Assembly: GCA_017309275.1 (NCBI GenBank)
Contig: JAFKLT010000031.1
Coordinates: forward strand, 124,001-188,000
Reading direction: 5' to 3'
DNA: 64,000 nt
Origin: Sphingomonadales bacterium
Lineage (GTDB): Bacteria > Pseudomonadota > Alphaproteobacteria > Sphingomonadales > Sphingomonadaceae
Shown one piece after another: positions 1-64,000 of the stretch (positions are counted from its first letter, which is position 1; each line of letters starts with the position of its first letter). The notes beneath the pieces are model-generated. The model was not told the origin of the DNA. It saw only the letters and a program-made list of their open reading frames with translations, and made no database searches. Both the position numbers and the translations under genes were made by a program.

Positions 1-966
1 TCGGCCGCGGCGCTGCTCGTCCCCGACCATATGCTCAATCCGCTCGGCAATTGGTATTTCACCGCCGCGCTGGGCATCATCCTGGTCCCCGTCACCTGGT
101 ATGTGAACGACCGTATCGTCGAGCCGCGGCTGGGCACATGGTCGGGCCCTCCGCCCGAAGGCGAGGAAGAAGATCACGCCGACCCCGCCGATCAGCGCAA
201 GGGCCTGCGCCGCGCCGGCCTGGCGGCGCTCGCGATCGTCCTGCTGTTCGCCGCATTCACGCTTTGGCCTGGCTATACGCCGCTGATCGATGCGAAGGCG
301 ACAGGACCGGCACGGCTACAACCCTTCTACGCTTCGCTCGTCGCGGGCTTCATGCTGCTGTTCCTCGTCTGCGGCTGGGCCTATGGCGCAGCGGTCGGCA
401 CGATCGGCTCGCATCGCGACGTCGTGAAGATGATGACCCAGGGGCTGGCGACGATGACGCCGTTTCTCGTCATTTCCTTCTTCGCCGCGCATTTCATTGC
501 GATGTTCGCCTGGTCGAACCTTGGCCCCGTCATGGCGATCAACGGCGCCGACTGGCTGCGAACGCAGCAGCTCGCGACGCCGGTAATGCTGATCCTTCTG
601 CTGCTCATGTCGTCGGTGTTCGACCTCGTCATCGGGTCGGCGTCGGCCAAGTGGAGCGCGATGGCGCCGATCGTCGTGCCGATGCTGATGCTGCTCGGCG
701 TGTCGCCCGAAATGACGACCGCGGCCTACCGGATGGGCGATTCCATCTTCAACATCGTGACGCCGGTCGCGTCGAACTTCGTGCTCGTCCTCGTGCTCGC
801 ACAGCGCTGGCGCCGCGATTTCGGGGTCGGGTCGCTGATCGCGCTGATGCTGCCCTTCTCGATCGCGATCGGCCTGACCGGACTCTGCCTCGTCGGCTTT
901 TGGACGGGATTCGAGCTGCCCGTCGGCCCCGGCGCGCCAGCCACCTATGCGATGCCCACCCGGTGA
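1..966 (+). CDS. AbgT-family transporter, C-terminal part
   Basis: The frame is open from the first base, so the gene begins upstream and 321 residues are visible. The AbgT family consists of inner-membrane carriers first known for p-aminobenzoyl-glutamate uptake, some of which export antifolates. Several hydrophobic spans are visible, starting with the span after NPLGNWYF and including the helices around LVAGFMLLFLVCGWAYGAA and VMLILLLLMSSVFDLVIGSA. The MGDSIFNIVTPVASNFVLVL stretch near the C-terminus is typical of the family's substrate-binding hairpin region. A hydrolase follows 8 bp downstream and then a LysR regulator, suggesting a small uptake-and-hydrolysis unit for an amide or peptide-like compound; that role is inferred. 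Confidence 0.85.
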   Translation, partial: SAAALLVPDHMLNPLGNWYFTAALGIILVPVTWYVNDRIVEPRLGTWSGPPPEGEEEDHADPADQRKGLRRAGLAALAIVLLFAAFTLWPGYTPLIDAKATGPARLQPFYASLVAGFMLLFLVCGWAYGAAVGTIGSHRDVVKMMTQGLATMTPFLVISFFAAHFIAMFAWSNLGPVMAINGADWLRTQQLATPVMLILLLLMSSVFDLVIGSASAKWSAMAPIVVPMLMLLGVSPEMTTAAYRMGDSIFNIVTPVASNFVLVLVLAQRWRRDFGVGSLIALMLPFSIAIGLTGLCLVGFWTGFELPVGPGAPATYAMPTR

Positions 967-974
967 TCGAGACC

Positions 975-2804
975 ATGGCAATCGAAGTCATCCGCAATGT
1001 GATGGTACCGATGCGCGACGGCGTGCATCTGGCGACCGACGTCTATTTGCCGGCCGCGGGCGAAGCCGCGCTCCCCGTGCTGCTCGAGCGCACGCCGTAC
1101 GACAAGGAAGGGACGAACCACGCCGATTTCTCGGTTGCCGACGAGGTGCCGCAATCCAAGCCGCAGATCGCGCATCTTTTCGCCGAGAATGGCTATGCTT
1201 TCGTTTTGCAGGACTGCCGCGGCCGCTACGCATCCGAAGGCATGTTCCGCAAATATCTGTCGGAGGCGGAGGACGGCGCCGACACGATCGCGTGGATAAT
1301 GGCGCAGCCTTGGTGCAACGGCCGGATCGGCACGCTCGGCCTCTCCTATGGCGCGCATGTCCAGGCGGCGCTCGCGACGCTCGACCCGCCCGGCCTTTCC
1401 GCGATGTTTCTCGATTCAGGCGGCTTCTCCAGCGCCTATCACAGCGGCATCCGGCAAGGCGGCGCCTACGAGCTGAAACAACTCACCTGGGCGCTGAAAC
1501 ATGCGCTGCTCGCGCCCGAGACGCTGGCCGATCCGGCACGGCGTGCAGCGCTGGAGGCGGTCGACATCCGGCAGTGGATCGGGGTCGAAAAATGGCGGCC
1601 TGGGCATTCGCCGATCAGCGCGGCACCCGAATATGAGGACTTCATCCTCGAGCAATGGAATGCCGAACAATTTTCGGACTTCTGGACGCAGCGCGGCATC
1701 TATGCGCGCGGCGCGTACGACAGTTTCGCCGACGTACCCATGGTGCATATGTCGAGTTGGTACGATCCCTATGCGCTGACGGCCGTCGAGAATTTCGTCG
1801 GGCTTTCGGAACGCAAGCGCGGACCGGTCAGGCTGATCCTCGGCCCATGGACGCATGGCAAACGCTCGCTGACCTATTCGGGCGATGCCGATTTCGGTCC
1901 GCAATCGACCCTCGACCATTTGTTCGGCGACTATATCGCGCTCCGCAAGGCCTGGTTCGACCGCCACCTGAAGGATGACGGCGCCGATCCCTTGCCCGAG
2001 CCGGTCTATCTCTTCACCATGGGCGGCGGCACGGGGAAGCGATTGCCGAGCGGGCGGCTCGACCACGGCGGGCGCTGGCACAGCACAGCGGCGTGGCCGC
2101 CGCCGGCCATGCGCATGACGCCCTTCCATCTTCATCCGGACGGCGGATTGCACGCGGAAGCACCGGCGGAGGCGCACATGCGCAGCTTCGTTCACGATCC
2201 GCATCATCCGGTCCCGACGATCGGCGGCGCGATCGCGTCGGGGGCGCCGGTGATGGAAGCGGGCGGGTTCGACCAGCGCGAAGGGACCGACTTCTTCGGG
2301 TCGCGCGAACCGTGGCCGGCGCTTGCCGACCGGTCCGACGTGCTGGTCTTCGAAACCGCACCGCTGGAGGCCGATGTCGAGTTGACGGGCCAGGCGGTCG
2401 CCGAACTTTTCGTCAGCTCGACCGCCGTCGATACCGACATCATGATCAAAATCGTTGATGTTTATCCGGCGAGCGCCGACTATCCGCAGGGCTATGCGCT
2501 CAACATCGCGCACGGCCTTCTCAGAATGCGGTTCCGCGATTCATTCGAGGCGCCGGAGGTGATGGAGCCCGGAAAGGTTTATCGCGTGCAGATTGCGTCC
2601 TTCCCGATGAGCAACCGCTTCGCGGCCGGACACCGCATTCGTATCGAGATTGCGGGGAGCAATTTTCCCCATTTCGATATCAATCCCAACACCGATTGGC
2701 GGGTCGAAGGGCTGGATCCGATCGTTGCCGAAAACAGCATCCATGTGGGTGCCGATCGTGCCTCGCGGATTCTGTTGCCGGTCGTGTCCGCCGAGACGGA
2801 CTGA
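975..2804 (+). CDS. CocE/NonD family hydrolase (X-Pro dipeptidyl-peptidase S15 type)
   Basis: This 609-residue protein has the CocE/NonD architecture: an alpha/beta-hydrolase N-terminal half and a jelly-roll C-terminal domain. The nucleophile elbow is GLSYG with Ser124. A conserved SSWYDPYA segment probably carries the catalytic Asp and LGPWTHG the catalytic His. Family members cleave acyl esters (cocaine esterase), X-Pro peptides or cephalosporin esters, so the substrate cannot be named. No signal peptide is evident. I chose the ATG at 975; a GTG at 963 overlapping the upstream stop is an in-frame alternative that adds four residues. It sits between an AbgT-type carrier and a LysR gene on the same strand, so the three probably form one transcription unit. 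Confidence 0.88.
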   Translation: MAIEVIRNVMVPMRDGVHLATDVYLPAAGEAALPVLLERTPYDKEGTNHADFSVADEVPQSKPQIAHLFAENGYAFVLQDCRGRYASEGMFRKYLSEAEDGADTIAWIMAQPWCNGRIGTLGLSYGAHVQAALATLDPPGLSAMFLDSGGFSSAYHSGIRQGGAYELKQLTWALKHALLAPETLADPARRAALEAVDIRQWIGVEKWRPGHSPISAAPEYEDFILEQWNAEQFSDFWTQRGIYARGAYDSFADVPMVHMSSWYDPYALTAVENFVGLSERKRGPVRLILGPWTHGKRSLTYSGDADFGPQSTLDHLFGDYIALRKAWFDRHLKDDGADPLPEPVYLFTMGGGTGKRLPSGRLDHGGRWHSTAAWPPPAMRMTPFHLHPDGGLHAEAPAEAHMRSFVHDPHHPVPTIGGAIASGAPVMEAGGFDQREGTDFFGSREPWPALADRSDVLVFETAPLEADVELTGQAVAELFVSSTAVDTDIMIKIVDVYPASADYPQGYALNIAHGLLRMRFRDSFEAPEVMEPGKVYRVQIASFPMSNRFAAGHRIRIEIAGSNFPHFDINPNTDWRVEGLDPIVAENSIHVGADRASRILLPVVSAETD

Positions 2805-2806
2805 CG

Positions 2807-3733
2807 ATGCGCAAGCCGCTCGCTCCGGCCGGCGTCGAGCCCGACAAGGATGTAAGTTTTCGGGCGCTGCGGGTCTTCGCAGAGATCATGCGCACGGGGT
2901 CGGCGACCGCAGCGGGCAAGCAATTGTCGCTGTCGCAGCCCGCGGTGAGCCGCCTGATCGCCCAGCTTGAGGCGCAGGTGGGGTTCGACCTTTTCTATCG
3001 CGATCGCGGCAAGCTGGTTCCGACCGCCGACGGCACCAAGCTGATCCAGGAGGTCGAGCTGAGCCTCGCCAGCCTCGACCGGTTCAACAGCCTGGTACGC
3101 GACATCGCGGGCTATTCGGCCGGGACGGTACGGATCGTCGCGCCGCCGAGCTTCGCCGAGGGCATCCTCCCCGACATCGTGTCGCGCTTTCGCGAGCGCT
3201 TCCCGGGGGTGGAATTCAGCATCGATTCACGCAGCGTCGAGACCGCCCGGTCGATGATCGCGATGCGCTATGTCGACTGCGGCTTCGTCAAGCTGCCGGC
3301 CGACGAAAGCGATCTCGCGATCGAACAGATCGTGTCGAGCGGTTCGGTTTGCGTGATGCACCGCGACCATCCGCTGGCGGAGCGAGAGACGATTACGCCC
3401 ACCGACATCGGCCAGCATCCGCTGATCCTGCTCGGCGCGGGGCGCCATTGGCGCACCCAGGTCGACACCGCCTTCGCCGCTTTCGGCCTGCGCCCCGTGG
3501 TCGCGATCGAAACGCACACCCACGGCTCGGCCTGTGCGCTCGCCGCGCGCGGAAACGGTATGGCCATATTGAACGAGCTGCTTGTGAAGCCCTATCTTCA
3601 CGCGCCGCTGGTAACGCGCCCCTTCGATCCGCCGATCACGCATGAATATGCCTTTGCCGTATCGAATGTCTCGCGTCCGACACGCCTGACGCAGGAGTTC
3701 AGAAAGGAAGTGCTGGCCTACTTCAGCGCCTGA
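2807..3733 (+). CDS. LysR family transcriptional regulator
   Basis: The protein is 308 residues, normal for LysR regulators. Residues about 14-75 form the winged helix-turn-helix (FRALRVFAEIMRTGSATAAG, then LSLSQPAVSRLIAQLE). The remainder is a periplasmic-binding-protein-like effector domain (GTVRIVAPPSFAEGILPDIV and following). The ATG lies 2 bp after the hydrolase stop, so it is probably co-transcribed with it. The open frame extends further upstream inside the hydrolase gene but lacks LysR character there. It may regulate the preceding carrier/hydrolase pair, although LysR genes are usually divergent from their targets. Confidence 0.93.
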   Translation: MRKPLAPAGVEPDKDVSFRALRVFAEIMRTGSATAAGKQLSLSQPAVSRLIAQLEAQVGFDLFYRDRGKLVPTADGTKLIQEVELSLASLDRFNSLVRDIAGYSAGTVRIVAPPSFAEGILPDIVSRFRERFPGVEFSIDSRSVETARSMIAMRYVDCGFVKLPADESDLAIEQIVSSGSVCVMHRDHPLAERETITPTDIGQHPLILLGAGRHWRTQVDTAFAAFGLRPVVAIETHTHGSACALAARGNGMAILNELLVKPYLHAPLVTRPFDPPITHEYAFAVSNVSRPTRLTQEFRKEVLAYFSA

Positions 3734-3813
3734 TCGCCCACGGCTTTCCTATCGTCGGGGCCGCAAACGCGCGCCCCTCCGACAACCTCGCCCCCACGCA
3801 TCGGCACATGCGA

Positions 3814-5922
3814 TCAGAAGCGATAGCCGAGCGTCCCCATCACATTGCGCGGGGCGCCGACGAAGCAGTCGCCACGCGCGAGGCAGGACGCGAAATATTT
3901 GTTGTTGAGCAGGTTCGTGGCGTTGATCGCAAAGCGCCAGTTGTTCCAGTTGACCTCGGCCAGCGCGTCGACCGTCGTGCGCGACGGCGTGACGATCGAC
4001 CAGACGGGGCTCGTCGACACACTCTTGCCGCTGTAGACGACCCCGCCGCCCAAGCGGAACTGCGCTTCGCTCGAAAGATCGAAGGTCTTGGTCGTCCAGA
4101 ACGACGCCGTGTGACGCGGCATATAGTCGAGGCTGGTGTTGGTTTCCGACTTGAGCTTTGAATAACCGTAATTGGCCAGCAGCTCGAAATTGCCGGGCAG
4201 CGTGTGGCTCGCCTCGATCTCGAAGCCCTTGGTGTTGAGCACGCCCGACTGCGTCGTACCGCCGGCGGCGAGATAGAGAACGCGGTTGCGCTCTCTGATC
4301 TTGAACGCTGTGGCGGTGACGAGCGTGTTAGGCGCCGGCTGCCACTTCACGCCAGCCTCGTACTGCGTACCCGTCTGCGGACGATAGGGATCACCAAAGG
4401 TGCCGTCTCCATTGTCGATGCGACCGGCAACCGGCAGGAAGCTTTCCGTATAGCTCAAGAAGGGCGAGAAACCCGCGCCGATCTCGCCGATGATGCCGGC
4501 GCGGAAGGTGGTGGCATTGTCCTTCTGACCCGACGAGCCGGTGACGCGGTCGCGGCGCGCGCCCAGAACGACCGAAACGCGGTCGAAAAAGCGGATCTGG
4601 TCCTGGAGATAGACACCCAGCTGCTTCTGGCTTTCCGTCGTGAAAGGCCCGCTGGGATCATAGGTCAGCAGTGCGTCATAATCGATGTCATAGAGGTCGA
4701 CGATCTCGAAGCCGAAGATGCCGCGCTTCTGGACCTTGTTCCAGCTATAATCGATGCCGACCAGCAGCTTGTGCTCGATATTGGCGCCGGTGTTGAAATT
4801 GAGCTGAAGATTGTTGTCGGTCGAGAAGACGTTCATCCGCGCGTCGCTGGCATCGGCGTAGAGGCCGATGGTGCGACCGTCGGTGCCATAGACCGAGAAC
4901 GGGTTCTGCGGGTTCGTGTAGCTGTCGGCGTAATGGGTTTTATATTCGAGGTCGCTGTCGATGTAGCGGGCCTTGAGGCTGAGCTTTACATTGTCAGAGA
5001 AGCGATGCGTGACCGATCCCCCACCCTGGAGCGAGCGGCCGGCATAGCGGTCCCATCCGGCCTTGCCGACGAAAGTGTAGCGACCAAGCTGCTCGCCGGC
5101 GACCGTGTTGGGCCGGAACGTGCCGATGATCGGCAGGAACTGTGAGGTCGAACCGGTATCGTCCTCCTGATAAAGGCCGGTCAGCACGACGTCGGTGTCC
5201 GGGGTGGGCTGCCAGCGGATCGAGGGCGCGAACATCACGCGGTCGTCGGGGACATGATCGACGTAGGTATCGGCATCGCGGGCGCGGCCGACGAACCGGA
5301 CGGCGAGATTGTCGGCGAGCGCCAGGTTGACGTCGCCCAGCACTTCCTTGCGGTCATAGCTGCCATAGACGAGGTTGATTTCGCCGCGCGTGGTGAAATC
5401 GGGCGTCTTGCTGACAAGATTGACGAGGCCGCCGATCGAACCCTGGCCGAACAGCACCGAGGCCGGGCCGCGCACGATCTCGACGCGCGAGAAGTTGTAC
5501 GGGTCGGAGGTGATCGAAGCGTAATAGCTGAAGATATCCCGCATGCCGTCGCGAAACTGCAGCGCATCGAGCCCGCGGACGTTGAAGCCGTCGACGCGGG
5601 TGTCGCGGCCATAGGGGTTGGCGAGGACGCCCGCGGCATATTTCACCGTGTCGCTGATGCTGATCGCGCCCTGCGCCTGATATTGCTCTGCGGTGATGAC
5701 CTTGATCGGCTGCGGCAGCTCCATCAGCGCGGTATCGGTCTTGGTTCCGGTGTAGCCGGTAACGACAATCGTCTCCTCGCCGCTGCCTGCATCGGTTTCA
5801 GCAGTGGCGGCTTCGGTAGCCGCGTCACCGGCGGAGGCCCCCGCGCCCTCGCCCGCCCAGGCCGAATTGGCGACAAAAGCCAGCGCGGCGGCTCCGCAAA
5901 GCGCGATCGTTCGGACGGTCAT
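3814..5922 (-). CDS. TonB-dependent siderophore-type receptor
   Basis: This 702-residue outer-membrane receptor has a signal peptide ending near NSAWA, a TonB-box-like ETIVVTGY, and a plug domain with RVDGFNVRGLDALQFRDGM and VEIVRGPASVLFGQGSIGG. A 22-strand barrel follows, ending in an aromatic residue (GTLGYRF). The plug sequence and length fit the siderophore subclass (FhuA/FpvA-like, ferric-siderophore import with TonB-ExbBD energy). Translation starts at the ATG at 5922, preceded by AAGGGAA. A Fur-like inverted repeat lies 13-29 bp upstream of the start, supporting an iron or metal role. The divergent neighbour is a DUF4198-like protein, a family tied to Ni/Co handling, so a metallophore other than a classic siderophore is possible. 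Confidence 0.93.
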   Translation of the reverse strand: MTVRTIALCGAAALAFVANSAWAGEGAGASAGDAATEAATAETDAGSGEETIVVTGYTGTKTDTALMELPQPIKVITAEQYQAQGAISISDTVKYAAGVLANPYGRDTRVDGFNVRGLDALQFRDGMRDIFSYYASITSDPYNFSRVEIVRGPASVLFGQGSIGGLVNLVSKTPDFTTRGEINLVYGSYDRKEVLGDVNLALADNLAVRFVGRARDADTYVDHVPDDRVMFAPSIRWQPTPDTDVVLTGLYQEDDTGSTSQFLPIIGTFRPNTVAGEQLGRYTFVGKAGWDRYAGRSLQGGGSVTHRFSDNVKLSLKARYIDSDLEYKTHYADSYTNPQNPFSVYGTDGRTIGLYADASDARMNVFSTDNNLQLNFNTGANIEHKLLVGIDYSWNKVQKRGIFGFEIVDLYDIDYDALLTYDPSGPFTTESQKQLGVYLQDQIRFFDRVSVVLGARRDRVTGSSGQKDNATTFRAGIIGEIGAGFSPFLSYTESFLPVAGRIDNGDGTFGDPYRPQTGTQYEAGVKWQPAPNTLVTATAFKIRERNRVLYLAAGGTTQSGVLNTKGFEIEASHTLPGNFELLANYGYSKLKSETNTSLDYMPRHTASFWTTKTFDLSSEAQFRLGGGVVYSGKSVSTSPVWSIVTPSRTTVDALAEVNWNNWRFAINATNLLNNKYFASCLARGDCFVGAPRNVMGTLGYRF

Positions 5923-5934
5923 GGCGTTCCCTTT

Positions 5935-5951
5935 TTGCGAGTCAATCTCAA
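5935..5951. promoter_or_regulatory. Fur-like operator
   Basis: TTGCGAGTCAATCTCAA is an imperfect palindrome (TTGnGAnTnAnTCnCAA, centre 5943) resembling the 7-1-7 Fur recognition pattern. It lies immediately upstream of the siderophore-type receptor start. The assignment rests on visual resemblance and context only. Confidence 0.45.
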
Positions 5952-5982
5952 TTGGACGCGGCCGCTATAGCGAATACGTCGC

Positions 5983-5996
5983 AATAGCAAGCTATT
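5983..5996. repeat. AATAGC-AA-GCTATT inverted repeat in the divergent promoter region
   Basis: A perfect 6-bp inverted repeat with a 2-bp spacer lies between the divergent receptor and DUF4198-like genes. It is flanked by a CGCTATAGCG palindrome about 10 bp away and by an AT-rich stretch that could hold a -10 element. A regulator cannot be named. Confidence 0.35.
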
Positions 5997-6103
5997 AATA
6001 ATCGTTTGCAATAGAGAGCGCTCGCGGCCACACAACGGACTTCGGGGCGCACTCTCCGCAGCCGCCAATGCCGCCCAGGCAAGTTCGAAAAAGAAAGGTC
6101 TCC

Positions 6104-6751
6104 ATGAACAAGACTTTTGCGGCCCTGATGGCCTTCAGCTTCCTTGCGTCGCCTGCGACGGCACATGAGGTATGGATCGAACGCGAAGGCAATGCGCCCG
6201 CGCGCATCTATCTTGGCGAGCCGGCGGAGGCCGTTCCCGAAAGCGGCGACCCCGAATTTCCCAAGCTGAAGACGCCGACGCTGTTCGTCGAAAGCCGCGA
6301 CCACCCTGCCCCGCTCGTACGCCGCGCCAATCATATCGAAGCGGCGGTAAGCGCAGCGGGCGATGTGCGGCTTGTCGACGACAATGTCTTCGAACCCTGG
6401 ACGGGCGAAGACGGCAAGCTGCAGGGCGTCGTCTATCATGCGCGCGCCGGGCGATCCGAAACGCGCCACGCGCTCGACCTGGAAATCGTCCCGATTGCGG
6501 CGAACGGGAACCGCTTCGCTGTTCTGTGGCAGGGCAAACCACTGCCCGGCGCCAAGCTGACGGTGATCGACCCCGATCGCTGGACCAAAACCTATGTGGC
6601 CGACGACAAGGGCCTTGTCACCGCGCCCGAACGCGGCAAGGGCCGCTACCTGCTATCGACGAGCAACGAGGTCGCGGGCGAACGCCTGCTGGGCGGCAAG
6701 ACCGTTGCGAGCACGGTACATGTTTCTACCTTGACCTTTGTCGCGCCCTGA
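6104..6751 (+). CDS. DUF4198-like periplasmic protein (metal uptake associated)
   Basis: The 215-residue product has a signal peptide (MNKTFAALMAFSFLASPATA, then HEVWIER). The mature N-terminus with its early His, and the beta-rich C-terminal part ending STVHVSTLTFVAP, fit DUF4198 proteins, which often accompany nickel or cobalt transport genes. The region around LPGAKLTVIDPDRWTKTYVA looks like an Ig/transthyretin-like fold. The start was chosen at the ATG behind AAGAAAGG at the expected spacing; an in-frame ATG at 6068 lacks a ribosome site. It is divergent from a siderophore-type receptor and may share its metal regulation. The function is inferred from family and context. Confidence 0.75.
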   Translation: MNKTFAALMAFSFLASPATAHEVWIEREGNAPARIYLGEPAEAVPESGDPEFPKLKTPTLFVESRDHPAPLVRRANHIEAAVSAAGDVRLVDDNVFEPWTGEDGKLQGVVYHARAGRSETRHALDLEIVPIAANGNRFAVLWQGKPLPGAKLTVIDPDRWTKTYVADDKGLVTAPERGKGRYLLSTSNEVAGERLLGGKTVASTVHVSTLTFVAP

Positions 6752-6760
6752 GGTCGCCCC

Positions 6761-6781
6761 GGCCCCGCCGAGCGCGGGGCC
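6761..6781. terminator. hairpin between convergent genes
   Basis: GGCCCCGC and GCGGGGCC form a perfect 8-bp stem with the 5-nt loop CGAGC. It lies 10 bp after the DUF4198-like gene and faces the beta-propeller gene ending at 6924. There is no T tract; such GC hairpins are common at gene ends in GC-rich genomes. Confidence 0.6.
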
Positions 6782-6923
6782 AGCGGATGGTCGTTGGGGG
6801 GCCGGCGCGGGCCGCCACGCCGCCCCGAACGCCGCCGCCCCGAACATCGATCAGAGGCGCAGCGGACTCACCTCATGAATCCAGACATCGCGTCGTCGCT
6901 AGGTGCCGATCGATCGAATGGAG

Positions 6924-7727
6924 TTACTTCTTGATCGCCGGCACGCGCATCTCGATCATCGCGCGGCTCTTGCGTGAGATTCCCCACAGCACGCCGGGCT
7001 GGCTTTCGTCCCAATCGATCGCCTGCCCTTCGGCTTCCATCGGCACCGTGGCGATATGGTCGAGCGTCGCGCCGCCCTTGGGCAACCGCGTGACATAGAG
7101 TTCGGGAAGATCATGTCCCGATAGCCACAGATTACCGTCGGGCCCGAAGCCGCCGCCCGAAATGCTCATCGGCGCGATCCGTTCGAGTATCGTTGCGGGC
7201 AACGCCCAGCTTTCGGTGCGACGCCATTCGGGGTCGAACTTGACGAGTACCGTGTGACGATGGTCGCGCGGAGGCTCGCCGCCCTTCGCGTCATAATTGG
7301 CGAACATCGCCCACCAGTGCCCGTCGTGCCAGTCGACCCAGGTCAGCGAGCCGGTGCCCTGCCCTAGCGACACCGTCCGCTTGTGCGCCAGCGTGACGGG
7401 ATCGAAGAATTCGACCGAGCTGGCATGCGGCACCGCCGGGAAGTTCGACGCGGCGCATACCAACTCGCCCTTGAGCAGCGCGCAGCTATTGATGTGCGGA
7501 TAGCGGGCGGGATCGCCTTCCCACACGGTCACGCGCTCGCCGGTCTTGCGGTCGTAACGCGCGATCGTCCAGTTCGCGACGGCGTAGATGCCGGCGGGAC
7601 CGGCCGCCACACCTTGCCGCGCTTCGGCGGCGGGGATGCGGCGGACGGTCTCTGCCGCCTCGCCCTGCGAAACGGCAGGGGCAGGCGTCGCGGCGGTCGA
7701 TGCGAGCAGCAGGATCGCGGCGAGCAT
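6924..7727 (-). CDS. secreted beta-propeller-like protein of unknown function
   Basis: The 267-residue protein has a short signal peptide (MLAAILLLASTAATPAPA). It consists of repeated beta-propeller-like blades (GPAGIYAVANWTIARYDRKT, GQGTGSLTWVDWHDGHWW, GFGPDGNLWLSGHDLPELYV). The SGHDxPELYV and GHWWAMFANYD segments look like those of a widespread family of uncharacterised secreted proteins; I know no proven activity for it. Its ATG overlaps the TGA of the upstream TonB receptor (TGATG), so the two are translationally coupled. It may be a periplasmic or surface partner processing or binding the receptor's ligand. Upstream in-frame codons up to 8030 lie inside the receptor gene and were rejected. 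Confidence 0.7.
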   Translation of the reverse strand: MLAAILLLASTAATPAPAVSQGEAAETVRRIPAAEARQGVAAGPAGIYAVANWTIARYDRKTGERVTVWEGDPARYPHINSCALLKGELVCAASNFPAVPHASSVEFFDPVTLAHKRTVSLGQGTGSLTWVDWHDGHWWAMFANYDAKGGEPPRDHRHTVLVKFDPEWRRTESWALPATILERIAPMSISGGGFGPDGNLWLSGHDLPELYVTRLPKGGATLDHIATVPMEAEGQAIDWDESQPGVLWGISRKSRAMIEMRVPAIKK

Positions 7728-10348
7728 CAGAAGTTCGCCGCCACGCCGAACCAGAAAGTGCGGCCATATTCGGCTGATTCCTGAAGATAAGCCTGCCCCG
7801 GACCGACGAGTTCGCGGCGGCCCTTGTTGGTCAGATTTTGACCCTCGGCATAAAGCGTGAAGTTCGGCGTCAGGCGGAAGTTGATATTTGCGTCGAGCGT
7901 CCCGCGATCCTTCCAATATTGGTCGGCGTTCGGGATCGTGTCGTTGATCGTTTCGAGAAAGCCGCCGATATAATTGTACGAAAGGCGCGCCTCGAACTTG
8001 TCCTTCTGGTAATAGACCGACGCGTTCCACACCGTGTCGGGCTGCAGGAACAGGCCGGTCACGCGCGGCCCGACACTGGTCAGGAAGGTGAACTTCGTAT
8101 CGAGGAAGGTCGCGTTCGTGCTGACGCCGAGCCCGTCGAACGGATCGGGCAGGAACGTCAGCGCCTGCTGCAGGTTGAGCTCCAGCCCCTTGATCGTTGC
8201 GGTTTCGGCGTTGCGCGGTTCGGCAACCAGCACATCCTCGACCCCGCGGCCGACATCGATCCGCTCGACATTGGACAGGGTGAATATCTCGTTCTTGATC
8301 TTCTTGTGGAATAGCGCCGCCGAGATGACGCCATCCTTGGGATAAAATTCGAACGACAGGTCGAAACCACGGCTTTCACGCGGCTTCAGCCCCGGATTGC
8401 CGCGCGACAGCGTCGGCTGGCTGCCATCGAAGCTGAGCGTTTCGGTCGCGGTGATCGAGCCATAGTCGGGACGGCCGATCGTGTTGGTATAGGCGCCGCG
8501 CACGACGAAACGGTCCGCGACGTCCCATCGGATGTGGAAGCTCGGCAACCAATTGTCATAGCTGCCGTCGGTCGTGATCCGGGTCAGCGTCGAGCCGACC
8601 GCGCGGAAGGCGTTCGACGAAACATCGGTGCGTTCATACCGCAGGCCGCCGAGCAAGGTGACGTTGCCGATACGCGTGCTGCCCTGAAGATAGGCGGCAT
8701 AGACATCCTCGCTGACGTCGTAGTTGCCCGCAACCGACGCGACCGTCGCCGTGAAGTTGCCCTTGTTCGCTTCGTAGAAGGCGGGGAAAGCATCGGCGGC
8801 GATGCGGATCGGGATATAGAATTGATCGCGGATCGCCTTGGTCGGACCGTCGGTGACGACCTTGTCGAGCGTGTAGGTAAAACCGGTCGCAGCCCGATAG
8901 TCGGTGCGCGGGTTGCTGTTCTCGCGGTCGGTCAGACGAACGACGCCGCCCGTCTTGATCTTGAACCCGCCGTCATGGCTGTCGTCGCCGTACGTCAGGT
9001 TGAGACGGAACTGGCCGCTCTTCTCCAGCGATTTCTGAAGGTCGCTGCGCTGCTGCTGGAGATAGAAGTTGGTCGGGTCGACCGCCGCAGCGGCATTCGT
9101 CGGGGTGAACACCGGATAAAAATCCGAGGTATCGTAGTGAAAGGCATAGCGCGTGCCATCGGCATCGCGGGTGCGGAATTCGATGCTTTCATTGGGAACG
9201 CGCAGGCGACCGAGCGAGAAGACGGCGTCGCCATCGACCTTCAGCTTCTCACCGGCATCCCAGTCGAAGGCGGTACGGCCCAGCGCGACGAGGCGCTTCG
9301 TGATCGGCTGGTTGAGTTGAATGATGATACGGCCGCGCGCGAAATCGCCGCTGGTCGGGGTCTGGTTCGCGACGTTGCCGATCGGTTCGATACGATATTC
9401 GATGCGCTCTTCATCATCCTCGGTGCGCGCGATGACGCCCGACAATTCCCAGCGAAAGCGATCCGACGGGCGCCATTCGATCTTCACATTGCCGCCGGTG
9501 CGCTGCTTGGTGTTGTTGTACCAGAAGAGTCGATGCTGGGTCGGCACCTGAATGCCGTTGCCGTTCGCCGCGCCCGAGTTCACCGGCGCGCCGGCCGCCG
9601 TATATTCGCGCACCGACGGGCTCGCGACCTCGATCTGCGGGATGTCGTAATCGAGCTGTTCCTGGCTCGCACCGATCACCACGCCCCATTCGTCGTTCGC
9701 ACCAAAGGTCGTGCCAGCTGCAAAAGCTATGCGGTACGACGGCTTGCTGTTCCGCACGTCGCCATTCTGCTCATAGATGCCGTAAGAAGCGACGCCGTTG
9801 AAGAAGGGTCGCTTCGCATCGAACGCGCTGCGCGTCGCGATGTTGATGATGCCGCCGATGGCATTGGCGTCATTCTCCGGCGTCACGGTCTTGATGACCT
9901 CGATCCGCGCCGCCATCACCGAGGGGATGATGTCGAGCGGCACGGTGCGGCCCGACGAATCGACGCCCGACACCAGCGCCCCGTCGACGGTCGTGCGGTT
10001 ATAGGTCGACTGGAGCCCGCGCAGCACCGGGAAGCGGGGTTCGCCCTGGTCTTCCTGCACCGACAGGCCCGGAATGCGGCGGAGCGCCGCGGCGGTATTA
10101 TGATCGGGCAGCTTGCCGATATCGTCCGAGGAGATCGCGTCCATCACGACGAACGCATCGCGCTTTTCGGCGGTCGCTTCATATTGCGCACGGCGCTGGC
10201 CGGTGACGACGATCGTGTCGCCGTCGGCTCCTGCCTCGGCCTCGGCCACAGGATCGACCGGCGGTTCCGACTGCGCCAGCGCGGGAGTCGCGAAGAGGAC
10301 GGCCGAGCACAGCAGAGCGACCCGGAAATTCGGGAGAGACGATTTCAT
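7727..10348 (-). CDS. TonB-dependent receptor, carbohydrate-type
   Basis: The 873-residue receptor has a signal peptide ending ATPALA-Q and a TonB-box-like DTIVVTGQRR. Its plug contains IGKLPDHNTAAALRRIPGLS, VDGALVSGVDSSGRTVPLD and NAIGGIINIATRSAF. This plug form is characteristic of the large TonB receptors that are abundant in Caulobacter and sphingomonads and often serve oligosaccharide or phytate-like ligands. The barrel ends in FWFGVAANF. The start is the ATG at 10348 behind a GGGGA stretch; the frame runs upstream to 10429 without signal-peptide character. It is translationally coupled to the secreted propeller protein. The ligand is unknown. Confidence 0.92.
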   Translation of the reverse strand: MKSSLPNFRVALLCSAVLFATPALAQSEPPVDPVAEAEAGADGDTIVVTGQRRAQYEATAEKRDAFVVMDAISSDDIGKLPDHNTAAALRRIPGLSVQEDQGEPRFPVLRGLQSTYNRTTVDGALVSGVDSSGRTVPLDIIPSVMAARIEVIKTVTPENDANAIGGIINIATRSAFDAKRPFFNGVASYGIYEQNGDVRNSKPSYRIAFAAGTTFGANDEWGVVIGASQEQLDYDIPQIEVASPSVREYTAAGAPVNSGAANGNGIQVPTQHRLFWYNNTKQRTGGNVKIEWRPSDRFRWELSGVIARTEDDEERIEYRIEPIGNVANQTPTSGDFARGRIIIQLNQPITKRLVALGRTAFDWDAGEKLKVDGDAVFSLGRLRVPNESIEFRTRDADGTRYAFHYDTSDFYPVFTPTNAAAAVDPTNFYLQQQRSDLQKSLEKSGQFRLNLTYGDDSHDGGFKIKTGGVVRLTDRENSNPRTDYRAATGFTYTLDKVVTDGPTKAIRDQFYIPIRIAADAFPAFYEANKGNFTATVASVAGNYDVSEDVYAAYLQGSTRIGNVTLLGGLRYERTDVSSNAFRAVGSTLTRITTDGSYDNWLPSFHIRWDVADRFVVRGAYTNTIGRPDYGSITATETLSFDGSQPTLSRGNPGLKPRESRGFDLSFEFYPKDGVISAALFHKKIKNEIFTLSNVERIDVGRGVEDVLVAEPRNAETATIKGLELNLQQALTFLPDPFDGLGVSTNATFLDTKFTFLTSVGPRVTGLFLQPDTVWNASVYYQKDKFEARLSYNYIGGFLETINDTIPNADQYWKDRGTLDANINFRLTPNFTLYAEGQNLTNKGRRELVGPGQAYLQESAEYGRTFWFGVAANF

Positions 10349-10663
10349 TGTGGTGATTCCCCAGACGGTGTTGTTGTCGGGGCGCGGATAGGATTGTGCG
10401 TGGTCAGGGAAGTGACGGGACCATTGCACCGTGATGAAGCTAATATATCATTTCGATGAATCTGCGGGTCGGGAACGCGTCGTGTCACTTGCCGATGACG
10501 GCTTCCGGACGCGCATTGCGGATAGCAGCCATCGGCCTCACGGCCGCAATTCTCCCTCTTCCCCGACCTTCGGACAACCAGGCGTCCAGGCTATGCTCGA
10601 TGGGCTTTTGCACGTAGGTCTGGGTTAACTCCGTTCCAACATTTGCCTCTATAAGATCCCATC
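10349..10663. other. divergent intergenic region, TonB receptor / diguanylate cyclase
   Basis: This 315-bp gap contains an AT-rich patch near 10436-10460 (AGCTAATATATCATTTCGAT) that could hold a promoter. A 65-codon frame at 10431-10628 has no recognisable protein character. I see no clear operator or hairpin. Confidence 0.4.
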
Positions 10664-12469
10664 ATGCGGTTAGCGACGATCACCAATTGGGCTTATGGCG
10701 CGACCGTCGTGCTCACGATCGTGTCGAGCACGACGATGATCTTCGCGTCGAACGCGCAGGATCGCGAACGCGCGGCGGTCGAGCAGCGCTATCTGCTCGA
10801 TCAGGCGACCGCCGAACTCGGAACCGATATCTATGCGCTGAGCGATCGGGCGCGGCAGTTCGTCAATACCGGCGACCCCACCTATCTGGCCGCCTATCGC
10901 AGCGAGATAGCGGCGCTCAAATCGGTCGAGGACCGCATCCGACACGTCGGCGACGCCGGTGCAGCAGCGGGCGAGCTCGACGCGCTCAAAAAAGCCATCG
11001 CGCTGGCCGACACGCTCCACGACGAGCAGGAATCGGCGCTCAAGGCCCATGAAAGCGGACAGCCGGACGTCGCGCGCCAGATATTGTTCGGCGCCGAATA
11101 TGAACGGCAACTCGACCGTTCGGAGCTTGAGGTCCAGCGCTTCCAGGACCGGCTCGACAGCCGCATCGAAGCGCAGGTTTCAGAGGCGACCGAGCTGTCC
11201 CAGCTTTGGAAGCGCATATCGGAGACGGTCCTCGTCCTGACCGCGCTTCTCGTCCTGTTTGTCCTCTATTTCATCTTCAAACAGCGCGTCCTTCACCCCG
11301 TCGTACGGCTGAGTGACGTCGTCAACCGGCTGGCAGTGCAGGATTATGCCGCCGAACCGCCCGAGTTCAGCCAGATCGACGAGATCGGCGACATGGCACA
11401 GGCGATCCGCATCTTCCGCGAGAATGGCCTTGAACGGCAACGGCTGGAAGCGGAGCGCGATGCCGACCGGACGATGCGCGACCTTCTGTCGCGAATGACG
11501 CAGCGGATGCAGGGATGCGATACGCTCCACGACCTGCAGGAAGTCATCCAGCGCTTCGTTCCAGAGATCGCACCGGGACTGCCGGGCCGGCTTTACCTGC
11601 TCGACAAGCGGCGCAACCTGGTGGTCGAGGCGGGTAGCTGGCTGGGGCCGGTCCGGTCGGCCGACCAGTTTTCGCCGATATCCTGTTGGGCACTGCGGCG
11701 CGGCCTCCGGCATCGCCCGGCCGGGGACAATGTCGATGTGCCGTGCGACCATATCCGATGGGATGCGGATCGCCCGGTCGACACCCTGTGCCTGCCACTC
11801 ACGGCGCAGCGCGAGACGCTGGGCCTGCTCTATTTCGAAATGCCGGAAGGCGAAACGGCGCGCAGCGCGGCGCAGCTCATCTATTTCGATATGCTCGCCG
11901 AAAATATCGGGCTGGCGATCGCCAATCTCCAGCTTCGCGATACGCTGCGCGAAATGGCGATGGCGGATTCCTTGACCGGCCTCGCCAATCGCCGGCAGCT
12001 CGGCCATGTCCTCGAAACACAGATCGCGCAGGCGGAGCGCCTTGGCGAACCGCTCGGGTGCCTGATGCTCGATGTCGATCATTTCAAACGCTTCAACGAC
12101 GTGCACGGCCACGAAGCGGGCGACGCCGTGCTGCGCGCGGTCGGACAGGTGCTCGCCAATGTGACGCGCGATGCGGGCCTGGCCTTTCGTTACGGCGGCG
12201 AGGAATTCCTGATCCTGCTCCCGACCTTGTCGGTCGAACAGGCCGAAGAGCGCGCGCAGGATATCAGGGGGCGCATTTCGGCGCTCGAACTCGGGCACGG
12301 CGGCAAGGATCTGGACCCCGTCACGGTCTCGGTCGGGATCGCAGTGGCACCGATCCACTGCGGGTTCGATCGGCTGGTGCGGACCGCCGATGCCGCCTTG
12401 CTGCGCGCCAAGACACTTGGGCGTGATCGCGTGGAAGTGGCTCAGCTACGCAAATCATCGTCGGAATAG
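10664..12469 (+). CDS. membrane-bound diguanylate cyclase (HAMP-GAF-GGDEF)
   Basis: The 601-residue protein should synthesise cyclic di-GMP. It begins with a transmembrane segment (residues about 8-29), followed by a helical periplasmic sensor region to about 185. A second transmembrane segment (VLVLTALLVLFVLYFIF) leads to a HAMP region (about 208-262) and a GAF-like domain (about 285-420). The GGDEF domain starts near DSLTGLANRR. The active site is GGEEF at 511-515, as in active cyclases. The inhibitory RxxD site is broken: the corresponding residues are RDAG (502-505). The ribosome site before the ATG is weak. It is a single-gene unit divergent from a TonB receptor. Confidence 0.93.
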   Translation: MRLATITNWAYGATVVLTIVSSTTMIFASNAQDRERAAVEQRYLLDQATAELGTDIYALSDRARQFVNTGDPTYLAAYRSEIAALKSVEDRIRHVGDAGAAAGELDALKKAIALADTLHDEQESALKAHESGQPDVARQILFGAEYERQLDRSELEVQRFQDRLDSRIEAQVSEATELSQLWKRISETVLVLTALLVLFVLYFIFKQRVLHPVVRLSDVVNRLAVQDYAAEPPEFSQIDEIGDMAQAIRIFRENGLERQRLEAERDADRTMRDLLSRMTQRMQGCDTLHDLQEVIQRFVPEIAPGLPGRLYLLDKRRNLVVEAGSWLGPVRSADQFSPISCWALRRGLRHRPAGDNVDVPCDHIRWDADRPVDTLCLPLTAQRETLGLLYFEMPEGETARSAAQLIYFDMLAENIGLAIANLQLRDTLREMAMADSLTGLANRRQLGHVLETQIAQAERLGEPLGCLMLDVDHFKRFNDVHGHEAGDAVLRAVGQVLANVTRDAGLAFRYGGEEFLILLPTLSVEQAEERAQDIRGRISALELGHGGKDLDPVTVSVGIAVAPIHCGFDRLVRTADAALLRAKTLGRDRVEVAQLRKSSSE

Positions 12470-12850
12470 CCGAAGATAAGGCCATCATTGCTTACGGTCG
12501 CTGACACGGCTTCCGCTTCCAGGACGGGAATAGGAAAAGCGGACAAGCCGGTCGATTTCTTGTGATTTTCTGAAAGAAGCCCTTATCACTCGGTGCAGGG
12601 GGAAATGGGGTGGACGCGGCAGCGGGGAAAATCTCGGCACCGACCGACTGTGCCTTGCAGGCGATCCTGTTCGGCGCATTTGCCGTGACGACGCTCCACG
12701 GCACCACGATCACGATTTCCAGTCGGCGCGCGCGACCGCCTTTGGCCATTCTGCGCCTTTCCCCCGATGAAGCGCCGGACCGCGACCAAGTAAGCTGCTC
12801 TGGCTCAGCCGCAATCGTCGGACTGCATCGCGTAATCGGGGAGAGTAAGC
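12470..12850. other. 381-bp intergenic region
   Basis: No recognisable gene is present. A 84-codon GTG frame at 12610-12864 overlaps the next gene, lacks family resemblance and was not accepted. A possible ribosome site GGGAGAG lies at the right end before the next ATG. I see no convincing terminator or operator. Confidence 0.4.
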
Positions 12851-13672
12851 ATGCCCTATCGTAATGCCTGGATCTGGTGCCTCGCGATCATCGCGATGAC
12901 CGTCGTCGCCTTCTGGCCGGGCTATTTCTCGCAGCTCGGCGAAGCAAAGATCGCATGGCACATTCATGCGATCACCGCGACCGCATGGATCCTGCTGATC
13001 GCTGCGCAAAGCTGGTCTATCGACCGCGGCGGCCGCGCGCTGCACCGCAGCCTGGGGCTCGCGATCTTCGTGGTGGTGCCGTTGTTCCTGGTCGGCGGCG
13101 CCGGGGTCGAACATAGTATGGCGATCGCAACCGGATCGGGAAAAGACCCCTTCTACGATCTATGGGGCCCGTCGCTCGGCATCTATGACTTCGTCGCCTC
13201 CGTCGGGTTCGTCGCGCTCGCCGCGATGGCGCTGAAGGATCGCCGCAATGTCGCGCGCCACGCCGCCTGGCTGCTCGCGACGCCGCTGCTGTTGGTCGGC
13301 CCCGCTCTGGGCCGCATCTATAATGCGCATCTGCCCGGCCTCATCATCAACGGACCACAGGATTTTCCGCTGTTCCGTTGGAGCGTCCATCTGGGCGGGC
13401 TGACGGCGGTCGCGGTCGCGCTTTGGCTGTGGTCGCGCCATCGCCGTCACGGCCGACCTTGGCTGATAGTCGCAGGCATCAACCTGCTCGAATCGCTGCT
13501 CTTCGAAACCATCGGCTTCATGCCCGCATGGAAGACGGTCTTCGTCGCCTTCGGCACCGTCCCGATCGCCGTTCATTCGCTCGGCGCCATACTGCTCGCT
13601 GCCGCCGCGCTCTGGTGGGGCTGGCGCAGCGTCCCACCGCGCCGCACCGGTCCGGTGGAGGCAATGGCTTGA
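12851..13672 (+). CDS. multipass inner-membrane protein, unknown function
   Basis: The 273-residue protein has about seven hydrophobic helices, among them WIWCLAIIAMTVVAF, HAITATAWILLIAAQ, LGLAIFVVVPLFLVGGAGV, FVASVGFVALAAMAL, AAWLLATPLLLVGPAL and VHLGGLTAVAVALWLW. Conserved-looking histidines sit at helix edges (KIAWHIHAITATAW, ALHRSLG, NVARHAAWLL), which recalls DUF2306 or cytochrome b561-like proteins, but I cannot assign the family. The start is supported by GGGAGAG 5 bp upstream. It precedes an esterase and LacI regulator by 121 bp and is probably independent of them. Confidence 0.65.
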   Translation: MPYRNAWIWCLAIIAMTVVAFWPGYFSQLGEAKIAWHIHAITATAWILLIAAQSWSIDRGGRALHRSLGLAIFVVVPLFLVGGAGVEHSMAIATGSGKDPFYDLWGPSLGIYDFVASVGFVALAAMALKDRRNVARHAAWLLATPLLLVGPALGRIYNAHLPGLIINGPQDFPLFRWSVHLGGLTAVAVALWLWSRHRRHGRPWLIVAGINLLESLLFETIGFMPAWKTVFVAFGTVPIAVHSLGAILLAAAALWWGWRSVPPRRTGPVEAMA

Positions 13673-13750
13673 GCGACCGGCGAACGGCAAGGCGCGGCCG
13701 AGCGCGGCAACAGCCCCTGCCTTTCTGGTCGACACAATCCGAATTGGACA

Positions 13751-13765
13751 AATAGCGACGCTATT
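13751..13765. repeat. AATAGC-GAC-GCTATT inverted repeat
   Basis: A perfect 6-bp inverted repeat with a 3-bp spacer sits just upstream of the ATCGAT operator of the esterase/LacI unit. The same half-sites occur at 5983-5996 with a 2-bp spacer. A preceding TTGGACA could be a -35 element. Confidence 0.35.
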
Positions 13766-13778
13766 GGTATCGATGTCA
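13765..13778. promoter_or_regulatory. LacI-type operator, site 1 (TGGTATCGATGTCA)
   Basis: The site matches the palindrome TGnyATCGATrnCA also found at 16678, 16744 and 25463. It lies 16 bp upstream of the esterase ATG at 13794, where a bound repressor would block the promoter. The most likely regulator is the LacI protein encoded next (14729), making this autoregulation. Confidence 0.6.
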
Positions 13779-13793
13779 TGCGAAAGGAATTCC

Positions 13794-14699
13794 ATGCTCG
13801 ATCCCGATATCGCGGCCTTGGTGGGCCAGCCGCAGGAGATGCCTCCATTAAGTCCCGACATCATTCCGATGATGCGCGCCAATATGGCGATGATGGCGGC
13901 GGCGATGCCCGGCACGGATATCGACCATGTCGAGGATTTCGACGCCGATGGCGTTCCGGTTCGCCTGTATCGGCCCGCGTCGGACACGCCCCTGCCGCTC
14001 CTCGTCTTTCTGCACGGCGGCGGCTGGATGTTCGGCGATCTCGAAACGCATGATTCGATGACGCGCCATCTCGCGGCCGCGAGCGGCTGTGCGGTGCTCG
14101 GCGTCGGCTATCGCCTCGCGCCCGAACACAAGTTTCCGGCGGGCCTCGACGATGCGATGACGGCCCTTGACTGGGCCTGCGGTTCGGCCGCCGACCTTGG
14201 CTGCGACCCCGATCGTATCGCGCTCGGCGGCGAAAGCGCGGGGGGCAATCTCACCGCCGCGGCAACGCTACGCCTCCGTGACGAGGGCAAGGCGCAGCCG
14301 CTGTTCCAACTGCTCATCCACCCCGCAACCGACATGAGCTTTTCACTCCCATCTTTCACCGAGATCGCGGCCCCCGGCCTGTCGAAAACCTATCTCGACG
14401 CGTGCCGCGAATATTATCTCGGCGATGTCTCCGAAACGCATCCCCTTGCCTCGCCACTGCGCGCCGAAAGCCACGCCGGACTTGCGCCCGCGATCCTTCT
14501 CACCGCTTCCGAAGACCCCCTGCGCGATGATGGCGAATATTATGCCGCCGCACTCGTCCGCGCAGGGGTCGAAACGCTCGCGCGCCGGTTGCAGGGGTTG
14601 CCCCATGGCTTTCAGTTCCTGCCGATCACGATTCCTGCGGTCGCGGCGGCCAACGACTTGATCGGGGGACTGGTTCGCCGCTACTTCGCGGCTACATAG
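13794..14699 (+). CDS. alpha/beta hydrolase, HSL-type esterase
   Basis: The 301-residue hydrolase of the hormone-sensitive-lipase group has the oxyanion motif HGGGW (74-78) and nucleophile elbow GESAG (Ser148). A Ser-Glu-Asp stretch (LLTASEDPLRDD) provides the catalytic Asp and GLPHGF the catalytic His. These enzymes cleave carboxylic esters with short to medium acyl chains. No signal peptide, so it is cytoplasmic. The ATG at 13794 follows GAAAGGAA; the frame continues upstream without support. It is the first gene of a unit with LacI (29 bp apart) and sits behind an operator. In context it probably deacylates an imported sugar ester; it could act on another ester. Confidence 0.88.
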   Translation: MLDPDIAALVGQPQEMPPLSPDIIPMMRANMAMMAAAMPGTDIDHVEDFDADGVPVRLYRPASDTPLPLLVFLHGGGWMFGDLETHDSMTRHLAAASGCAVLGVGYRLAPEHKFPAGLDDAMTALDWACGSAADLGCDPDRIALGGESAGGNLTAAATLRLRDEGKAQPLFQLLIHPATDMSFSLPSFTEIAAPGLSKTYLDACREYYLGDVSETHPLASPLRAESHAGLAPAILLTASEDPLRDDGEYYAAALVRAGVETLARRLQGLPHGFQFLPITIPAVAAANDLIGGLVRRYFAAT

Positions 14700-14728
14700 G
14701 GTCAGGATTTTTCGGGGGACACGCATCG

Positions 14729-15730
14729 ATGGGCAGGATCGGCAAGGACGAGCGCCCGACCATGGAAATGGTCGCGACGCTGGCCGGTGTCTCAAAGATC
14801 ACGGTGTCGCGCGCGCTGCGCGGCAGCAGCCTCGTCCGCCCGGAGGTCCGCGAGCGCATCGTCGAGGTGGCGAACAAGGTCGGATACCGGATGAACGTCG
14901 CGGCGCGCAGCCTCCGCACGCGCGAAACGCGGACGATCGCGGTCGTGATTGACCAGATCGACCCTGGCCGCCAGTCGCACACCGATCCGCTGATCCTGTC
15001 GATCATCGGCGGCCTGCTCGAAACGCTGACCCCCGCGGGCTATTCGACGCTGCTCACGACCAACGAGCATTTCCTGTCGTCCAGCGCGGTCGGCGCCGAT
15101 GGCGCGGTCATGCTGGGCCAGGGCGAAGGCGCGCATCGGGTAACGCAGGTATCGGCGATCAATCTGCCGATGGTCGTCTGGGGCGAACCCGTCCCCGGCG
15201 TCAGCGTCAAGGTCGTCGGCAGCGACAACCGTATGGGCGGCAAGCTAGCCGCCGAACATCTGGTGAGCCGCGGAGCATCGCGCCTCCTGTTCCTCGGCGA
15301 CATCCAGCATCCGGAAATTGCCGCCCGTCTCGAAGGATTTCGTGAGGCGCTGGCGTCGAGCGAAGCCCGGCTCATCGACGCCCTGCCCTGCGCCTTCACC
15401 GCCGACGGGGGCGCCGAGGCCGTGCGCGCCGCGCTCGACGCCGGCAGGACATTCGACGCCGTCTTTGCCGCAAGCGACTTCATCGCCGCCGGCGCCTGCG
15501 ACGCGCTATCGGCGCGTGGCCTTTCCGTACCTGAAGACGTCGCGATCGTCGGCTTCGATGATGCGCCGATCGCAAGCGTCCATCGTCCGTCGATCAGCTC
15601 GATTCGACAGGATGGCGCCGAGGCCGGCCATGCGCTCGCCAATGCCGTCATGGCCCTGATCGAAGGCAAGTCATCCACTGCGGCGCACGCGCTCCCCGTC
15701 GAGCTCATCGCGCGCGAAACGAGCCGCTGA
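14729..15730 (+). CDS. LacI family transcriptional regulator (regulator of the trehalase locus)
   Basis: The 333-residue protein has an N-terminal LacI helix-turn-helix (MEMVATLAGVSKITVSRALR, then the hinge helix VAARSLRTR) and a periplasmic-binding-protein-like effector domain (GGKLAAEHLVSRGASRLLFL, then DVAIVGFDDAPIASVHRPSI). LacI proteins are usually sugar-responsive repressors. It lies downstream of an operator (13765-13778) in the esterase unit. Matching operators precede the convergent esterase, the TonB receptor operon and the MFS/esterase pair, so it is the probable local repressor. The inducer could be trehalose, a trehalose derivative or a breakdown product (inference). Confidence 0.93.
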   Translation: MGRIGKDERPTMEMVATLAGVSKITVSRALRGSSLVRPEVRERIVEVANKVGYRMNVAARSLRTRETRTIAVVIDQIDPGRQSHTDPLILSIIGGLLETLTPAGYSTLLTTNEHFLSSSAVGADGAVMLGQGEGAHRVTQVSAINLPMVVWGEPVPGVSVKVVGSDNRMGGKLAAEHLVSRGASRLLFLGDIQHPEIAARLEGFREALASSEARLIDALPCAFTADGGAEAVRAALDAGRTFDAVFAASDFIAAGACDALSARGLSVPEDVAIVGFDDAPIASVHRPSISSIRQDGAEAGHALANAVMALIEGKSSTAAHALPVELIARETSR

Positions 15731-15734
15731 CGCT

Positions 15735-16664
15735 TCAGCCGAGCTGTCTACGAAAAAAGTCGGCGATAATCGCATAGGTTTCGACCGATTCGGGCAGGTC
15801 GACGTCCATATGATGCGCGTGCCACAGGCCGTCGAACAGGACGAAGCGGGCGTCGACGCCGGCCGCGAGCAGTCGCCGATGCATCACCGACACGGCACTC
15901 GCCGCGAAATCGCGTGTCGCGGAGATCAGCAGGCTCGGCGGAAAATGCGCGAGCAATTCGGGATGCTCGGCGGCGAGCACGAGCGGGTCGGCAAGATCCG
16001 CACCCTGGAAATAGGGAAGCTCTTCGATCCTGGGTGCCGCTGCACCGCCCGCACGCGGGTCGAACAATTGCTGCGCCAGCGCTGCATCGCCCGCGAAGGG
16101 CACCGGCGCGCCGTGGAATATTCCGATCGCACCGGGCTTCGCCTGCCCGTCACGGAGAAGGCGCGCAACCGCCTGGGTCGTCAGAACCGCGCCCGCGGAG
16201 CAACCGTAAAGGCCGACCTTCGCCGGATCGGCCGTTTCGATCACGGCACGATAGACCGCAACGACGTCTTCGACCGCGGCGGGATAGACATGCTCGGGCG
16301 CAAGGCGATAATCGACCGCAAGAACGCGCATGCGCGCGACCGCAGTGATCGGCACCGCCTCGAGCAGCGCGCCGGGTCCCTCGCCCCACATGAAGGCCCC
16401 GCCGTGGAGGCATATCAGAACTGGCGCATCGGCCGCGCCGCCCGTTGGCGCCACGTCATACACCGTCACTCCCGCGACGGAGCGCTCGATAATCTCGACA
16501 GCATATTTCGCCCGTGCCTTGTCGAGCAGGCGCTGATTGTAATCGCGGAAGAAGGGCCGCGCGGCAGCGATATCCGACGGCGTGGCGGATTCTTGCAGGA
16601 ACGCGCCGAACCGCGCCTTCGCTTCGTCGCTTACCCACGGCCCGAATTGGTCGGCGTCGCTCAT
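15735..16664 (-). CDS. alpha/beta hydrolase, HSL-type esterase
   Basis: The 309-residue cytoplasmic hydrolase has the oxyanion motif LHGGAFMWGEG, nucleophile elbow GCSAG, an Asp in SATRDFAAS and a His in GLWHAHHMD. It belongs to the same broad class as the three other esterases of the locus but is not closely similar to them. It is convergent with LacI, with only 4 bp between the stops, and transcribed from the receptor promoter region on the other strand. The ATCGAT operator at 16678-16691 lies 14 bp upstream of its start, so it should be controlled by the same repressor. Substrate unknown; ester hydrolysis on an imported acylated compound is inferred. Confidence 0.87.
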   Translation of the reverse strand: MSDADQFGPWVSDEAKARFGAFLQESATPSDIAAARPFFRDYNQRLLDKARAKYAVEIIERSVAGVTVYDVAPTGGAADAPVLICLHGGAFMWGEGPGALLEAVPITAVARMRVLAVDYRLAPEHVYPAAVEDVVAVYRAVIETADPAKVGLYGCSAGAVLTTQAVARLLRDGQAKPGAIGIFHGAPVPFAGDAALAQQLFDPRAGGAAAPRIEELPYFQGADLADPLVLAAEHPELLAHFPPSLLISATRDFAASAVSVMHRRLLAAGVDARFVLFDGLWHAHHMDVDLPESVETYAIIADFFRRQLG

Positions 16665-16677
16665 CCCACTTACCTTC

Positions 16678-16691
16678 TGTTATCGATAGCA
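16678..16691. promoter_or_regulatory. LacI-type operator, site 2 (TGTTATCGATAGCA)
   Basis: The site fits TGnyATCGATrnCA and lies directly upstream of the esterase starting at 16664 on the minus strand. Confidence 0.55.
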
Positions 16692-16704
16692 GCAGCTAAT
16701 TCCA

Positions 16705-16716
16705 GCTATTGATAGC
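16705..16716. promoter_or_regulatory. possible auxiliary operator (GCTATTGATAGC)
   Basis: The half-sites GCTAT/ATAGC resemble the ends of site 2. The site lies between sites 2 and 4 in the divergent esterase/TonB-receptor promoter, where several LacI dimers could co-operate. The centre differs from the other sites. Confidence 0.35.
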
Positions 16717-16743
16717 CTTTCCTGTATCTTGCGCAAGACCTAT

Positions 16744-16757
16744 TGACATCGATATCA
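16744..16757. promoter_or_regulatory. LacI-type operator, site 3 (TGACATCGATATCA)
   Basis: This is a near-perfect palindrome around ATCGAT, 59 bp upstream of the TonB receptor start. It overlaps TTGACA, a good -35 element, so a bound repressor would exclude RNA polymerase. Confidence 0.6.
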
Positions 16758-16815
16758 TTTTGTCCCATCCGCATCATCGACCGGGCGAATCCGGCTATCC
16801 TTTGGGAGGGAAGTG

Positions 16816-19122
16816 ATGATTTCGATGCGTTCCGCCTTTCTGCTTGCGCTCGCGAGCAGCGCGAGCTTGCTGCCCGCGGCCGCCTTTGCGCAGACCGAAA
16901 CGCCGCCGACGGACGAAACCGGCGCCTCAGCCGACGAAGGCACTGGCCTCAACGACATTATCGTCACCGCGCGTCGCCGCGAAGAGAAGTTGCAGGACGT
17001 GCCGATCGCCGTCACCGCCTTCACCGACGAGGCGCTCGAACAGAGGGGCGTCACCGACCGCACCTCGCTCGCCGACAACACCCCTTCGTTGTTCACGATC
17101 AGCGGCGGCTACCCGCGCGAGTTTGCCTATTTCGCCCTGCGCGGTCAGGGGCCCGCGTTCGGATCGACGCCGGGCGTCGTCAACTATTTCGCCGAGGTCC
17201 CGAACAGCGTGAATGTCGACGGCCGCGTCGGCACCTATTTCGACCTCGCCAACATCCAGGTGCTGGCGGGGCCGCAGGGCACACTGTTCGGCAAGAACGC
17301 GACCGGCGGCAACATATTGTTCGAGCCGGTGAAGCCGAAGGACGCGTTCGAGGGCTATGTCCGCGTCCAGCTCGGCAATTATGACGACCGTCGGATCGAA
17401 GGCGCGCTCAACACGCCGATCGTTCCCGGCCGGGTGATGCTGCGCATCGCCGGCGAAGTCGGGCGCCGCGACGGCTATACCAAGGACGTCGGTCCCTTCT
17501 TTGCGGGCAAGGACTACGACAACCTTTCCTATGAGAGCTTCCGTTTCGGCCTGACCGTGCGGCCGAGCGACAATGTCGAGCTCTATACGATGCTGCGCTA
17601 TTATCATTCGGACAACAATGGCGGCGGCACCGTGCTCGCGGCCTTCAACCCCGCGGCGGGCGCCGATCTGGGCCCGCCGTTCGGCTTTATCCCGGTGCTG
17701 GCCTTCTACCCCGGCGCCGCGACCGCGGTCGCGCAGCAGCAGGCGCGCGGGCCCCGCCGCGTCTCCTATGACCTCGACCAGTTTTCGGAGACGAAATATT
17801 GGCAGGTCATCAATCAGGCCTCGGTCCAGCTGACCGACACGATCAAGCTGCGCAACATCGTCAGCTATTCGGAGCTGCGCACGATCTACGGCTATGACTA
17901 TGACGCGACGATCTATCCGCTCGCGGGCCAGCGCGGGCGCATCCCGACGATCGCGCCCAATTTCTTCACCGAAGAGCTGCAGCTCCAGGGCACCTTGTTC
18001 GACGATGCGGTCGATTTCTCGGTCGGCGGCTATCTCGATCGCCAGAGCTGGAGAGACCCCGCCGGTATCGAGCAATATACCTTCTTCCCCATCGGCACGC
18101 TGATCCCGCCGATCTCGGGCTACTTCACCAATCGCAACCGCAGCGAAGCCGTGTTCGGACAGGCGACGGTCGACCTCGGCAAGCTGTCGCCCGCGCTCAC
18201 GGGCCTCAGCGTCACGGGCGGACTGCGCTATACCTGGGAGCATAGCTTCACCTCGCAGACCATCGGCGGCCCGCCCGCCGTGTCGGGTTCGGTCGACAGC
18301 GACTATCCCAGCTATACCGCGACGCTCGACTATGACGTGACGCCCGGCGTCCACGTCTATGTCACCGCGCGCGACGCCTATAAGTCGGGCGGCGTCAACG
18401 GCCCCGTTCCCGTCGGCTCGCAATATCGCATCTACGCGCCCGAACGCCTGTCCGACGTCGAGGTCGGGCTGAAGTCGCAATTCTCGATCGGCAATGTCGA
18501 CGTCCGTGCGAACGTCGCCGCCTATCGCGGCATCTATGACGATATCCAGCGCACCACGGTCGAAGCGGTCCAGACGCCCAGCGGCCCGGTCCTGCTCAAC
18601 GTCACCCGCAGCGCCGCCAAGGGCAAGATCGAGGGCGTCGAGCTGAACCTCGCGGTCGTCCCGGCGCGCGGGCTGACGCTGAACGGCAGCTACTCCTACA
18701 TCGACGCGCGCTATACCAAGGTCGCCGATGCGAATGCGGGGGCGATCCTGAACGGCGCGCCCTTCCCCTATACGCCCAAGCATAAATTCTCGATCGGCGG
18801 CTCTTACGAAACCTCGCTCGGGTCGGCCGGCGACCTGATCATGGCGGTCAATTATGTGCGCCAGACCAAGGTCTCGACCGCGCAGACCAATTCGTCCTTC
18901 TACAATTTCCTGCCCGCCTATGGCCTGCTCAACGCCAGCATCGGGCTGAAGGACCTCGGCGGCCGCCCGATCGACGTGACGCTGTTCGCCAACAACATCA
19001 CCAACGAGGCAAAGCCGGTCGGCGTGCTCGACCAATATGCCGGCAGCTCGGGAACGGTGGGACTGACCTATAACGAACCGCGCACATATGGCGTGCGGAT
19101 CGGCTACCGGTTCGGGAACTGA
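16816..19122 (+). CDS. TonB-dependent receptor of the trehalase/esterase operon
   Basis: The 768-residue outer-membrane receptor has a signal peptide (LPAAAFA-Q), a TonB-box-like NDIIVTARRR, and a plug with KLQDVPIAVTAFTDEALE and IQVLAGPQGTLFGKNATGG. The barrel ends in VRIGYRFGN. The plug type is that of the broad sphingomonad receptor group serving many organic ligands. I chose the ATG at 16816 behind GGGAGGG; a GTG three bases earlier is less likely. An operator overlaps its -35 region. An esterase starts 4 bp after its stop, followed by trehalase and acyl-CoA ligase, so it most likely imports the acylated sugar that those enzymes degrade (inference). Confidence 0.93.
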   Translation: MISMRSAFLLALASSASLLPAAAFAQTETPPTDETGASADEGTGLNDIIVTARRREEKLQDVPIAVTAFTDEALEQRGVTDRTSLADNTPSLFTISGGYPREFAYFALRGQGPAFGSTPGVVNYFAEVPNSVNVDGRVGTYFDLANIQVLAGPQGTLFGKNATGGNILFEPVKPKDAFEGYVRVQLGNYDDRRIEGALNTPIVPGRVMLRIAGEVGRRDGYTKDVGPFFAGKDYDNLSYESFRFGLTVRPSDNVELYTMLRYYHSDNNGGGTVLAAFNPAAGADLGPPFGFIPVLAFYPGAATAVAQQQARGPRRVSYDLDQFSETKYWQVINQASVQLTDTIKLRNIVSYSELRTIYGYDYDATIYPLAGQRGRIPTIAPNFFTEELQLQGTLFDDAVDFSVGGYLDRQSWRDPAGIEQYTFFPIGTLIPPISGYFTNRNRSEAVFGQATVDLGKLSPALTGLSVTGGLRYTWEHSFTSQTIGGPPAVSGSVDSDYPSYTATLDYDVTPGVHVYVTARDAYKSGGVNGPVPVGSQYRIYAPERLSDVEVGLKSQFSIGNVDVRANVAAYRGIYDDIQRTTVEAVQTPSGPVLLNVTRSAAKGKIEGVELNLAVVPARGLTLNGSYSYIDARYTKVADANAGAILNGAPFPYTPKHKFSIGGSYETSLGSAGDLIMAVNYVRQTKVSTAQTNSSFYNFLPAYGLLNASIGLKDLGGRPIDVTLFANNITNEAKPVGVLDQYAGSSGTVGLTYNEPRTYGVRIGYRFGN

Positions 19123-19126
19123 GCGG

Positions 19127-20083
19127 ATGACCTACACGCCCCCGCCCCAGCCGCCCATCGCGTCGACCGTCAGCGCAGAGGCGCGCGCGGTGATGACGCC
19201 GATCCTCGATCCCGCCAGCCAGCCGCCGATCACGGCCGAGATGCTGCTCGATCCCGACGCGCTGGCCTTCATCCGGTCTTCGTCCGCCGCGATGCTCAAG
19301 CCGCTCGCGGATGCCCGCGCCGCGCGCCATGGGGTCGAGGTCGAGGACGGCCTTCATGGCGGCGTTCCGGTCCGCATCGTCCGCAAGGCCGGCACGGCGG
19401 CATCCGAAGACCGTCTGCTGATCAACTTCCACGGCGGCGGCTTCGTCCTCGATTCCGGATCGCTCAACGAATCGATCCCGATCGCGGGACTGACCGGCAT
19501 CCCCGTCGTGACGGTGGACTACCGCCTCGCGCCGGAGCATCCGTTCCCGGCCGCCGTCGATGATGCCCTCGCGGTGTATCGCGACGCGCTGACGCGCCAT
19601 GCGCCGTCGGCGATCGGCATCTTCGGCACCTCGGCAGGCGCGATCCTGTCGTTGCAGCTTCTCGCCCGGCTAAAGGCGGAGGGCCTGCCCCTTCCCGCTG
19701 CGGCCGGCCTGCTTTCCGGCGCCGGCGACCTGGGCGTGGTCGGCGATTGCGAGGCGTTTTTGCCGTCGCTCAGCGCGGGGCGCCCGTCGACCGAGATGCT
19801 CGACAGCTATTGCACCGCGACACCGCGAAGCGATCCCCTGCTTTCGCCGATCCGCGGCGATCTGTCGGGCCTGCCGCCGGTGATGGTGATGGCCAGCACG
19901 CGCGACCAGTTGCTCAGCCACAGCCTGCTCGTCGACCGCGCGCTGCGCGCCGCCGGGGTCACGGTCGACCTGCGCGTCTATGAAGGGATGATGCATGCCT
20001 TCTGGGCGTGGATCGAGTGCCCCGAAACCGACGATGCGCTTGCAGCGCAGGCAGATTTCCTTCTCCGACACCTGCCCGGTTGA
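19127..20083 (+). CDS. alpha/beta hydrolase, cytoplasmic HSL-type esterase
   Basis: The 318-residue protein has the oxyanion motif FHGGGFVLDSG, nucleophile elbow GTSAG, Asp in ASTRDQLL and His in MMHAFWAW. No signal peptide is present. It is clearly paralogous to the exported esterase at 23188-24195: both share HGGGF-x-DSGSL, YRLAPEHP and DDALAVY. It starts 4 bp after the TonB receptor stop, and its TGA overlaps the trehalase ATG (TGATG), so the genes are translationally coupled. It probably removes acyl groups from a trehalose ester before or after trehalase acts (inference). Confidence 0.88.
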   Translation: MTYTPPPQPPIASTVSAEARAVMTPILDPASQPPITAEMLLDPDALAFIRSSSAAMLKPLADARAARHGVEVEDGLHGGVPVRIVRKAGTAASEDRLLINFHGGGFVLDSGSLNESIPIAGLTGIPVVTVDYRLAPEHPFPAAVDDALAVYRDALTRHAPSAIGIFGTSAGAILSLQLLARLKAEGLPLPAAAGLLSGAGDLGVVGDCEAFLPSLSAGRPSTEMLDSYCTATPRSDPLLSPIRGDLSGLPPVMVMASTRDQLLSHSLLVDRALRAAGVTVDLRVYEGMMHAFWAWIECPETDDALAAQADFLLRHLPG

Positions 20084-21567
20084 TGCGCGCGGAGCCCAGC
20101 CCCGCCGACCTGTTCGGGCCGCTGCTTGCCAAGGTGCAGGAACGCGCCATCCTGCCCGACGGCAAGACGTTCGTCGATGCGGTGCCGCGGCGTCCCGTGG
20201 CCGAGATCATGCGCGATTTCGGGTGCCTGCCCGCCGGAGACGAGGCGCTGCGCTCTTTCATTGCGGCCAATTTCGACCTACCCGCCGCGTCAGAAGGCGC
20301 GCGGCCCGCGGTCCTGCCGCTGCGCGACCATATCCGCGCGCTGTGGAAAGACCTGGCCCGCGCGCCCGAACGGGCCGCCGGCGGGTCGGCCCTGCCCGTT
20401 CAGCATCGGCACGTCGTGCCCGGTGGACGCTTCCGCGAGATCTATTACTGGGACAGCTTCTTCACGATGCTCGGCCTCGTCCGCGATGGCGAGCTGGAAC
20501 TGGCCAACGGCATCGTCGATGCGCTCACCGACCTGATCGAGGCCCACGGCCACATCCCCAACGGATCGCGCACTTACTATCTCGGCCGATCGCAACCGCC
20601 GCTGTTTCACATGATGGTCGAGCTGCTCGGCGACGACAGGTCAAAGGTCGCGGCGCGCCGACTATCGGCGATGAAGCGCGAACATGCCTGGTGGATGGAG
20701 GGCGCCGAAACCCTCGCGCCCGGCGCCCGGCACGCGCGCGTCGCCCGGCTTGCCGATGGGCATCTTCTCAATCGCTATTGGGATGCCCGGAACACGCCGC
20801 GCGACGAAAGCTGGCGGGAGGATGTCGCGACGGCGGCGGAGAGCGGCCGGCCGGTCGGCGACGTCTATCGCGATCTTCGCGCGGGCGCCGAAAGCGGATG
20901 GGATTTCTCGTCGCGCTGGCTGGATGGCGATGCCCTGTCGTCGATCCGAACCACGGCGATCGCGCCGGTCGACCTGAACGCCTTTCTGTTCGGCCTGGAA
21001 ATGGCAATCGCCGCGAGCGGCGATGCGGAGGCCGGACGCTACGCCCAAATGGCCGACGCGCGGCGAGAGGCGATGAACCGCCATCTGTGGAATGCCGCGG
21101 ACGGATATTTCGCCGACTATGACATCGACGGAGGCGCGATCCGGTCGCCGCTCACCGCCGCTTCTCTGGCGCCGCTCCTCGTCGGCGCGGCGACGCAGGC
21201 ACAGGCCGATGCGACGGCTGAGGCGGTCGAAAAGAGGCTGCTTGCGCCGGGCGGACTGAACACGACGCTCGCGCGGTCCGGCCAGCAATGGGACCGCCCG
21301 AACGGATGGGCGCCGCTGCAATGGATCGCGGTCGCGGGTCTCCAACGCTATGGTCATGACCGGGTCGCCCGCGAGATCGCGCACCGCTGGGTAAGGACGG
21401 TCGGCACGACCTTTGCCCGCACGGGCCTGCTGTTCGAGAAATATGACGTCGAACAGGCAGACATCGGAAGCGGCGGCGAATATCAGACGCAGACCGGCTT
21501 CGGCTGGACAAATGGCGTCACAGCCGATTTTATCGACAGCTACGACCTGTCGCTACCGACGGAATAA
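20083..21567 (+). CDS. trehalase, glycoside hydrolase family 37
   Basis: The 494-residue enzyme hydrolyses alpha,alpha-trehalose to two glucose. Both GH37 signatures are present: PGGRFREIYYWDSF and QQWDRPNGWAP. The catalytic acid lies in ESGWDFSSRW (Asp) and the catalytic base in GGEYQTQTGFGW (Glu). It has no signal peptide, so it is a cytoplasmic, TreF-like enzyme, somewhat shorter than the E. coli proteins. The start at 20083 overlaps the esterase stop; in-frame codons upstream lie inside the esterase gene. A fatty-acyl-CoA ligase follows after 27 bp. A trehalase placed between an esterase and an acyl-CoA ligase is the main reason to infer acylated trehalose as substrate. Confidence 0.93.
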   Translation: MRAEPSPADLFGPLLAKVQERAILPDGKTFVDAVPRRPVAEIMRDFGCLPAGDEALRSFIAANFDLPAASEGARPAVLPLRDHIRALWKDLARAPERAAGGSALPVQHRHVVPGGRFREIYYWDSFFTMLGLVRDGELELANGIVDALTDLIEAHGHIPNGSRTYYLGRSQPPLFHMMVELLGDDRSKVAARRLSAMKREHAWWMEGAETLAPGARHARVARLADGHLLNRYWDARNTPRDESWREDVATAAESGRPVGDVYRDLRAGAESGWDFSSRWLDGDALSSIRTTAIAPVDLNAFLFGLEMAIAASGDAEAGRYAQMADARREAMNRHLWNAADGYFADYDIDGGAIRSPLTAASLAPLLVGAATQAQADATAEAVEKRLLAPGGLNTTLARSGQQWDRPNGWAPLQWIAVAGLQRYGHDRVAREIAHRWVRTVGTTFARTGLLFEKYDVEQADIGSGGEYQTQTGFGWTNGVTADFIDSYDLSLPTE

Positions 21568-21594
21568 CCGCGGCGCGCCGCGAAAGGAGAGACG

Positions 21595-23178
21595 ATGCTG
21601 CCCGGTTTGATGCAGGACGCGCCGCTTCAGATCAGCGCTATCCTGACCCATGCCGCCCGCGCACATGGCGAGCGCGAGATCGTCTCGAAACTCGTCGATG
21701 AGCCGCTGTGGCGTTATGACTGGGCGGGTTGCGAGCGACGCTCGCGGCAGGCGGCACAGATGCTCGGCAGGCTCGGCATCGACAGCGGCGATCGCGTCTC
21801 GTCGCTCGCCTGGAACACCCACCGGCATCTCGAACTCTTCTATGCCGTTCCGGGCATCGGCGCGGTCCTGCACACCGCCAACCCCCGGCTTAGCGATGAC
21901 CAGATCGCCTTCACGATCAACCATGCGGGCAGCCGCGTCCTCTTCTTCGACGCGAACCTCGCCGATCTCGTCGAACGGCTGAAACCGATGCTGCCCGCGA
22001 TCGAGCGCTATGTGCTGCTCGGTGCACCCTATGAAGAGCTGATCGCGGTCGAGGACGGCGCTTATGATTGGCCGCGCTTCGACGAAAAGGCCGCCGCCTT
22101 CCTTTGTTATACGTCGGGCACGACCGGCGATCCGAAGGGTGTGCTGTACAGCCACCGCTCGATCGTGCTGCACGGCATGGCCGCGGGCCTCAACAGCGCC
22201 TTCGGCTTCAGTGCCTTCGATACCATCATGCCCTGCTCGTCGATGTATCATGCGACCGCCTGGGGCCTGCCCTTCACGGCAGCGATCAACGGCTGCAAGC
22301 TCGTGCTGCCGTGCGACAGGATGGACGGCGCCAGCCTTTCGGATCTGATCCTGGGCGAAGGCGTCACCTTCTCGGGCGGCGTGCCGACGATCTGGACGAT
22401 GTATCTGACCCATCTGGAAAACAGCGGCCAGGGCGTCGGCGATCTCAAACGCCTCGTCATCGGCGGCTCGGCGGTCCCGCGTGCGATGGCCGAGACGTTC
22501 CGCGAACGCTACGGCGTCACCGTGCTGCAGATCTGGGGCATGACCGAAACCAATCCGCTCGGCGTGATCGCGACCCCGACCCCGCTGCTGATGGCCGAGG
22601 GCGCGGATTTCGCAACCGAGACGATTCTGACGCGACAGGGCCGGATGCAGTTCGGGATAGAATTGCGGATCGTCGACGACCTGGGCACGCCGCTGGCATG
22701 GGATGGAGAGCAGGCGGGCAAGCTGCAGGTGCGCGGACCATGGGTGGTCGATCGCTATTACCCCGACCTGGCCGCCGCCGATGCCGACGGCTGGTTCGAC
22801 ACCGGCGACATCGGGACGATCGACCGCTTCGGCTTCCTGCGCCTGACCGATCGCGCCAAGGATGTGATCAAGTCGGGCGGCGAATGGATCAGTTCGATCG
22901 ACCTCGAAAACGCCGCAGTCGGCTGTCCCGGCGTCCGCATCGCGGCGGTGATCGGCGTCCACCATCCGAAATGGGAAGAACGGCCGCTGCTGGTCATCGA
23001 GGCGCATGAGGGGGAGACGCTATGCGCCGAACAGATCCGCGCGCATCTTGAAACCCGTGTCGTGCGCTGGTGGATGCCCGACGATATCCTGTTCGATGCG
23101 GTACCGCTCACCGCGACGGGCAAGATCGACAAGAAAACGCTGCGCGACCGCTATCGCGACCATCTGGCGAACCGCTGA
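21595..23178 (+). CDS. fatty-acyl-CoA ligase (medium/long chain)
   Basis: The 527-residue protein belongs to the ANL adenylate-forming family and should activate a free fatty acid to its CoA thioester using ATP. Visible motifs are the P-loop-like CYTSGTTGDPKGVLYSHRS, the adenylate motif QIWGMTETNPLG, GWFDTGDIG, the FACS-type DRAKDVIKSGGEWISS and the catalytic lysine in ATGKIDKKTLR. It resembles AlkK/FadD-type ligases more than acetyl-CoA synthetases. The start has a strong ribosome site (AAAGGAGAG). It is the last gene of the TonB receptor - esterase - trehalase operon and would channel acyl chains released by the esterases into beta-oxidation. Confidence 0.92.
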   Translation: MLPGLMQDAPLQISAILTHAARAHGEREIVSKLVDEPLWRYDWAGCERRSRQAAQMLGRLGIDSGDRVSSLAWNTHRHLELFYAVPGIGAVLHTANPRLSDDQIAFTINHAGSRVLFFDANLADLVERLKPMLPAIERYVLLGAPYEELIAVEDGAYDWPRFDEKAAAFLCYTSGTTGDPKGVLYSHRSIVLHGMAAGLNSAFGFSAFDTIMPCSSMYHATAWGLPFTAAINGCKLVLPCDRMDGASLSDLILGEGVTFSGGVPTIWTMYLTHLENSGQGVGDLKRLVIGGSAVPRAMAETFRERYGVTVLQIWGMTETNPLGVIATPTPLLMAEGADFATETILTRQGRMQFGIELRIVDDLGTPLAWDGEQAGKLQVRGPWVVDRYYPDLAAADADGWFDTGDIGTIDRFGFLRLTDRAKDVIKSGGEWISSIDLENAAVGCPGVRIAAVIGVHHPKWEERPLLVIEAHEGETLCAEQIRAHLETRVVRWWMPDDILFDAVPLTATGKIDKKTLRDRYRDHLANR

Positions 23179-23202
23179 GCCGCCGGATCATTTTCCGGCG
23201 GC
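23179..23202. terminator. bidirectional hairpin between convergent genes
   Basis: GCCGCCGGA and TCCGGCGGC form a perfect 9-bp stem with a 6-nt loop. It starts right after the acyl-CoA ligase stop. The loop carries the stop codon of the opposing esterase (23188-23190), so the stem also includes its last codons. Confidence 0.7.
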
Positions 23203-24195
23203 GTCGAGCTTTTCTTTCAGGAAGCGCGCGACGATCTCGTTCGCCTGATCGCTTTCGGGAATGGCCATATAGGCCCAGAAGGCATGCGGCAGACCGTCGA
23301 ACACCACGAGCCGCGCATCGGCCCCCTTCTCGTGCAGCGCCCGCGCAAAGATCGACGTCGGGCTGAGCAGGAAATCGCGCGAACTGGTCATCAGCAAGGT
23401 CGGCGGAAACCGCGACACGTCGCCACGGATCGGCGATAGAATCGGGTCGATCATCGGCGTGGCGCCGGCATAGGCGGCAACCCAGTCGAAGCCCGGCCCA
23501 GGCATCCAGCTCTCGGAATCGCCGCGCACCGACAGATCGGCGCTACCCGACAGAAACCCCAGCGCCGCCGGCATCGGGCGGCCCAGGCCCTGAAGCTTCG
23601 CCACCAACTGCCCCGACAGGCACGCGCCGGCCGAGGTGCCGAACACCGCGATCCGGTTCGCCTTCCGATCCTTTTCGAGCGCCTGGTAGACGGCGAGCGC
23701 GTCATCGAGCGCGGCGGGATAGGGATGCTCGGGCGCCAGGCGATACAGGACCGCGACGACGGGCAAGCCGGTGCGCGCGGCGATCGGGATCGTCTCGGTC
23801 AGCGAGCCCGAATCGATCGCAAAGCCGCCGCCGTGAAGGTTGAGCAGCACCGGCCCCTTGCCCAACGCATTCACGCCTTTGGGATAGACGATCCGCACCG
23901 GCACCCCGGCGATCGTCGACGCCTCGACGCGCACGTCATATCGCTTCTGAAGCTCCGTCCCCATCGCGCCCTGCATCGCGTCGATAAACTTGCGGATATC
24001 GGCGATCGGCGGCAGCGGGTCGGGCATCGCCTGCGCGGCGGCGGCGGCGGTCGCCGCCTTGCCTTCGGGGCTCACCGTGTCGGGCAGCGGCCAATTCTGC
24101 ATGTTCAGGGTCGGCGCCGCGGTCTGCGCAAAGGCGGATGCGGAACAGGCGCCCGCCAGCAGCGCGGCCAGAAACATGGTCTTGTAACGTGTCAT
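23188..24195 (-). CDS. exported alpha/beta hydrolase, HSL-type esterase
   Basis: The 335-residue protein has a signal peptide (MFLAALLAGACSASAFA, then QTAAP). Its catalytic motifs are LHGGGFAIDSG, GTSAG, TSSRDFLLSP (Asp) and LPHAFWAYM (His). It is a periplasmic or extracellular paralogue of the cytoplasmic esterase at 19127. Its ATG overlaps the TGA of the upstream MFS gene (ATGA), so both are expressed together from the promoter carrying operator site 4. It may start deacylation of the imported compound in the periplasm, leaving a sugar that the MFS carrier can take up (inference). Confidence 0.88.
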   Translation of the reverse strand: MTRYKTMFLAALLAGACSASAFAQTAAPTLNMQNWPLPDTVSPEGKAATAAAAAQAMPDPLPPIADIRKFIDAMQGAMGTELQKRYDVRVEASTIAGVPVRIVYPKGVNALGKGPVLLNLHGGGFAIDSGSLTETIPIAARTGLPVVAVLYRLAPEHPYPAALDDALAVYQALEKDRKANRIAVFGTSAGACLSGQLVAKLQGLGRPMPAALGFLSGSADLSVRGDSESWMPGPGFDWVAAYAGATPMIDPILSPIRGDVSRFPPTLLMTSSRDFLLSPTSIFARALHEKGADARLVVFDGLPHAFWAYMAIPESDQANEIVARFLKEKLDAAGK

Positions 24196-25427
24196 GATTC
24201 GACTCCCGATGCGGACAATCCGTCCGTGTTGATCTCCGTCTTCCGGTCCGTGCGCGGCCACGCGCACAGCGCGCCCAGCAGCGCGAGCACCGCCATGGCG
24301 AGATAGGCGACCGCCAGGCCATAGGACCAAAGCAGCCCCGATCCCGCCGTCGCGACCGCAAGCACCAGCCCCAGCAGCACGGCGTTCATTCCCTGCGCCG
24401 TCGCGCTGAGATGCGTCGGAACGCGCTGCGCGATGACCAGCATGATGCCCAGGATCGTTCCCGTCGCGGTGATGCCGTTCAGCAACTGTCCGGCGACGAG
24501 GACCGGCAGCGCCGGACTGGTCGCCATGATCGTCCAGCGCAAAGCTGCGGCGAACGCCCCCGCGCCGATCAGCAGCCGCGGATCGCGGTTACCGAGCAGC
24601 TTCGCGCCGAACCAGAACGCCCCGATCTCCGCCGCGACGGCCAGCGCCTGCAGCAAGCCGATCGTCGTCGTCGATATCCCCTGCGCTTCCCACTGGATCG
24701 CGCCGAAGCTGGTCAGCACGCCGTGGCTACCCATGATCAGCGAGGCGGCGACCATCGCGAGGACCAAGCCCCGGTCGCCGACCAGGTCGCGCCATCGGCC
24801 GCCGGTCACTTCGCCGGCGGTGGAAAGGCTGCGGTCAGAGGGGAGCAGGAAGGCAACGATTGCGGGGGCGATCAGCAGCACCGCGATCATCAGCGGCAGC
24901 ATCTTGATCCCGGCGACCCCGATCGCCCAGCCCGCCGCGGCATTCGACGCGACGACCGCGATCGAGCCCCAGACGCGCAAGCGCCCGAAATCGAGCGAGC
25001 GGCTGCGCACCGCCATCACCGCATAGGCATCGGTCAGCACCGGGATCTGGTCCCAGACGATCGAAAAGAAGATGACGATGACGATGCGGCCGGCGTGGTC
25101 CGGCTCGCCAAGCAGCAACAGCACGATGGCGGCGGAGGCGAGCGAGGTATAGGCGATCGCGTTGCGAACCCATCCGCGCCGCCCCACGAAGGCAGAGAAA
25201 GGCGCGACGGTCAGCAACCGCAGGACCATCGGGATCGCCAGCAGCACCCCGATCTCCTCGGCCGATGCCCCCGTCGTTTTCAGCCACAGCGGCAGGAAGG
25301 CGAAGAATCCGTAGTGGATATACAGCGCCAGATAGAGACCGGAAACCCCGGCCCCCAGTCCTCCGAACCCGCCGCCGACGTTCGGCGGCCGCACCTCCGG
25401 CGATGCGCAGTCAGGCTTCGAATCCAT
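24192..25427 (-). CDS. MFS transporter (MFS_1-like sugar/H+ symporter type)
   Basis: The 411-residue protein has about twelve hydrophobic segments. The N-terminal region LALYIHYGFFAFLPLWLK and the segment YAVMAVRSRSLDFGRLRVWG resemble the LacY/nucleoside-symporter/HcaT-like MFS group, whose members import sugars, nucleosides or phenylpropionate. It is the first gene of a two-gene unit with the exported esterase and has an ATCGAT operator about 35 bp upstream of its start. In this locus it is the obvious inner-membrane carrier for trehalose or a partially deacylated derivative. The substrate is inferred from context only. Confidence 0.85.
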   Translation of the reverse strand: MDSKPDCASPEVRPPNVGGGFGGLGAGVSGLYLALYIHYGFFAFLPLWLKTTGASAEEIGVLLAIPMVLRLLTVAPFSAFVGRRGWVRNAIAYTSLASAAIVLLLLGEPDHAGRIVIVIFFSIVWDQIPVLTDAYAVMAVRSRSLDFGRLRVWGSIAVVASNAAAGWAIGVAGIKMLPLMIAVLLIAPAIVAFLLPSDRSLSTAGEVTGGRWRDLVGDRGLVLAMVAASLIMGSHGVLTSFGAIQWEAQGISTTTIGLLQALAVAAEIGAFWFGAKLLGNRDPRLLIGAGAFAAALRWTIMATSPALPVLVAGQLLNGITATGTILGIMLVIAQRVPTHLSATAQGMNAVLLGLVLAVATAGSGLLWSYGLAVAYLAMAVLALLGALCAWPRTDRKTEINTDGLSASGVES

Positions 25428-25462
25428 TTTCCTCTCCCTAGAGGATGGCGCTTACCCTCAAT

Positions 25463-25476
25463 TGTTATCGATGTCA
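25463..25476. promoter_or_regulatory. LacI-type operator, site 4 (TGTTATCGATGTCA)
   Basis: This site differs from site 1 at a single position and lies upstream of the MFS/exported-esterase unit. It brings that unit into the same regulon as the receptor operon on the opposite strand. Confidence 0.6.
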
Positions 25477-25547
25477 TTTAGAATTTGAAGGCGCATGCCG
25501 ATTGGCCGCCGAGGGCGGGACAGGCGGTCCGATTCATCCGATTCAAG

Positions 25548-25578
25548 GGAGGGGCGACCGAGCGACGGCCGCCCCTCC
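25548..25578 (-). terminator. hairpin after the SDR gene
   Basis: GGAGGGGCG and CGCCCCTCC form a perfect 9-bp stem around a 13-nt loop, 19 bp beyond the end of the SDR gene on the minus strand. It separates the SDR from the MFS operon. Confidence 0.6.
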
Positions 25579-25596
25579 TTCGGATCAATCGTCAGA

Positions 25597-26370
25597 TCAT
25601 TTGGTCGTATAGCCGCCGTTGACGAGGATCGTCTGGCCGGTCATCCACCAGCCCTCCGACACCAGCATGCGGATCCACGGCACGATGTCCGCGATGTCGG
25701 TAAGACCGGTCTTCGTGAACGCCGACAGCGCGGCGGCGGACTTGTGATACGCCTGCGCATCGGCCGCCTCGGCGGGGTAGAAGAAGGGCGTGTCCATCGG
25801 ACCCGGACCGATCGCGGTCACCGAAATCCCCCGCTCGCCGAACTCCTTCGACGCGGCGCGGGTGAAATGCTCGACCGGTGCCTTGGTCCCCGCATAAGCG
25901 GCATAAAAGGGCGTATAGGCGCCGAGCAGCGACGTGACGAGCGTGCATATCTTGCCATTGTCGTTCAGGTGCTTGCCCGCCTCCTTGATAAAGAAGAACG
26001 CCGACTTCGAATTGACCGCGGTCATCTCGTCATATTCGGCTTCGCTGATCTCGGTGAAGGGCTTCTTCAGGACCTTGCCCACCGTGTTGATCGCGATGTC
26101 GGGCCGGCCGATCGCCGCGATCGTGTCGGCGAAGAGCTTTTCCATCGCCGCGGCGGACGTGAGGTCCGCCTGGAACGCGACCGCCTCCGCCCCGGCCGCG
26201 CGGATCGCGGCGAGCGTTTCCTCGGTCTCCTTGGCCGAGGCCGCGGTGTTGTAATGGACCGCGATCGCCCTTGCCCCGGCGGCAGCAAGATCGCGCGCGA
26301 CGAGGCCGCCCAGATTCTTGCCGCCACCGGCGATCAGTACAGTCTTACCCTTGATGCTATGATCCGTCAT
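25597..26370 (-). CDS. short-chain dehydrogenase/reductase (SDR)
   Basis: The 257-residue protein has a Rossmann glycine motif (VLIAGGGKNLGG, a variant of TGxxxGxG), the INTVGK position in place of NNAG, and a YAAYAGTK catalytic Tyr-x3-Lys. It ends in the usual GGYTTK. Substrate and cofactor preference are not evident. The start at 26370 follows GGAGACC; the frame continues upstream with low-complexity sequence that I rejected. It is divergent from an AraC-type regulator, which may control it. A hairpin ends the transcript, so it is probably not part of the neighbouring LacI locus. Confidence 0.87.
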   Translation of the reverse strand: MTDHSIKGKTVLIAGGGKNLGGLVARDLAAAGARAIAVHYNTAASAKETEETLAAIRAAGAEAVAFQADLTSAAAMEKLFADTIAAIGRPDIAINTVGKVLKKPFTEISEAEYDEMTAVNSKSAFFFIKEAGKHLNDNGKICTLVTSLLGAYTPFYAAYAGTKAPVEHFTRAASKEFGERGISVTAIGPGPMDTPFFYPAEAADAQAYHKSAAALSAFTKTGLTDIADIVPWIRMLVSEGWWMTGQTILVNGGYTTK

Positions 26371-26525
26371 GGCTGGTCTCCTTGATTGACGGCGGGGGGG
26401 ACGCCTCCATGGTTGCGGAGGCGCTGTCGTCCCTGCGAATACGGCCCTCCCCGCTTGCGCGCTTTCAAATTCTGGCGCATTTTTGACCCCGGTGCCGTTA
26501 GCGACCGCGTCGACGAGGAGGCCGA

Positions 26526-27392
26526 TTGAAAGAAGCACAGCTCGCGATCTGGGATGGCAGAAGGCCCCTGTCGAACCGCAAGGTCCTGACCCGCCGCGAC
26601 GTCCGGATCGGCCAGGTCGCGATAACCGTGGCCGCGGAAAGCCTCCTGAAACCCACCGACTGGACGTTGAACGAGCGCCATAATTCCATCGTGATCCATC
26701 TGGGCGGGCATCTCGACCGGATGGAGTATGCGTTTTCGCGCGGCCCCTCGGGCTCGGCGATTCCGTCGCCCGGCGACATCTGGATGATTTCGGCGGACAG
26801 CCGCTATGCCGCGCTGGCGCAGGGCACCGAGGCGCGGTTCGTCGAGCTGGGGGTCCCGACCGCGCTGCTGGCCGACATCGCGATGCCCTCGCGCGCCCGG
26901 CACCGCGACGATTTCCTCGCCAAAGCCGCCGCGCGCCTTGCGGCGCTGCTGAGCGACCCCGGCAACGACCTGTCGCAAATGGCCGCCCGCGCGCTCGTCG
27001 ACGCGCTGCACCAGCATCTGCTCGACCGCTACGGACCCGGCCGCCGAGCGCCGGTGTCGCAGGGCCTGTCGTCGCTGGGACGCGTGACGCTGGTCGATGC
27101 GATCCAGGACCGGCTCGATTCGCAGCACAGCCTGTCGGGGCTCGCCGCGCTCGTCGACATGGACGTCCGCCGCTTCACCGATGCCTTTCGCCAGGCCTTC
27201 GGCCTCACCCCCTGGCAATATATCCTGCGCGCCCGGCTGGAGGAGGCGGCGCGGCGGCTGCGCCACACAAGGGACAGCGTGACCGAGATCGCGCTATCGG
27301 TCGGCTTTGCCAGCCCCAGCCACCTGACCGCGGCCTTCAGCCGGCAGTTCGGCCTCCCCCCGTCCCGCTATCGCGCCGAAGTGCAGGAATAG
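26526..27392 (+). CDS. AraC family transcriptional regulator
   Basis: The 288-residue protein has a C-terminal AraC/XylS double helix-turn-helix (about residues 185-285): LSGLAALVDMDVRRFTDAFR, then VTEIALSVGFASPSHLTAAF and RQFGLPPSRYR. The N-terminal 170 residues are a presumed effector-binding part. The start is a TTG at 26526 supported by GAGGAG 6-7 bp upstream; the first in-frame ATG would remove about 65 residues. It is divergent from the SDR gene with 155 bp between, suggesting that it controls that gene. Confidence 0.88.
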   Translation: MKEAQLAIWDGRRPLSNRKVLTRRDVRIGQVAITVAAESLLKPTDWTLNERHNSIVIHLGGHLDRMEYAFSRGPSGSAIPSPGDIWMISADSRYAALAQGTEARFVELGVPTALLADIAMPSRARHRDDFLAKAAARLAALLSDPGNDLSQMAARALVDALHQHLLDRYGPGRRAPVSQGLSSLGRVTLVDAIQDRLDSQHSLSGLAALVDMDVRRFTDAFRQAFGLTPWQYILRARLEEAARRLRHTRDSVTEIALSVGFASPSHLTAAFSRQFGLPPSRYRAEVQE

Positions 27393-27408
27393 CGACGGCG
27401 CCCGGGCC

Positions 27409-28686
27409 TCATTCGCCCAGCGACAGCGCCAGGTCGACCAGGTCGCGCTCGCCCGGCTTCAACCGACGCCGCAACAACCGCTCGATCTCGTCCACCGCCT
27501 GCCGCGTCACCTGCGGCGGCGTGGCTTTCAGCACGGTCCCGACGCCGACGGCGCGGCGGGGGTCGATCGCCTCCATCCCCGCCGGCCAGCGATCGGCGTC
27601 CTTCTTCAGCTTGGTGAGAAGGACCGAATTCTCCATCTCGGTCACCATGCGCATGTTCGATCCGGCCAGCGCGGGCTTCAGGTCGGCGGTGACCCCGCTT
27701 TCGATCCAGTGGTTCACCGCGTCGGCGAAATCCATGCCGCCATGATCGACATTCAGCGGGATGGCGAACACGACGCTCGGCTTCGGCCCGCCGGTCCGTA
27801 CCTCCAGCGCGAATTCGATCGACCCCGCGTCGCGCGGCCGCAGAATGACCGAGATGCTGTCCAGGTCCCGGGCAAAGCCGGGGTCGGCGAACGCCTCCTT
27901 CAACACCTCGCCGCGATTATAGTCGAACCGGTTTCGGAGCGTGTCCTTCATCGCCTCTTCCAGGCGGCCCGCATCCGATCGCATCCGCGCGATCTTCGCA
28001 TCCAGCGCGCGGATGTCCGCTGCCCCCTTCAACGTCTTTCGCCTTTCGACCGCCTTTTCGACCTCGCCTCTCAGCGTCAGCAGCTTGCGGCGATCGGGGC
28101 CATAGCGTTCGACGAATTCGGCCAAAATCTTGTCGATGCGCTCCGGGTTCAACCGGCGTTCCCAATGGGCGAGCAATCGCCGCGACAGTTCGGTGGCGCG
28201 CTCCGCCGCCGCGCGCTCGGCGGCATATCTGTTTTTGATCCGGGCCTCGGCGGCGGGGGAAAGGCCGTTCTGCCGACGGCGCAGCGCCGCGATCTCGCTG
28301 GCTTCGGCGGTATCGATCGCGCGCCGGTGCAGGTCGAGTTCCTGCTCGGTACGGCCCAGGAAATGCGCCGTGTCCTTCGTCGGCCGCTGCATGCGCTGCC
28401 GGCCCGCGCCGCGGCTTTCGGGGGCCAGCCGCTCGCCGCGTTCAAACAGGGTACGGATTTCGTCGCGAATCTGCATGCGGGTCCGCGACGGCGCCTGCGA
28501 TGATCGTGCACGCCGCCCGATCTCGGCGATGACCGCGGCAAGCCGGCGCGCCGCGTCGCGCGTCTCGCCCGCTCCCGCCTCGACCAGGTTCACGAACGCC
28601 CTGTCGAAACCCGACTTGGCCTCGGGGTTCAGAAGGCGCGATCCCTTGCTGACCGCGAACCCCATCTGCCTGCGTTTCCATTTCAT
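27409..28686 (-). CDS. unrecognised 425-aa protein, third member of a novel operon
   Basis: I do not recognise this protein. The N-terminal part is basic (MKWKRRQMGFAVSKGSR) and Arg/Ala-rich. Long predicted helices or coiled coil cover about residues 40-260, with many E/R heptad-like stretches (ERATELSRRLLAHWERRL, RGEVEKAVERRKTLKG). The last third is a compact mixed domain (FALEVRTGGPKPSVVFAIPL, then a helical end). There is no signal peptide or transmembrane segment. Its ATG overlaps the TGA of the 597-aa gene (ATGA), so the two are translationally coupled. The end is convergent with the AraC gene, 16 bp apart. Confidence 0.65.
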   Translation of the reverse strand: MKWKRRQMGFAVSKGSRLLNPEAKSGFDRAFVNLVEAGAGETRDAARRLAAVIAEIGRRARSSQAPSRTRMQIRDEIRTLFERGERLAPESRGAGRQRMQRPTKDTAHFLGRTEQELDLHRRAIDTAEASEIAALRRRQNGLSPAAEARIKNRYAAERAAAERATELSRRLLAHWERRLNPERIDKILAEFVERYGPDRRKLLTLRGEVEKAVERRKTLKGAADIRALDAKIARMRSDAGRLEEAMKDTLRNRFDYNRGEVLKEAFADPGFARDLDSISVILRPRDAGSIEFALEVRTGGPKPSVVFAIPLNVDHGGMDFADAVNHWIESGVTADLKPALAGSNMRMVTEMENSVLLTKLKKDADRWPAGMEAIDPRRAVGVGTVLKATPPQVTRQAVDEIERLLRRRLKPGERDLVDLALSLGE

Positions 28687-30476
28687 GGCCGCCCCCCTGC
28701 CTCCAGCGCGGCGGTGCCCAGCGCGCCAAAGATTTCGAGCACCATGACCGCGTCGAAAACGCGCGAGGCCATGCCGTCGGTGACCAGGTCGGCCGCGATT
28801 TCGAACCCGGCCTCGATGACGAGCAGCACCAGTTCCGCCACGGCGGGCTCGGTCCACACCGCGTCGCTGATCTCATCGATCACCAGCTTGTTGAACGCGC
28901 GCGCATCGATCCAGTTCGCGACCTCTTCGCTCGTCCGCTCGGCGACGATCATCGCGTCGATGATTCCGGCAAGCAACGCCGACCCGCCCCCGGTAAAGGG
29001 CACCCCGATCAGGCCGATCGCGCTTACCGCGAGCGCGATCTTCTCGCGCATCTCGGCTTTCGCCTTTTCCGTTTCGGCCAGCGCGAGCAGCATTTCCTGC
29101 CGCGCGCGCCAGGTGAGCGTCCCCGGCGTGGCAACCGCCAGCAACAGCTGGCGGTCCTCGGCGCCTGCAAAGACGGGCGCCAGATGCGCGGTCGGCGCAT
29201 CGCCCAGATTGCCGCCCGGCGCCTGCCCCTGATCGTCGGCGACGGTCGCCGCCAGGCTTTTGATCCGTTCGTGGAACGGCGATTGGAGCCAGGGCGAGGC
29301 AAGGATTTCGGGCGGCTTGTCGCCCTGCATACCGCCCTTTGCCGCATGGCGCCGGTCCGAATAGCGGTCGGCGATCGCCCGCGTCGCGGCGCGCGTGCCG
29401 GGCTCCGGCCCGCCGGTCACCGCCAGCCGCGTATCGGTCGCGAACAGGCGCCCGCGCGCCAGGTTCGCGATCATCGGATCGATCGCCTGATGCGCGTCGA
29501 TCAGCGCCTGGATCAATATCGTCTGAACGCGCGCCGGGTCGAACTGCGTATCGGTGGCCTTGTCGCCGACGACCTTGCGATAGCAGGTAAAGATCGCGAA
29601 ATGCTCGCGGCCCTTGGTTTTCAAAAGATCGCGCAGCTTTTCGCGAGGCACCGCCCCCGGCCCGCTGCCCGCCGCGCCGCCGCGCTCGCGCTTGATGCGG
29701 ACGGCCTGCACATAATCATAATAGAACACGCCCGCTTCGTGGAGCATCGGCAATATCGGATGGACTTCCTCGCGCGTCTTGCCGCCGGGGCGGACGACCT
29801 CGACCTGCACGGCATCCTTGCGCGATGCGATCGTCAATCCCTCGGCGCTCCGCGCCTTGTCGATGGGGACCGGCGCGTCTCCTTTCGTCGTGCGGATGTC
29901 GTAAGCCGACCACAGATCGGCGATCCGGCCCTTCTGCATTCGCAGGTCGGCATCGATCGCCGCCATCAGCCGGTCCTCGTACCAGCGCTGCGCCTCCTCT
30001 TCGGCCACCAGAATGTCGTCGATCGCCGCGACCATGCGCTGGCGAAACCGAAGCGCGCGATCCTGCGCGGTCGCCAGATCGGGGTGCGAGGCCAGCCCCG
30101 GATTGCTGCGCAGGATGTGCGCCTCCGCCGCCTCGAAATCGCGCAGCGGCCCGTCGTCGACGCCATAGGCGCCGCCCATGCGCTGCTCGGCGTTTCGCCG
30201 CGCTTCGCTATCCGCCGTGAAGGCGGCGACGGCGGCGGCGACCGCTTCGTGCGCCAGCATCACGCCGTCCATTCCCGACACCAGATAAATGCCCAATATG
30301 GCGTCGAACAACGCATCGCCGTCGTCGGGCAGAATCAGCGTTTCTCCGCCCGGCAGGTCGAAACGGTATTGGCCGTCCCAGGCCGTCGACGAAGGTGCCG
30401 CCGGCGGCTGCACCTCCGTCGCCAGGGCGAACCCCGCATCCAGGGCCGCGACGCCGCCGGAAGGAGCGAAGTCCAT
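28683..30476 (-). CDS. unrecognised 597-aa protein, second member of a novel operon
   Basis: I do not recognise this protein. It is largely helical and has no signal peptide. Residues about 475-512 form a hydrophobic, glycine-rich hairpin-like region (IALAVSAIGLIGVPFTGGGS, then ALLAGIIDAMIVAERT). The last 55 residues (545-597) are again apolar and Ala-rich (VAELVLLVIEAGFEIAADLV). Such amphipathic segments could insert into a membrane, but this is only a guess. It starts 12 bp after the 908-aa gene and overlaps the 425-aa gene, so the three are co-expressed. Confidence 0.65.
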   Translation of the reverse strand: MDFAPSGGVAALDAGFALATEVQPPAAPSSTAWDGQYRFDLPGGETLILPDDGDALFDAILGIYLVSGMDGVMLAHEAVAAAVAAFTADSEARRNAEQRMGGAYGVDDGPLRDFEAAEAHILRSNPGLASHPDLATAQDRALRFRQRMVAAIDDILVAEEEAQRWYEDRLMAAIDADLRMQKGRIADLWSAYDIRTTKGDAPVPIDKARSAEGLTIASRKDAVQVEVVRPGGKTREEVHPILPMLHEAGVFYYDYVQAVRIKRERGGAAGSGPGAVPREKLRDLLKTKGREHFAIFTCYRKVVGDKATDTQFDPARVQTILIQALIDAHQAIDPMIANLARGRLFATDTRLAVTGGPEPGTRAATRAIADRYSDRRHAAKGGMQGDKPPEILASPWLQSPFHERIKSLAATVADDQGQAPGGNLGDAPTAHLAPVFAGAEDRQLLLAVATPGTLTWRARQEMLLALAETEKAKAEMREKIALAVSAIGLIGVPFTGGGSALLAGIIDAMIVAERTSEEVANWIDARAFNKLVIDEISDAVWTEPAVAELVLLVIEAGFEIAADLVTDGMASRVFDAVMVLEIFGALGTAALEAGGRP

Positions 30477-30488
30477 GTGCGTCCGCCC

Positions 30489-33215
30489 TCAGTTCTTCTC
30501 GGGCGTGACGGTTTCGACGCGCACGGTCGCGGCGGTCGGCTTGGGATCGTCCAGCATTCCCTTGTCGAGCCGCTGCTTCAACCGGGCCAGTTCCTGCTCC
30601 TGCTGCTGCGCGACGAACTCCAGACGCGCCAGCTCGGCCTCGCGGCTCTTGGTCAGATAGGGCTCCAGCGCATCGCAGCCTTCGACGCGCGTCTGCATCG
30701 TCATTCCGGGGACCGGCAACAGCACGTCATTTTCAAGGACGGCATCGATCTTCCAGTCGCCAAGGCGCTTGGCGAGCCATTCGGACGCCTCGATCGCGTC
30801 CAGCGCCTGCACCTCGATCGCCATGTCGTCGCCGACGAAACCCAGCACGTTCGGCAGGACGAACCGGTCGATATTACCGAACGCCTTGATATAGCGCACG
30901 CGATCCTCGGGGTTGAGCATGCTCCAGATCAGCGCGCGATAGGCGGACCGGTTGATCAGCAGATAGCCGGCCAAAGCCTCGATATTCACCGATATGACGG
31001 CCAGCGCTTCGGGCGAATAGGCCTCGTCGTCCGACCTTCGTTCGCGCTTCTTTTCCTCCGGCGCGGCCTCCGCCGCATTCTCGGGGGGCGTCGGCGGCTT
31101 CTTCTTTTCGTCCTCGACCTTTTGCCACTCGCCATAGATGGCAAGCGCGCGCGTCGTCGTGGTCTGAAGCCCCATGTCGTCAAATCCGACGAAGGGCAGC
31201 AGGAACGGCAGGTTCAGCCCGAAATCGACGATCGATTCCATCGTATGGCGCACGATCGCGAGCCCCAGCGAACCGAATGCAAAGGCGGGATTGATCATGC
31301 TGGCGATGCTGGGCGTCAGCCGATCGCGCAACGTCTGCAGCGACCGGATATCGGGCTGCGCACTGAAACCCAGGCAACCGCTCCAAAAGCCCGACATCGC
31401 ATCCTCGAGCACGATCTTGCGAAACAGGAAGGCCTGAAAATCCAGGCGGCGGTTGAACTTGTCCTCGTCGGACCGCGCGACATAGGGCGGCGGATCGGCC
31501 GGTATGCCCAGCACGCGCGCCAGCGGCTGCCCCGACGCCCCACGCAGGCGGTCGATCGCGGTCTTCAGCGCCACCAGCGCGGCGTCGAGATCGGCCTGAT
31601 AGGGGTTCCCCGCCGCCGCCGCACCCGGAGTCACAGGCGGCGGTGCCGGGGGCGAGCAATCGCACGCACTGTCGCAGGAAAACTGACAGATGCGCTCCCA
31701 CGCCAGATATTGGCGCGCCGCGTCGAACCCCGACTGGAGCCGTGGCGGGACGGCATCGAACAACAACCCCTCCAGCCCGAGCAGCGCCGCCGCGCGCGAC
31801 GACGTCGACGGATTGTCCAGCGCCTTCAGAAAATCGACGCAGGGCACCAGCAGGCAAAGCTTCGCGCGCGCGAAATCATATTCGGTCTTCACCGAATAGC
31901 GGTGCAGCACCTCGAAACAGTCGAAATGCAGCACGCGGCCGACGTTGGGGTTCTGGAACTTGCGCGTGATGCGTTCCTCGGTCCCGAACTCGCGCGCTTC
32001 GGTCACCTTCGTCTGTACCGACGATTTGACGCTCGACGCGACCTTGGCCACGCCCTCGGAAATATTCTGCAGCGTGTTCGTCTGCGACGTCTGGTTGCGG
32101 TTGTCGATGCCGAAATTGGCCCCGACATTCAGGCCGATCTGCGGAACCTGAAACCCCGCCTGCACCCCCAATTGCCAGCCGTTGCTGTTGCTTGCGCTAT
32201 CGACGATCTCGCTCGTCGCCTTGCGCGAAAAGCTCTGCTCGGCGCTCGCCTCGCTCTCGCGCGATGCCGAACTCTCGCTGCTCTGCTTTCGCCGGTCCCA
32301 GCTAAAGACCTCGACCGTCATCTGCTCCTGCGGCGCCAGCGAAAAGGTGTTGAGCATGCTGCCCCGCTCATACCCCTGCGAGGTCCAGCGCTGCACGATC
32401 GGGGCATAGAGGATGAAAGCGGGGTTCAGGAAATCAAAGGAAGGCGGACGCGTGTCGGCCGGGCGCACCGTTGCCGTGGTTCCGACCGGCGGCATGCGCG
32501 TCCGGATAGGCTCGGCGACGGGCTCCGCCGACGCGCCGGTCTCGATCAGCAGTTCGCGCGTCGTCGTTCCGATCTTCAGCGGCACCGTCACGAAGCCATC
32601 GCGCGCCAGCTTTTCGCCCATCGCCGCCGTCACGGCCAGATCGACCGCCCCCGTGCGCGGCAGCACCAGCTTTTCGCCCTTTATCAGCCCGTCGAAGCTT
32701 CGCTGGTCCAGCGTGACGCGCTCGGGGACGTCGCAGCCCGATGTTGCTAGCGGTATCAGCTTCACGTCGGTTGGCACATTGTCGACCGGGATGCTGGCAA
32801 GGACGACCTGTCCTTCGCGCAGCGCCTGTTTCACCGCGTCGAGCTCGCTGATGTCATAGCTTTTGCCGCCATCCTCGATCTTGCCCGCGACCAGTGCGGC
32901 GGCGACATCCTTGACCAGGATTTCCTTCGCCATCGGCGGCGCCGCCACGGTGACGTTCGACCAGCCCTGCTCAAGCGGCGCGACATCCTTTCGCACGGCC
33001 GCCAATATTCCGTTGGCGGCCGACCCGAACCGCTTCTTCACATCCGCGACAAAGACCGGATTCGCGACCTCCATCGGGATACCCACCGGTCGCATCCGGC
33101 CGTCGGTGACCATCTGGATCGGCATGAACTGATGGAAATGATAGATTTCCTCGGGCGTTCCGGTCGGCAGCTTTTCGTTGCACTTGGGCGCGCCTTCGAG
33201 CGGTGAACTGGCCAT
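30489..33215 (-). CDS. unrecognised 908-aa protein, first member of a novel operon
   Basis: I cannot name a family. The N-terminal 290 residues look mixed alpha/beta (IYHFHQFMPIQMVTDGRMRP near the start). A segment RGSMLNTFSLAPQEQMTVEV is followed by a Ser/Glu-rich stretch (about 311-401) and by NVGRVLHFDCFEVLHRYSV; similar strings seem to occur in other large uncharacterised bacterial proteins. Around residues 508-521 lies a C-x3-C-x3-C-x-C cluster followed by a Pro-rich linker. The C-terminal half is helical and ends in a coiled coil (about 852-885). No signal peptide is present. The start has a strong site (AAGGGG). An AraC regulator lies 98 bp upstream on the same strand. Confidence 0.7.
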   Translation of the reverse strand: MASSPLEGAPKCNEKLPTGTPEEIYHFHQFMPIQMVTDGRMRPVGIPMEVANPVFVADVKKRFGSAANGILAAVRKDVAPLEQGWSNVTVAAPPMAKEILVKDVAAALVAGKIEDGGKSYDISELDAVKQALREGQVVLASIPVDNVPTDVKLIPLATSGCDVPERVTLDQRSFDGLIKGEKLVLPRTGAVDLAVTAAMGEKLARDGFVTVPLKIGTTTRELLIETGASAEPVAEPIRTRMPPVGTTATVRPADTRPPSFDFLNPAFILYAPIVQRWTSQGYERGSMLNTFSLAPQEQMTVEVFSWDRRKQSSESSASRESEASAEQSFSRKATSEIVDSASNSNGWQLGVQAGFQVPQIGLNVGANFGIDNRNQTSQTNTLQNISEGVAKVASSVKSSVQTKVTEAREFGTEERITRKFQNPNVGRVLHFDCFEVLHRYSVKTEYDFARAKLCLLVPCVDFLKALDNPSTSSRAAALLGLEGLLFDAVPPRLQSGFDAARQYLAWERICQFSCDSACDCSPPAPPPVTPGAAAAGNPYQADLDAALVALKTAIDRLRGASGQPLARVLGIPADPPPYVARSDEDKFNRRLDFQAFLFRKIVLEDAMSGFWSGCLGFSAQPDIRSLQTLRDRLTPSIASMINPAFAFGSLGLAIVRHTMESIVDFGLNLPFLLPFVGFDDMGLQTTTTRALAIYGEWQKVEDEKKKPPTPPENAAEAAPEEKKRERRSDDEAYSPEALAVISVNIEALAGYLLINRSAYRALIWSMLNPEDRVRYIKAFGNIDRFVLPNVLGFVGDDMAIEVQALDAIEASEWLAKRLGDWKIDAVLENDVLLPVPGMTMQTRVEGCDALEPYLTKSREAELARLEFVAQQQEQELARLKQRLDKGMLDDPKPTAATVRVETVTPEKN

Positions 33216-33313
33216 GATGATCCCCTTGCGGTGCTGTGCGCGGATTGCGCGTCTGCAGGGGAGCTTATGCGAACCGGCCGCCCCGATCTTGGGGACAGGC
33301 TATGGGTTTTGAG

Positions 33314-34267
33314 CTATTCGGCCGCGACGGCGAAGCGCCGGTCCGCGCGCCGCTGCGACGGGGTCATGTCGAACCGGCGCCGGAATAGCTGGTTGAACCA
33401 GGAAATATCGCCAAAGCCAGCGAGCAGCGCCAGCGACGCGATATTGTGCCGGTCGAAGGACGGATCGCACAGCAGGCGGTCGACATGCGCCAGCCGCTCG
33501 TCCTGGACGAACTCGGTAAAGCTCGTTCCCTGATCATAGAATAGCGCGCGGACATAGGCGGGGCTGACCCCCTGCCGCTTCGCCACCTGGTCGATCGACA
33601 GGTCGGATTCGCCCAGGTGGCGGCGAATATCGGCGTGCACCATCTCGCGGCGCGCGGCGCGTCCTCCGCGTCGGCGTGCCTGTTCGCCGCCGTCGCCGCG
33701 CGCGCCGAGCATCAGCGCGGCCAGATCGACGATATGGCTGGAAAAGACCGCCTGCTCGGCGGCCGTGAACGCGGTCGCGTCGGCCAGCAGGTGCAGGGCA
33801 TAGCTGCGCAGCATCCGTGCCGCGGGGCTTTGCAGCGACAGGGGCATCGACAGCCGATCGCTGTTCCCGATCCGGTCGAGCACCGGCTCGCGCGGGACTG
33901 CGATGCTCAGCACCGCGCTGGGTTCGGACACGATCGTGACGCATTTGCGTTCGCGCCGCAGCAGCCGCACGTCGCCTGGCCGCACGCAGACCGCGTCGTC
34001 ATTCGCGCCGATCACCCCGCCCCCGCGCTCGGTCACGCCGATATACAGCATCCCGGTATCGTCGGGCGGCGTCGTCAGGCGGACCGGCGAGGTTTCGACG
34101 AAGGCGACGTGGCTGTCGCCCAGGTGGCGCATGACCATCTCGGCGGCGACCGGGGCGTCGTGCAGAAAGTCGATCGAGTTCGGGACATGCATGCCATAGG
34201 CCGCCTCGACCACTTCGCGCCGCAGCGCCGCGGGAACATCGCGGGTCGAAAATTTCGTCGGGATCAT
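33314..34267 (-). CDS. AraC family transcriptional regulator (novel operon)
   Basis: The 317-residue protein ends in an AraC-type double helix-turn-helix (LSIDQVAKRQGVSPAYVRAL, then IASLALLAGFGDISWFNQLF and RRRFDMTPSQRRAD). The N-terminal two thirds resemble the AraC-binding-like domain of regulators such as FeaR/NahR-type activators (RLTTPPDDTGMLYIGV, PGDVRLLRRERKCVTIVS). The start follows GGCGGAG. It is encoded immediately upstream of, and on the same strand as, the three unrecognised genes and is the natural candidate to activate them. Confidence 0.88.
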   Translation of the reverse strand: MIPTKFSTRDVPAALRREVVEAAYGMHVPNSIDFLHDAPVAAEMVMRHLGDSHVAFVETSPVRLTTPPDDTGMLYIGVTERGGGVIGANDDAVCVRPGDVRLLRRERKCVTIVSEPSAVLSIAVPREPVLDRIGNSDRLSMPLSLQSPAARMLRSYALHLLADATAFTAAEQAVFSSHIVDLAALMLGARGDGGEQARRRGGRAARREMVHADIRRHLGESDLSIDQVAKRQGVSPAYVRALFYDQGTSFTEFVQDERLAHVDRLLCDPSFDRHNIASLALLAGFGDISWFNQLFRRRFDMTPSQRRADRRFAVAAE

Positions 34268-34458
34268 GGGTCACTCCGCCAAACAGGGTGTCGAGGAATC
34301 GAACTTGGCGCGACCGTTTCCGAAACGGTGGCACAGCCCCCTGGCGTCGACAATGCGGAAGCGATTGTATCGTCCCGCTTTTTGCTCCTTCTGCCGTACG
34401 GGACGACCGATCGCCCCGAAACGTTCTAATCTGGGTCGAAATGACGTTTTTCGCGTGA

Positions 34459-34488
34459 AGCGGAGAGCGCGCGGCGGCGCTCTCCGCT
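34459..34488 (-). terminator. strong hairpin after the orphan TonB receptor
   Basis: AGCGGAGAGCGC and GCGCTCTCCGCT form a perfect 12-bp stem with a 6-nt loop, 7 bp beyond the receptor gene end on the minus strand. No T tract follows. Confidence 0.7.
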
Positions 34489-34495
34489 CCGTGGC

Positions 34496-36829
34496 TCAGT
34501 TGAACTGCACGCGCAAGGTTGCCCCGACATAACGGGAGAAATCCCGCGGCAATTGCTGCGAATAGGCATTGGCGCCGCCCGCGGATGGCGTCGTTATGAT
34601 GCTATCCACATACTGCCGATCGAACAGGTTCTTGGCGAAGAAACCAATATCATAACGCCCCTCCCCAAATTTTGCGCCTATGGTCGCGTCAAATATCCCG
34701 TAAGAACGCTGAACCTGGTTGGGATTCTGCGCGAGATCAAACAGAACCCGGCTCTGCCATCGCCAATCCGCTTGGATGTAGGGTTGGATAGCGCCCTCGA
34801 GCGGGATCTCGTAACGGCCAGACATCGTATAACGCCACTTCGGCGCGTTGAGGAACGGCTTGCCATTCAAATTCTGGACCGACACGCCCTGCGCGTTTGG
34901 CGCACAGCCCTGCGCCACCGTCTGTCCCGTGAAGCAAGGGCCATTGGGCACGTTATAGAATTCGGCAGCCAGATAGGTAACGCCGCCGTTGAAGGTAAGC
35001 CCCGGCGCCGGACGCGCCGTTGCCTCCAGCTCAAAACCGTCGATCTTGACGCCGCCAACGCTCGTCAGGGCCACAAGGCCGAGCGCTGAATTATACACCT
35101 GCCCCTGATAGTTGCTGAAGCGCGTCCGAAAGCCAGTGAGGTTGAGCGTCAACCGTCGATCGAACATCTGTGTTTTCAGGCCCGCTTCCCACAATCGAGA
35201 CGTTTCGGCCGGCGCTGCGCCGGCGGCGAACTGGGCCGCTGTCAGGCCCAACGTCGCGGCGATGCCCTCGCTCTTATAGCCGGTCGAATAGCTCACATAG
35301 CTGGTGACCGTGTCGGATATCTCATAGGTAAGGCTGGCCTTACCGATAAGGGCATTGTCATGATAGCGCCGGTCGAGCGGGCCCAGCGCAGGATTGGTAA
35401 CCGGGGCATTGATGCCATTGAAAAAGCCGGGCAGCGGCCGCAGAAAACGAAGCCGCTGATCTTCTTTCAGGTATCGAAGCCCCCCCGTCAGCGTCAGCCT
35501 GTCCGCCAAGTGAAGATTGGCTTGCCCGAACACTGACTTATTGATCACATCCACAATCGAATAGCCAGCGAGCACGGCGACATCGCCCGGCACGTTGGGA
35601 ACGATCGTTCCATCGGGATTGATCGAGGACACGCCCGCAATGTTGAGGCCACGCCGGTCGAGCGGTGCATAAGTGGAACCGTCAAAATAATAGGCGCCCA
35701 GCACGAAATCGATCAAGCGCCCACGCGGCGAAGTCAGGCGTATCTCTTGCGTGGTGGTGCGGCTGCGTTCCTGCACCGCATTGCTCGTGACGAGACGGGC
35801 TTGCGTATCGTCGAGGTCGATATCGCCCCTGAATTTGAAGCGTCGGTATGCGCTGATGCTGGTCAGCGTATAGTCACCGATCGAAAGGTCGACCGTGGCG
35901 GCGAAGCCATAGTTGGTCTGTATGGCATAGGGATCGACATCATTGTTGACGTCGCGATTGTTGGGTCCGACCGCCGTCCCCGTATTCAGCGCCTTCGGAT
36001 TGTTGGTCGCCACGCGTAGAGGTAACGCGCAACAATCGGCGTCCAGATGGTAATAGTCGCCTTCCAGCAATATCTTAACGGCGTCGGTTGGCTCCAGCGC
36101 CAATTTCAACCGGCCTCCGTACGAAGACGCCCCGTTGATGTCGTCATTGTCGAAAAGATTGCGGCTGATTCCACCTTGGGTTCGGCCAAATCCGGCCACG
36201 CGCACCGCCACCTTTTCCGAGAGTGGTCCCGATACGGCGCCGTTCACGCGATACTCGTTATTCTCAGCCACCAGCGCGCCAATGTTAACCTCGACGCGAT
36301 CAAAGTTTGGCGCCTTCGTGATGATGTTTACGACGCCCGCTGAGGAATTTTTCCCGAACAATGTCCCCTGCGGGCCGCGTAGCACCTCAACGCGCTCGAT
36401 GTCGCCCAAATCGCTGAAAGCAGAGCCGGGGCGCTGCAGCACGACGCCGTCGACCACCACCGACACGCTGGGTTCGACGCCGGTCGAGAAGACGTCGGTC
36501 CCCACACCCCTGATGCGGATCGACGCGTTGCGCGTTTCGTTGCCTGCCGTGAAGGTCATGCTCGGCACAAGCCCCGTTAAATTGGCGATGCTGACGGCGT
36601 TGGTGTTGGCCAATGTCTCACCGCCGACGACAGCGACGGCGACCGGGATCTTCTGAACATTTTCGGCGCGCCGTTGCGCCGTAACGATGATGTCGCCTGC
36701 CCCCGGGTCGACCGCATCGCCGGCGCCCGACTGCGCCGATGCGTCGGCCACCTGCGCAGCCGCCGGGCATGAAGCCAGCACCGTCGCGAGCGCCATCAGC
36801 GAGCCCGAGATTTTCATCATTTTAGCCAT
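34496..36829 (-). CDS. TonB-dependent receptor (orphan, lower GC)
   Basis: The 777-residue receptor has a signal peptide (MKISGSLMALATVLASCPAAA), a TonB-box-like GDIIVTAQRR and a plug with IERVEVLRGPQGTLFGKNSS and GVVNIITKAPNFDRVEVN. The barrel ends in YVGATLRVQFN. I chose the ATG at 36829 behind GGAGGTGAGG. Base composition is lower than that of its neighbours: two 60-base lines that I counted inside the gene are 52% GC, against about 60% or more in the next receptor gene. Two operator-like sites (36855, 36911) match those at the LacI gene at 53143, so it may be a remote member of that regulon despite having no adjacent enzymes. Confidence 0.92.
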   Translation of the reverse strand: MAKMMKISGSLMALATVLASCPAAAQVADASAQSGAGDAVDPGAGDIIVTAQRRAENVQKIPVAVAVVGGETLANTNAVSIANLTGLVPSMTFTAGNETRNASIRIRGVGTDVFSTGVEPSVSVVVDGVVLQRPGSAFSDLGDIERVEVLRGPQGTLFGKNSSAGVVNIITKAPNFDRVEVNIGALVAENNEYRVNGAVSGPLSEKVAVRVAGFGRTQGGISRNLFDNDDINGASSYGGRLKLALEPTDAVKILLEGDYYHLDADCCALPLRVATNNPKALNTGTAVGPNNRDVNNDVDPYAIQTNYGFAATVDLSIGDYTLTSISAYRRFKFRGDIDLDDTQARLVTSNAVQERSRTTTQEIRLTSPRGRLIDFVLGAYYFDGSTYAPLDRRGLNIAGVSSINPDGTIVPNVPGDVAVLAGYSIVDVINKSVFGQANLHLADRLTLTGGLRYLKEDQRLRFLRPLPGFFNGINAPVTNPALGPLDRRYHDNALIGKASLTYEISDTVTSYVSYSTGYKSEGIAATLGLTAAQFAAGAAPAETSRLWEAGLKTQMFDRRLTLNLTGFRTRFSNYQGQVYNSALGLVALTSVGGVKIDGFELEATARPAPGLTFNGGVTYLAAEFYNVPNGPCFTGQTVAQGCAPNAQGVSVQNLNGKPFLNAPKWRYTMSGRYEIPLEGAIQPYIQADWRWQSRVLFDLAQNPNQVQRSYGIFDATIGAKFGEGRYDIGFFAKNLFDRQYVDSIITTPSAGGANAYSQQLPRDFSRYVGATLRVQFN

Positions 36830-36854
36830 CCTCACCTCCGCGTGGCTTGATGCC

Positions 36855-36870
36855 ACATTATCGTTAATGT
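36855..36870. promoter_or_regulatory. operator-like site A (ACATTATCGTTAATGT)
   Basis: It is a palindrome with 14 of 16 symmetric positions, centred on CG, 26 bp upstream of the orphan receptor start. It shares the CG-centred TAAT half-sites with sites at 45592, 54279 and 54401, suggesting control by the LacI protein at 53143. Confidence 0.5.
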
Positions 36871-36910
36871 TATAGACTCATAAAACGTCAGTCAATGGCG
36901 TTTAATCTAT

Positions 36911-36925
36911 GAGATAACGATAATG
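36911..36925. promoter_or_regulatory. operator-like site B (GATAACGATAATG)
   Basis: The 13-mer at 36913-36925 is identical to the reverse complement of 54279-54291 before the LacI gene. It can also be read as three tandem GATAAT-like hexamers, so a Fur site is an alternative reading. Confidence 0.45.
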
Positions 36926-37180
36926 ATATTTACCCATATTGTGTGATGATTTTTCAACCCGTGCGCGTCACCGCAGCCGAATTTCTGACGCAGGAAACAA
37001 GGGGTTCAGGGCAGAGTGAGCCCGACCCCGTCCGCATGAGGGCGGCGCGCAAAAGTCGCGTTTCCACGCAAGGAGAGATCGCGCCCGGCCGCAAGTATAC
37101 CGTGCGGTATCGACCTAAGCGGCGCGATTGATGGCCCTGAGCCGACGCTGCCTGAGACCATGGCGATAACAGCCTCCGCG

Positions 37181-38008
37181 TCAGGGGTTTTCGGTGCCGG
37201 TGTCCAGCTTCGGCATAACCCGCTCCTTCACAAGGGCAGATTCGATTGCGCAATTCTGCGGCGCGGGAGCACTCGCACGAAGCGCGGAGATCTCCGCGCG
37301 GGCAGCGGCGAGCTCATGCTGATAGTCGGGCTTTGTCGCGACCAGCGCCATCGTCGCGGAAGCCGACAGCATGCCCGCCTCGACCGCGCTTTCGTTATGG
37401 GCACCGCAGACAAATCTGCTGTCGCCATACGCCCGACCCCGCTCCAGAATCTGTTGTGCACGATCGGGCGCAATCGAGACGAGGACAAGAGCCCAGGTCC
37501 ACCCCCACGTCGTATGACCCGATGGGTAGTCGGGGGTTGGGTGGTTGGCTTTCTTGTCGAACAACCTGTCCTTGGACTGGCAGATCGGGCCGCTGTCGAT
37601 CGTGTAGGGCCTGGCGCGCTGGTAGCTTTCCTTGGCGATGCGGGTCTGATGCGCGGTATCGATGCCGGCGCGGCGCAGGACCGTGATCAGGTGCGGTGTG
37701 CGCTCGGGTGTCAATTCGACGCCGATTGCGCAGCTGAAGTTGCGCAACATGGACGGAATGTCGGTCTCCACATCGCTCGTCGCCAAGGCCCATCGCGGCG
37801 TCCCCTGGAGCGCGCGCGTTTCGCGAAAGATGACCCGGTCGGTCTCGTAGCGCGGATCGCCCGGACGCGGGGCGGGCTCCAGCACCGAGGTGACGTCGAA
37901 CTCGCCGGGCGCGAGATAGCCCTCGTAGCCCTGCTCCGACGCATGGCCGACGGCCCCGATCATCGTCAGCGCCGCCAACGCGGCCAAAACAAGCTTGCGG
38001 TCGGCCAT
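37181..38008 (-). CDS. PAP2-family acid phosphatase (class A-like) with altered motif
   Basis: The 275-residue exported protein (signal peptide MADRKLVLAALAALTMIGAVGHA) resembles class A non-specific acid phosphatases. It has the first motif K-x6-RP (KESYQRARP) and the second PSGH (YPSGHTTWGW, near residue 163). The third motif, normally SRx5Hx3D, reads SRFVCGAHNESA, with Ala in place of Asp. The three residues forming the phospho-histidine pocket (Lys, Arg, His) remain. It would release phosphate from periplasmic phosphomonoesters if active. The ATG at 38008 is 8 bp behind AAGGGAG. It is the last gene of a row with a KDG-kinase-like gene, PhoD and phospholipase C. Confidence 0.85.
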   Translation of the reverse strand: MADRKLVLAALAALTMIGAVGHASEQGYEGYLAPGEFDVTSVLEPAPRPGDPRYETDRVIFRETRALQGTPRWALATSDVETDIPSMLRNFSCAIGVELTPERTPHLITVLRRAGIDTAHQTRIAKESYQRARPYTIDSGPICQSKDRLFDKKANHPTPDYPSGHTTWGWTWALVLVSIAPDRAQQILERGRAYGDSRFVCGAHNESAVEAGMLSASATMALVATKPDYQHELAAARAEISALRASAPAPQNCAIESALVKERVMPKLDTGTENP

Positions 38009-38044
38009 CGTCAATTCTCCCTTTGGCTAAAGCGCGGCGCCGCC

Positions 38045-39052
38045 TCAGCGGCGGACGTCGACCGCGCCCTGCTGAAACATGGCAATATCGTCGCGCGAGA
38101 AGCGCGAAGCGTCGCCCGGCAGCGAGTGCTTGAGCGCGGCGAGCGCAAGACCGGTGCGCGCGGCCTCGGCAATGCCGAAACCGGATCGCAGCGCGTGCAG
38201 GACCCCGGCGGCGAAGGCATCGCCGGTGCCGATCCGGTCGACGATGGCGGAGAGGAGAACCGCGTCGGTTTCGAACTCCCCCTCGCGCGCGTCGACGCGG
38301 GCCGACAGGCGATTGGAGCCGGCGTCGACGACATGGCGCGTCGTGCAGGCCACCACCCGAAGCCTTGGAAAGGCGGCGAAGGCCGCTTGCGCCGCCTGCC
38401 GACGGCCCGCCGGATCATCGCCGGCGAAGGAGGACCCGAGCAAGAGCGAGACGTCGCGATGATTGCCGAACAGGATATCGGCGTGCCCAACCAGGTCGGT
38501 GAGGATGGCGCGCGGATCGGCGTCCCAGGCATCCCAGAGCTGCGCCCGGTAATTGCCGTCGAACGAGACGGGCACGCCGAGACGGGTTGCCGCCGTCGCG
38601 GCCGCGACCGCGGCCTCGACGCCGTCCGGGCCGAGCGCGGGGGTGATCCCGGAGAGATGCAACCTGTCGGCGCCCGCGAGGATCGCATCCCAATCCCAAG
38701 CGGACGAGGGCGCGCGGGCAAAGCTGGAATGCGCGCGATCGTACAGGATGCGGGTCGCCCTGTGGCCGGCACCAAGCGCGGCGAAATAAAGCCCCATCCT
38801 TCCGTCGCGCCGCAGGACATGGTCGACATCGACACCCGCGCCGCGAAGATGGGTGACCGCGGCGTCGCCCAGCTCGTTGTCCGGGAGCGCCGTGACGAAA
38901 CGGGTCCGGTGCCCGAGGCGCGCGAGCTGCACGGCGACGTTCGCTTCCGCACCCCCGACCCAGATATCCAGCCGGGGCGTCTGGAGCAGTTGCTCGCGGC
39001 CCGGTGACGACATTCGCAGCATCACTTCGCCGAAACTTACAAAGATACCCAT
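38045..39052 (-). CDS. kdgK: PfkB sugar kinase, probable 2-keto-3-deoxygluconate kinase
   Basis: The 335-residue protein of the PfkB/ribokinase family has the N-terminal sugar-binding motif WVGGAEANVAVQLARLG and the C-terminal signature IGTGDAFAAG with the catalytic Asp (near residue 277). The start MGIFVSFGEVMLRMSSPG and the RILYDRAHSSFA region are typical of KDG kinases, which phosphorylate 2-keto-3-deoxygluconate to KDPG in hexuronate and aldonate breakdown. It lies 36 bp upstream of the PAP2 gene. The mandelate-racemase-like and ExuT-like genes nearby support a sugar-acid role. Another ketose or aldonate kinase remains possible. Confidence 0.82.
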   Translation of the reverse strand: MGIFVSFGEVMLRMSSPGREQLLQTPRLDIWVGGAEANVAVQLARLGHRTRFVTALPDNELGDAAVTHLRGAGVDVDHVLRRDGRMGLYFAALGAGHRATRILYDRAHSSFARAPSSAWDWDAILAGADRLHLSGITPALGPDGVEAAVAAATAATRLGVPVSFDGNYRAQLWDAWDADPRAILTDLVGHADILFGNHRDVSLLLGSSFAGDDPAGRRQAAQAAFAAFPRLRVVACTTRHVVDAGSNRLSARVDAREGEFETDAVLLSAIVDRIGTGDAFAAGVLHALRSGFGIAEAARTGLALAALKHSLPGDASRFSRDDIAMFQQGAVDVRR

Positions 39053-39098
39053 TGCCCTTGCCCCGCAAGATTCGCCCGAAGGCCGCGCGCCCATTCAC

Positions 39099-39121
39099 CG
39101 CGCTCGTTTCGCGCGAGCGCG
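39099..39121 (-). terminator. hairpin between phoD-like and kdgK
   Basis: CGCGCTCG and CGAGCGCG form an 8-bp stem with a 7-nt loop in the 85-bp gap after the PhoD gene. It may reduce read-through into kdgK rather than stop it. Confidence 0.4.
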
Positions 39122-39137
39122 CGTCGGCCCGGACGGA

Positions 39138-40727
39138 TCAGAGCCTGGAAACGCCCGCGCGATGCGGCTCGACCACGAAGCGCGCCAGCGTGCTCACCAC
39201 ACCGCCGGGCTTGAAGGCCTGATCCACCACGCGCACGCTCGCCGTCCATTTTTTGGCGTCGACATCGCAGAGCAGATACCCCCTCTGGTCGTGGATCATC
39301 GACATGTGCGGATTGGTCGCCAGACGCGGATCGGGGCCGATCGGCAACCCGTTGCTGCTGTTCGAACTGATCGAGGTGGCGTGCAATTCCGACGCGACGG
39401 CCGGGCTTTCCAGATCGCCGCGCCGCGAGGGCAGATCGCCGATGAAGAACATATGGCTGTCGCCCCCGGCGATCACGACATTCTTGAGCCCGCGATCCGC
39501 GATCATCCTGACCAGACGTTCGCGCGCATCGGGATAGCCGGTCCAATTGTCATAGCCGTTCGTCGGCACCTTTTGCGCCGACCGATCGAACGGCATGACA
39601 AGCCCGCCGAGCCCCAGCACATTCCACGTCGATCCGCCCGCAAGCCCTTCACCGAGCCAGCGCTCCTGCGTTTCGCCGAGCATCGTGTCGGGATGGTCGC
39701 GCGTGTCGACGCAATTGCCGTCGCCGGGCTTTTCGCAAAGGCGGATGCTGCGATAGCTGCGCTTGTCGAGGATGTTGACGCGCATCAGCCGGCCGAAGTC
39801 GAGGCGGCGATACGCCTGGATCGCGTTACCGCGCGGGAACTGGCCGCGCCGGACGGGCATATGTTCGTACCAGGCCTGCATCGCCGCGGCGCGGCGCAGA
39901 AGAAAGACCTCCGGCGGCGTGCTGCTCGAGTCCAGATCGCCGCCCCAGTCGTTCTCGACCTCATGATCGTCGAAGGACGAGAGGAACGGCGCGGCGGCAT
40001 GCGCCGCCTTCAGGTCGGGATCGGATTTGTACAGCGCATAGCGCTGACGATAATCGTCGAGGCTGTAGATCTCGTCGCTCGTATGGCGGCGGACGACCGG
40101 CACCTTGCTTTCCGCCGAAGGTCCCGCAGCCTTCCCCTCGTAAATATAGTCGCCATAGTGATAGACAAAATCGAGGTCGGGTTGCTGGCTGATATCACGC
40201 CAGGCGGTAAACAGGCCGCGCTCATAATGCTGGCATCCCGCCACGGCGATGCGCAGCCGGTCGAGTTGGGCCCCCGCCGCCGGAGCCGTCCGCGCGGTGC
40301 CCGTATCGCTTCGGATGCCGTCGACGACGAAGCGATACCAATAGCGCCGATAGCTGGTCAGGCCCTCGACCTCGACATGGACCGAATGGGCAAGTTCGGG
40401 CCGCGCGATGGCCGTCCCGGCGCTGACGATCCGGCGAAACGCATCATCCTCCGCGACCTCCCACCCGACGGCGACGGCCTCGGCCGGCATTCCGCCATGC
40501 GCTTCGAGTGGTTTCGGCGCCAGCCGCGTCCAGAGGACGAAGCCGTCGGGCGCGGGGTCGCCCGATGCCACCCCCAGCGAGAAGGGGTCGTCGAGGAATT
40601 TCGGCGCGGCGAACGCCGGTGCGCTCGAAAGCGCGGCGAGCAATGCCCCCTGCCCCCCGGCCAGAAGCAGCGCGCGGCGATCGAGCAGATGGCCGAGAGC
40701 GGGTTTGTTGCGACCAATTATCGTCAT
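39138..40727 (-). CDS. phoD: PhoD-like alkaline phosphatase / phosphodiesterase
   Basis: The 529-residue exported enzyme has a Tat-type signal (DRRALLLAG, then a hydrophobic stretch to APAFA) and the PhoD architecture: an N-terminal Ig-like domain (SGDPAPDGFVLWTRLAP) and a metallophosphoesterase domain. Metal-site motifs are YHYGDYIYEG, SFDDHEVENDWGG and GGDSHMFFIGD. PhoD enzymes are Ca/Fe-dependent and cleave phosphomonoesters and diesters outside the cytoplasm. The ATG overlaps the TGA of the upstream phospholipase gene (ATGA). Co-expression with a phospholipase C suggests stepwise phosphate or head-group release. Confidence 0.9.
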   Translation of the reverse strand: MTIIGRNKPALGHLLDRRALLLAGGQGALLAALSSAPAFAAPKFLDDPFSLGVASGDPAPDGFVLWTRLAPKPLEAHGGMPAEAVAVGWEVAEDDAFRRIVSAGTAIARPELAHSVHVEVEGLTSYRRYWYRFVVDGIRSDTGTARTAPAAGAQLDRLRIAVAGCQHYERGLFTAWRDISQQPDLDFVYHYGDYIYEGKAAGPSAESKVPVVRRHTSDEIYSLDDYRQRYALYKSDPDLKAAHAAAPFLSSFDDHEVENDWGGDLDSSSTPPEVFLLRRAAAMQAWYEHMPVRRGQFPRGNAIQAYRRLDFGRLMRVNILDKRSYRSIRLCEKPGDGNCVDTRDHPDTMLGETQERWLGEGLAGGSTWNVLGLGGLVMPFDRSAQKVPTNGYDNWTGYPDARERLVRMIADRGLKNVVIAGGDSHMFFIGDLPSRRGDLESPAVASELHATSISSNSSNGLPIGPDPRLATNPHMSMIHDQRGYLLCDVDAKKWTASVRVVDQAFKPGGVVSTLARFVVEPHRAGVSRL

Positions 40728-42175
40728 GGGTGCCTCACCTGTTTCCTCTTGCCCTTTTCCTGCTTCGGCGCCCGCTGTTTCGCGCCGGGAACCGGCGGAT
40801 CGGGCAGCGTTGCCGCAGTGATCCTTGCCATGGCCAGCCGCTCGGCGGTGCCCGGCAGCGCGGGTATCCTGCCCGATGGCCGGTCGAATTGGAACGCGGA
40901 GGTCAGGTCGCCGAACGTCTTGCGACGCCAGTCGCTGATATTGGGCTCGCGCACCCCGGTATGTTTTTCGAGCAGTTGCAGGATCGACGTGTGATCGAAC
41001 GGCTGGCTGCAGACCCAGCCGCCCACCGTCCACGGCGAAATGATGATGCAGGGCACACGAAAGCCCGCGCCGATCGGGACGTCGCCGACGAATTCGTGCG
41101 GCGTGCCCGGCGGCGGAACGGGCGGCGGCACATGATCGAACAGGCCGTCATTCTCGTCATAGTTCAATATGAAGGCGGTCTTGGCCCACACGTCGGGGTT
41201 CGCCGCGAGCTCGTTCAGCCGCCGTGCGATGAAGTCGGCACCCGCCGCCGGCATGTTCTTTGGATGCTCGTTCGCCTCGGCCGAAGGATAGATCCACGAA
41301 ACGGCGGGCAACCGATCGTTCAGCACGTCCTGCGCGAAGCGGTCCTCATCGGTGTCGGGCATACCGCGCGTGGCGAGCGAAGATCCGGCCGGAGCGTTCC
41401 GGAATCGCTCGAAATATTTGAACATATTATGGTGGCGCTTGCCCGGCTGGCCATATTGATAAATGCGCCAGTCGATGCCCGCGGCCTCCAGCCGTTCGGG
41501 ATAGCTCGTCCAGCGAAAGCCGTTCGGCGGCGGCATGATATTGTGCGTCGCCGGCCCGCCACCCGTCGCGTCAGGATCGATCATGCCCGTCAGATAATAG
41601 AGACGGTTGGGCCAGGTCGGCCCCATGACCGAGGAATGATAGGCGTCGCAAATGGTGAACGCGTCGGCCAGCGCATAGTGGAACGGCAGGTCGTCGCGCT
41701 TGAAATAGCCCATCGTATAGGGGCCGTTTATGCCGTCGGCGGCCCGATGAGCAGGCAACCATTGGTCCATCCGGCCCCCATTCCAGGCCTGATGCTGCAC
41801 GTCCCATTCGTGACTGGTCGACGGCAGGCGCTGGGCGTTGGTCGACGTGGTGTCCAGATGGAAGGGTAGCAGATAGCCCCTGGGATTCAGGGCATCGGGT
41901 TGATGGAACACGGTCCGGCCACCAGGCAGCATCAAAGGGTCGGGGTCGCCGAAACCCCGGACGCCGGAGAGCGTGCCGAAATAATGGTCGAAGGACCGGT
42001 TCTCCTGCATCAGCAGCACGATATGCTTGATGTCGGCGAGCGAGCCCGACCGTTTCGGCTCGTGCGCCAGCAGCCTTTGCACGTTGGGCGGCATCAGCGA
42101 CGTGGCCGCGGCGAGCGCGGTCAGCCGGACCGCATTGCCGAGCAGGCGGCGCCTGGTGAAGGATGAATTCGGCAT
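40724..42175 (-). CDS. phospholipase C / acid phosphatase (phosphoesterase family, Tat-exported)
   Basis: The 483-residue protein has a Tat signal (SFTRRRLLGNAVRLTALA) and the motifs of the bacterial phospholipase C/AcpA phosphoesterase family: HIVLLMQENRSFDHYFG near the mature N-terminus, YDENDGLFDHVPPP, and FDHTSILQLLEKHTG near the end. It lacks the C-terminal DUF756 repeats of the large haemolytic PlcH/PlcN enzymes, so a general phosphodiesterase or acid phosphatase is also possible. The start at 42175 follows GGGGTAA. It lies 74 bp after the TonB receptor, with a hairpin in the gap, and is coupled to phoD. Confidence 0.88.
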   Translation of the reverse strand: MPNSSFTRRRLLGNAVRLTALAAATSLMPPNVQRLLAHEPKRSGSLADIKHIVLLMQENRSFDHYFGTLSGVRGFGDPDPLMLPGGRTVFHQPDALNPRGYLLPFHLDTTSTNAQRLPSTSHEWDVQHQAWNGGRMDQWLPAHRAADGINGPYTMGYFKRDDLPFHYALADAFTICDAYHSSVMGPTWPNRLYYLTGMIDPDATGGGPATHNIMPPPNGFRWTSYPERLEAAGIDWRIYQYGQPGKRHHNMFKYFERFRNAPAGSSLATRGMPDTDEDRFAQDVLNDRLPAVSWIYPSAEANEHPKNMPAAGADFIARRLNELAANPDVWAKTAFILNYDENDGLFDHVPPPVPPPGTPHEFVGDVPIGAGFRVPCIIISPWTVGGWVCSQPFDHTSILQLLEKHTGVREPNISDWRRKTFGDLTSAFQFDRPSGRIPALPGTAERLAMARITAATLPDPPVPGAKQRAPKQEKGKRKQVRHP

Positions 42176-42192
42176 GATTACCCCAGTTCGGC

Positions 42193-42236
42193 CGATCATG
42201 CCGCCGACGACGCGCGCGCCGCCGACGGCATGATCG
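42193..42236 (-). terminator. long hairpin between TonB receptor and phospholipase gene
   Basis: CGATCATGCCG and CGGCATGATCG form a perfect 11-bp stem with a 22-nt GC-rich loop. It begins 13 bp after the receptor gene end. It could terminate part of the transcripts or protect the receptor mRNA 3' end, giving high receptor and low enzyme expression. Confidence 0.6.
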
Positions 42237-42249
42237 CATCAGCCGTGCG

Positions 42250-45200
42250 TCAGAAGCGCGCCCGGACGCCGATCGTGCCGGTGCGTCCGTTCTGAACATA
42301 GATGACGCTGTGGGTGCCGATGCCGGCGGCCGCCGTCGACGGATAGGCGCTGCCCGGCGTGACCACATTATAGGGCTGACCCAGCAGGTTGTTGACCGTG
42401 AAATAGGTTTCCAGATGCTTGGTCACCTTGATCCGGCCCGATATCGTCAGGTCGGTACGCGGCTGGAACGAGGTCGGCGTATCCGAACGGAATTTCACGT
42501 CATTCCAGAGCAGATTGGCGAAGAGACGCACCGGCCCATTTTCGTAGATGATGCCCAGCGAGCCGATGTTGTTGCCGACGCGCGGAATCTTGCGATTGGG
42601 TTCGTTGTGCATGAAGGCGCCGCGAATGGACAGGCCGTCGAAGGGTGCCGGCAGCCAGGTCAGGCTGTGCTGAAGCGCCGCCTCGATCCCCTTGATCGTC
42701 GTGACGTTCTCTTGCGTGAAGGTCGAGAAGGCATAGCCGGCATAGGCCGGGTCGGAAGCATAGGGCGCAAGCGCCGGAATGGCCGCCGCCTCGCTCGCCG
42801 AATATTCCTTCACGACCGCAAGCCCGTCGATGCGATTATAGTAGAGGCCGACGTTCAGCATGCCGACGCCCTTCAGATAGCGCGAGAGCCGGACCGAATA
42901 ATTGTCCGAGATGGCCGGGGTGAGCCCCGGGTTCGGAACGACCAGAAGCGGACCGCTCACCGAACTGCCGGTCAGATTCTCCGTCGGCGACGTGCCGGTG
43001 GCGTCGACCCCGGCGCGCAGGATCGTGCGGCTGTATCCGGCCTGCAGCTCGTTCCGTTCGCCGAAGGTGAATTTGAGCGAGGCGCTGGGGAACAGGTTGA
43101 AATAATGCCCCTTCACCTTCGACGCGCCGTTGGCGAACTGATAGTCCACGCAGGGGATCGTCGTCGCGATACCGGTCGTTGCCGTGACCGCGCAGTTGGC
43201 GGTCGCGCCCGTCGGGCGATAGGCGCGCACTTCGGCCAGAGGCCGCGACTGGAAGACGTCGGCGACATTCTCCGTCCATTCGCCGCGAAGGCCGGCGCGC
43301 AACTGCAAGGTGGGGGTCACCGATGCGGTCACCATCCCGTAGACCGACTTGATATTCTCATCGACGTCGGTCTTGCGATAGTTGGCGGTCGCATATTGCG
43401 CGGCGGTCGTCGTGCTCGTCCACTCGCCCGGATTCTGCTGATACATCTGCAGCAGCTTCGCGAGGTCCATCGAGGGAATATAGGTCGATCCCGACAGCGA
43501 CTGGATGACGAAATTGCTCTTGTTCGTGATGCCGCTGGTATAGGGATTGACCGCCAGCGCCAGGAATTGCGCATTGGTCAGCGGGCCGTTGTAGGCATAG
43601 CTGGTGAGCGCGTTGTTGCCGAACAGATAGCTGATGTCGGTGATCTTGGCGCCGGCCTTGAAGCTGATCGGCACCTTGCCGAAATCGGTGTCGTAGCGCA
43701 CGTTGAAGGCGCCCGACCGCGACGACAGCTTGGCATAGGTGCCGGTGGTCAGCGTGATCGCCGGACGGCCGGTGAAGGTATAGGACGCCGGGTTCGACCA
43801 GTCGGGTCCGCTGATCTGTGAAATCGTCCAGTCGGCAAGCGTCAGGTCCGAGCTGTCCTTCACGAATTCGGCGTTGCCCGTCGAGGTGATGGTCGGGCCC
43901 GAGGTGACCTGTCCGGCGCTGGGCGAGTCATAATAGGAATCGCTGTCCGAATAGGCGAAATAGCCGTCGATGCTGAATTTCCCGGGGTTCCATTCGAAAT
44001 TCGCGGCGAGGACATTGCCGTTGTTATATTTGTACTGATCGCTCGACGCCGAGCTGATCGACTGGACCGTGCCCGGAAGGTTGCTTCGGAACGCGGACAG
44101 CGCATCCTGCGCGGTCGCCGGCTGTCCGCTGAGGTTCCGCAGGCCATAGGTGCCGGTCGCGGTATCGGCGGTAACCGTCGTCACCTGGTTGTGAAGCTGG
44201 ATGTTGCCGCGATAGCCCATCGCGAGAAGCGACAGGTTGAAATTCTCCGTCGCCTTGAAATCGAGCACGAGCGAGCCGGTGCGCCGGATGGTCCGGCGGG
44301 CGCCCGTCTGCCCCTGCATGCGATAGAATTCCAGCGGATAGGGCGCGTTGACCGATTGCGTATATTGCCGATCGAGCGTGATCTGCTCGCGCTCGATATA
44401 CTGGTCGTTATAGCCGAGCGAGAACATCACGCCGAGGCGCCGGTTGAAGAAGCTGTTCGAATAAAAGAGCGACGCGTTGGGAAGGAAGCGCTTGTTGCCC
44501 CACCCGCCCGTGTCTGGGCCGATATGCTTGTACTTGTCCCACATATTCTCGTGGGTGAAGCCTTCGACCGACACGACGAAAAGCGGCTTTTTTCGGTCGT
44601 AGGCGCGCTTGGTGCGAAGGTCGATGATCCCCGCCGGGGCGTCCGCATTCTGGTCCGCCGCGGTCGTCTTGTACGTCGTGACCGAGTCGATCGCCGACAT
44701 CGAGATCGTCTCGTAATTGAAGATGCGCGCGGCCGCCGCGGCGCTGGAATAACCGGTCGCGGTCGCCGCGTTGGCCGAAACGATGTCCATGCCGTTCAGC
44801 TGCGTGCGGGTGAACTCCGCCGGCAAGCCGCGCAGATAGGCATAGACCGAGGTGCCGTTCGACCCGTCGACGTCGACCCCCGGCATATATTTCATGAACT
44901 CCGCGGGGTTGCCGCCGGCGATGTCGCCATAAGCCTCGGTGTTCAGCATGTCGGCGATCTGCACCTCCTGGCGCTGCGCCATCAGTTCGACCGCATTGGC
45001 GTTGCGGATCGCGCTGACGACGATGTCGCTGCTCGACGCCGCTTGGCCGTCGCGCCCGCTGCGCACCAGGTCGAGGTCGAGCCCGGCGGTTTCGTTCGGG
45101 CGGATTTCGGTGTCCTGCGACTGGGTCACGTAGCCGGCGAAGCTGACGGTCACCTTGACCGGACCGACGGGCAGGTCCTGAACGCGATAGGCGCCGGCCT

Positions 45201-45432
45201 CTCCGGTCACGACGGTGCGCTTTTGTCCGTCGGCGGTTTCGACATCGACGATCGCATCGCGCAGATAGGTGCCGGTCGCCGTGTCGAGCACCTGCCCGGA
45301 CAAGGCGCCCTTCGCGCTCTGCACATCGCCTGCGACCGCCGAAGCGCCGTCTTGGGCGTGCGCCGGAGCGGCCGCCGCGGCGAACATCGGGATTGCTGAC
45401 GCCGCGAACAGCAGCTTTGACTTGAACCTCAT
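42250..45432 (-). CDS. large TonB-dependent receptor with carboxypeptidase-like domain
   Basis: The 1060-residue receptor has a signal peptide (AAAAAPAHA-Q) and an N-terminal carboxypeptidase-regulatory-like domain (about 42-118: GALSGQVLDTATGTYLRDAI, AGAYRVQDLPVGPVKVTVSF). The plug (about 135-290) has ATATGYSSAAAAARIFNYET and NADAPAGIIDLRTKRAYDRK, and the barrel ends in GTIGVRARF. Such oversized receptors with an Ig-like front domain usually serve large or polymeric ligands. The start follows GGGAGGGTGG. It is the first gene of a row with phospholipase C, PhoD, KdgK and PAP2, and divergent from the mandelate-racemase-like operon. Confidence 0.93.
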   Translation of the reverse strand: MRFKSKLLFAASAIPMFAAAAAPAHAQDGASAVAGDVQSAKGALSGQVLDTATGTYLRDAIVDVETADGQKRTVVTGEAGAYRVQDLPVGPVKVTVSFAGYVTQSQDTEIRPNETAGLDLDLVRSGRDGQAASSSDIVVSAIRNANAVELMAQRQEVQIADMLNTEAYGDIAGGNPAEFMKYMPGVDVDGSNGTSVYAYLRGLPAEFTRTQLNGMDIVSANAATATGYSSAAAAARIFNYETISMSAIDSVTTYKTTAADQNADAPAGIIDLRTKRAYDRKKPLFVVSVEGFTHENMWDKYKHIGPDTGGWGNKRFLPNASLFYSNSFFNRRLGVMFSLGYNDQYIEREQITLDRQYTQSVNAPYPLEFYRMQGQTGARRTIRRTGSLVLDFKATENFNLSLLAMGYRGNIQLHNQVTTVTADTATGTYGLRNLSGQPATAQDALSAFRSNLPGTVQSISSASSDQYKYNNGNVLAANFEWNPGKFSIDGYFAYSDSDSYYDSPSAGQVTSGPTITSTGNAEFVKDSSDLTLADWTISQISGPDWSNPASYTFTGRPAITLTTGTYAKLSSRSGAFNVRYDTDFGKVPISFKAGAKITDISYLFGNNALTSYAYNGPLTNAQFLALAVNPYTSGITNKSNFVIQSLSGSTYIPSMDLAKLLQMYQQNPGEWTSTTTAAQYATANYRKTDVDENIKSVYGMVTASVTPTLQLRAGLRGEWTENVADVFQSRPLAEVRAYRPTGATANCAVTATTGIATTIPCVDYQFANGASKVKGHYFNLFPSASLKFTFGERNELQAGYSRTILRAGVDATGTSPTENLTGSSVSGPLLVVPNPGLTPAISDNYSVRLSRYLKGVGMLNVGLYYNRIDGLAVVKEYSASEAAAIPALAPYASDPAYAGYAFSTFTQENVTTIKGIEAALQHSLTWLPAPFDGLSIRGAFMHNEPNRKIPRVGNNIGSLGIIYENGPVRLFANLLWNDVKFRSDTPTSFQPRTDLTISGRIKVTKHLETYFTVNNLLGQPYNVVTPGSAYPSTAAAGIGTHSVIYVQNGRTGTIGVRARF

Positions 45433-45458
45433 TCCACCCTCCCAAATTGCGAATTTTA

Positions 45459-45471
45459 GATATCGCTAATG
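45459..45471. promoter_or_regulatory. operator-like site C (GATATCGCTAATG)
   Basis: It has a CG centre with a TAAT right half-site, 27 bp upstream of the large TonB receptor start. It is weaker than the other members of the set. Confidence 0.4.
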
Positions 45472-45589
45472 AATCTAAACGCGCGTCGCTTTGGCATTCA
45501 AATATGACGCAATTGTTTCATTTTCAGCCAATTTTATCCGGGAACTCTCGATTTCCGTCGGACCATTGACGATTCTCTCATTTCAAATT

Positions 45590-45609
45590 ACGATAACGTT
45601 AATGTAATT
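45590..45609. promoter_or_regulatory. operator-like site D (ACGATAACGTTAATGTAA)
   Basis: Over the first 18 positions it matches the reverse complement of the site before the LacI gene (54274-54293) at 17. It lies in the receptor/enolase divergent promoter. The match to the LacI gene's own upstream site is the best evidence that this LacI controls the enolase-family operon. Confidence 0.55.
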
Positions 45610-45703
45610 GCAACCCGCGGATGACAGATGACCCTCACCAGCCTCTTTCCTTCCGGTTTTGACCAAATCCCGCGTTGACATCGGTGCCGATCCTTGACAT
45701 CAG

Positions 45704-45726
45704 TCCATAATATGGAATGAAGTCCA
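45704..45726. promoter_or_regulatory. overlapping palindromes, possible IclR-type operator
   Basis: TCCATAATATGGA (45704-45716) is a perfect palindrome. It overlaps TGGAATGAAGTCCA (45713-45726), which resembles the TGGAAATnATTTCCA pattern of E. coli IclR. It lies 101 bp upstream of the enolase-family start and could bind the IclR/SMP-30 fusion encoded downstream of the operon. Confidence 0.45.
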
Positions 45727-45827
45727 CATATGTTCGAAAGGCTGGATATGTCAAACGGAATTTGCCCCCACCCCTCCCCGCCCGCACAGGCGGCACCCGG
45801 GAAAAGCTGGAACGGAGCGCCCACCTC

Positions 45828-47030
45828 ATGCTGAAAATCGCTTCCGTCACGGCCGTCGAAATGCGCTTCCCCTTTTCGAGGATCTACGGCGAAGGCCGCG
45901 TCCCGAAGGAGCTGCTCGCCCCCGCCGCGCACTTCCAGCGGATAAAGCGCACGGGACAGGCCGCGACGCTCGTCGTGGTGACCGACCAGGACGGGGTGAA
46001 GGGCTTTGGCGAATGCTTCGGACTGCCCAGCCCGGGCCCCAACCGCGCGATCATAGACGATGTCATCGCGCCGGCACTCGCGGGCGCGACCATCGCCTCG
46101 CCCGAGGAGGCGATCGAAGAGTTCCACCAGTTCTTCCTGGCGCTCGGCAACAGCCGCGGCGCGGCGATGGAGGCGCTGGCGGGGCTCGACATCGCGCTGT
46201 GGGACCTGCTGTCCAAGCGCGCGGAAAAGCCGCTGGCCGAAATGCTGGGCGGAAAGGTGGAACCGGTCCCGGTCTATGCGAGCCCCGTGCCGTTTCTGGC
46301 GGATCCAAACGACAGCGCGGCGAAGGCGCTGGATTTCCTCGAGCAGGGGTACACGGCGGTAAAGCTGAAGATCGGACGCGGCGCCGCGACCGACGCGATG
46401 CACATCCGCGCCCTGCGCGAGGCGATGCCCGTCGGCACCCCGCTGATGCTCGACGCCAACTGCAGCTATGATCGCGACGGCGCGCTCGCGCTGCTCGACG
46501 CGATTGCGCCCTATGACATAAGCTGGCTCGAGGAGCCGGTGGAACCGGAGGATTTCGATACGCTGCGGATGCTGTGCGAACGGGCCCCCTGCCCCATCGG
46601 CAGCGGCGAGAATGACTTCACCCTCTCGGCCTTCGAGCGACTGACCGACCTGGGCATCACCTATCTCCAGCCGAATGTGACCCGGGCGCTGGGCGTGACG
46701 GGCATGCGCCGGCTCGACGCATTGGCGCGGCGCACGGGCACGCGCGTCGCCCTGCACGGCGTCGGGACCAGCATCGGCGTATCCACGGCGCTTCACTGTT
46801 GCGCGGGACTGGAGCACCTCACGCTGTTCGAGCGAAACCACCTGATCAACCCGATGCGCGACGACGTCGGAGTCGCCCTGACGGTCGACAGGAGCGGTCA
46901 CATCCTGCCGCCGTCCGGACATGGCCATGGCGGAACGCCGACCCAAGCCGCGGCACGGGAAATCCTTGATCCCGCCATTCAGCAGGCCTTGCAGGAAATC
47001 GTGCGCAGCGAAGTAGAAAGCGCGCAATGA
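45828..47030 (+). CDS. enolase-superfamily enzyme, mandelate-racemase subgroup
   Basis: The 400-residue protein should abstract a proton alpha to a carboxylate, giving racemisation or dehydration of a sugar acid. The KxK base is K179-L-K181. Metal ligands D209, E235 and E261 have the 26-residue spacing of mandelate racemase. H310 is present in LHGVGTSIG, but its dyad partner, normally Asp in QPD, is Asn283 (QPN). I chose the ATG at 45828 because MLKIASVTAVEMRFPF is the usual family start; the frame extends 37 codons upstream without support, and the ribosome site is weak. It heads an operon with GlcG-like, MFS, SDR and GMC genes. An aldonate or hexuronate dehydratase is likely, but the substrate is unknown. 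Confidence 0.87.
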   Translation: MLKIASVTAVEMRFPFSRIYGEGRVPKELLAPAAHFQRIKRTGQAATLVVVTDQDGVKGFGECFGLPSPGPNRAIIDDVIAPALAGATIASPEEAIEEFHQFFLALGNSRGAAMEALAGLDIALWDLLSKRAEKPLAEMLGGKVEPVPVYASPVPFLADPNDSAAKALDFLEQGYTAVKLKIGRGAATDAMHIRALREAMPVGTPLMLDANCSYDRDGALALLDAIAPYDISWLEEPVEPEDFDTLRMLCERAPCPIGSGENDFTLSAFERLTDLGITYLQPNVTRALGVTGMRRLDALARRTGTRVALHGVGTSIGVSTALHCCAGLEHLTLFERNHLINPMRDDVGVALTVDRSGHILPPSGHGHGGTPTQAAAREILDPAIQQALQEIVRSEVESAQ

Positions 47031-47115
47031 GCCTGTTCGGTCCAGGGGAGCCGCGAGGTGCGGGCGCAACGCCGGACCAGCGCGCAACGACCGCTTCCCG
47101 CGGGCGAGCTGCCCG

Positions 47116-47559
47116 ATGAAGACCGTGCCGATGCTGGACGCCGAAGATGCAAAAAAGCTGGTGGAGGCTGCGATCGCAGCCTCCGCTTCGCTGGGCATCC
47201 CGCAAAATATCGCGGTGGTCGACGCGGCAGGCGCCTTGCTGGCCTTTCACCGGATGGACGGAGCCAAGCCCTTCACCTGCGATTTCGCGATCGCCAAGGC
47301 AAAAACGGCGGCCGGCCTTCAGGCATCGACCGCGAAACTTGCCGAGGTCGCACTTCCGGGCCAGCGCGGTTTCGGCCTGAATAGTTTAAGCGGCGGCACG
47401 GTCGCGATTCTGGGCGGAGGCGAACCCGTTATCATGGCGGGTGTCGTGGTCGGGGCAGTGGGCATCAGTTCCGGAACCGTCCATGAAGACACGGCGATCG
47501 CCAGGCGTGCCATTCAGGACTTCGAGGCTCAAACCCCAGCGACTGGACCCTTTGAATGA
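47116..47559 (+). CDS. GlcG/HbpS family protein
   Basis: The 147-residue protein matches the small GlcG/HbpS domain: LDAEDAKKLVEAAIAASASL, NIAVVDAAGALLAFHRMDGA, and GGTVAILGGGEPVIMAGVVV followed by GAVGISSG. The family includes a haem-binding extracellular protein and members encoded beside oxidases and dehydrogenases; a catalytic role is not proven. No signal peptide is present. It lies 85 bp after the enolase-family gene, and its TGA overlaps the MFS ATG (ATGA). It may support or bind a substrate or cofactor of the pathway (inference). Confidence 0.87.
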   Translation: MKTVPMLDAEDAKKLVEAAIAASASLGIPQNIAVVDAAGALLAFHRMDGAKPFTCDFAIAKAKTAAGLQASTAKLAEVALPGQRGFGLNSLSGGTVAILGGGEPVIMAGVVVGAVGISSGTVHEDTAIARRAIQDFEAQTPATGPFE

Positions 47560-48860
47560 CAGACATATCGAACACGCAGGCCGCCACCCCCATCGTCAAG
47601 AAGCTGCCCATGAAGGTGTGGATCATCCTGGGGCTTTTGATGAGCCTGGTGGTGCTCAACTATTTCGACCGCCAGACGCTCTCGATCCTCAAGCCGATCG
47701 TGAAGGCCGAGCTCGACTTTGACGACACGGCCTACTCCCTCCTCACCTTCGCCTTCATGCTCCCCTATATCGTGATGTATGTGGTGAGCGGCCGGCTGGT
47801 CGAACGGTTCGGTACCCGCATATGCATGACCGTCTTCGCGATCGGCTGGTCGACGGCAAACATCGCCTCCGGACTGTCGCATAATTTTGCGCATCTCGCC
47901 GCCTCGCGCGCCCTTCTGGGCGCCGCCGAGCCCGGCGTCTTTCCGATCCTGCAGCGCGCCATCCTGAACTGGGTGCCGGTCGAACGCCGCACCCTGGCGA
48001 TCAGCATCGTTACCCCCGCTGGCAACGTCGGCGCGATCCTTGCCCCGATGCTGGTGGCATTGATGACGACCGGTATCGGCTGGCGCGCCGCGTTCATCAT
48101 CCCGGGGTTCATCGGGGTAGCGATCGCCATCGTCTGGTGGTTCACCGACACCAAGCACGCGCCCCAGGACGAAGCAGTCGCAGATCCGGAACCCGCCGCG
48201 AAGACCGATGCCGAGACCGAAGCCGATGACGAATCGGGTTCGATCAAGGGGCTGCTGCGGGACAAACGCTATTGGGCGATCATCGTGGTGCGGATGCTCA
48301 GCGATCCGGTGTGGTATTTCTATCTGTTCTGGATACCGGGCTATCTGCAGGAACGGGTCGGCCTGTCCCTTTCCGAGCTCGGCGTCGTCGGCGGCCTGCC
48401 CTATATCGTCGCGATATTGGCCTGCCTCATTCTCGGGCGCACGGTCGACCGCCTTGCCGCGCGCGGCCATGACCCGATCCGCATTCAGCTGCGTGTCTTT
48501 GCCCTCACCGCCGCACTGATGCCCTTGGGCGCCCTGATCACGATGACGTCGAGTCCCGCGATCGCGCTTCTTATCATCACGGTGGTGATCGCGGTCTGCC
48601 AGGCCTGGTTCGTCGGCTTCAATGTCCTGCTGGCCGGACTGTTCCCGGTAAAGGTCAACGCCTCCGCCGTCGGGGTGCTCGGCGCCGTCGGGGCCACGAC
48701 CTCGCTCATTCTGAACCTGCTGGCCGGCTTCATTCTGGCGCAGTTCGACTACACCGCTCTCTTCGCCGGCCTCGCGATCCTCCATCCGATCTCGGCCGTC
48801 ATCCTGCTCGTCGTCATCGGACGGAGCCGGAAGAACCAGGTCGTGCCGAGCCGTGGCTGA
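47556..48860 (+). CDS. MFS transporter, ACS/hexuronate-type (ExuT-like)
   Basis: The 434-residue protein has twelve predicted helices. The first, VWIILGLLMSLVVLNYFDRQ, followed by TLSILKPIVK, is characteristic of the anion:cation symporter group that includes ExuT (hexuronate), GudP (glucarate) and DgoT (galactonate). The loop after helix six carries an unusually acidic insertion of about 30 residues (EAVADPEPAAKTDAETEA). It is translationally coupled to the GlcG-like gene and followed by an SDR. As the inner-membrane carrier it probably imports the sugar acid acted on by the mandelate-racemase-like enzyme. Confidence 0.9.
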   Translation: MTDISNTQAATPIVKKLPMKVWIILGLLMSLVVLNYFDRQTLSILKPIVKAELDFDDTAYSLLTFAFMLPYIVMYVVSGRLVERFGTRICMTVFAIGWSTANIASGLSHNFAHLAASRALLGAAEPGVFPILQRAILNWVPVERRTLAISIVTPAGNVGAILAPMLVALMTTGIGWRAAFIIPGFIGVAIAIVWWFTDTKHAPQDEAVADPEPAAKTDAETEADDESGSIKGLLRDKRYWAIIVVRMLSDPVWYFYLFWIPGYLQERVGLSLSELGVVGGLPYIVAILACLILGRTVDRLAARGHDPIRIQLRVFALTAALMPLGALITMTSSPAIALLIITVVIAVCQAWFVGFNVLLAGLFPVKVNASAVGVLGAVGATTSLILNLLAGFILAQFDYTALFAGLAILHPISAVILLVVIGRSRKNQVVPSRG

Positions 48861-48915
48861 TCGACCCATCGGACAGTGGACCCTGCGGTCCGCAACCCAA
48901 AGGATACAGAACAAT

Positions 48916-49674
48916 ATGACTAGTGAACCGCGTCAATCTCTTCAGGATCGGGTCGCGATCGTATCGGGTGGAGGCAATGGCATCGGCGCCGCGATCGCAA
49001 GTGCGCTTGCGGCACGGGGCGCCCGCATCGTCGTGAACGACATCGATCCGGCACGCGCACGGCGCCAGGCCGAAGAGATAGGCGAAAGAGCCATCGCCGC
49101 GCCCGGCGACGCATCGTCTTCGGCCGACGTATCGGGCGTCGTCGCAAAGGCCATCGAAGAATTCGGGACGGTGGACATCCTCGTCAACAATGCCGGCATG
49201 GACCAGGCGGTTTCGATCCTCGACCTGGAAGAGGAGGATTGGGACCGCCTGATCGCGGTCAATCTGAAAAGCGCCTTCCTCTTTTCGAAAGCCGTGCTTC
49301 CCGGGATGATCGAGCGCGGCCACGGACGCATCATCTGCACGTCGTCCGTCGTCGCGCATCGCGGGGCGATGAACGGCGGCATCCACTATGGCACGACAAA
49401 GGGCGGGATGCTGGGCTTTGCCCGCACGCTCGCGCGCCAGATGGCGCGGACCGGGGTGACCGTGAATGCGATCGCGCCCGGGGTTGTCGATACCGACCTT
49501 ATACGCACGCACATGCCGGACGAGGTCCGGGCCCGCGTCATCGAGGATATTCCGCTGGGACGCCTCGCCGAACCCGGCGAGATCGGGCATGCGGTTGCCT
49601 TTCTGGCATCCGATGAAGCCGCCTATATCACGGGCGCGACGCTGGACGTGAACGGCGGATTCTGGATCGGCTGA
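48916..49674 (+). CDS. short-chain dehydrogenase (FabG-like SDR)
   Basis: The 252-residue SDR has TGxxxGxG as SGGGNGIGAA, NNAG as ILVNNAG, catalytic Ser in CTSSVVAH and Tyr-x3-Lys in HYGTTKGG. It ends DVNGGFWIG. It probably oxidises or reduces a hydroxyl of the sugar-acid intermediate with NAD(P). The start at 48916 follows AAAGGA at a long spacing; a GTG at 48853 overlapping the MFS stop is an alternative but adds a non-SDR leader. Its TGA overlaps the GMC oxidoreductase ATG (TGATG). Confidence 0.9.
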   Translation: MTSEPRQSLQDRVAIVSGGGNGIGAAIASALAARGARIVVNDIDPARARRQAEEIGERAIAAPGDASSSADVSGVVAKAIEEFGTVDILVNNAGMDQAVSILDLEEEDWDRLIAVNLKSAFLFSKAVLPGMIERGHGRIICTSSVVAHRGAMNGGIHYGTTKGGMLGFARTLARQMARTGVTVNAIAPGVVDTDLIRTHMPDEVRARVIEDIPLGRLAEPGEIGHAVAFLASDEAAYITGATLDVNGGFWIG

Positions 49675-51398
49675 TGGACCGGATCGATTACATCGTCGTC
49701 GGCGGCGGCAGCGCCGGCTGTGTCCTTGCGAGCCGATTGTCCGAAGACCCCCGGTTGAACATCCTGCTCGTCGAGGCGGGCCGCGATCTGGTGCCGGGCG
49801 AGGAACCGGCGGAATTCCTGGACATGTATCCCGGCATCGTCGCCTTCGATTCCGCCAATCACTGGTCGAACATCCGCGCGCGCACCTTGCCCTTGACCGG
49901 CAACGACCCGTCCTCCGAGGCAGCGCCCAAGCGTTACGACCAGCCAAAGGTCATCGGCGGCGGATCGAGCATCAACGGCCAGGCCGCCAATCGCGGGACG
50001 GCCGAAGATTATGACGAATGGAGCGCCGCGGGCGCCACGGGATGGAGCTGGGAATCGGTCCTGCCCTATTTCCGCAAGCTCGAGCGCGATCTCGATTTCG
50101 ATGGCCCGCTGCACGGAACCGACGGCCCCATTCCGATCCACCGCATCCCCCGCGATAGCTGGCCCGAATTCACCCGCGCGGCGGAGCGCGCGCTGATCGC
50201 GCGAGGCTATCCGGCGATCGAGGATCAGAACGGCACGTTCGAGGACGGCGTCTTTCCGCTGACCCTGTCCAACGACGGCTGCCACCGCGTGTCGACCGCG
50301 CGCGGATATCTGACCGCCGAGGTCCGCCGCCGCCCCAATCTGAGGATATTGTCCGACACCGAAATCTCCGGCCTTGCCCTTCGCGGCCAATGCGTCGTCG
50401 GCATCACCGTCGGCGAAGGCGCGGACAAGAGGGAGATTCTGGGCCGGGAGACGGTGATTTCGGCCGGCGCCCTCCAGTCGCCCGCGATCTTGATGCGCGC
50501 CGGGATCGGCGCCGCGCCCCGCCTGCATGCGCTGGGTATAAAGGTGGTCGCGGACCTTCCGGGTGTCGGCCAGAATTTGCAGGAGCATCCCGGCCTGTCG
50601 CTGTCGGCCTTCATCCGCCCGCACGCCCGGCTCGGCGACAAGACGCGGCGCCACAGCCATATCGGGCTACGCTATTCGTCGCGGGTCGAGGACTGCGACG
50701 CCGGAGACATGTTCGCGATGGTCGCGTCCAAGTCGGCGTGGCACCCGCTGGGCGACCAGATCGGCACGCTGCTTTACTGGATCAACAAGCCCTATTCGCG
50801 CGGCTTCGTCGACCTGGACGATCCCCGTGCGTCGACCGGGGTCGTCGCCAATTTCAACTGGTTCGCCGACCGGCGCGACCTCGATCGCCTGGTCGATTCC
50901 ACCATCATGATGGCGGCAGTCGCCGCTTCGCCGGAGATGCAGCCGCATATCGTGCGGCCTTCGCCGTCGAGCTATAGCGGCTGGGCCAAACGGCTCGGGC
51001 GGCGCGGCCTTTCCAACTATCTGATGACCGCGCCCGTCGCGGCGCTGCTCGACATCATCCCGGGCCTGCAGCCCGCTTTCGTCAAGACGTTCATCGGCGG
51101 CGGACGGACGCTGGATCACTTCGTCGCCGACCGCAGCGAGATCGAGGCGTTCGCCCGCGCAGGGGTGTTCGGCCAGTGGCATCCAGCCGGCACATGCCGA
51201 ATGGGCAAGGCAACGGACCCCTATGCGGTCACATCGCCCGACGACGGCCGCGTTCGCGGGGTCGACGGCCTTCGCGTGATCGACGCATCGGTCATGCCCA
51301 CGATCCCGCGCGCCAACCTGAACCTTCCCGTCATCATGATCGCCGAGCGGATGGCGGATGCGATCAAGCACGCGGAGGGCGCGAGCCTTGCGGATTAG
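49674..51398 (+). CDS. GMC family FAD oxidoreductase (choline-dehydrogenase-like)
   Basis: The 574-residue protein has the FAD dinucleotide motif YIVVGGGSAGCVLASRLSED, the GMC signature region KVIGGGSSINGQAANRG, and the C-terminal active-site His in HPAGTCRMG followed by ANLNLPVIMIAERMADAI. GMC enzymes oxidise alcohols or sugars, passing electrons to a quinone or oxygen. No signal peptide is evident. It is coupled to the SDR and ends the enolase-family operon. It probably oxidises a primary alcohol or sugar of the pathway, giving an acid or lactone; the substrate is unknown. Confidence 0.92.
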   Translation: MDRIDYIVVGGGSAGCVLASRLSEDPRLNILLVEAGRDLVPGEEPAEFLDMYPGIVAFDSANHWSNIRARTLPLTGNDPSSEAAPKRYDQPKVIGGGSSINGQAANRGTAEDYDEWSAAGATGWSWESVLPYFRKLERDLDFDGPLHGTDGPIPIHRIPRDSWPEFTRAAERALIARGYPAIEDQNGTFEDGVFPLTLSNDGCHRVSTARGYLTAEVRRRPNLRILSDTEISGLALRGQCVVGITVGEGADKREILGRETVISAGALQSPAILMRAGIGAAPRLHALGIKVVADLPGVGQNLQEHPGLSLSAFIRPHARLGDKTRRHSHIGLRYSSRVEDCDAGDMFAMVASKSAWHPLGDQIGTLLYWINKPYSRGFVDLDDPRASTGVVANFNWFADRRDLDRLVDSTIMMAAVAASPEMQPHIVRPSPSSYSGWAKRLGRRGLSNYLMTAPVAALLDIIPGLQPAFVKTFIGGGRTLDHFVADRSEIEAFARAGVFGQWHPAGTCRMGKATDPYAVTSPDDGRVRGVDGLRVIDASVMPTIPRANLNLPVIMIAERMADAIKHAEGASLAD

Positions 51399-51525
51399 GC
51401 CCGGCGGCATTCGACTTGCGGACCGGGGAATGCAGGCCGGCGAGCAGAAAATATATTGACCCTGCGTCCCGCGCCCTGAACTAGAGAGTGGCAGGCACTC
51501 AAACATTGTTGGATTGATCCCGTCG

Positions 51526-53106
51526 ATGGAAGAATCGGATGAAAAGCTGACCGGCGGAGCGAATGCGGTCCGCCGTAGCCTGGCGGTTCTGCGCGCGGTC
51601 GCGGAGGCCGGATCGGAAGTTACCGTCGCCGAGCTCGCAACGCGCCTCGACCTCAAGAAGCCGACGGTGCACCGGTTGGTCGCCGCGCTTGTCGAAGAGG
51701 AATTCCTGCAATCGGACTCGTCGCCGCAACGTTTGCGCCTGGGCCCGCTGTTCCTCGAGCTGGCCCATTCGGTGTGGAGCCGGTTCGATATCCGCGGCGC
51801 CGCGGCCCCCGAACTCGCCCGGCTAGCGCAGGCGACGGGCTTTACCGCGCGCCTGCTCACCAACGCGGGCGACCGGCTGATCTGCGTCGAGGCCGCGCAT
51901 GCCGGCGAACGGGTGCGCGAACTCGATGTCGGGTCGATGGAGGCCATGCGGGGCTCCGCCGCCGGCCTGGTCGTCGCCGCATTCTCCTATAACGACACGC
52001 ACGAACCCGACCCGGACGAGGCGCTGACCAAGGCGCGCCACTATGCGATCGACGGCAGCGCGCGATCGGCCTGGCGTTCGGTCGCCGCCCCCGTGTTCGA
52101 CGAGCGCGGCGAGCCTGCGGGCGCGCTTGCGGTGACGGGACCGGCGCATCTGCTTGCCGACGACCAGCTTCACGCGCTGGCGCCGCACGTTCTCGAGGCC
52201 GCGCGCAAGACGTCGCGCGCGGCGGGCGGATATCCGTTTGCGATCTCGCCCGACGAGCCGCGCTCCGAGGGGCGCAGCGCCGCGGTCCGCCCGATCAGCC
52301 GCCTCGCCAACCTGATCGGCGATTCCCCGATCTGGGTGGGGGACGCCGACACGCTGTACTGGATCGACATATTGGCGCCCGCGATCCTGCGGCTCGATGC
52401 GGATGGCGTGGTCGACAGTTTTGCGATGCCCGACGTGATCGGCGCGCTCATTCCGCAGGCCGACGGCCGGTTGGTCGCGGCCTTCTCCAACTCGGTGGCG
52501 ATCTTCGATCCGCAAACCAACCGGCTCAGCAATCGCGTGACGGTCGACGGGGTGCATTTCGGCTATCGCTTCAACGATGGTGCGACGGACCGTCGCGGCC
52601 GGCTGTGGCTGGGCTGCGCCGACCCGTCGCGCGCCGGCGCGCATGGCAGGCTCCTCCAGATTGGCGACGACGGATCGGTAGCGGCGGAGCTTTCCGGGCT
52701 GGGGCTGCCCAACGGCATCGTCTGGTCGGACTGCGGCAGCCGCGTCTACCTCATCGATTCCGCGATGCGGCAATTGCGCGTCTACAGCTATGACGAAGAG
52801 CGCGGGCAGTTCGGCGACTTCGATATTCTGCATCAGTTTCCGGCGGGCGGACCGCGCCCCGCCGGCCTGGCCATGTCGCCGGCCGGGAATCTCTGGACCG
52901 CCATCTGGGACGGTTGGGAGCTGGTCGAACTGAATGAAAGCGGTGAGGTCCTCGACCGGATCACCCTGCCCGTCCCGCGCCCGTCGGGCCTTCGTTTTGC
53001 CAAGAACGGCCGCGACCTTGTCGTCACGTCGGCGTCGGTGCGGCTGAGCCCGGCGCAACTGCTCAAGGCGCCGTTGTCGGGCAGCGTCTTCCTTTGCGAA
53101 GTATAG
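51526..53106 (+). CDS. IclR-type regulator fused to an SMP-30/gluconolactonase-like domain
   Basis: The 526-residue protein joins two families. Residues 1-75 are an IclR winged helix-turn-helix (VTVAELATRLDLKKPTVHRL) and 85-235 an IclR effector domain. A linker leads to a six-bladed SMP-30/gluconolactonase-like propeller (259-526). In the propeller, usual metal ligands appear altered: the GEGPxW glutamate is Asp266 (GDSPIW), and the PDG aspartate is Ala446 (RPAGLAM). Asn350 and Asn396 (LPNGIVWS) are kept. This suggests a ligand sensor rather than an active lactonase. The ATG at 51526 was preferred over a TTG at 51514. It is 127 bp downstream of the GMC gene and probably regulates that operon. 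Confidence 0.88.
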   Translation: MEESDEKLTGGANAVRRSLAVLRAVAEAGSEVTVAELATRLDLKKPTVHRLVAALVEEEFLQSDSSPQRLRLGPLFLELAHSVWSRFDIRGAAAPELARLAQATGFTARLLTNAGDRLICVEAAHAGERVRELDVGSMEAMRGSAAGLVVAAFSYNDTHEPDPDEALTKARHYAIDGSARSAWRSVAAPVFDERGEPAGALAVTGPAHLLADDQLHALAPHVLEAARKTSRAAGGYPFAISPDEPRSEGRSAAVRPISRLANLIGDSPIWVGDADTLYWIDILAPAILRLDADGVVDSFAMPDVIGALIPQADGRLVAAFSNSVAIFDPQTNRLSNRVTVDGVHFGYRFNDGATDRRGRLWLGCADPSRAGAHGRLLQIGDDGSVAAELSGLGLPNGIVWSDCGSRVYLIDSAMRQLRVYSYDEERGQFGDFDILHQFPAGGPRPAGLAMSPAGNLWTAIWDGWELVELNESGEVLDRITLPVPRPSGLRFAKNGRDLVVTSASVRLSPAQLLKAPLSGSVFLCEV

Positions 53107-53142
53107 GCCCGACCCGGCCTCCTCCGCTTCGCCGGACAGATA

Positions 53143-54198
53143 TCAGCGCGTCGAGCCGCGAATGACGAGTTCGGGCACGATGCGATCGACGACCACCTGC
53201 TCGCCTGCCGACCCTTCGATCCGGTCGAGAAGCCGTCGCGTGGCGCGGCTCGCGACCTCCTGAAAGGGCAAAAGAAGCGTCGACAGCGGCGGGTTCATGA
53301 AACGGGTGAAGGGATGGTTGCCCCAACCCATGACGAGGACATCGCCCGGAACGCGGATGCCGCGCTCGTCGAGGGCGCGGTAGAGGCCGAGGGCGTAATA
53401 ATCGTCTCCGACGACGAAGGCGTCCGGGCGGCGCCCGCGATCGAGCAGGTCGATCGCGACGCGATACGCATCGTCGGCCTGCCAGGATTGCGAAACGCGG
53501 AACGAACGGGCGGGCGGGACGAGCGCAAGATTCTGCCGCGGGTCGAAGGGCAAGCCATGGCGTTCGAGCGACCGGCGGAACCCCTCGGCCCTGATCCGGA
53601 TCGTCGAAAAGGGCATGTCTTCATCGAGCAGGACGATGTCCTTCGCGCCCTGTTCCACGACATAGTCGGTCGTCAGCTTGATGCCCGCCTCATTGTCCGC
53701 CGAATAGAAATCCACGCCGAGCTCGGGCAATTCGCGGCTGACGAGGACCAGCGGGATGCCTGCCTTGATCACCGGGGCCCACGCGGCCGAACTCTCCTGC
53801 ACCGGGGCCGAAATGATACCGTCGAGGCCGGCCTGCAGCGCGCGGTCGATCGCGTCGCGCTCGCGCTCCGGGGATTCGGACGAAAGCAGCAGCAGGACGG
53901 TGTAGCCGACCTTCTGCGCCTGGAACTCCACCTCGCTGACAAGGTCGGCGAAGAAGGGGTTGGAAATGTTCGAGACGATGACGCCGATCGTCCTTCGCGA
54001 GCCGAGGACCAGCGACCGGGCGTGGATATTGGGAACATAGCCGAGCCGCTCGGCCTCGGCCTTGATCAGCGCGCGCGTCGCGGGCTTTACGCCCGGGCGG
54101 TCGTTCAACGCCCGCGATACGGTGTTGGCCGTCAATCCGACCAGTTCCGCCAGATCCTGGAGCGTTGGCGGACGACGCCCGTTGCTTGCATCCGCCAT
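53143..54198 (-). CDS. LacI family transcriptional regulator (polyol/sugar-acid regulon)
   Basis: The 351-residue protein has a LacI helix-turn-helix (LQDLAELVGLTANTVSRALN, then the hinge HARSLVLG) and an effector-binding part (TIGVIVSNISNPFFADLVSE, then RVPGDVLVMGWGNHPFTRFM). It is divergent from the FAD-oxidoreductase/polyol operon. An operator-like site 80 bp upstream of its own start recurs before the enolase operon, and a matching 13-mer before the orphan TonB receptor, suggesting a multi-unit regulon. It is convergent with the IclR/SMP-30 gene, 36 bp apart. Inducer unknown. Confidence 0.93.
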   Translation of the reverse strand: MADASNGRRPPTLQDLAELVGLTANTVSRALNDRPGVKPATRALIKAEAERLGYVPNIHARSLVLGSRRTIGVIVSNISNPFFADLVSEVEFQAQKVGYTVLLLLSSESPERERDAIDRALQAGLDGIISAPVQESSAAWAPVIKAGIPLVLVSRELPELGVDFYSADNEAGIKLTTDYVVEQGAKDIVLLDEDMPFSTIRIRAEGFRRSLERHGLPFDPRQNLALVPPARSFRVSQSWQADDAYRVAIDLLDRGRRPDAFVVGDDYYALGLYRALDERGIRVPGDVLVMGWGNHPFTRFMNPPLSTLLLPFQEVASRATRRLLDRIEGSAGEQVVVDRIVPELVIRGSTR

Positions 54199-54273
54199 GA
54201 TTTTCCCTCCGATTCAAGCGCGATATCTAGCGAAACCGCTTGCAGGTGCCAAGCAGGACAATCGAATTTCGAT

Positions 54274-54293
54274 GGTTACATTATCGTTATCGT
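54274..54293. promoter_or_regulatory. operator-like site E before the LacI gene
   Basis: CATTATCGTTATC (54279-54291) is the reverse complement of the 13-mer in site B. The longer region matches site D. The position fits autoregulation by LacI. Confidence 0.55.
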
Positions 54294-54400
54294 TTGTCAT
54301 GCCCGCACTTATCGGAATCTGGGACCCTCCTCGTTTCTGTCATGCGATAATCCTCATATTTTCCTCAGGAAAGCGGAAGGGCGCTCGGCTTAGCAATTTA

Positions 54401-54414
54401 CATTAACGCTATTG
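54401..54414. promoter_or_regulatory. operator-like site F (CATTAACGCTATTG)
   Basis: It is a CG-centred palindrome-like site of the same set as A-E, on the polyol-operon side of the divergent region, about 205 bp before the FAD-oxidoreductase start. Confidence 0.45.
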
Positions 54415-54620
54415 ATAATTCCGAATGGCGCGCTATTGACGGTCATGGGCGAATGCAGAGTTCGCGAAGGAGGCGCCGCAGCGTCCGGTCAGCCACCCGA
54501 TCACCCCTCCTGTTTCGGGGAATGCAAGGGGCGATGACCGGGGCAGCGCGACGCCGCCCCGCCTCTGCAACGGGCGCGCTGTGCCTCGCCGGGAAGAGAT
54601 GCTGAAAAGAAGGAAGAAAT

Positions 54621-56015
54621 GTGACGGCGATGCCATTGGAGAAGATGTCGGTCAGCGAACCCAGCCGGGATGTTCCCGTTGCCGGCCATTATGATGTCAT
54701 CGTGTGCGGGGGCGGGCCGGCCGGCCTGATCGCGGCCGTGGCGGCGGCGCGCAACGGCGCAAAAACCCTGCTGATCGAACGCTATGGCTTCGTCGGCGGC
54801 ATGTCGACCAGCGCGCTGGTGACGCCGATCAGCGAGTTTCGCCATTTCGGCAAGCAGCACATCGGCGGAATACCGTTCGAACTGCTGAAAAAGGCGGCCG
54901 ACCTCGGCGGGGCGAACGTCTCGCTCGAAAGCGGCAATTATCCCGTGAACGACGAAATCCTGAAGCTGGCCGCGCAGCGCCTGCTTCTGGAGAGCGGGGT
55001 CACCCTGCTCTATCATAGCTGGTTCTCGGACTGCCTGATGGACGGCGACCGCGTCACCCATATCATCGTGCAGAACAAGGCCGGGCGCGTCGCCTATGCC
55101 GCGAAGACCTTTATCGATTGCACCGGCGACGCCGACCTGGTCCGGGCCGCCGGCTTGCCGACGACCAAGGGCGACGTGCTGCAGCCCGCGACCCTCTGGT
55201 TCCAACTCGGCGGCGTCGACACCGACGCGCTGGACTATCTCTTCCGCGACGCGGTCGACGGCATGCTGCCCGTGTCACAGAGCATTCGCGGCCGCCTTCT
55301 CGATCTCAACGAGCAGGGAAAGATTCCGATCTTCGGCGGCCCCTGGATCAACAAATTCTTTCACGACGGCATGGTCAGCATCAACGTGCTGCGCGAGGCG
55401 ACCGACGCGAGCGACCCCGAGTGGTTCACGAAGACCGAATGCAGCCTGCGCGAGAATTTGCAGCTTATTATCGAGGTGTTGCGACGCGAGTTTCCGGAGT
55501 TCCGGAACTGCTGGCTCGCAAAGTCGGGTATCCAGACCGGGGTCCGCGAATCCTATCATATCGTCGGGCTCTACGAGCTTAAACAGGACGATATTCTGGT
55601 ACCGAAGGCGTTCCCGGACACGATCGCAAAGGGCGCGCATGTCATCGACATCCACGCGAGCGACAGCAACGACCAAAACGACCTGGTGATCCCGCGGCAG
55701 GAATATAACGTCCCCTTCCGCTGCCTCGTGCCGCAGGGCAGCGTCAATCTGGTCACGGCGGGACGATGCCTCTCGGCCGATGGCCCGGGCTTCGGATCGG
55801 TGCGAGTCATGGCAACCTGCATGGCGATGGGCCAGGGCGCGGGAACGGCCGCGGCGCTCGCCTGCAAGCATGGATACAGCATGTCCGACATGAACTTCGA
55901 CCAGCTCAGGGAAACGCTGATCGCCCAGGGTGCCGTCGTGGATTTCAACAATGTCGTCAATCCGGGCGCGCCGATCGAATTGTCGGAATATCCGGCGGTA
56001 AGCGCCGCCTGCTGA
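54621..56015 (+). CDS. FAD-dependent oxidoreductase (FAD_oxidored family)
   Basis: The 464-residue protein has an N-terminal FAD motif (YDVIVCGGGPAGLIAAVAAA) and family features such as LLIERYGFVGGMSTSALVTP, FIDCTGDADLVRAAG and VTAGRCLSADGPGFGSVRVM. Members of this group are poorly characterised; many sit in carbohydrate loci. No signal peptide is evident. The GTG at 54621 is preferred because AAGGAAG lies about 6 bp upstream; an ATG at 54630 would be too far from it. It is the first gene of the polyol operon, 14 bp before the sorbitol-dehydrogenase gene, and may oxidise a polyol or a derived sugar (inference). Confidence 0.87.
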   Translation: MTAMPLEKMSVSEPSRDVPVAGHYDVIVCGGGPAGLIAAVAAARNGAKTLLIERYGFVGGMSTSALVTPISEFRHFGKQHIGGIPFELLKKAADLGGANVSLESGNYPVNDEILKLAAQRLLLESGVTLLYHSWFSDCLMDGDRVTHIIVQNKAGRVAYAAKTFIDCTGDADLVRAAGLPTTKGDVLQPATLWFQLGGVDTDALDYLFRDAVDGMLPVSQSIRGRLLDLNEQGKIPIFGGPWINKFFHDGMVSINVLREATDASDPEWFTKTECSLRENLQLIIEVLRREFPEFRNCWLAKSGIQTGVRESYHIVGLYELKQDDILVPKAFPDTIAKGAHVIDIHASDSNDQNDLVIPRQEYNVPFRCLVPQGSVNLVTAGRCLSADGPGFGSVRVMATCMAMGQGAGTAAALACKHGYSMSDMNFDQLRETLIAQGAVVDFNNVVNPGAPIELSEYPAVSAAC

Positions 56016-56029
56016 ACAAGGTTCCGGAC

Positions 56030-56800
56030 ATGAGACTTGCGGGCAAGACCGCCCTGATCACCGGCGCGGCGCGCGGCATCGGCCTGGAATTTGCCCGGGC
56101 CTATATCGCCGAGGGGGCGAGCGTCGCCCTGGCCGACATCGACGAAGCGAAGGTTCGCCAGTCCGCGGAAGCGCTGGGGCCCAAGGCGTTCGCGATCGCG
56201 ATGGACGTCACCCACCAGGATTCGATCGATGCGGGCTTCGACGAAGCCGTCGAAAAGCTCGGCTCGATCGACATCCTCGTCAACAATGCCGCGCTGTTTT
56301 CCGCATCGCCGATCGCGGAAATCATACGCGCGGATTACGAACGCATTTTCGCGGTCAATGTGGCCGGAACGCTTTTCTGCCTTCAAGCGGCCGCCCGCCA
56401 CATGATCGCGCGCGGCACGGGCGGCAAGATCATCAACCTGGCCAGCCAGGCCGGGCGCCGCGGCGAGCCGCTGGTGGCCGTCTATTGCGCCTCCAAGGCC
56501 GCGGTCATCAGCCTGACCCAGTCGGCGGGGCTGGACCTGATCCGCCACGGCATCAACGTCAATGCGATCGCGCCGGGCGTCGTCGACGGCGAACATTGGG
56601 ACGGCGTCGACGCCCATTTCGCGCGTTTCGAGAAACGCCCACTCGGCGAAAAGAAGCGCCTTGTCGGCGCCTCGGTCCCGATCGGCCGCATGGCGGAACC
56701 CGCCGACCTTACCGGGATGGCGATCTTTCTCGCCAGCGCGGAGGCGGACTATATCGTCGCCCAGACCTATGGCGTCGACGGCGGCAACTGGATGGCATGA
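56030..56800 (+). CDS. smoS: sorbitol (polyol) dehydrogenase, SDR type
   Basis: The 256-residue SDR closely resembles Rhodobacter sphaeroides SmoS as I remember it: MRLAGKTALITGAARGIG, then ILVNNAALF, IINLASQAGRRGE, VYCASKAAVISLTQSAGL, GINVNAIAPGVVDGEHWDGV and IVAQTYGVDGGNWM. SmoS oxidises D-sorbitol to fructose (and galactitol to tagatose) with NAD. Catalytic Tyr152 and Lys156 are present. Mannitol dehydrogenase follows with an ATGA overlap, the same gene order as smoS-mtlK in Rhodobacter, but without the ABC transporter found there. The symbol rests on remembered similarity. Confidence 0.88.
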   Translation: MRLAGKTALITGAARGIGLEFARAYIAEGASVALADIDEAKVRQSAEALGPKAFAIAMDVTHQDSIDAGFDEAVEKLGSIDILVNNAALFSASPIAEIIRADYERIFAVNVAGTLFCLQAAARHMIARGTGGKIINLASQAGRRGEPLVAVYCASKAAVISLTQSAGLDLIRHGINVNAIAPGVVDGEHWDGVDAHFARFEKRPLGEKKRLVGASVPIGRMAEPADLTGMAIFLASAEADYIVAQTYGVDGGNWMA

Positions 56801-58251
56801 CGATGCCGCCGCTCGACCTCCCCCATCCCAACCTCCCCTATGATCGCGGCCGCCTGACGCCGGGCATCGTCCATATCGGCGTCGGCAATTTCCACCGGGC
56901 GCATATGGCCGTCTATCTCGACGAGCTTTTCGCGCTGGGCGAGGATCAGGACTGGGCGATATTGGGCGCGGGCGTCCGACCGGCGGATGCCATCATGCGG
57001 GATGCGCTCAAGGCGCAGGCCTGTCTGTCGACGGTGATCGAACTCGATCCCGACGCGAAGGCCGTTCGGCGCGTCGGCGCAATGATCGATTTCGTCGAAG
57101 TCGATCCGTCGAACGCGCCGCTGATCGCGGCCATGATACGCCCGGAAATCCGCATCGTTTCGCTGACAGTCACCGAGGGCGGATATTATATCGATCCGGC
57201 GACGGGCGCATTCGATCCCACGGCGCCGGAGATCGTCGCCGAGGGCCGAAATCCCGATCGTCCGGCGACGGCCTTCGGCGCGATCGTCGCCGCGCTGCGG
57301 GCGCGCCGATCATCAGGCATGAAGCCGTTCACGGTCGTCTCGTGCGACAATTTGCCCGGCAACGGGCACGCCGCAAAGGCCGCGACGGTGGGCCTCGCCC
57401 GCTTGTCGGACCCGCCGCTGGCCGAGTGGATCGACGCGCATGTGGCGTTTCCGAATTCCATGGTCGACCGCATCGCACCGGCGACCGGTTCTCGCGAGCG
57501 CAGGATGGCGGTAGAATTCGGCTTTGCCGACGATCCGGTTCCGGTGACGTGCGAACCGTTCCGGCAATGGGTGATCGAGGATCACTTCCCCTCGGGACGT
57601 CCGGCATTGGAAAAGGTCGGCGTCACCTTCACCGACGACGTCGGCCTGTTCGAGACGATGAAGATCCGCATCCTCAACGGCGGCCATGCGGTCATCGCCT
57701 ATGCGGCGGCGCTTTCCGGCATCGAATATGTCCATCAGGCGATGGCCGACCCGATCGTCAGCGCCTTTCTCGACACGATCGAAATCGATGAAATCATCCC
57801 CGTCGTGGCGCCGCCGCCGGGCCACGATCTCGCCCGATACAAGCGGCAGGTGATGGAGCGGTTCGCCAACCCCGAAATCGCCGACACGACCAGGCGGCTT
57901 TGCTTTGATGGCTCGAACCGCCAGCCAAAATTCATCCTTCCCTCGATCCGCGACAATCGGGCGCGCGGCCGTATGCCCGAAGGGTTGATCCTCGCGAATG
58001 CGCTGTGGTGCCGCTATTGCTACGGCATCGACGAACGGGGCGAAGAGATTGCGCCCAACGATCCCGATTGGGCGAGGCTCAACACGGTCGCACGCGCGGC
58101 CAGGGAAAATCCCGACCGATGGATCGAAATGCGGCCAATCTATGGAGACCTGGCGGATGACGGTGCCTTCCGCGACGCATTCGGCGCGGCATTGACGCTG
58201 ATCTGGAATGTCGGCACGCAGGCCGCAATGTCCCGATATTGCGGCCGCTGA
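56797..58251 (+). CDS. mtlK: mannitol 2-dehydrogenase (long-chain polyol dehydrogenase)
   Basis: The 484-residue protein is of the long-chain mannitol dehydrogenase family, oxidising D-mannitol to fructose with NAD. The cofactor region is IVHIGVGNFHRAHMAVYLDE, and the catalytic Lys-x4-Asn-x2-His is K289, N294, H297 (MKIRILNGGHAVIAYAA). Length and motifs match MtlK-type enzymes; arabinitol or sorbitol may also be accepted. The start at 56797 overlaps the smoS stop (ATGA); an ATG at 56803 is an alternative. A fructokinase follows 64 bp downstream, completing the path mannitol/sorbitol to fructose to fructose-6-phosphate. Confidence 0.9.
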   Translation: MTMPPLDLPHPNLPYDRGRLTPGIVHIGVGNFHRAHMAVYLDELFALGEDQDWAILGAGVRPADAIMRDALKAQACLSTVIELDPDAKAVRRVGAMIDFVEVDPSNAPLIAAMIRPEIRIVSLTVTEGGYYIDPATGAFDPTAPEIVAEGRNPDRPATAFGAIVAALRARRSSGMKPFTVVSCDNLPGNGHAAKAATVGLARLSDPPLAEWIDAHVAFPNSMVDRIAPATGSRERRMAVEFGFADDPVPVTCEPFRQWVIEDHFPSGRPALEKVGVTFTDDVGLFETMKIRILNGGHAVIAYAAALSGIEYVHQAMADPIVSAFLDTIEIDEIIPVVAPPPGHDLARYKRQVMERFANPEIADTTRRLCFDGSNRQPKFILPSIRDNRARGRMPEGLILANALWCRYCYGIDERGEEIAPNDPDWARLNTVARAARENPDRWIEMRPIYGDLADDGAFRDAFGAALTLIWNVGTQAAMSRYCGR

Positions 58252-58315
58252 CGGGGCACATGACCGCAGATTCGGTCCCGGGCCGATCGGCCGCACACGC
58301 CAAAGAGGAAATGGA

Positions 58316-59203
58316 ATGACAGCGCCATTGATCGCGGGCCTCGAACTGGGCGGCACCAAATGCGTGGCCATTCTCGCCACCGGTCCGGATGATGTCAGGG
58401 ATCGCCGGACGGTGCCCACCACCGACCCGGCGGCGACGCTCGGCACGCTCGAATCCATTCTCGACGACTGGACGTTCGACGCCATCGGAATCGCAAGCTT
58501 CGGGCCGCTCGACCTCGATCGCGCAAGCCCGACGTTCGGATCGGTCAGCCGCACCCCGAAGCCGGGCTGGACCGGAACCGGCCTGATCGATCGCTTTGCC
58601 GATCGCTATGCCAGCCCCATCGCGATCCAGACCGACGTCGTCGGCGCCGCGCTCGCCGAAGGGCGCTGGGGCGCCGCGCAAGGGCTCTCCACCCATTGCT
58701 ACATCACCGTCGGAACCGGCGTCGGCGTCGGCCTGATCGCGAACGGCCGCCCCGTGCAAGGCGCCGCGCATGGCGAGGCCGGCCATATGCATATCGCACG
58801 GGCGACGGGCGACGATTTCAAAGGCTCCTGCCCCTTTCATGGCGACTGTATCGAGGGACTGATTTCCGGCCCCGCGCTCGCGGCCCGCTTTGGCCGTCCC
58901 GGACACGAGCTGCCCGAAGACGGCCCGGAGTGGGATCTGTTCGTCCACGACCTCGCGGCGCTGCTGCACAATCTGGTTACGGTCGCGGCGCCGGAACGCA
59001 TCGCGATCGGCGGCGGCGTCGTCAGCGCCCGCGAATATCTGTTCGCGCGCCTGCGAACCCGCCTCGCCGCCAGCATCAACGACTATGGCACGCTTTCGAC
59101 CTATGCGAAGCAGCTCGACGAAAGGATCGCTCCCCCGGGTCTCGGCACGCTCGCCGGCCCCATGGGCGCGATCGCGACGGGACACGAGGCCCTGGGAATC
59201 TAG
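58316..59203 (+). CDS. ROK-family fructokinase
   Basis: The 295-residue ROK kinase has the N-terminal phosphate motif LIAGLELGGTKC, TDVVGAALAEGRWGAAQG, the glycine-rich ITVGTGVGVGLI and GEAGHMHI. Its zinc-type motif is CPFHGDCIEGLISGPAL, with the HGxCxEG form of bacterial fructokinases (GmuE/YdhR-like) rather than CxCGxxGCxE. It should phosphorylate fructose to fructose-6-phosphate using ATP. The start has GAGGAA at good spacing. It follows the mannitol dehydrogenase on the same strand, so it handles the fructose made by both polyol dehydrogenases. Confidence 0.88.
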   Translation: MTAPLIAGLELGGTKCVAILATGPDDVRDRRTVPTTDPAATLGTLESILDDWTFDAIGIASFGPLDLDRASPTFGSVSRTPKPGWTGTGLIDRFADRYASPIAIQTDVVGAALAEGRWGAAQGLSTHCYITVGTGVGVGLIANGRPVQGAAHGEAGHMHIARATGDDFKGSCPFHGDCIEGLISGPALAARFGRPGHELPEDGPEWDLFVHDLAALLHNLVTVAAPERIAIGGGVVSAREYLFARLRTRLAASINDYGTLSTYAKQLDERIAPPGLGTLAGPMGAIATGHEALGI

Positions 59204-59288
59204 ACCCGGGCACCCATCTCCCCTCGCGGGTCGCCCGAGGCCGCTTGTCGGGCTATCATGCCGGCCAGATCGATTGAGGAGCGGAGCC

Positions 59289-59771
59289 ATGGAACGGATC
59301 GAAACCGAAGCGTCGGGCGGGTGCCAGTGCGGCGCGGTGCGCTGGCATGTGACGGCGGTGCTCGACACCTCGCACATCTGTCATTGCCGCATGTGCCAGA
59401 AGGCGGCGGGGAATTTCTTTGCCGCGCTGATCGGGGTACCGCGCGATGCGCTGCGCTGGACGCGCGGCGCGCCCGCGACCTTCAACAGTTCGGACAAGGC
59501 CGCGCGCGGTTTCTGCGCCCGGTGCGGCACGCCGCTCACGTACGATTATTTCGAGAGCAAGCATATCAACCTGACGACAGGCTCGTTCGACGAGCCGGCC
59601 CGCTTCGCCCCCCGGATGCAGTTCGGTGTCGAGGGGCAGCTCCCCGTCTTCGCCGACCTGCCGATCAAGGCCGAGGGCACGACCGAAGAGACGATGAGCA
59701 GCGTCGCGGGCGCGATCCGGGCGAGCAACCACCAGCATCCCGACCACGACACCGACCACTGGTCCGCGTGA
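59289..59771 (+). CDS. GFA/CENP-V domain protein
   Basis: The 160-residue protein has the zinc-binding pattern of the glutathione-dependent formaldehyde-activating (GFA) domain: GGCQCGAVRW, HICHCRMCQKAAG and GFCARCGTPLTY, giving Cys pairs for two zinc sites. Despite the family name, most members have unknown substrates. The start has a strong site (GAGGAGCGGAG). It stands alone after the polyol operon and is probably unrelated to it. Confidence 0.87.
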   Translation: MERIETEASGGCQCGAVRWHVTAVLDTSHICHCRMCQKAAGNFFAALIGVPRDALRWTRGAPATFNSSDKAARGFCARCGTPLTYDYFESKHINLTTGSFDEPARFAPRMQFGVEGQLPVFADLPIKAEGTTEETMSSVAGAIRASNHQHPDHDTDHWSA

Positions 59772-59839
59772 CGGCGCGCAAAATTCGCTAAGCGCCCCTT
59801 TCCGCCTGTGATATCCCGCCTCCGGGCTTTGGGGGAGGC

Positions 59840-59968
59840 TTGCCATTTTCGACCAACCTGTTCGCGATCGCGCAGATATTTGCCGGACCGCGCGCGTCGG
59901 GCCTGGCGATCCTCGGCGGCCTGCTGTGGTGGAAACTGATTCCCGACATTCGCCCGATCGACCTGTAA
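59840..59968 (+). CDS. possible 42-aa membrane microprotein
   Basis: A TTG-initiated frame encodes a 42-residue peptide with one hydrophobic, Trp-ending segment (SGLAILGGLLWWKLIPDI). A GGGGGAGG stretch precedes the TTG but is too close (1 bp) for normal spacing, and no ATG or GTG is in frame. It lies in the 264-bp gap between the GFA gene and purT. Amino-acid composition looks protein-like, but evidence for translation is weak. Confidence 0.3.
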   Translation: MPFSTNLFAIAQIFAGPRASGLAILGGLLWWKLIPDIRPIDL

Positions 59969-60035
59969 TCGCCCGCTGGCGAATCCCCGCGCGCCCGACT
60001 AGAGCCCGCCTCGAACGCCAGCGACGGAGCCCCGC

Positions 60036-61217
60036 ATGACCCCCACCGCCAAAATCCTTCTCCTCGGTTCGGGCGAGCTCGGGCGCGAGTTCGTGATCTC
60101 GGCAAAGCGGCTCGGCTGCCATGTGATCGCGTGCGACAGCTATGCCGGCGCGCCCGCGATGCAGGTCGCGGACCAGTTCGAGGTTTTTTCGATGCTCGAC
60201 GGCGACGCGCTGCGCGGTGCGATCGAAAAGCATCGCCCCGACCATATCGTTCCGGAGGTCGAGGCGATCCGCACCGAGATATTGGCCGAGGTCGAGGCAG
60301 AGGGCTTTCACGTCGTCCCGTCGGCGCGCGCGGCCCAGCTTACGATGAACCGCGACGCCATCCGCGATCTGGCGGCGAGCGAGCTAGGCCTGAAAACCTC
60401 GACCTTCGAATATGCAACGAGCCGCGAGGAGCTGGCGGCGGCGGCGGCGCGGATCGGCTTTCCGCTGGTGGTGAAACCGGTGATGTCTTCGTCGGGCAAA
60501 GGGCAGAGCACCGTGAGGGACGCGTCGGGGGTCGACGCGGCGTGGGACTATGCGGCGGCGGGCATGCGCGGCGACCGGCTGCGCGTGATCGCGGAGGCCT
60601 TCATCGACTTCGATTACGAGATCACGCTGCTGACCGTGCGGCACAAGGACGGCGTCGCCTTCTGTCCGCCGATCGGCCATCGGCAGGAACGCGGCGACTA
60701 TCGCGAAAGCTGGCAACCGGCCGCGATGTCGGCGGCGGCGCTCGCCGGGGCGCAGGACATGGCGACGAAGGTCGTCGATGCGCTGGGCGGGCACGGCATC
60801 TTCGGCGTCGAATTCTTCGTAAAGGGCGACGAAGTGATCTTCTCCGAACTGTCGCCGCGCCCGCACGACACCGGCATGGTGACGCTGATCTCGCAAGCGC
60901 TGTCGGAGTTCGACCTGCATGCGCGCGCGATCCTGGGCCTGCCGATCCCGCCGATCGCGGTGCCCGACGCGAGTGCCAGCGCGGTGCTGCTCGCCGATCG
61001 CGACGCGACCGACTTCGCGATCGCCGGCCTGGCCGAGGCGCTGGTTCAGCCGGACGCCCGGACGTCGGTCGACGCGCGCATCTTCGGCAAGCCCGTCACG
61101 CGGCCCTATCGCCGCATGGGCGTGGCGCTGGCAAAGGTCGCGGGCGGCACCACCGACGACGCCCGCACCGCGGCGGTCGCCGCGGCGGACAAGCTGACGA
61201 TCGAATATCCCGGCTAA
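60036..61217 (+). CDS. purT: formate-dependent GAR transformylase
   Basis: The 393-residue ATP-grasp enzyme makes formyl-GAR from GAR, formate and ATP, the folate-independent third step of purine synthesis. Features are the N-terminal [28 protein letters not shown], the ATP-grasp lid [35 protein letters not shown] with metal-binding Glu residues, and [16 protein letters not shown]. Length is typical of PurT. The start follows GGAG. It stands as a single gene before polA. Confidence 0.95.
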
Positions 61218-61329
61218 CGGCGGCAAAACCCGGGGAAGCATCCGCGCCCTGCGGGCAGAAACCGCAACCGGCGACACATCGCGCGGACACAGCTAGGCCG
61301 CTCCCCTTCGCGCTGCTACACCCCCGCCC

Positions 61330-64000
61330 ATGTCCGAGAAGAATCATCTCTATCTGGTCGATGGCTCCAGCTACATCTTCCGCGCCTATCACCGTCTGCC
61401 GCCGCTCACGAACCCGAACGGCGTGCCCGTCGGCGCCGTCTATGGCTATACGACCATGTTGTGGAAGCTGGCGAAGGACCTGCACGACGCCGACGGTCCG
61501 ACGCACCTTGCGGTCATCCTCGATCATTCGAGCCAGTCGTTCCGCAACGAGATTTATGACCAGTACAAGGCGAACCGCCCCGAACCGCCGGAGGATCTGC
61601 GCCCGCAGTTCCCGCTGATCCGCGACGCGACGCGCGCCTTCTCGCTGCCGTGTATCGAGATGGAGGGTTTCGAGGCCGACGACCTGATCGCCAGCTATGC
61701 CGAGGCGGCGGTGCGCGAGGGCTGGGACGTCACGATCGTCAGCAGCGACAAGGATCTGATGCAGTTGATCCGCGAACCCGACGAGGGTCCGCACGTCGAC
61801 ATGCTCGACACGATGAAGAATGTCCGCCTGGGCATGGACGCGGTGAACGAGAAATTCGGGGTCACGCCCGATCTGGTCGGCGACGTGCTGGCGCTGATGG
61901 GCGACAGCGTCGACAATGTCCCCGGCGTGCGCGGCGTCGGCCCGAAGACCGCGACCAAGCTGATCCAGGAATATGGCAATCTGACCGCCGCGCTCGACGG
62001 CGCCGAGACGATGAAGCCCAGCAAGCTGCGCGAAAACCTGATCGAGCATCGCGCGATGGCCGAGCTGTCGCGCGTGCTGGTCGATCTGAAGCGTGACTGC
62101 CCCCTTCCCGACGCGCTCGACGACCTGAAGCTCGGCGCGATCCCGCCGGGCCCGCTCAAGCTGTTCCTCGACGAGCATGGCTTCCGGTCGCTGTCGGCAA
62201 AGCTCGACACCGGCGCGACGCCCGGCGGGCCGCCCACCCTGCCGCGCGCGAACGCCGCCCCGGCGGCCGCGACCGTGTCGACGGGGCCTGTAACGCCCGC
62301 CCTGCCCGCCTGGCCCGCGATCGACCGCTCGCTCTATGAAACCGTCACGACGCTGGAGGCGCTCGACCGCTGGATACAGGATGCCCGCGCCGCGCATGTC
62401 GTCGCCGTCGACACCGAAACGGCCAGCCTCGACAGTGTCACCGGCGACCTCGTCGGCGTCAGCCTGTCGGTCGGTCCTGGCAAGGCCTGCTATATCCCGC
62501 TCGGCCACGGCGGCACCGACATGTTCGCCGAAAAGCCGGACCAGATTGCGATGGCCGACGCGATCGGCCGCCTGCGCACGCTGTTCGCCGACGACGCGGT
62601 GCTGAAGGTCGGGCACAATCTGAAATATGACATCGGCGTGCTCGCGCAGCACGACGTCGTCGTCGCGCCCTATGACGATACGCTGGTGATGAGCTTCGCA
62701 CTCGACGCCGGCAAGCATCAGCATGGCCTCGACGAATTGTCGAAGCTGCACCTCGATCATGCCTGCCTGTCGTTCAAGGACGTTTGCGGCACCGGCAAAT
62801 CGCAGATCAGCTTTGCCGAAGTACAGCTGAGCCGCGCGACCGAATATGCCGCCGAGGATGCCGAGGTTGCGTGGCGGCTGTGGAAGCTGCTCAAGCTCCG
62901 CCTGCCGATCGAGGGCGGGACGCGGGTGTACGAAATGGTCGACCGCCCGCTTGCCGCCATCGTCGAGGGGATGGAACGCGCCGGCATCATGGTCAACCGC
63001 GACTATCTGGCGCGCTTGTCGGGCGAATTCGCGAACGAGATGCTGCGCATCGAGGGTGAGATACACGCACTCGCCGGCCAGCCCTTCGCGATCGGCAGCC
63101 CCAAGCAGCTTGGCGAGATATTGTTCGACAAGCTGGGGCTGAAGGGTGGCCGCAAGGGCAAGTCGGGCGACTGGTCGACCGACCAGAACGAGCTCGAGCG
63201 CCTCGAACGCGACGGCGTGCCGATCGCGCGCAAGATTCTGGAATGGCGCCAGCTCGCCAAGCTGAAGTCGACCTATACCGATGCGCTGCAGCAACAGATC
63301 AACGCCAAGACCGGGCGCGTCCACACAAGCTACAGCCTCGTCGGCGCACAAACGGGCCGCCTGTCGTCGACCGACCCGAACCTGCAGAATATCCCGATCC
63401 GGACCGAGACCGGACGCCAGATCCGCGACGCCTTCATCGCGGCGCCGGGCCATGTCCTGATCGCCGCCGACTATAGCCAGATCGAGCTGCGGCTCGCCGC
63501 GCATATGGCCGACGTCCCCGAACTGAAGGAGGCCTTCGCGCAGGGGCAGGACATTCACGCCGCGACCGCGATCGAACTGTTCGGAGAGGTCAATCGCGAC
63601 ACCCGCGGCAAGGCGAAGACGGTCAATTTCTCGATCCTCTATGGCATTTCGCGCTGGGGCCTTGCCGGCCGCCTCGAAGTCACGCCCGACGAGGCGCAGG
63701 CGCTGATCAGCCGGTATTTCGAACGGTTCCCGGGCATCTCCGACTATATCACCGACACGCTCGAGAACGCGCGCGCGCGCGGTTATACCGAGACGCTCTT
63801 TGGCCGAAAGACGTGGTTCCCGCGCATCAAGGCCGCGAACCAGAACGAACGCGCGGGCAGCGAGCGCGCCGCGATCAACGCGCCGATCCAGGGCACCAGC
63901 GCCGACCTGATCAAGCGCGCGATGGCGCGGATGCCGCAAGCGCTGGCGGATGCCGGGCTGTCCGATGTCAGGATGCTCCTCCAGGTGCACGACGAACTGG
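61330..64000 (+). CDS. polA: DNA polymerase I, 3' end beyond the window
   Basis: About 890 residues are visible; the frame runs off the window within motif C (LQVHDEL). The order is a 5'-3' exonuclease domain (1-290: LYLVDGSSYIFRAYH, EADDLIA, GDSVDNVPGVRGVGPKTA), a 3'-5' proofreading domain with intact DxE (D361, E363), HNLKYD and YAAEDAEV, and the polymerase domain with motif A (DYSQIELRLAAH) and motif B (RGKAKTVNFSILYG). It acts in replication and repair. The start is the ATG at 61330 with only a weak ribosome site; the protein N-terminus fits the family. Confidence 0.96.
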   Translation, partial: MSEKNHLYLVDGSSYIFRAYHRLPPLTNPNGVPVGAVYGYTTMLWKLAKDLHDADGPTHLAVILDHSSQSFRNEIYDQYKANRPEPPEDLRPQFPLIRDATRAFSLPCIEMEGFEADDLIASYAEAAVREGWDVTIVSSDKDLMQLIREPDEGPHVDMLDTMKNVRLGMDAVNEKFGVTPDLVGDVLALMGDSVDNVPGVRGVGPKTATKLIQEYGNLTAALDGAETMKPSKLRENLIEHRAMAELSRVLVDLKRDCPLPDALDDLKLGAIPPGPLKLFLDEHGFRSLSAKLDTGATPGGPPTLPRANAAPAAATVSTGPVTPALPAWPAIDRSLYETVTTLEALDRWIQDARAAHVVAVDTETASLDSVTGDLVGVSLSVGPGKACYIPLGHGGTDMFAEKPDQIAMADAIGRLRTLFADDAVLKVGHNLKYDIGVLAQHDVVVAPYDDTLVMSFALDAGKHQHGLDELSKLHLDHACLSFKDVCGTGKSQISFAEVQLSRATEYAAEDAEVAWRLWKLLKLRLPIEGGTRVYEMVDRPLAAIVEGMERAGIMVNRDYLARLSGEFANEMLRIEGEIHALAGQPFAIGSPKQLGEILFDKLGLKGGRKGKSGDWSTDQNELERLERDGVPIARKILEWRQLAKLKSTYTDALQQQINAKTGRVHTSYSLVGAQTGRLSSTDPNLQNIPIRTETGRQIRDAFIAAPGHVLIAADYSQIELRLAAHMADVPELKEAFAQGQDIHAATAIELFGEVNRDTRGKAKTVNFSILYGISRWGLAGRLEVTPDEAQALISRYFERFPGISDYITDTLENARARGYTETLFGRKTWFPRIKAANQNERAGSERAAINAPIQGTSADLIKRAMARMPQALADAGLSDVRMLLQVHDEL

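What the first reader, a model, noticed from the sequence alone, without database searches (positions are those of the whole stretch)
13765..25476. Candidate acyl-trehalose (trehalose ester glycolipid) utilisation locus
Seen: one operon reads TonB receptor - esterase - GH37 trehalase - fatty-acyl-CoA ligase with gaps of 4, -1 and 27 bp. A facing pair encodes an MFS carrier and an exported esterase. Two more esterases flank a LacI gene, and all promoters carry the same ATCGAT-centred operator. Known: GH37 cleaves trehalose, HSL esterases cleave acyl esters, and FACS enzymes activate fatty acids. Inference: the set imports acylated trehalose (for example actinobacterial trehalose lipids), deacylates it, splits trehalose into glucose and feeds acyl chains to beta-oxidation. 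I know of no described locus of this kind.
Basis: partly seen in the sequence, partly recalled or inferred. Interest (0 to 1): 0.85.

Follow-up and report, generated by a model that had tools for sequence, protein, structure and literature searches.

The report
Trehalose-ester utilisation locus in sphingomonads
A conserved, co-regulated set of nine genes looks built to import a sugar (trehalose) that carries acid side chains, strip the chains off and eat both parts; the substrate still has to be shown by experiment.

Summary
In detail: nine genes (four HSL-type esterases, LacI, TonB receptor, GH37 trehalase, acyl-CoA ligase, MFS carrier) lie at 13,794-25,427. One operator palindrome precedes each of the four units; the 5.1 Mb genome has only six such sites.

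On a tree of 114 trehalases, 16 fall on one side of a supported branch. All 16 have an esterase nearby, 13 have exact operators, and 0 of 15 readable N-termini show a signal-peptide-like stretch. Gene order and the acid-activating enzyme change between loci: four loci have a CoA-transferase behind the trehalase, two of them also a ligase and a thiolase. Elsewhere on the tree, four loci pair a trehalase with esterase, ligase and GH1. Two genomes hold a second trehalase outside the group. The catalytic residues are those of ordinary trehalases.

Best reading: uptake of acylated trehalose, deacylation, trehalose cleavage, CoA activation of the acids. Chain length is open: the CoA-transferase leans short, the ligase models disagree. 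Substrate is inferred. Class: a carbohydrate utilisation (CUT) locus with an acyl module, a new variant of a known kind.

The parts
13765..13778 (+). operator palindrome before est1-lacI
   Evidence: exact match TGGTATCGATGTCA; exact sites also in 12 fetched loci of the group
13794..14699 (+). est1: HSL-type esterase, GESAG motif, no signal peptide seen by eye
   Evidence: Pfam Abhydrolase_3 218 bits; NCBIfam LipP1 268 bits, below its cut-off 350
14729..15730 (+). LacI-family regulator
   Evidence: Pfam LacI + Peripla_BP_3; relatives 41-49% identical sit beside GH65 or trehalase genes
15735..16664 (-). est2: HSL-type esterase, GCSAG motif, no signal peptide seen by eye
   Evidence: Abhydrolase_3 106 bits; NCBIfam GCSAG_HSLs 349 bits, below its cut-off 410
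16678..16691 (+). operator palindrome before est2
   Evidence: exact match TGTTATCGATAGCA
16744..16757 (+). operator palindrome before the TonB operon
   Evidence: exact match TGACATCGATATCA; exact sites also in 12 fetched loci of the group
16813..19122 (+). TonB-dependent outer-membrane receptor
   Evidence: Pfam Plug 40 bits; relatives 56-89% identical in 11 loci of the group, 32-35% in L041 and L092
19127..20083 (+). est3: HSL-type esterase, GTSAG motif, no signal peptide seen by eye
   Evidence: Abhydrolase_3 149 bits; NCBIfam GTSAG_HSLs 346 bits, below its cut-off 380; nearest solved chain PMGL2, 6qla
20083..21567 (+). GH37 alpha,alpha-trehalase, no signal-peptide-like stretch
   Evidence: Pfam Trehalase 460 bits; periplasmic trehalase 5z66 503 bits; Asp274 and Glu452, the probable catalytic pair, invariant in 114 rows
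21595..23178 (+). AMP-forming acyl-CoA ligase, chain length open
   Evidence: Pfam AMP-binding 220 bits; NCBIfam: 3-(methylthio)propionyl-CoA ligase 668 bits, below cut-off 822; long-chain-fatty-acid--CoA ligase PRK06187 509 bits, above cut-off 476; PDB best 6ihk 506 bits (named AMP-binding domain protein), then 6ijb, then 1ult, a long-chain ligase, 439 bits
23188..24195 (-). est4: HSL-type esterase, GTSAG motif, N-terminal signal-peptide-like stretch (by eye)
   Evidence: Abhydrolase_3 128 bits; NCBIfam GTSAG_HSLs 445 bits, above its cut-off 380
24192..25427 (-). inner-membrane MFS carrier (MFS_1_like)
   Evidence: Pfam 125 bits; at E 1e-40 a match in only 2 of 397 genomes of the family, own included, both near the trehalase
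25463..25476 (+). operator palindrome before MFS-est4
   Evidence: exact match TGTTATCGATGTCA

Best explanation
The locus is a LacI-controlled utilisation system for trehalose that carries ester-linked acyl groups. The TonB receptor takes the compound over the outer membrane; the exported esterase est4 may trim it in the periplasm; the MFS carrier brings it, or the partly deacylated sugar, into the cytoplasm; est1-est3 finish the deacylation; the cytoplasmic trehalase splits the freed trehalose into two glucose; the CoA ligase (in relatives also a CoA-transferase and thiolase) feeds the acids to acyl-CoA catabolism. LacI represses the four units through the ATCGAT palindrome and is probably relieved by trehalose or its ester. 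Shown here: gene set, operators, conservation, trehalase residues. Inferred: substrate, transport, order of steps, effector, chain length (short to medium slightly favoured).
For: 1) 16 trehalases on one side of a branch (SH-aLRT 97), 16 of 16 near an HSL esterase (15 by the HMM census; the 16th, L034, a 3.5 kb contig, has the end of est3 by tblastn), in Sphingopyxis, Sphingomonas, Novosphingobium and Sphingobium.
2) The set persists through rearrangement and exchange: other order in L037-L040, L046, L051, L056, L121; another ligase (27-29% identical) in L038, L039, L046, L056; a CoA-transferase directly behind the trehalase in L046, L051, L056, L121 (78-87% identical to L121's), a thiolase in L046 and L056.
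3) Exact operators in 13 of 16 loci of the group (window included) and 0 of 100 other trehalase loci.
4) Separate pairing: L065/L101, L058 and L116, elsewhere on the tree, join a trehalase with esterase, CoA ligase (a short hit in L116) and GH1. Over 116 loci a ligase is found in 13 of 24 with an esterase and 2 of 92 without (Fisher P 4e-9; kin not independent).
5) Signal-peptide-like stretch in 0 of 15 trehalases of the group and 81 of 100 others (crude measure).
6) Sphingobium fuliginis (L048, L056) and G395 (L139, L121) hold a second trehalase outside the group.
7) LacI relatives stand beside GH65 enzymes in 10 of 11 regions fetched, and beside a trehalase in L122, with similar palindromes.
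8) The fifth genomic operator lies about 0.1 kb before glucokinase.
Against: No gene tells the acyl chain. The ligase is absent from the DNA held in 6 of 16 loci (L037, L040, L041, L051, L092, L121; L040's contig ends in the trehalase), and which esterases are present varies (no est3 in L040, L046, L051, L056). Five of the nine esterase-near trehalase loci outside the group have no ligase (L109, L115, L120, L122, L123). HSL esterases and CoA ligases are common, broad enzymes. The glucokinase operator is found in 0 of the 16 other genomes searched. The MFS carrier scores best against a 3-phenylpropionate carrier model, below its cut-off, so it might carry the acid instead. L041 and L092 lack the operator and are long branches whose place is unsure. 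No transcript or enzyme data.
Confidence: 0.66

Rival explanations
1. An ordinary trehalose utilisation locus (LacI, TonB receptor, MFS, trehalase); the esterases and ligase serve other esters and are fellow travellers.
For: Receptor, carrier, sugar-splitting enzyme and LacI-type regulator are the known CUT plan (PMC1790865, passages); 92 of 116 trehalase loci have no esterase by the census; the genome has no other GH37 and no GH65.
Against: Esterases near 16 of 16 trehalases of the group despite rearrangement, on the same operators; est3 in the window and the CoA-transferase in relatives overlap or abut the trehalase gene; the L056 and L121 genomes have a second trehalase.
Confidence: 0.14
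2. The substrate is an acyl ester of another glucoside (plant acylsucrose, acyl-kojibiose or similar), the GH37 enzyme having changed specificity.
For: LacI relatives, two of them with an esterase alongside (L200, L202), stand beside GH65 enzymes of open specificity; maltose and kojibiose phosphorylases are the nearest solved ones to L180's.
Against: The probable catalytic residues are invariant in all 114 rows, and no position fixed at 85% in both sets separates the group from the others. Of 21 positions checked, a few vary in the group: R118 is A or V in 5 of 16 rows, and R263, Q171 and Q470 each differ in one.
Confidence: 0.12
3. A biosynthetic locus: the ligase and esterase-like proteins make trehalose esters rather than degrade them.
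For: Acyl-CoA ligases and alpha/beta hydrolases also occur in acyl-transfer pathways (general knowledge).
Against: A trehalase in the same operon would destroy the acceptor; TonB receptor, MFS carrier, LacI and, in two relatives, a thiolase are usual company of catabolic genes.
Confidence: 0.03
4. Scavenging of other natural or man-made sugar esters, aromatic ones included, with trehalase as a by-player.
For: GH1 stands in the second type of locus (L058, L065, L101, L116), in L092 and about 1.5 kb before est1 in L036; the MFS resembles 3-phenylpropionate carriers.
Against: The trehalase is the one sugar enzyme common to all the loci compared (they were found by it, so this is partly by construction); no aromatic ring genes were met, but most flanking genes were not searched against any library.
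Confidence: 0.05

Closest known systems
CUT locus (carbohydrate utilisation with TonB-dependent receptor), sux locus of Xanthomonas (PMC1790865, abstract and passages seen)
   Same: TonB receptor, inner-membrane carrier, sugar-splitting enzyme and LacI-family regulator in one locus; CUT loci are reported also from Sphingomonas and Caulobacter.
   Different: Here four esterases and a CoA-activation step are added, and the sugar enzyme is a trehalase.
GH37 TreA/TreF trehalases
   Same: Same family, aligned over nearly full length; scores above the NCBIfam TreF subfamily cut-off (538 against 512).
   Different: Part of an esterase operon; lacks the signal-peptide-like stretch seen in 81 of 100 of the relatives outside the group.
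LacI-GH65 loci of genomes of the same genus (unnamed; L167, L180, L206-L210) and of other genera (L200-L204)
   Same: LacI 43-49% identical and similar palindromes before the sugar enzyme.
   Different: GH65 instead of trehalase. In L180 it is fused to a beta-phosphoglucomutase and followed by a TonB receptor (not tested in the others). 2 of 11 fetched (L200, L202) have an esterase beside LacI.
DmdB-type 3-(methylthio)propionyl-CoA ligases
   Same: Best NCBIfam hit; enzymes of this type act mostly on small to medium chain acids (PMC5395565, passages).
   Different: Below the family cut-off; a long-chain ligase subfamily model passes its own cut-off instead.

Membership tests
CUT locus | TonB-dependent receptor, inner-membrane carrier, carbohydrate-active enzyme and regulator together | tested here: met
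   Pfam of all nine proteins
CUT locus | receptor and carrier transport the sugar and are induced by it | not testable with these tools
   needs uptake and expression assays
GH37 trehalase | family profile and catalytic Asp/Glu | tested here: met
   460 bits; Asp274 and Glu452 invariant in 114 rows. That these are the catalytic pair is recalled from work on E. coli TreA and placed by the alignment
HSL (family IV) esterases | Abhydrolase_3 profile, HGG oxyanion motif, GxSAG nucleophile motif | tested here: met
   for all four (for est3 the script's first HGG hit is not the oxyanion one; HGGGF is seen). Acyl-chain preference not tested
DmdB (3-(methylthio)propionyl-CoA ligase) equivalog | score above the NCBIfam cut-off 822 | tested here: not met
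   668 bits
long-chain-fatty-acid--CoA ligase subfamily PRK06187 | score above the NCBIfam cut-off 476 | tested here: met
   509 bits; a broad subfamily, so substrate chain is not shown
LacI-family regulator of this locus | palindromic site before each unit, kept in relatives | tested here: met
   binding itself not tested
acyl-trehalose utilisation | esterases act on acyl-trehalose and the strain grows on it | not testable with these tools
   enzyme and growth assays needed

The most novel reading that the evidence does not exclude
Sphingomonads and Caulobacteraceae carry a family of acyl-disaccharide utilisation loci, assembled several times around different sugar-splitting enzymes (GH37, perhaps GH65; GH1 where the trehalose carries further sugars), that let them feed on the trehalose-ester and oligosaccharide-ester glycolipids of actinobacteria: a so far undescribed route by which bacteria eat the surface lipids of their neighbours.
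Probability: 0.3. Interest if true: 0.8.

Novelty: new variant of a known kind. Interest (0 to 1): 0.6.

Why it matters
Trehalose esters are made by many actinobacteria (Rhodococcus, Nocardia, Tsukamurella, mycobacteria), with chains from succinoyl and C2-C6 over C8-C10 to C16-C20 (PMC4365757, passages). My searches (listings only, open PubMed Central papers only) showed no described locus for their catabolism. A dedicated, regulated gene set would make the fate of these biosurfactants and envelope lipids testable and would supply candidate esterases for acyl-trehaloses.

Tried and rejected
Glucokinase as a regulon member: a good operator (score 24.3; sites of the loci score 17.1-32.9) lies about 0.1 kb before glk in the window's genome, but none of the 16 other genomes searched has one near glk, so it is suggestive only. 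The sixth genomic site is inside a TonB receptor gene, probably chance. In 20 other genomes searched with the pattern, 18 have a site. The 11 with an operator-bearing locus have 0-5 further sites outside it, and genomes without one have 0-5. I fetched 14 regions (not every site) and read the frames: no second target recurs apart from LacI-GH65 loci.

Plasmid origin: no plasmid record holds the locus (7 records, each at most 2% of the query); trehalase relatives, all under 60% identity, are on 79 plasmid records. Two flanking genes used as queries (273-aa protein at 12851, SDR at 25597) gave no hit in L032 or L036, so the set may be a cassette; its ends were not tested.

Chain length: I first leaned on the DmdB-like best hit. 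On rechecking, the best-ranking model whose cut-off the ligase passes is a long-chain ligase subfamily, and a long-chain ligase (1ult) is the third solved hit; the relatives' ligases are also mixed. So chain length is left open; the odds for the core reading do not rest on it and are unchanged. GH65 specificity could not be settled. I did not use structure prediction.

Literature: listings (no paper); passages seen in PMC4403928, PMC4365757, PMC1790865, PMC5395565. No paper was read whole.

Two pairs were identical in the core (L043/L113, L095/L097) and one of each was dropped for the tree; other near-copies stay in. Flanks are up to 10 kb and some contigs are short. The tree is a quick one with a midpoint root, so 'group' means one side of a branch. 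The control stretches (L147-L199, 310,566 bases: 6 esterases, 4 ligases) were chosen for operators or glk and are not random. The signal-peptide measure is a hydropathy window with threshold 1.7; the highest in the group are L040 (1.64) and L092 (1.55); L035 was left out, and L037, L056 and 8 of the others had no Met to test from and count as lacking the stretch. One search's list was cut; 11 of its LacI regions were fetched. Gene calls in loci are longest-frame calls, not annotations, and most flanking genes were not searched.
Full report
WHAT IS THERE. The window is G000:C2:124001-188000 of a 5.1 Mb genome in 121 contigs; its closest named trehalase relatives are Sphingopyxis. The trehalase is the genome's only GH37 match and no GH65 was found. 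Of 10 Abhydrolase_3 genes over 100 bits (21 matches in all), four are here; chance about 1e-8.

REGULATION. TGNYATCGATRNCA occurs six times in the genome, four times here, one before each unit. Among the 115 fetched trehalase loci (L032-L146), 12 carry exact sites, all in the group described next. With the window that makes 13 of 16; the exceptions are L034 (a 3.5 kb contig), L041 and L092. The fifth genomic site lies about 0.1 kb before a glucokinase gene. This would fit a regulon that handles the glucose released, but none of the 16 other genomes searched has such a site near glucokinase. LacI proteins 48-49% identical occur in seven same-genus genomes (G042, G122, G224, G293, G324, G365, G384) that have no full-length trehalase. 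Of 11 LacI regions fetched (identities 41-48%), 10 have a GH65 gene beside LacI and palindromes scoring 17 or more; L205 has neither. The GH65 protein of L180 is fused to a beta-phosphoglucomutase. L122 has a LacI of this kind (46%) near a trehalase, two esterases, two TonB receptors and an MFS. The effector is therefore probably a glucose disaccharide, trehalose being one that both enzyme families can serve (family knowledge).

CONSERVATION. 36 of 397 genomes of the family, own included, have a trehalase match, three of them only short ones (G324, G264, G155). Of the ten other same-genus genomes sampled only G324 has a match, 87 residues at 31%. At E 1e-40 the MFS carrier is found in 2 of 397, the window's genome and G395, in both near the trehalase. 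The system is patchy. On a tree of 114 trehalases (quick method, midpoint root) 16 rows lie on one side of a branch with SH-aLRT 97; L092 and L041 in it are long branches, and without L092 the support is 95. The label 'esterase nearby' (24 rows) needs at least nine changes on the tree, against a mean of 22 in shuffles, none of 500 as low.

WHAT VARIES AND WHAT STAYS. L036 has the same nine genes, and so has L032, which has a further ligase-like frame between trehalase and ligase. L038 and L039 put est4-MFS on the other side and another ligase (28-29% identical) before the trehalase; L037 has no ligase or est4 hit in the DNA held, and an IS110 transposase and an AbiEii gene nearby. In L046, L051, L056 and L121 a CoA-transferase directly follows the trehalase (Pfam for L121: AcetylCoA_hyd_C; NCBIfam nearest butyryl-CoA:acetate CoA-transferase, 250 bits against a cut-off of 675), then MFS and est4; L046 and L056 add a ligase (27-29%) and a thiolase. 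A ligase is in the DNA held in 10 of 16 loci. At least one esterase is present in all 16, but which ones varies (no est3 in L040, L046, L051, L056). Sphingobium fuliginis and G395 each have a second trehalase outside the group.

A SECOND TYPE. Elsewhere on the tree, L065 and L101 (Brevundimonas), L058 (Sphingobium terrigena) and L116 (G283) pair a trehalase carrying a signal-peptide-like stretch with one or two esterases, a CoA ligase (in L116 a short hit) and GH1; L116 also has GH42. L092 in the first group also has GH1, and L036 has a strong GH1 hit about 1.5 kb before est1. Five further loci outside the group have an esterase but no ligase (L109, L115, L120, L122, L123). Actinobacterial oligosaccharide lipids have a trehalose backbone with extra sugars and C2-C10 and succinic esters (PMC4365757, passages), and M. 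kansasii lipooligosaccharides have a triacylated tetraglucose core (PMC4403928, passages). GH1 plus trehalase plus esterases would suit such molecules. This match is inference.

WHERE THE STEPS HAPPEN. 0 of 15 trehalases of the group have a hydrophobic N-terminal stretch, 81 of 100 others do (a crude hydropathy measure, threshold 1.7, with L040 at 1.64 and L092 at 1.55 just below). Est4 begins with a signal-peptide-like stretch; est1-est3 do not (by eye). So an ester could be trimmed outside and finished inside. Of 21 trehalase positions checked, the probable catalytic Asp274 and Glu452 are invariant in all rows; R118 varies in 5 of 16 rows of the group and three others in one row each; no position fixed at 85% in both sets separates them. 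The enzyme therefore probably needs free trehalose, and deacylation would come first.

CHAIN LENGTH. The signals conflict. The ligase's best NCBIfam hit is 3-(methylthio)propionyl-CoA ligase (668 bits, cut-off 822), a type that acts mostly on small to medium chain acids (PMC5395565, passages). But the best-ranking model whose cut-off it passes is a long-chain ligase subfamily (509 against 476), and of solved chains 1ult, a long-chain ligase, comes after 6ihk and 6ijb. The ligases of L058, L065, L056 and L038 are likewise mixed. The CoA-transferase of four loci leans to short acids, on a score below its cut-off. HSL esterases prefer short to medium chains (recalled). Short to medium is slightly favoured; long chains are not excluded.

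VERDICT. It is a CUT-type locus with an acyl module, a new variant of a known kind.

Noticed in passing
L167, L168, L180, L200-L204, L206-L210: LacI + GH65 loci with palindromes like those of this locus; GH65 of L180 is fused to beta-phosphoglucomutase and followed by a TonB receptor. L200 and L202 also have an esterase beside LacI.
   Followed up: partly
L147:6241-6254: Operator palindrome about 0.1 kb before glucokinase in the window's genome, not found near glucokinase in the 16 other genomes searched.
   Followed up: yes
L122:15648-18675: A TniQ-like (just under the Pfam cut-off) and a TniB gene near a trehalase-esterase-LacI region, a sign of transposon traffic.
   Followed up: no
L123:14470-17423: Two sulfatase genes near a trehalase with an adjacent esterase.
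   Followed up: no
L036:296-3159: A GH1 hit and a frame that reads like a carboxylesterase (by eye, not searched) just before the locus.
   Followed up: no
L032:11475-12968: A 497-aa frame with partial ligase similarity between trehalase and CoA ligase, not present in the window.
   Followed up: no
window 27409-33215: Three long consecutive minus-strand frames (482, 597 and 908 aa) next to the locus; not searched against any library.
   Followed up: no
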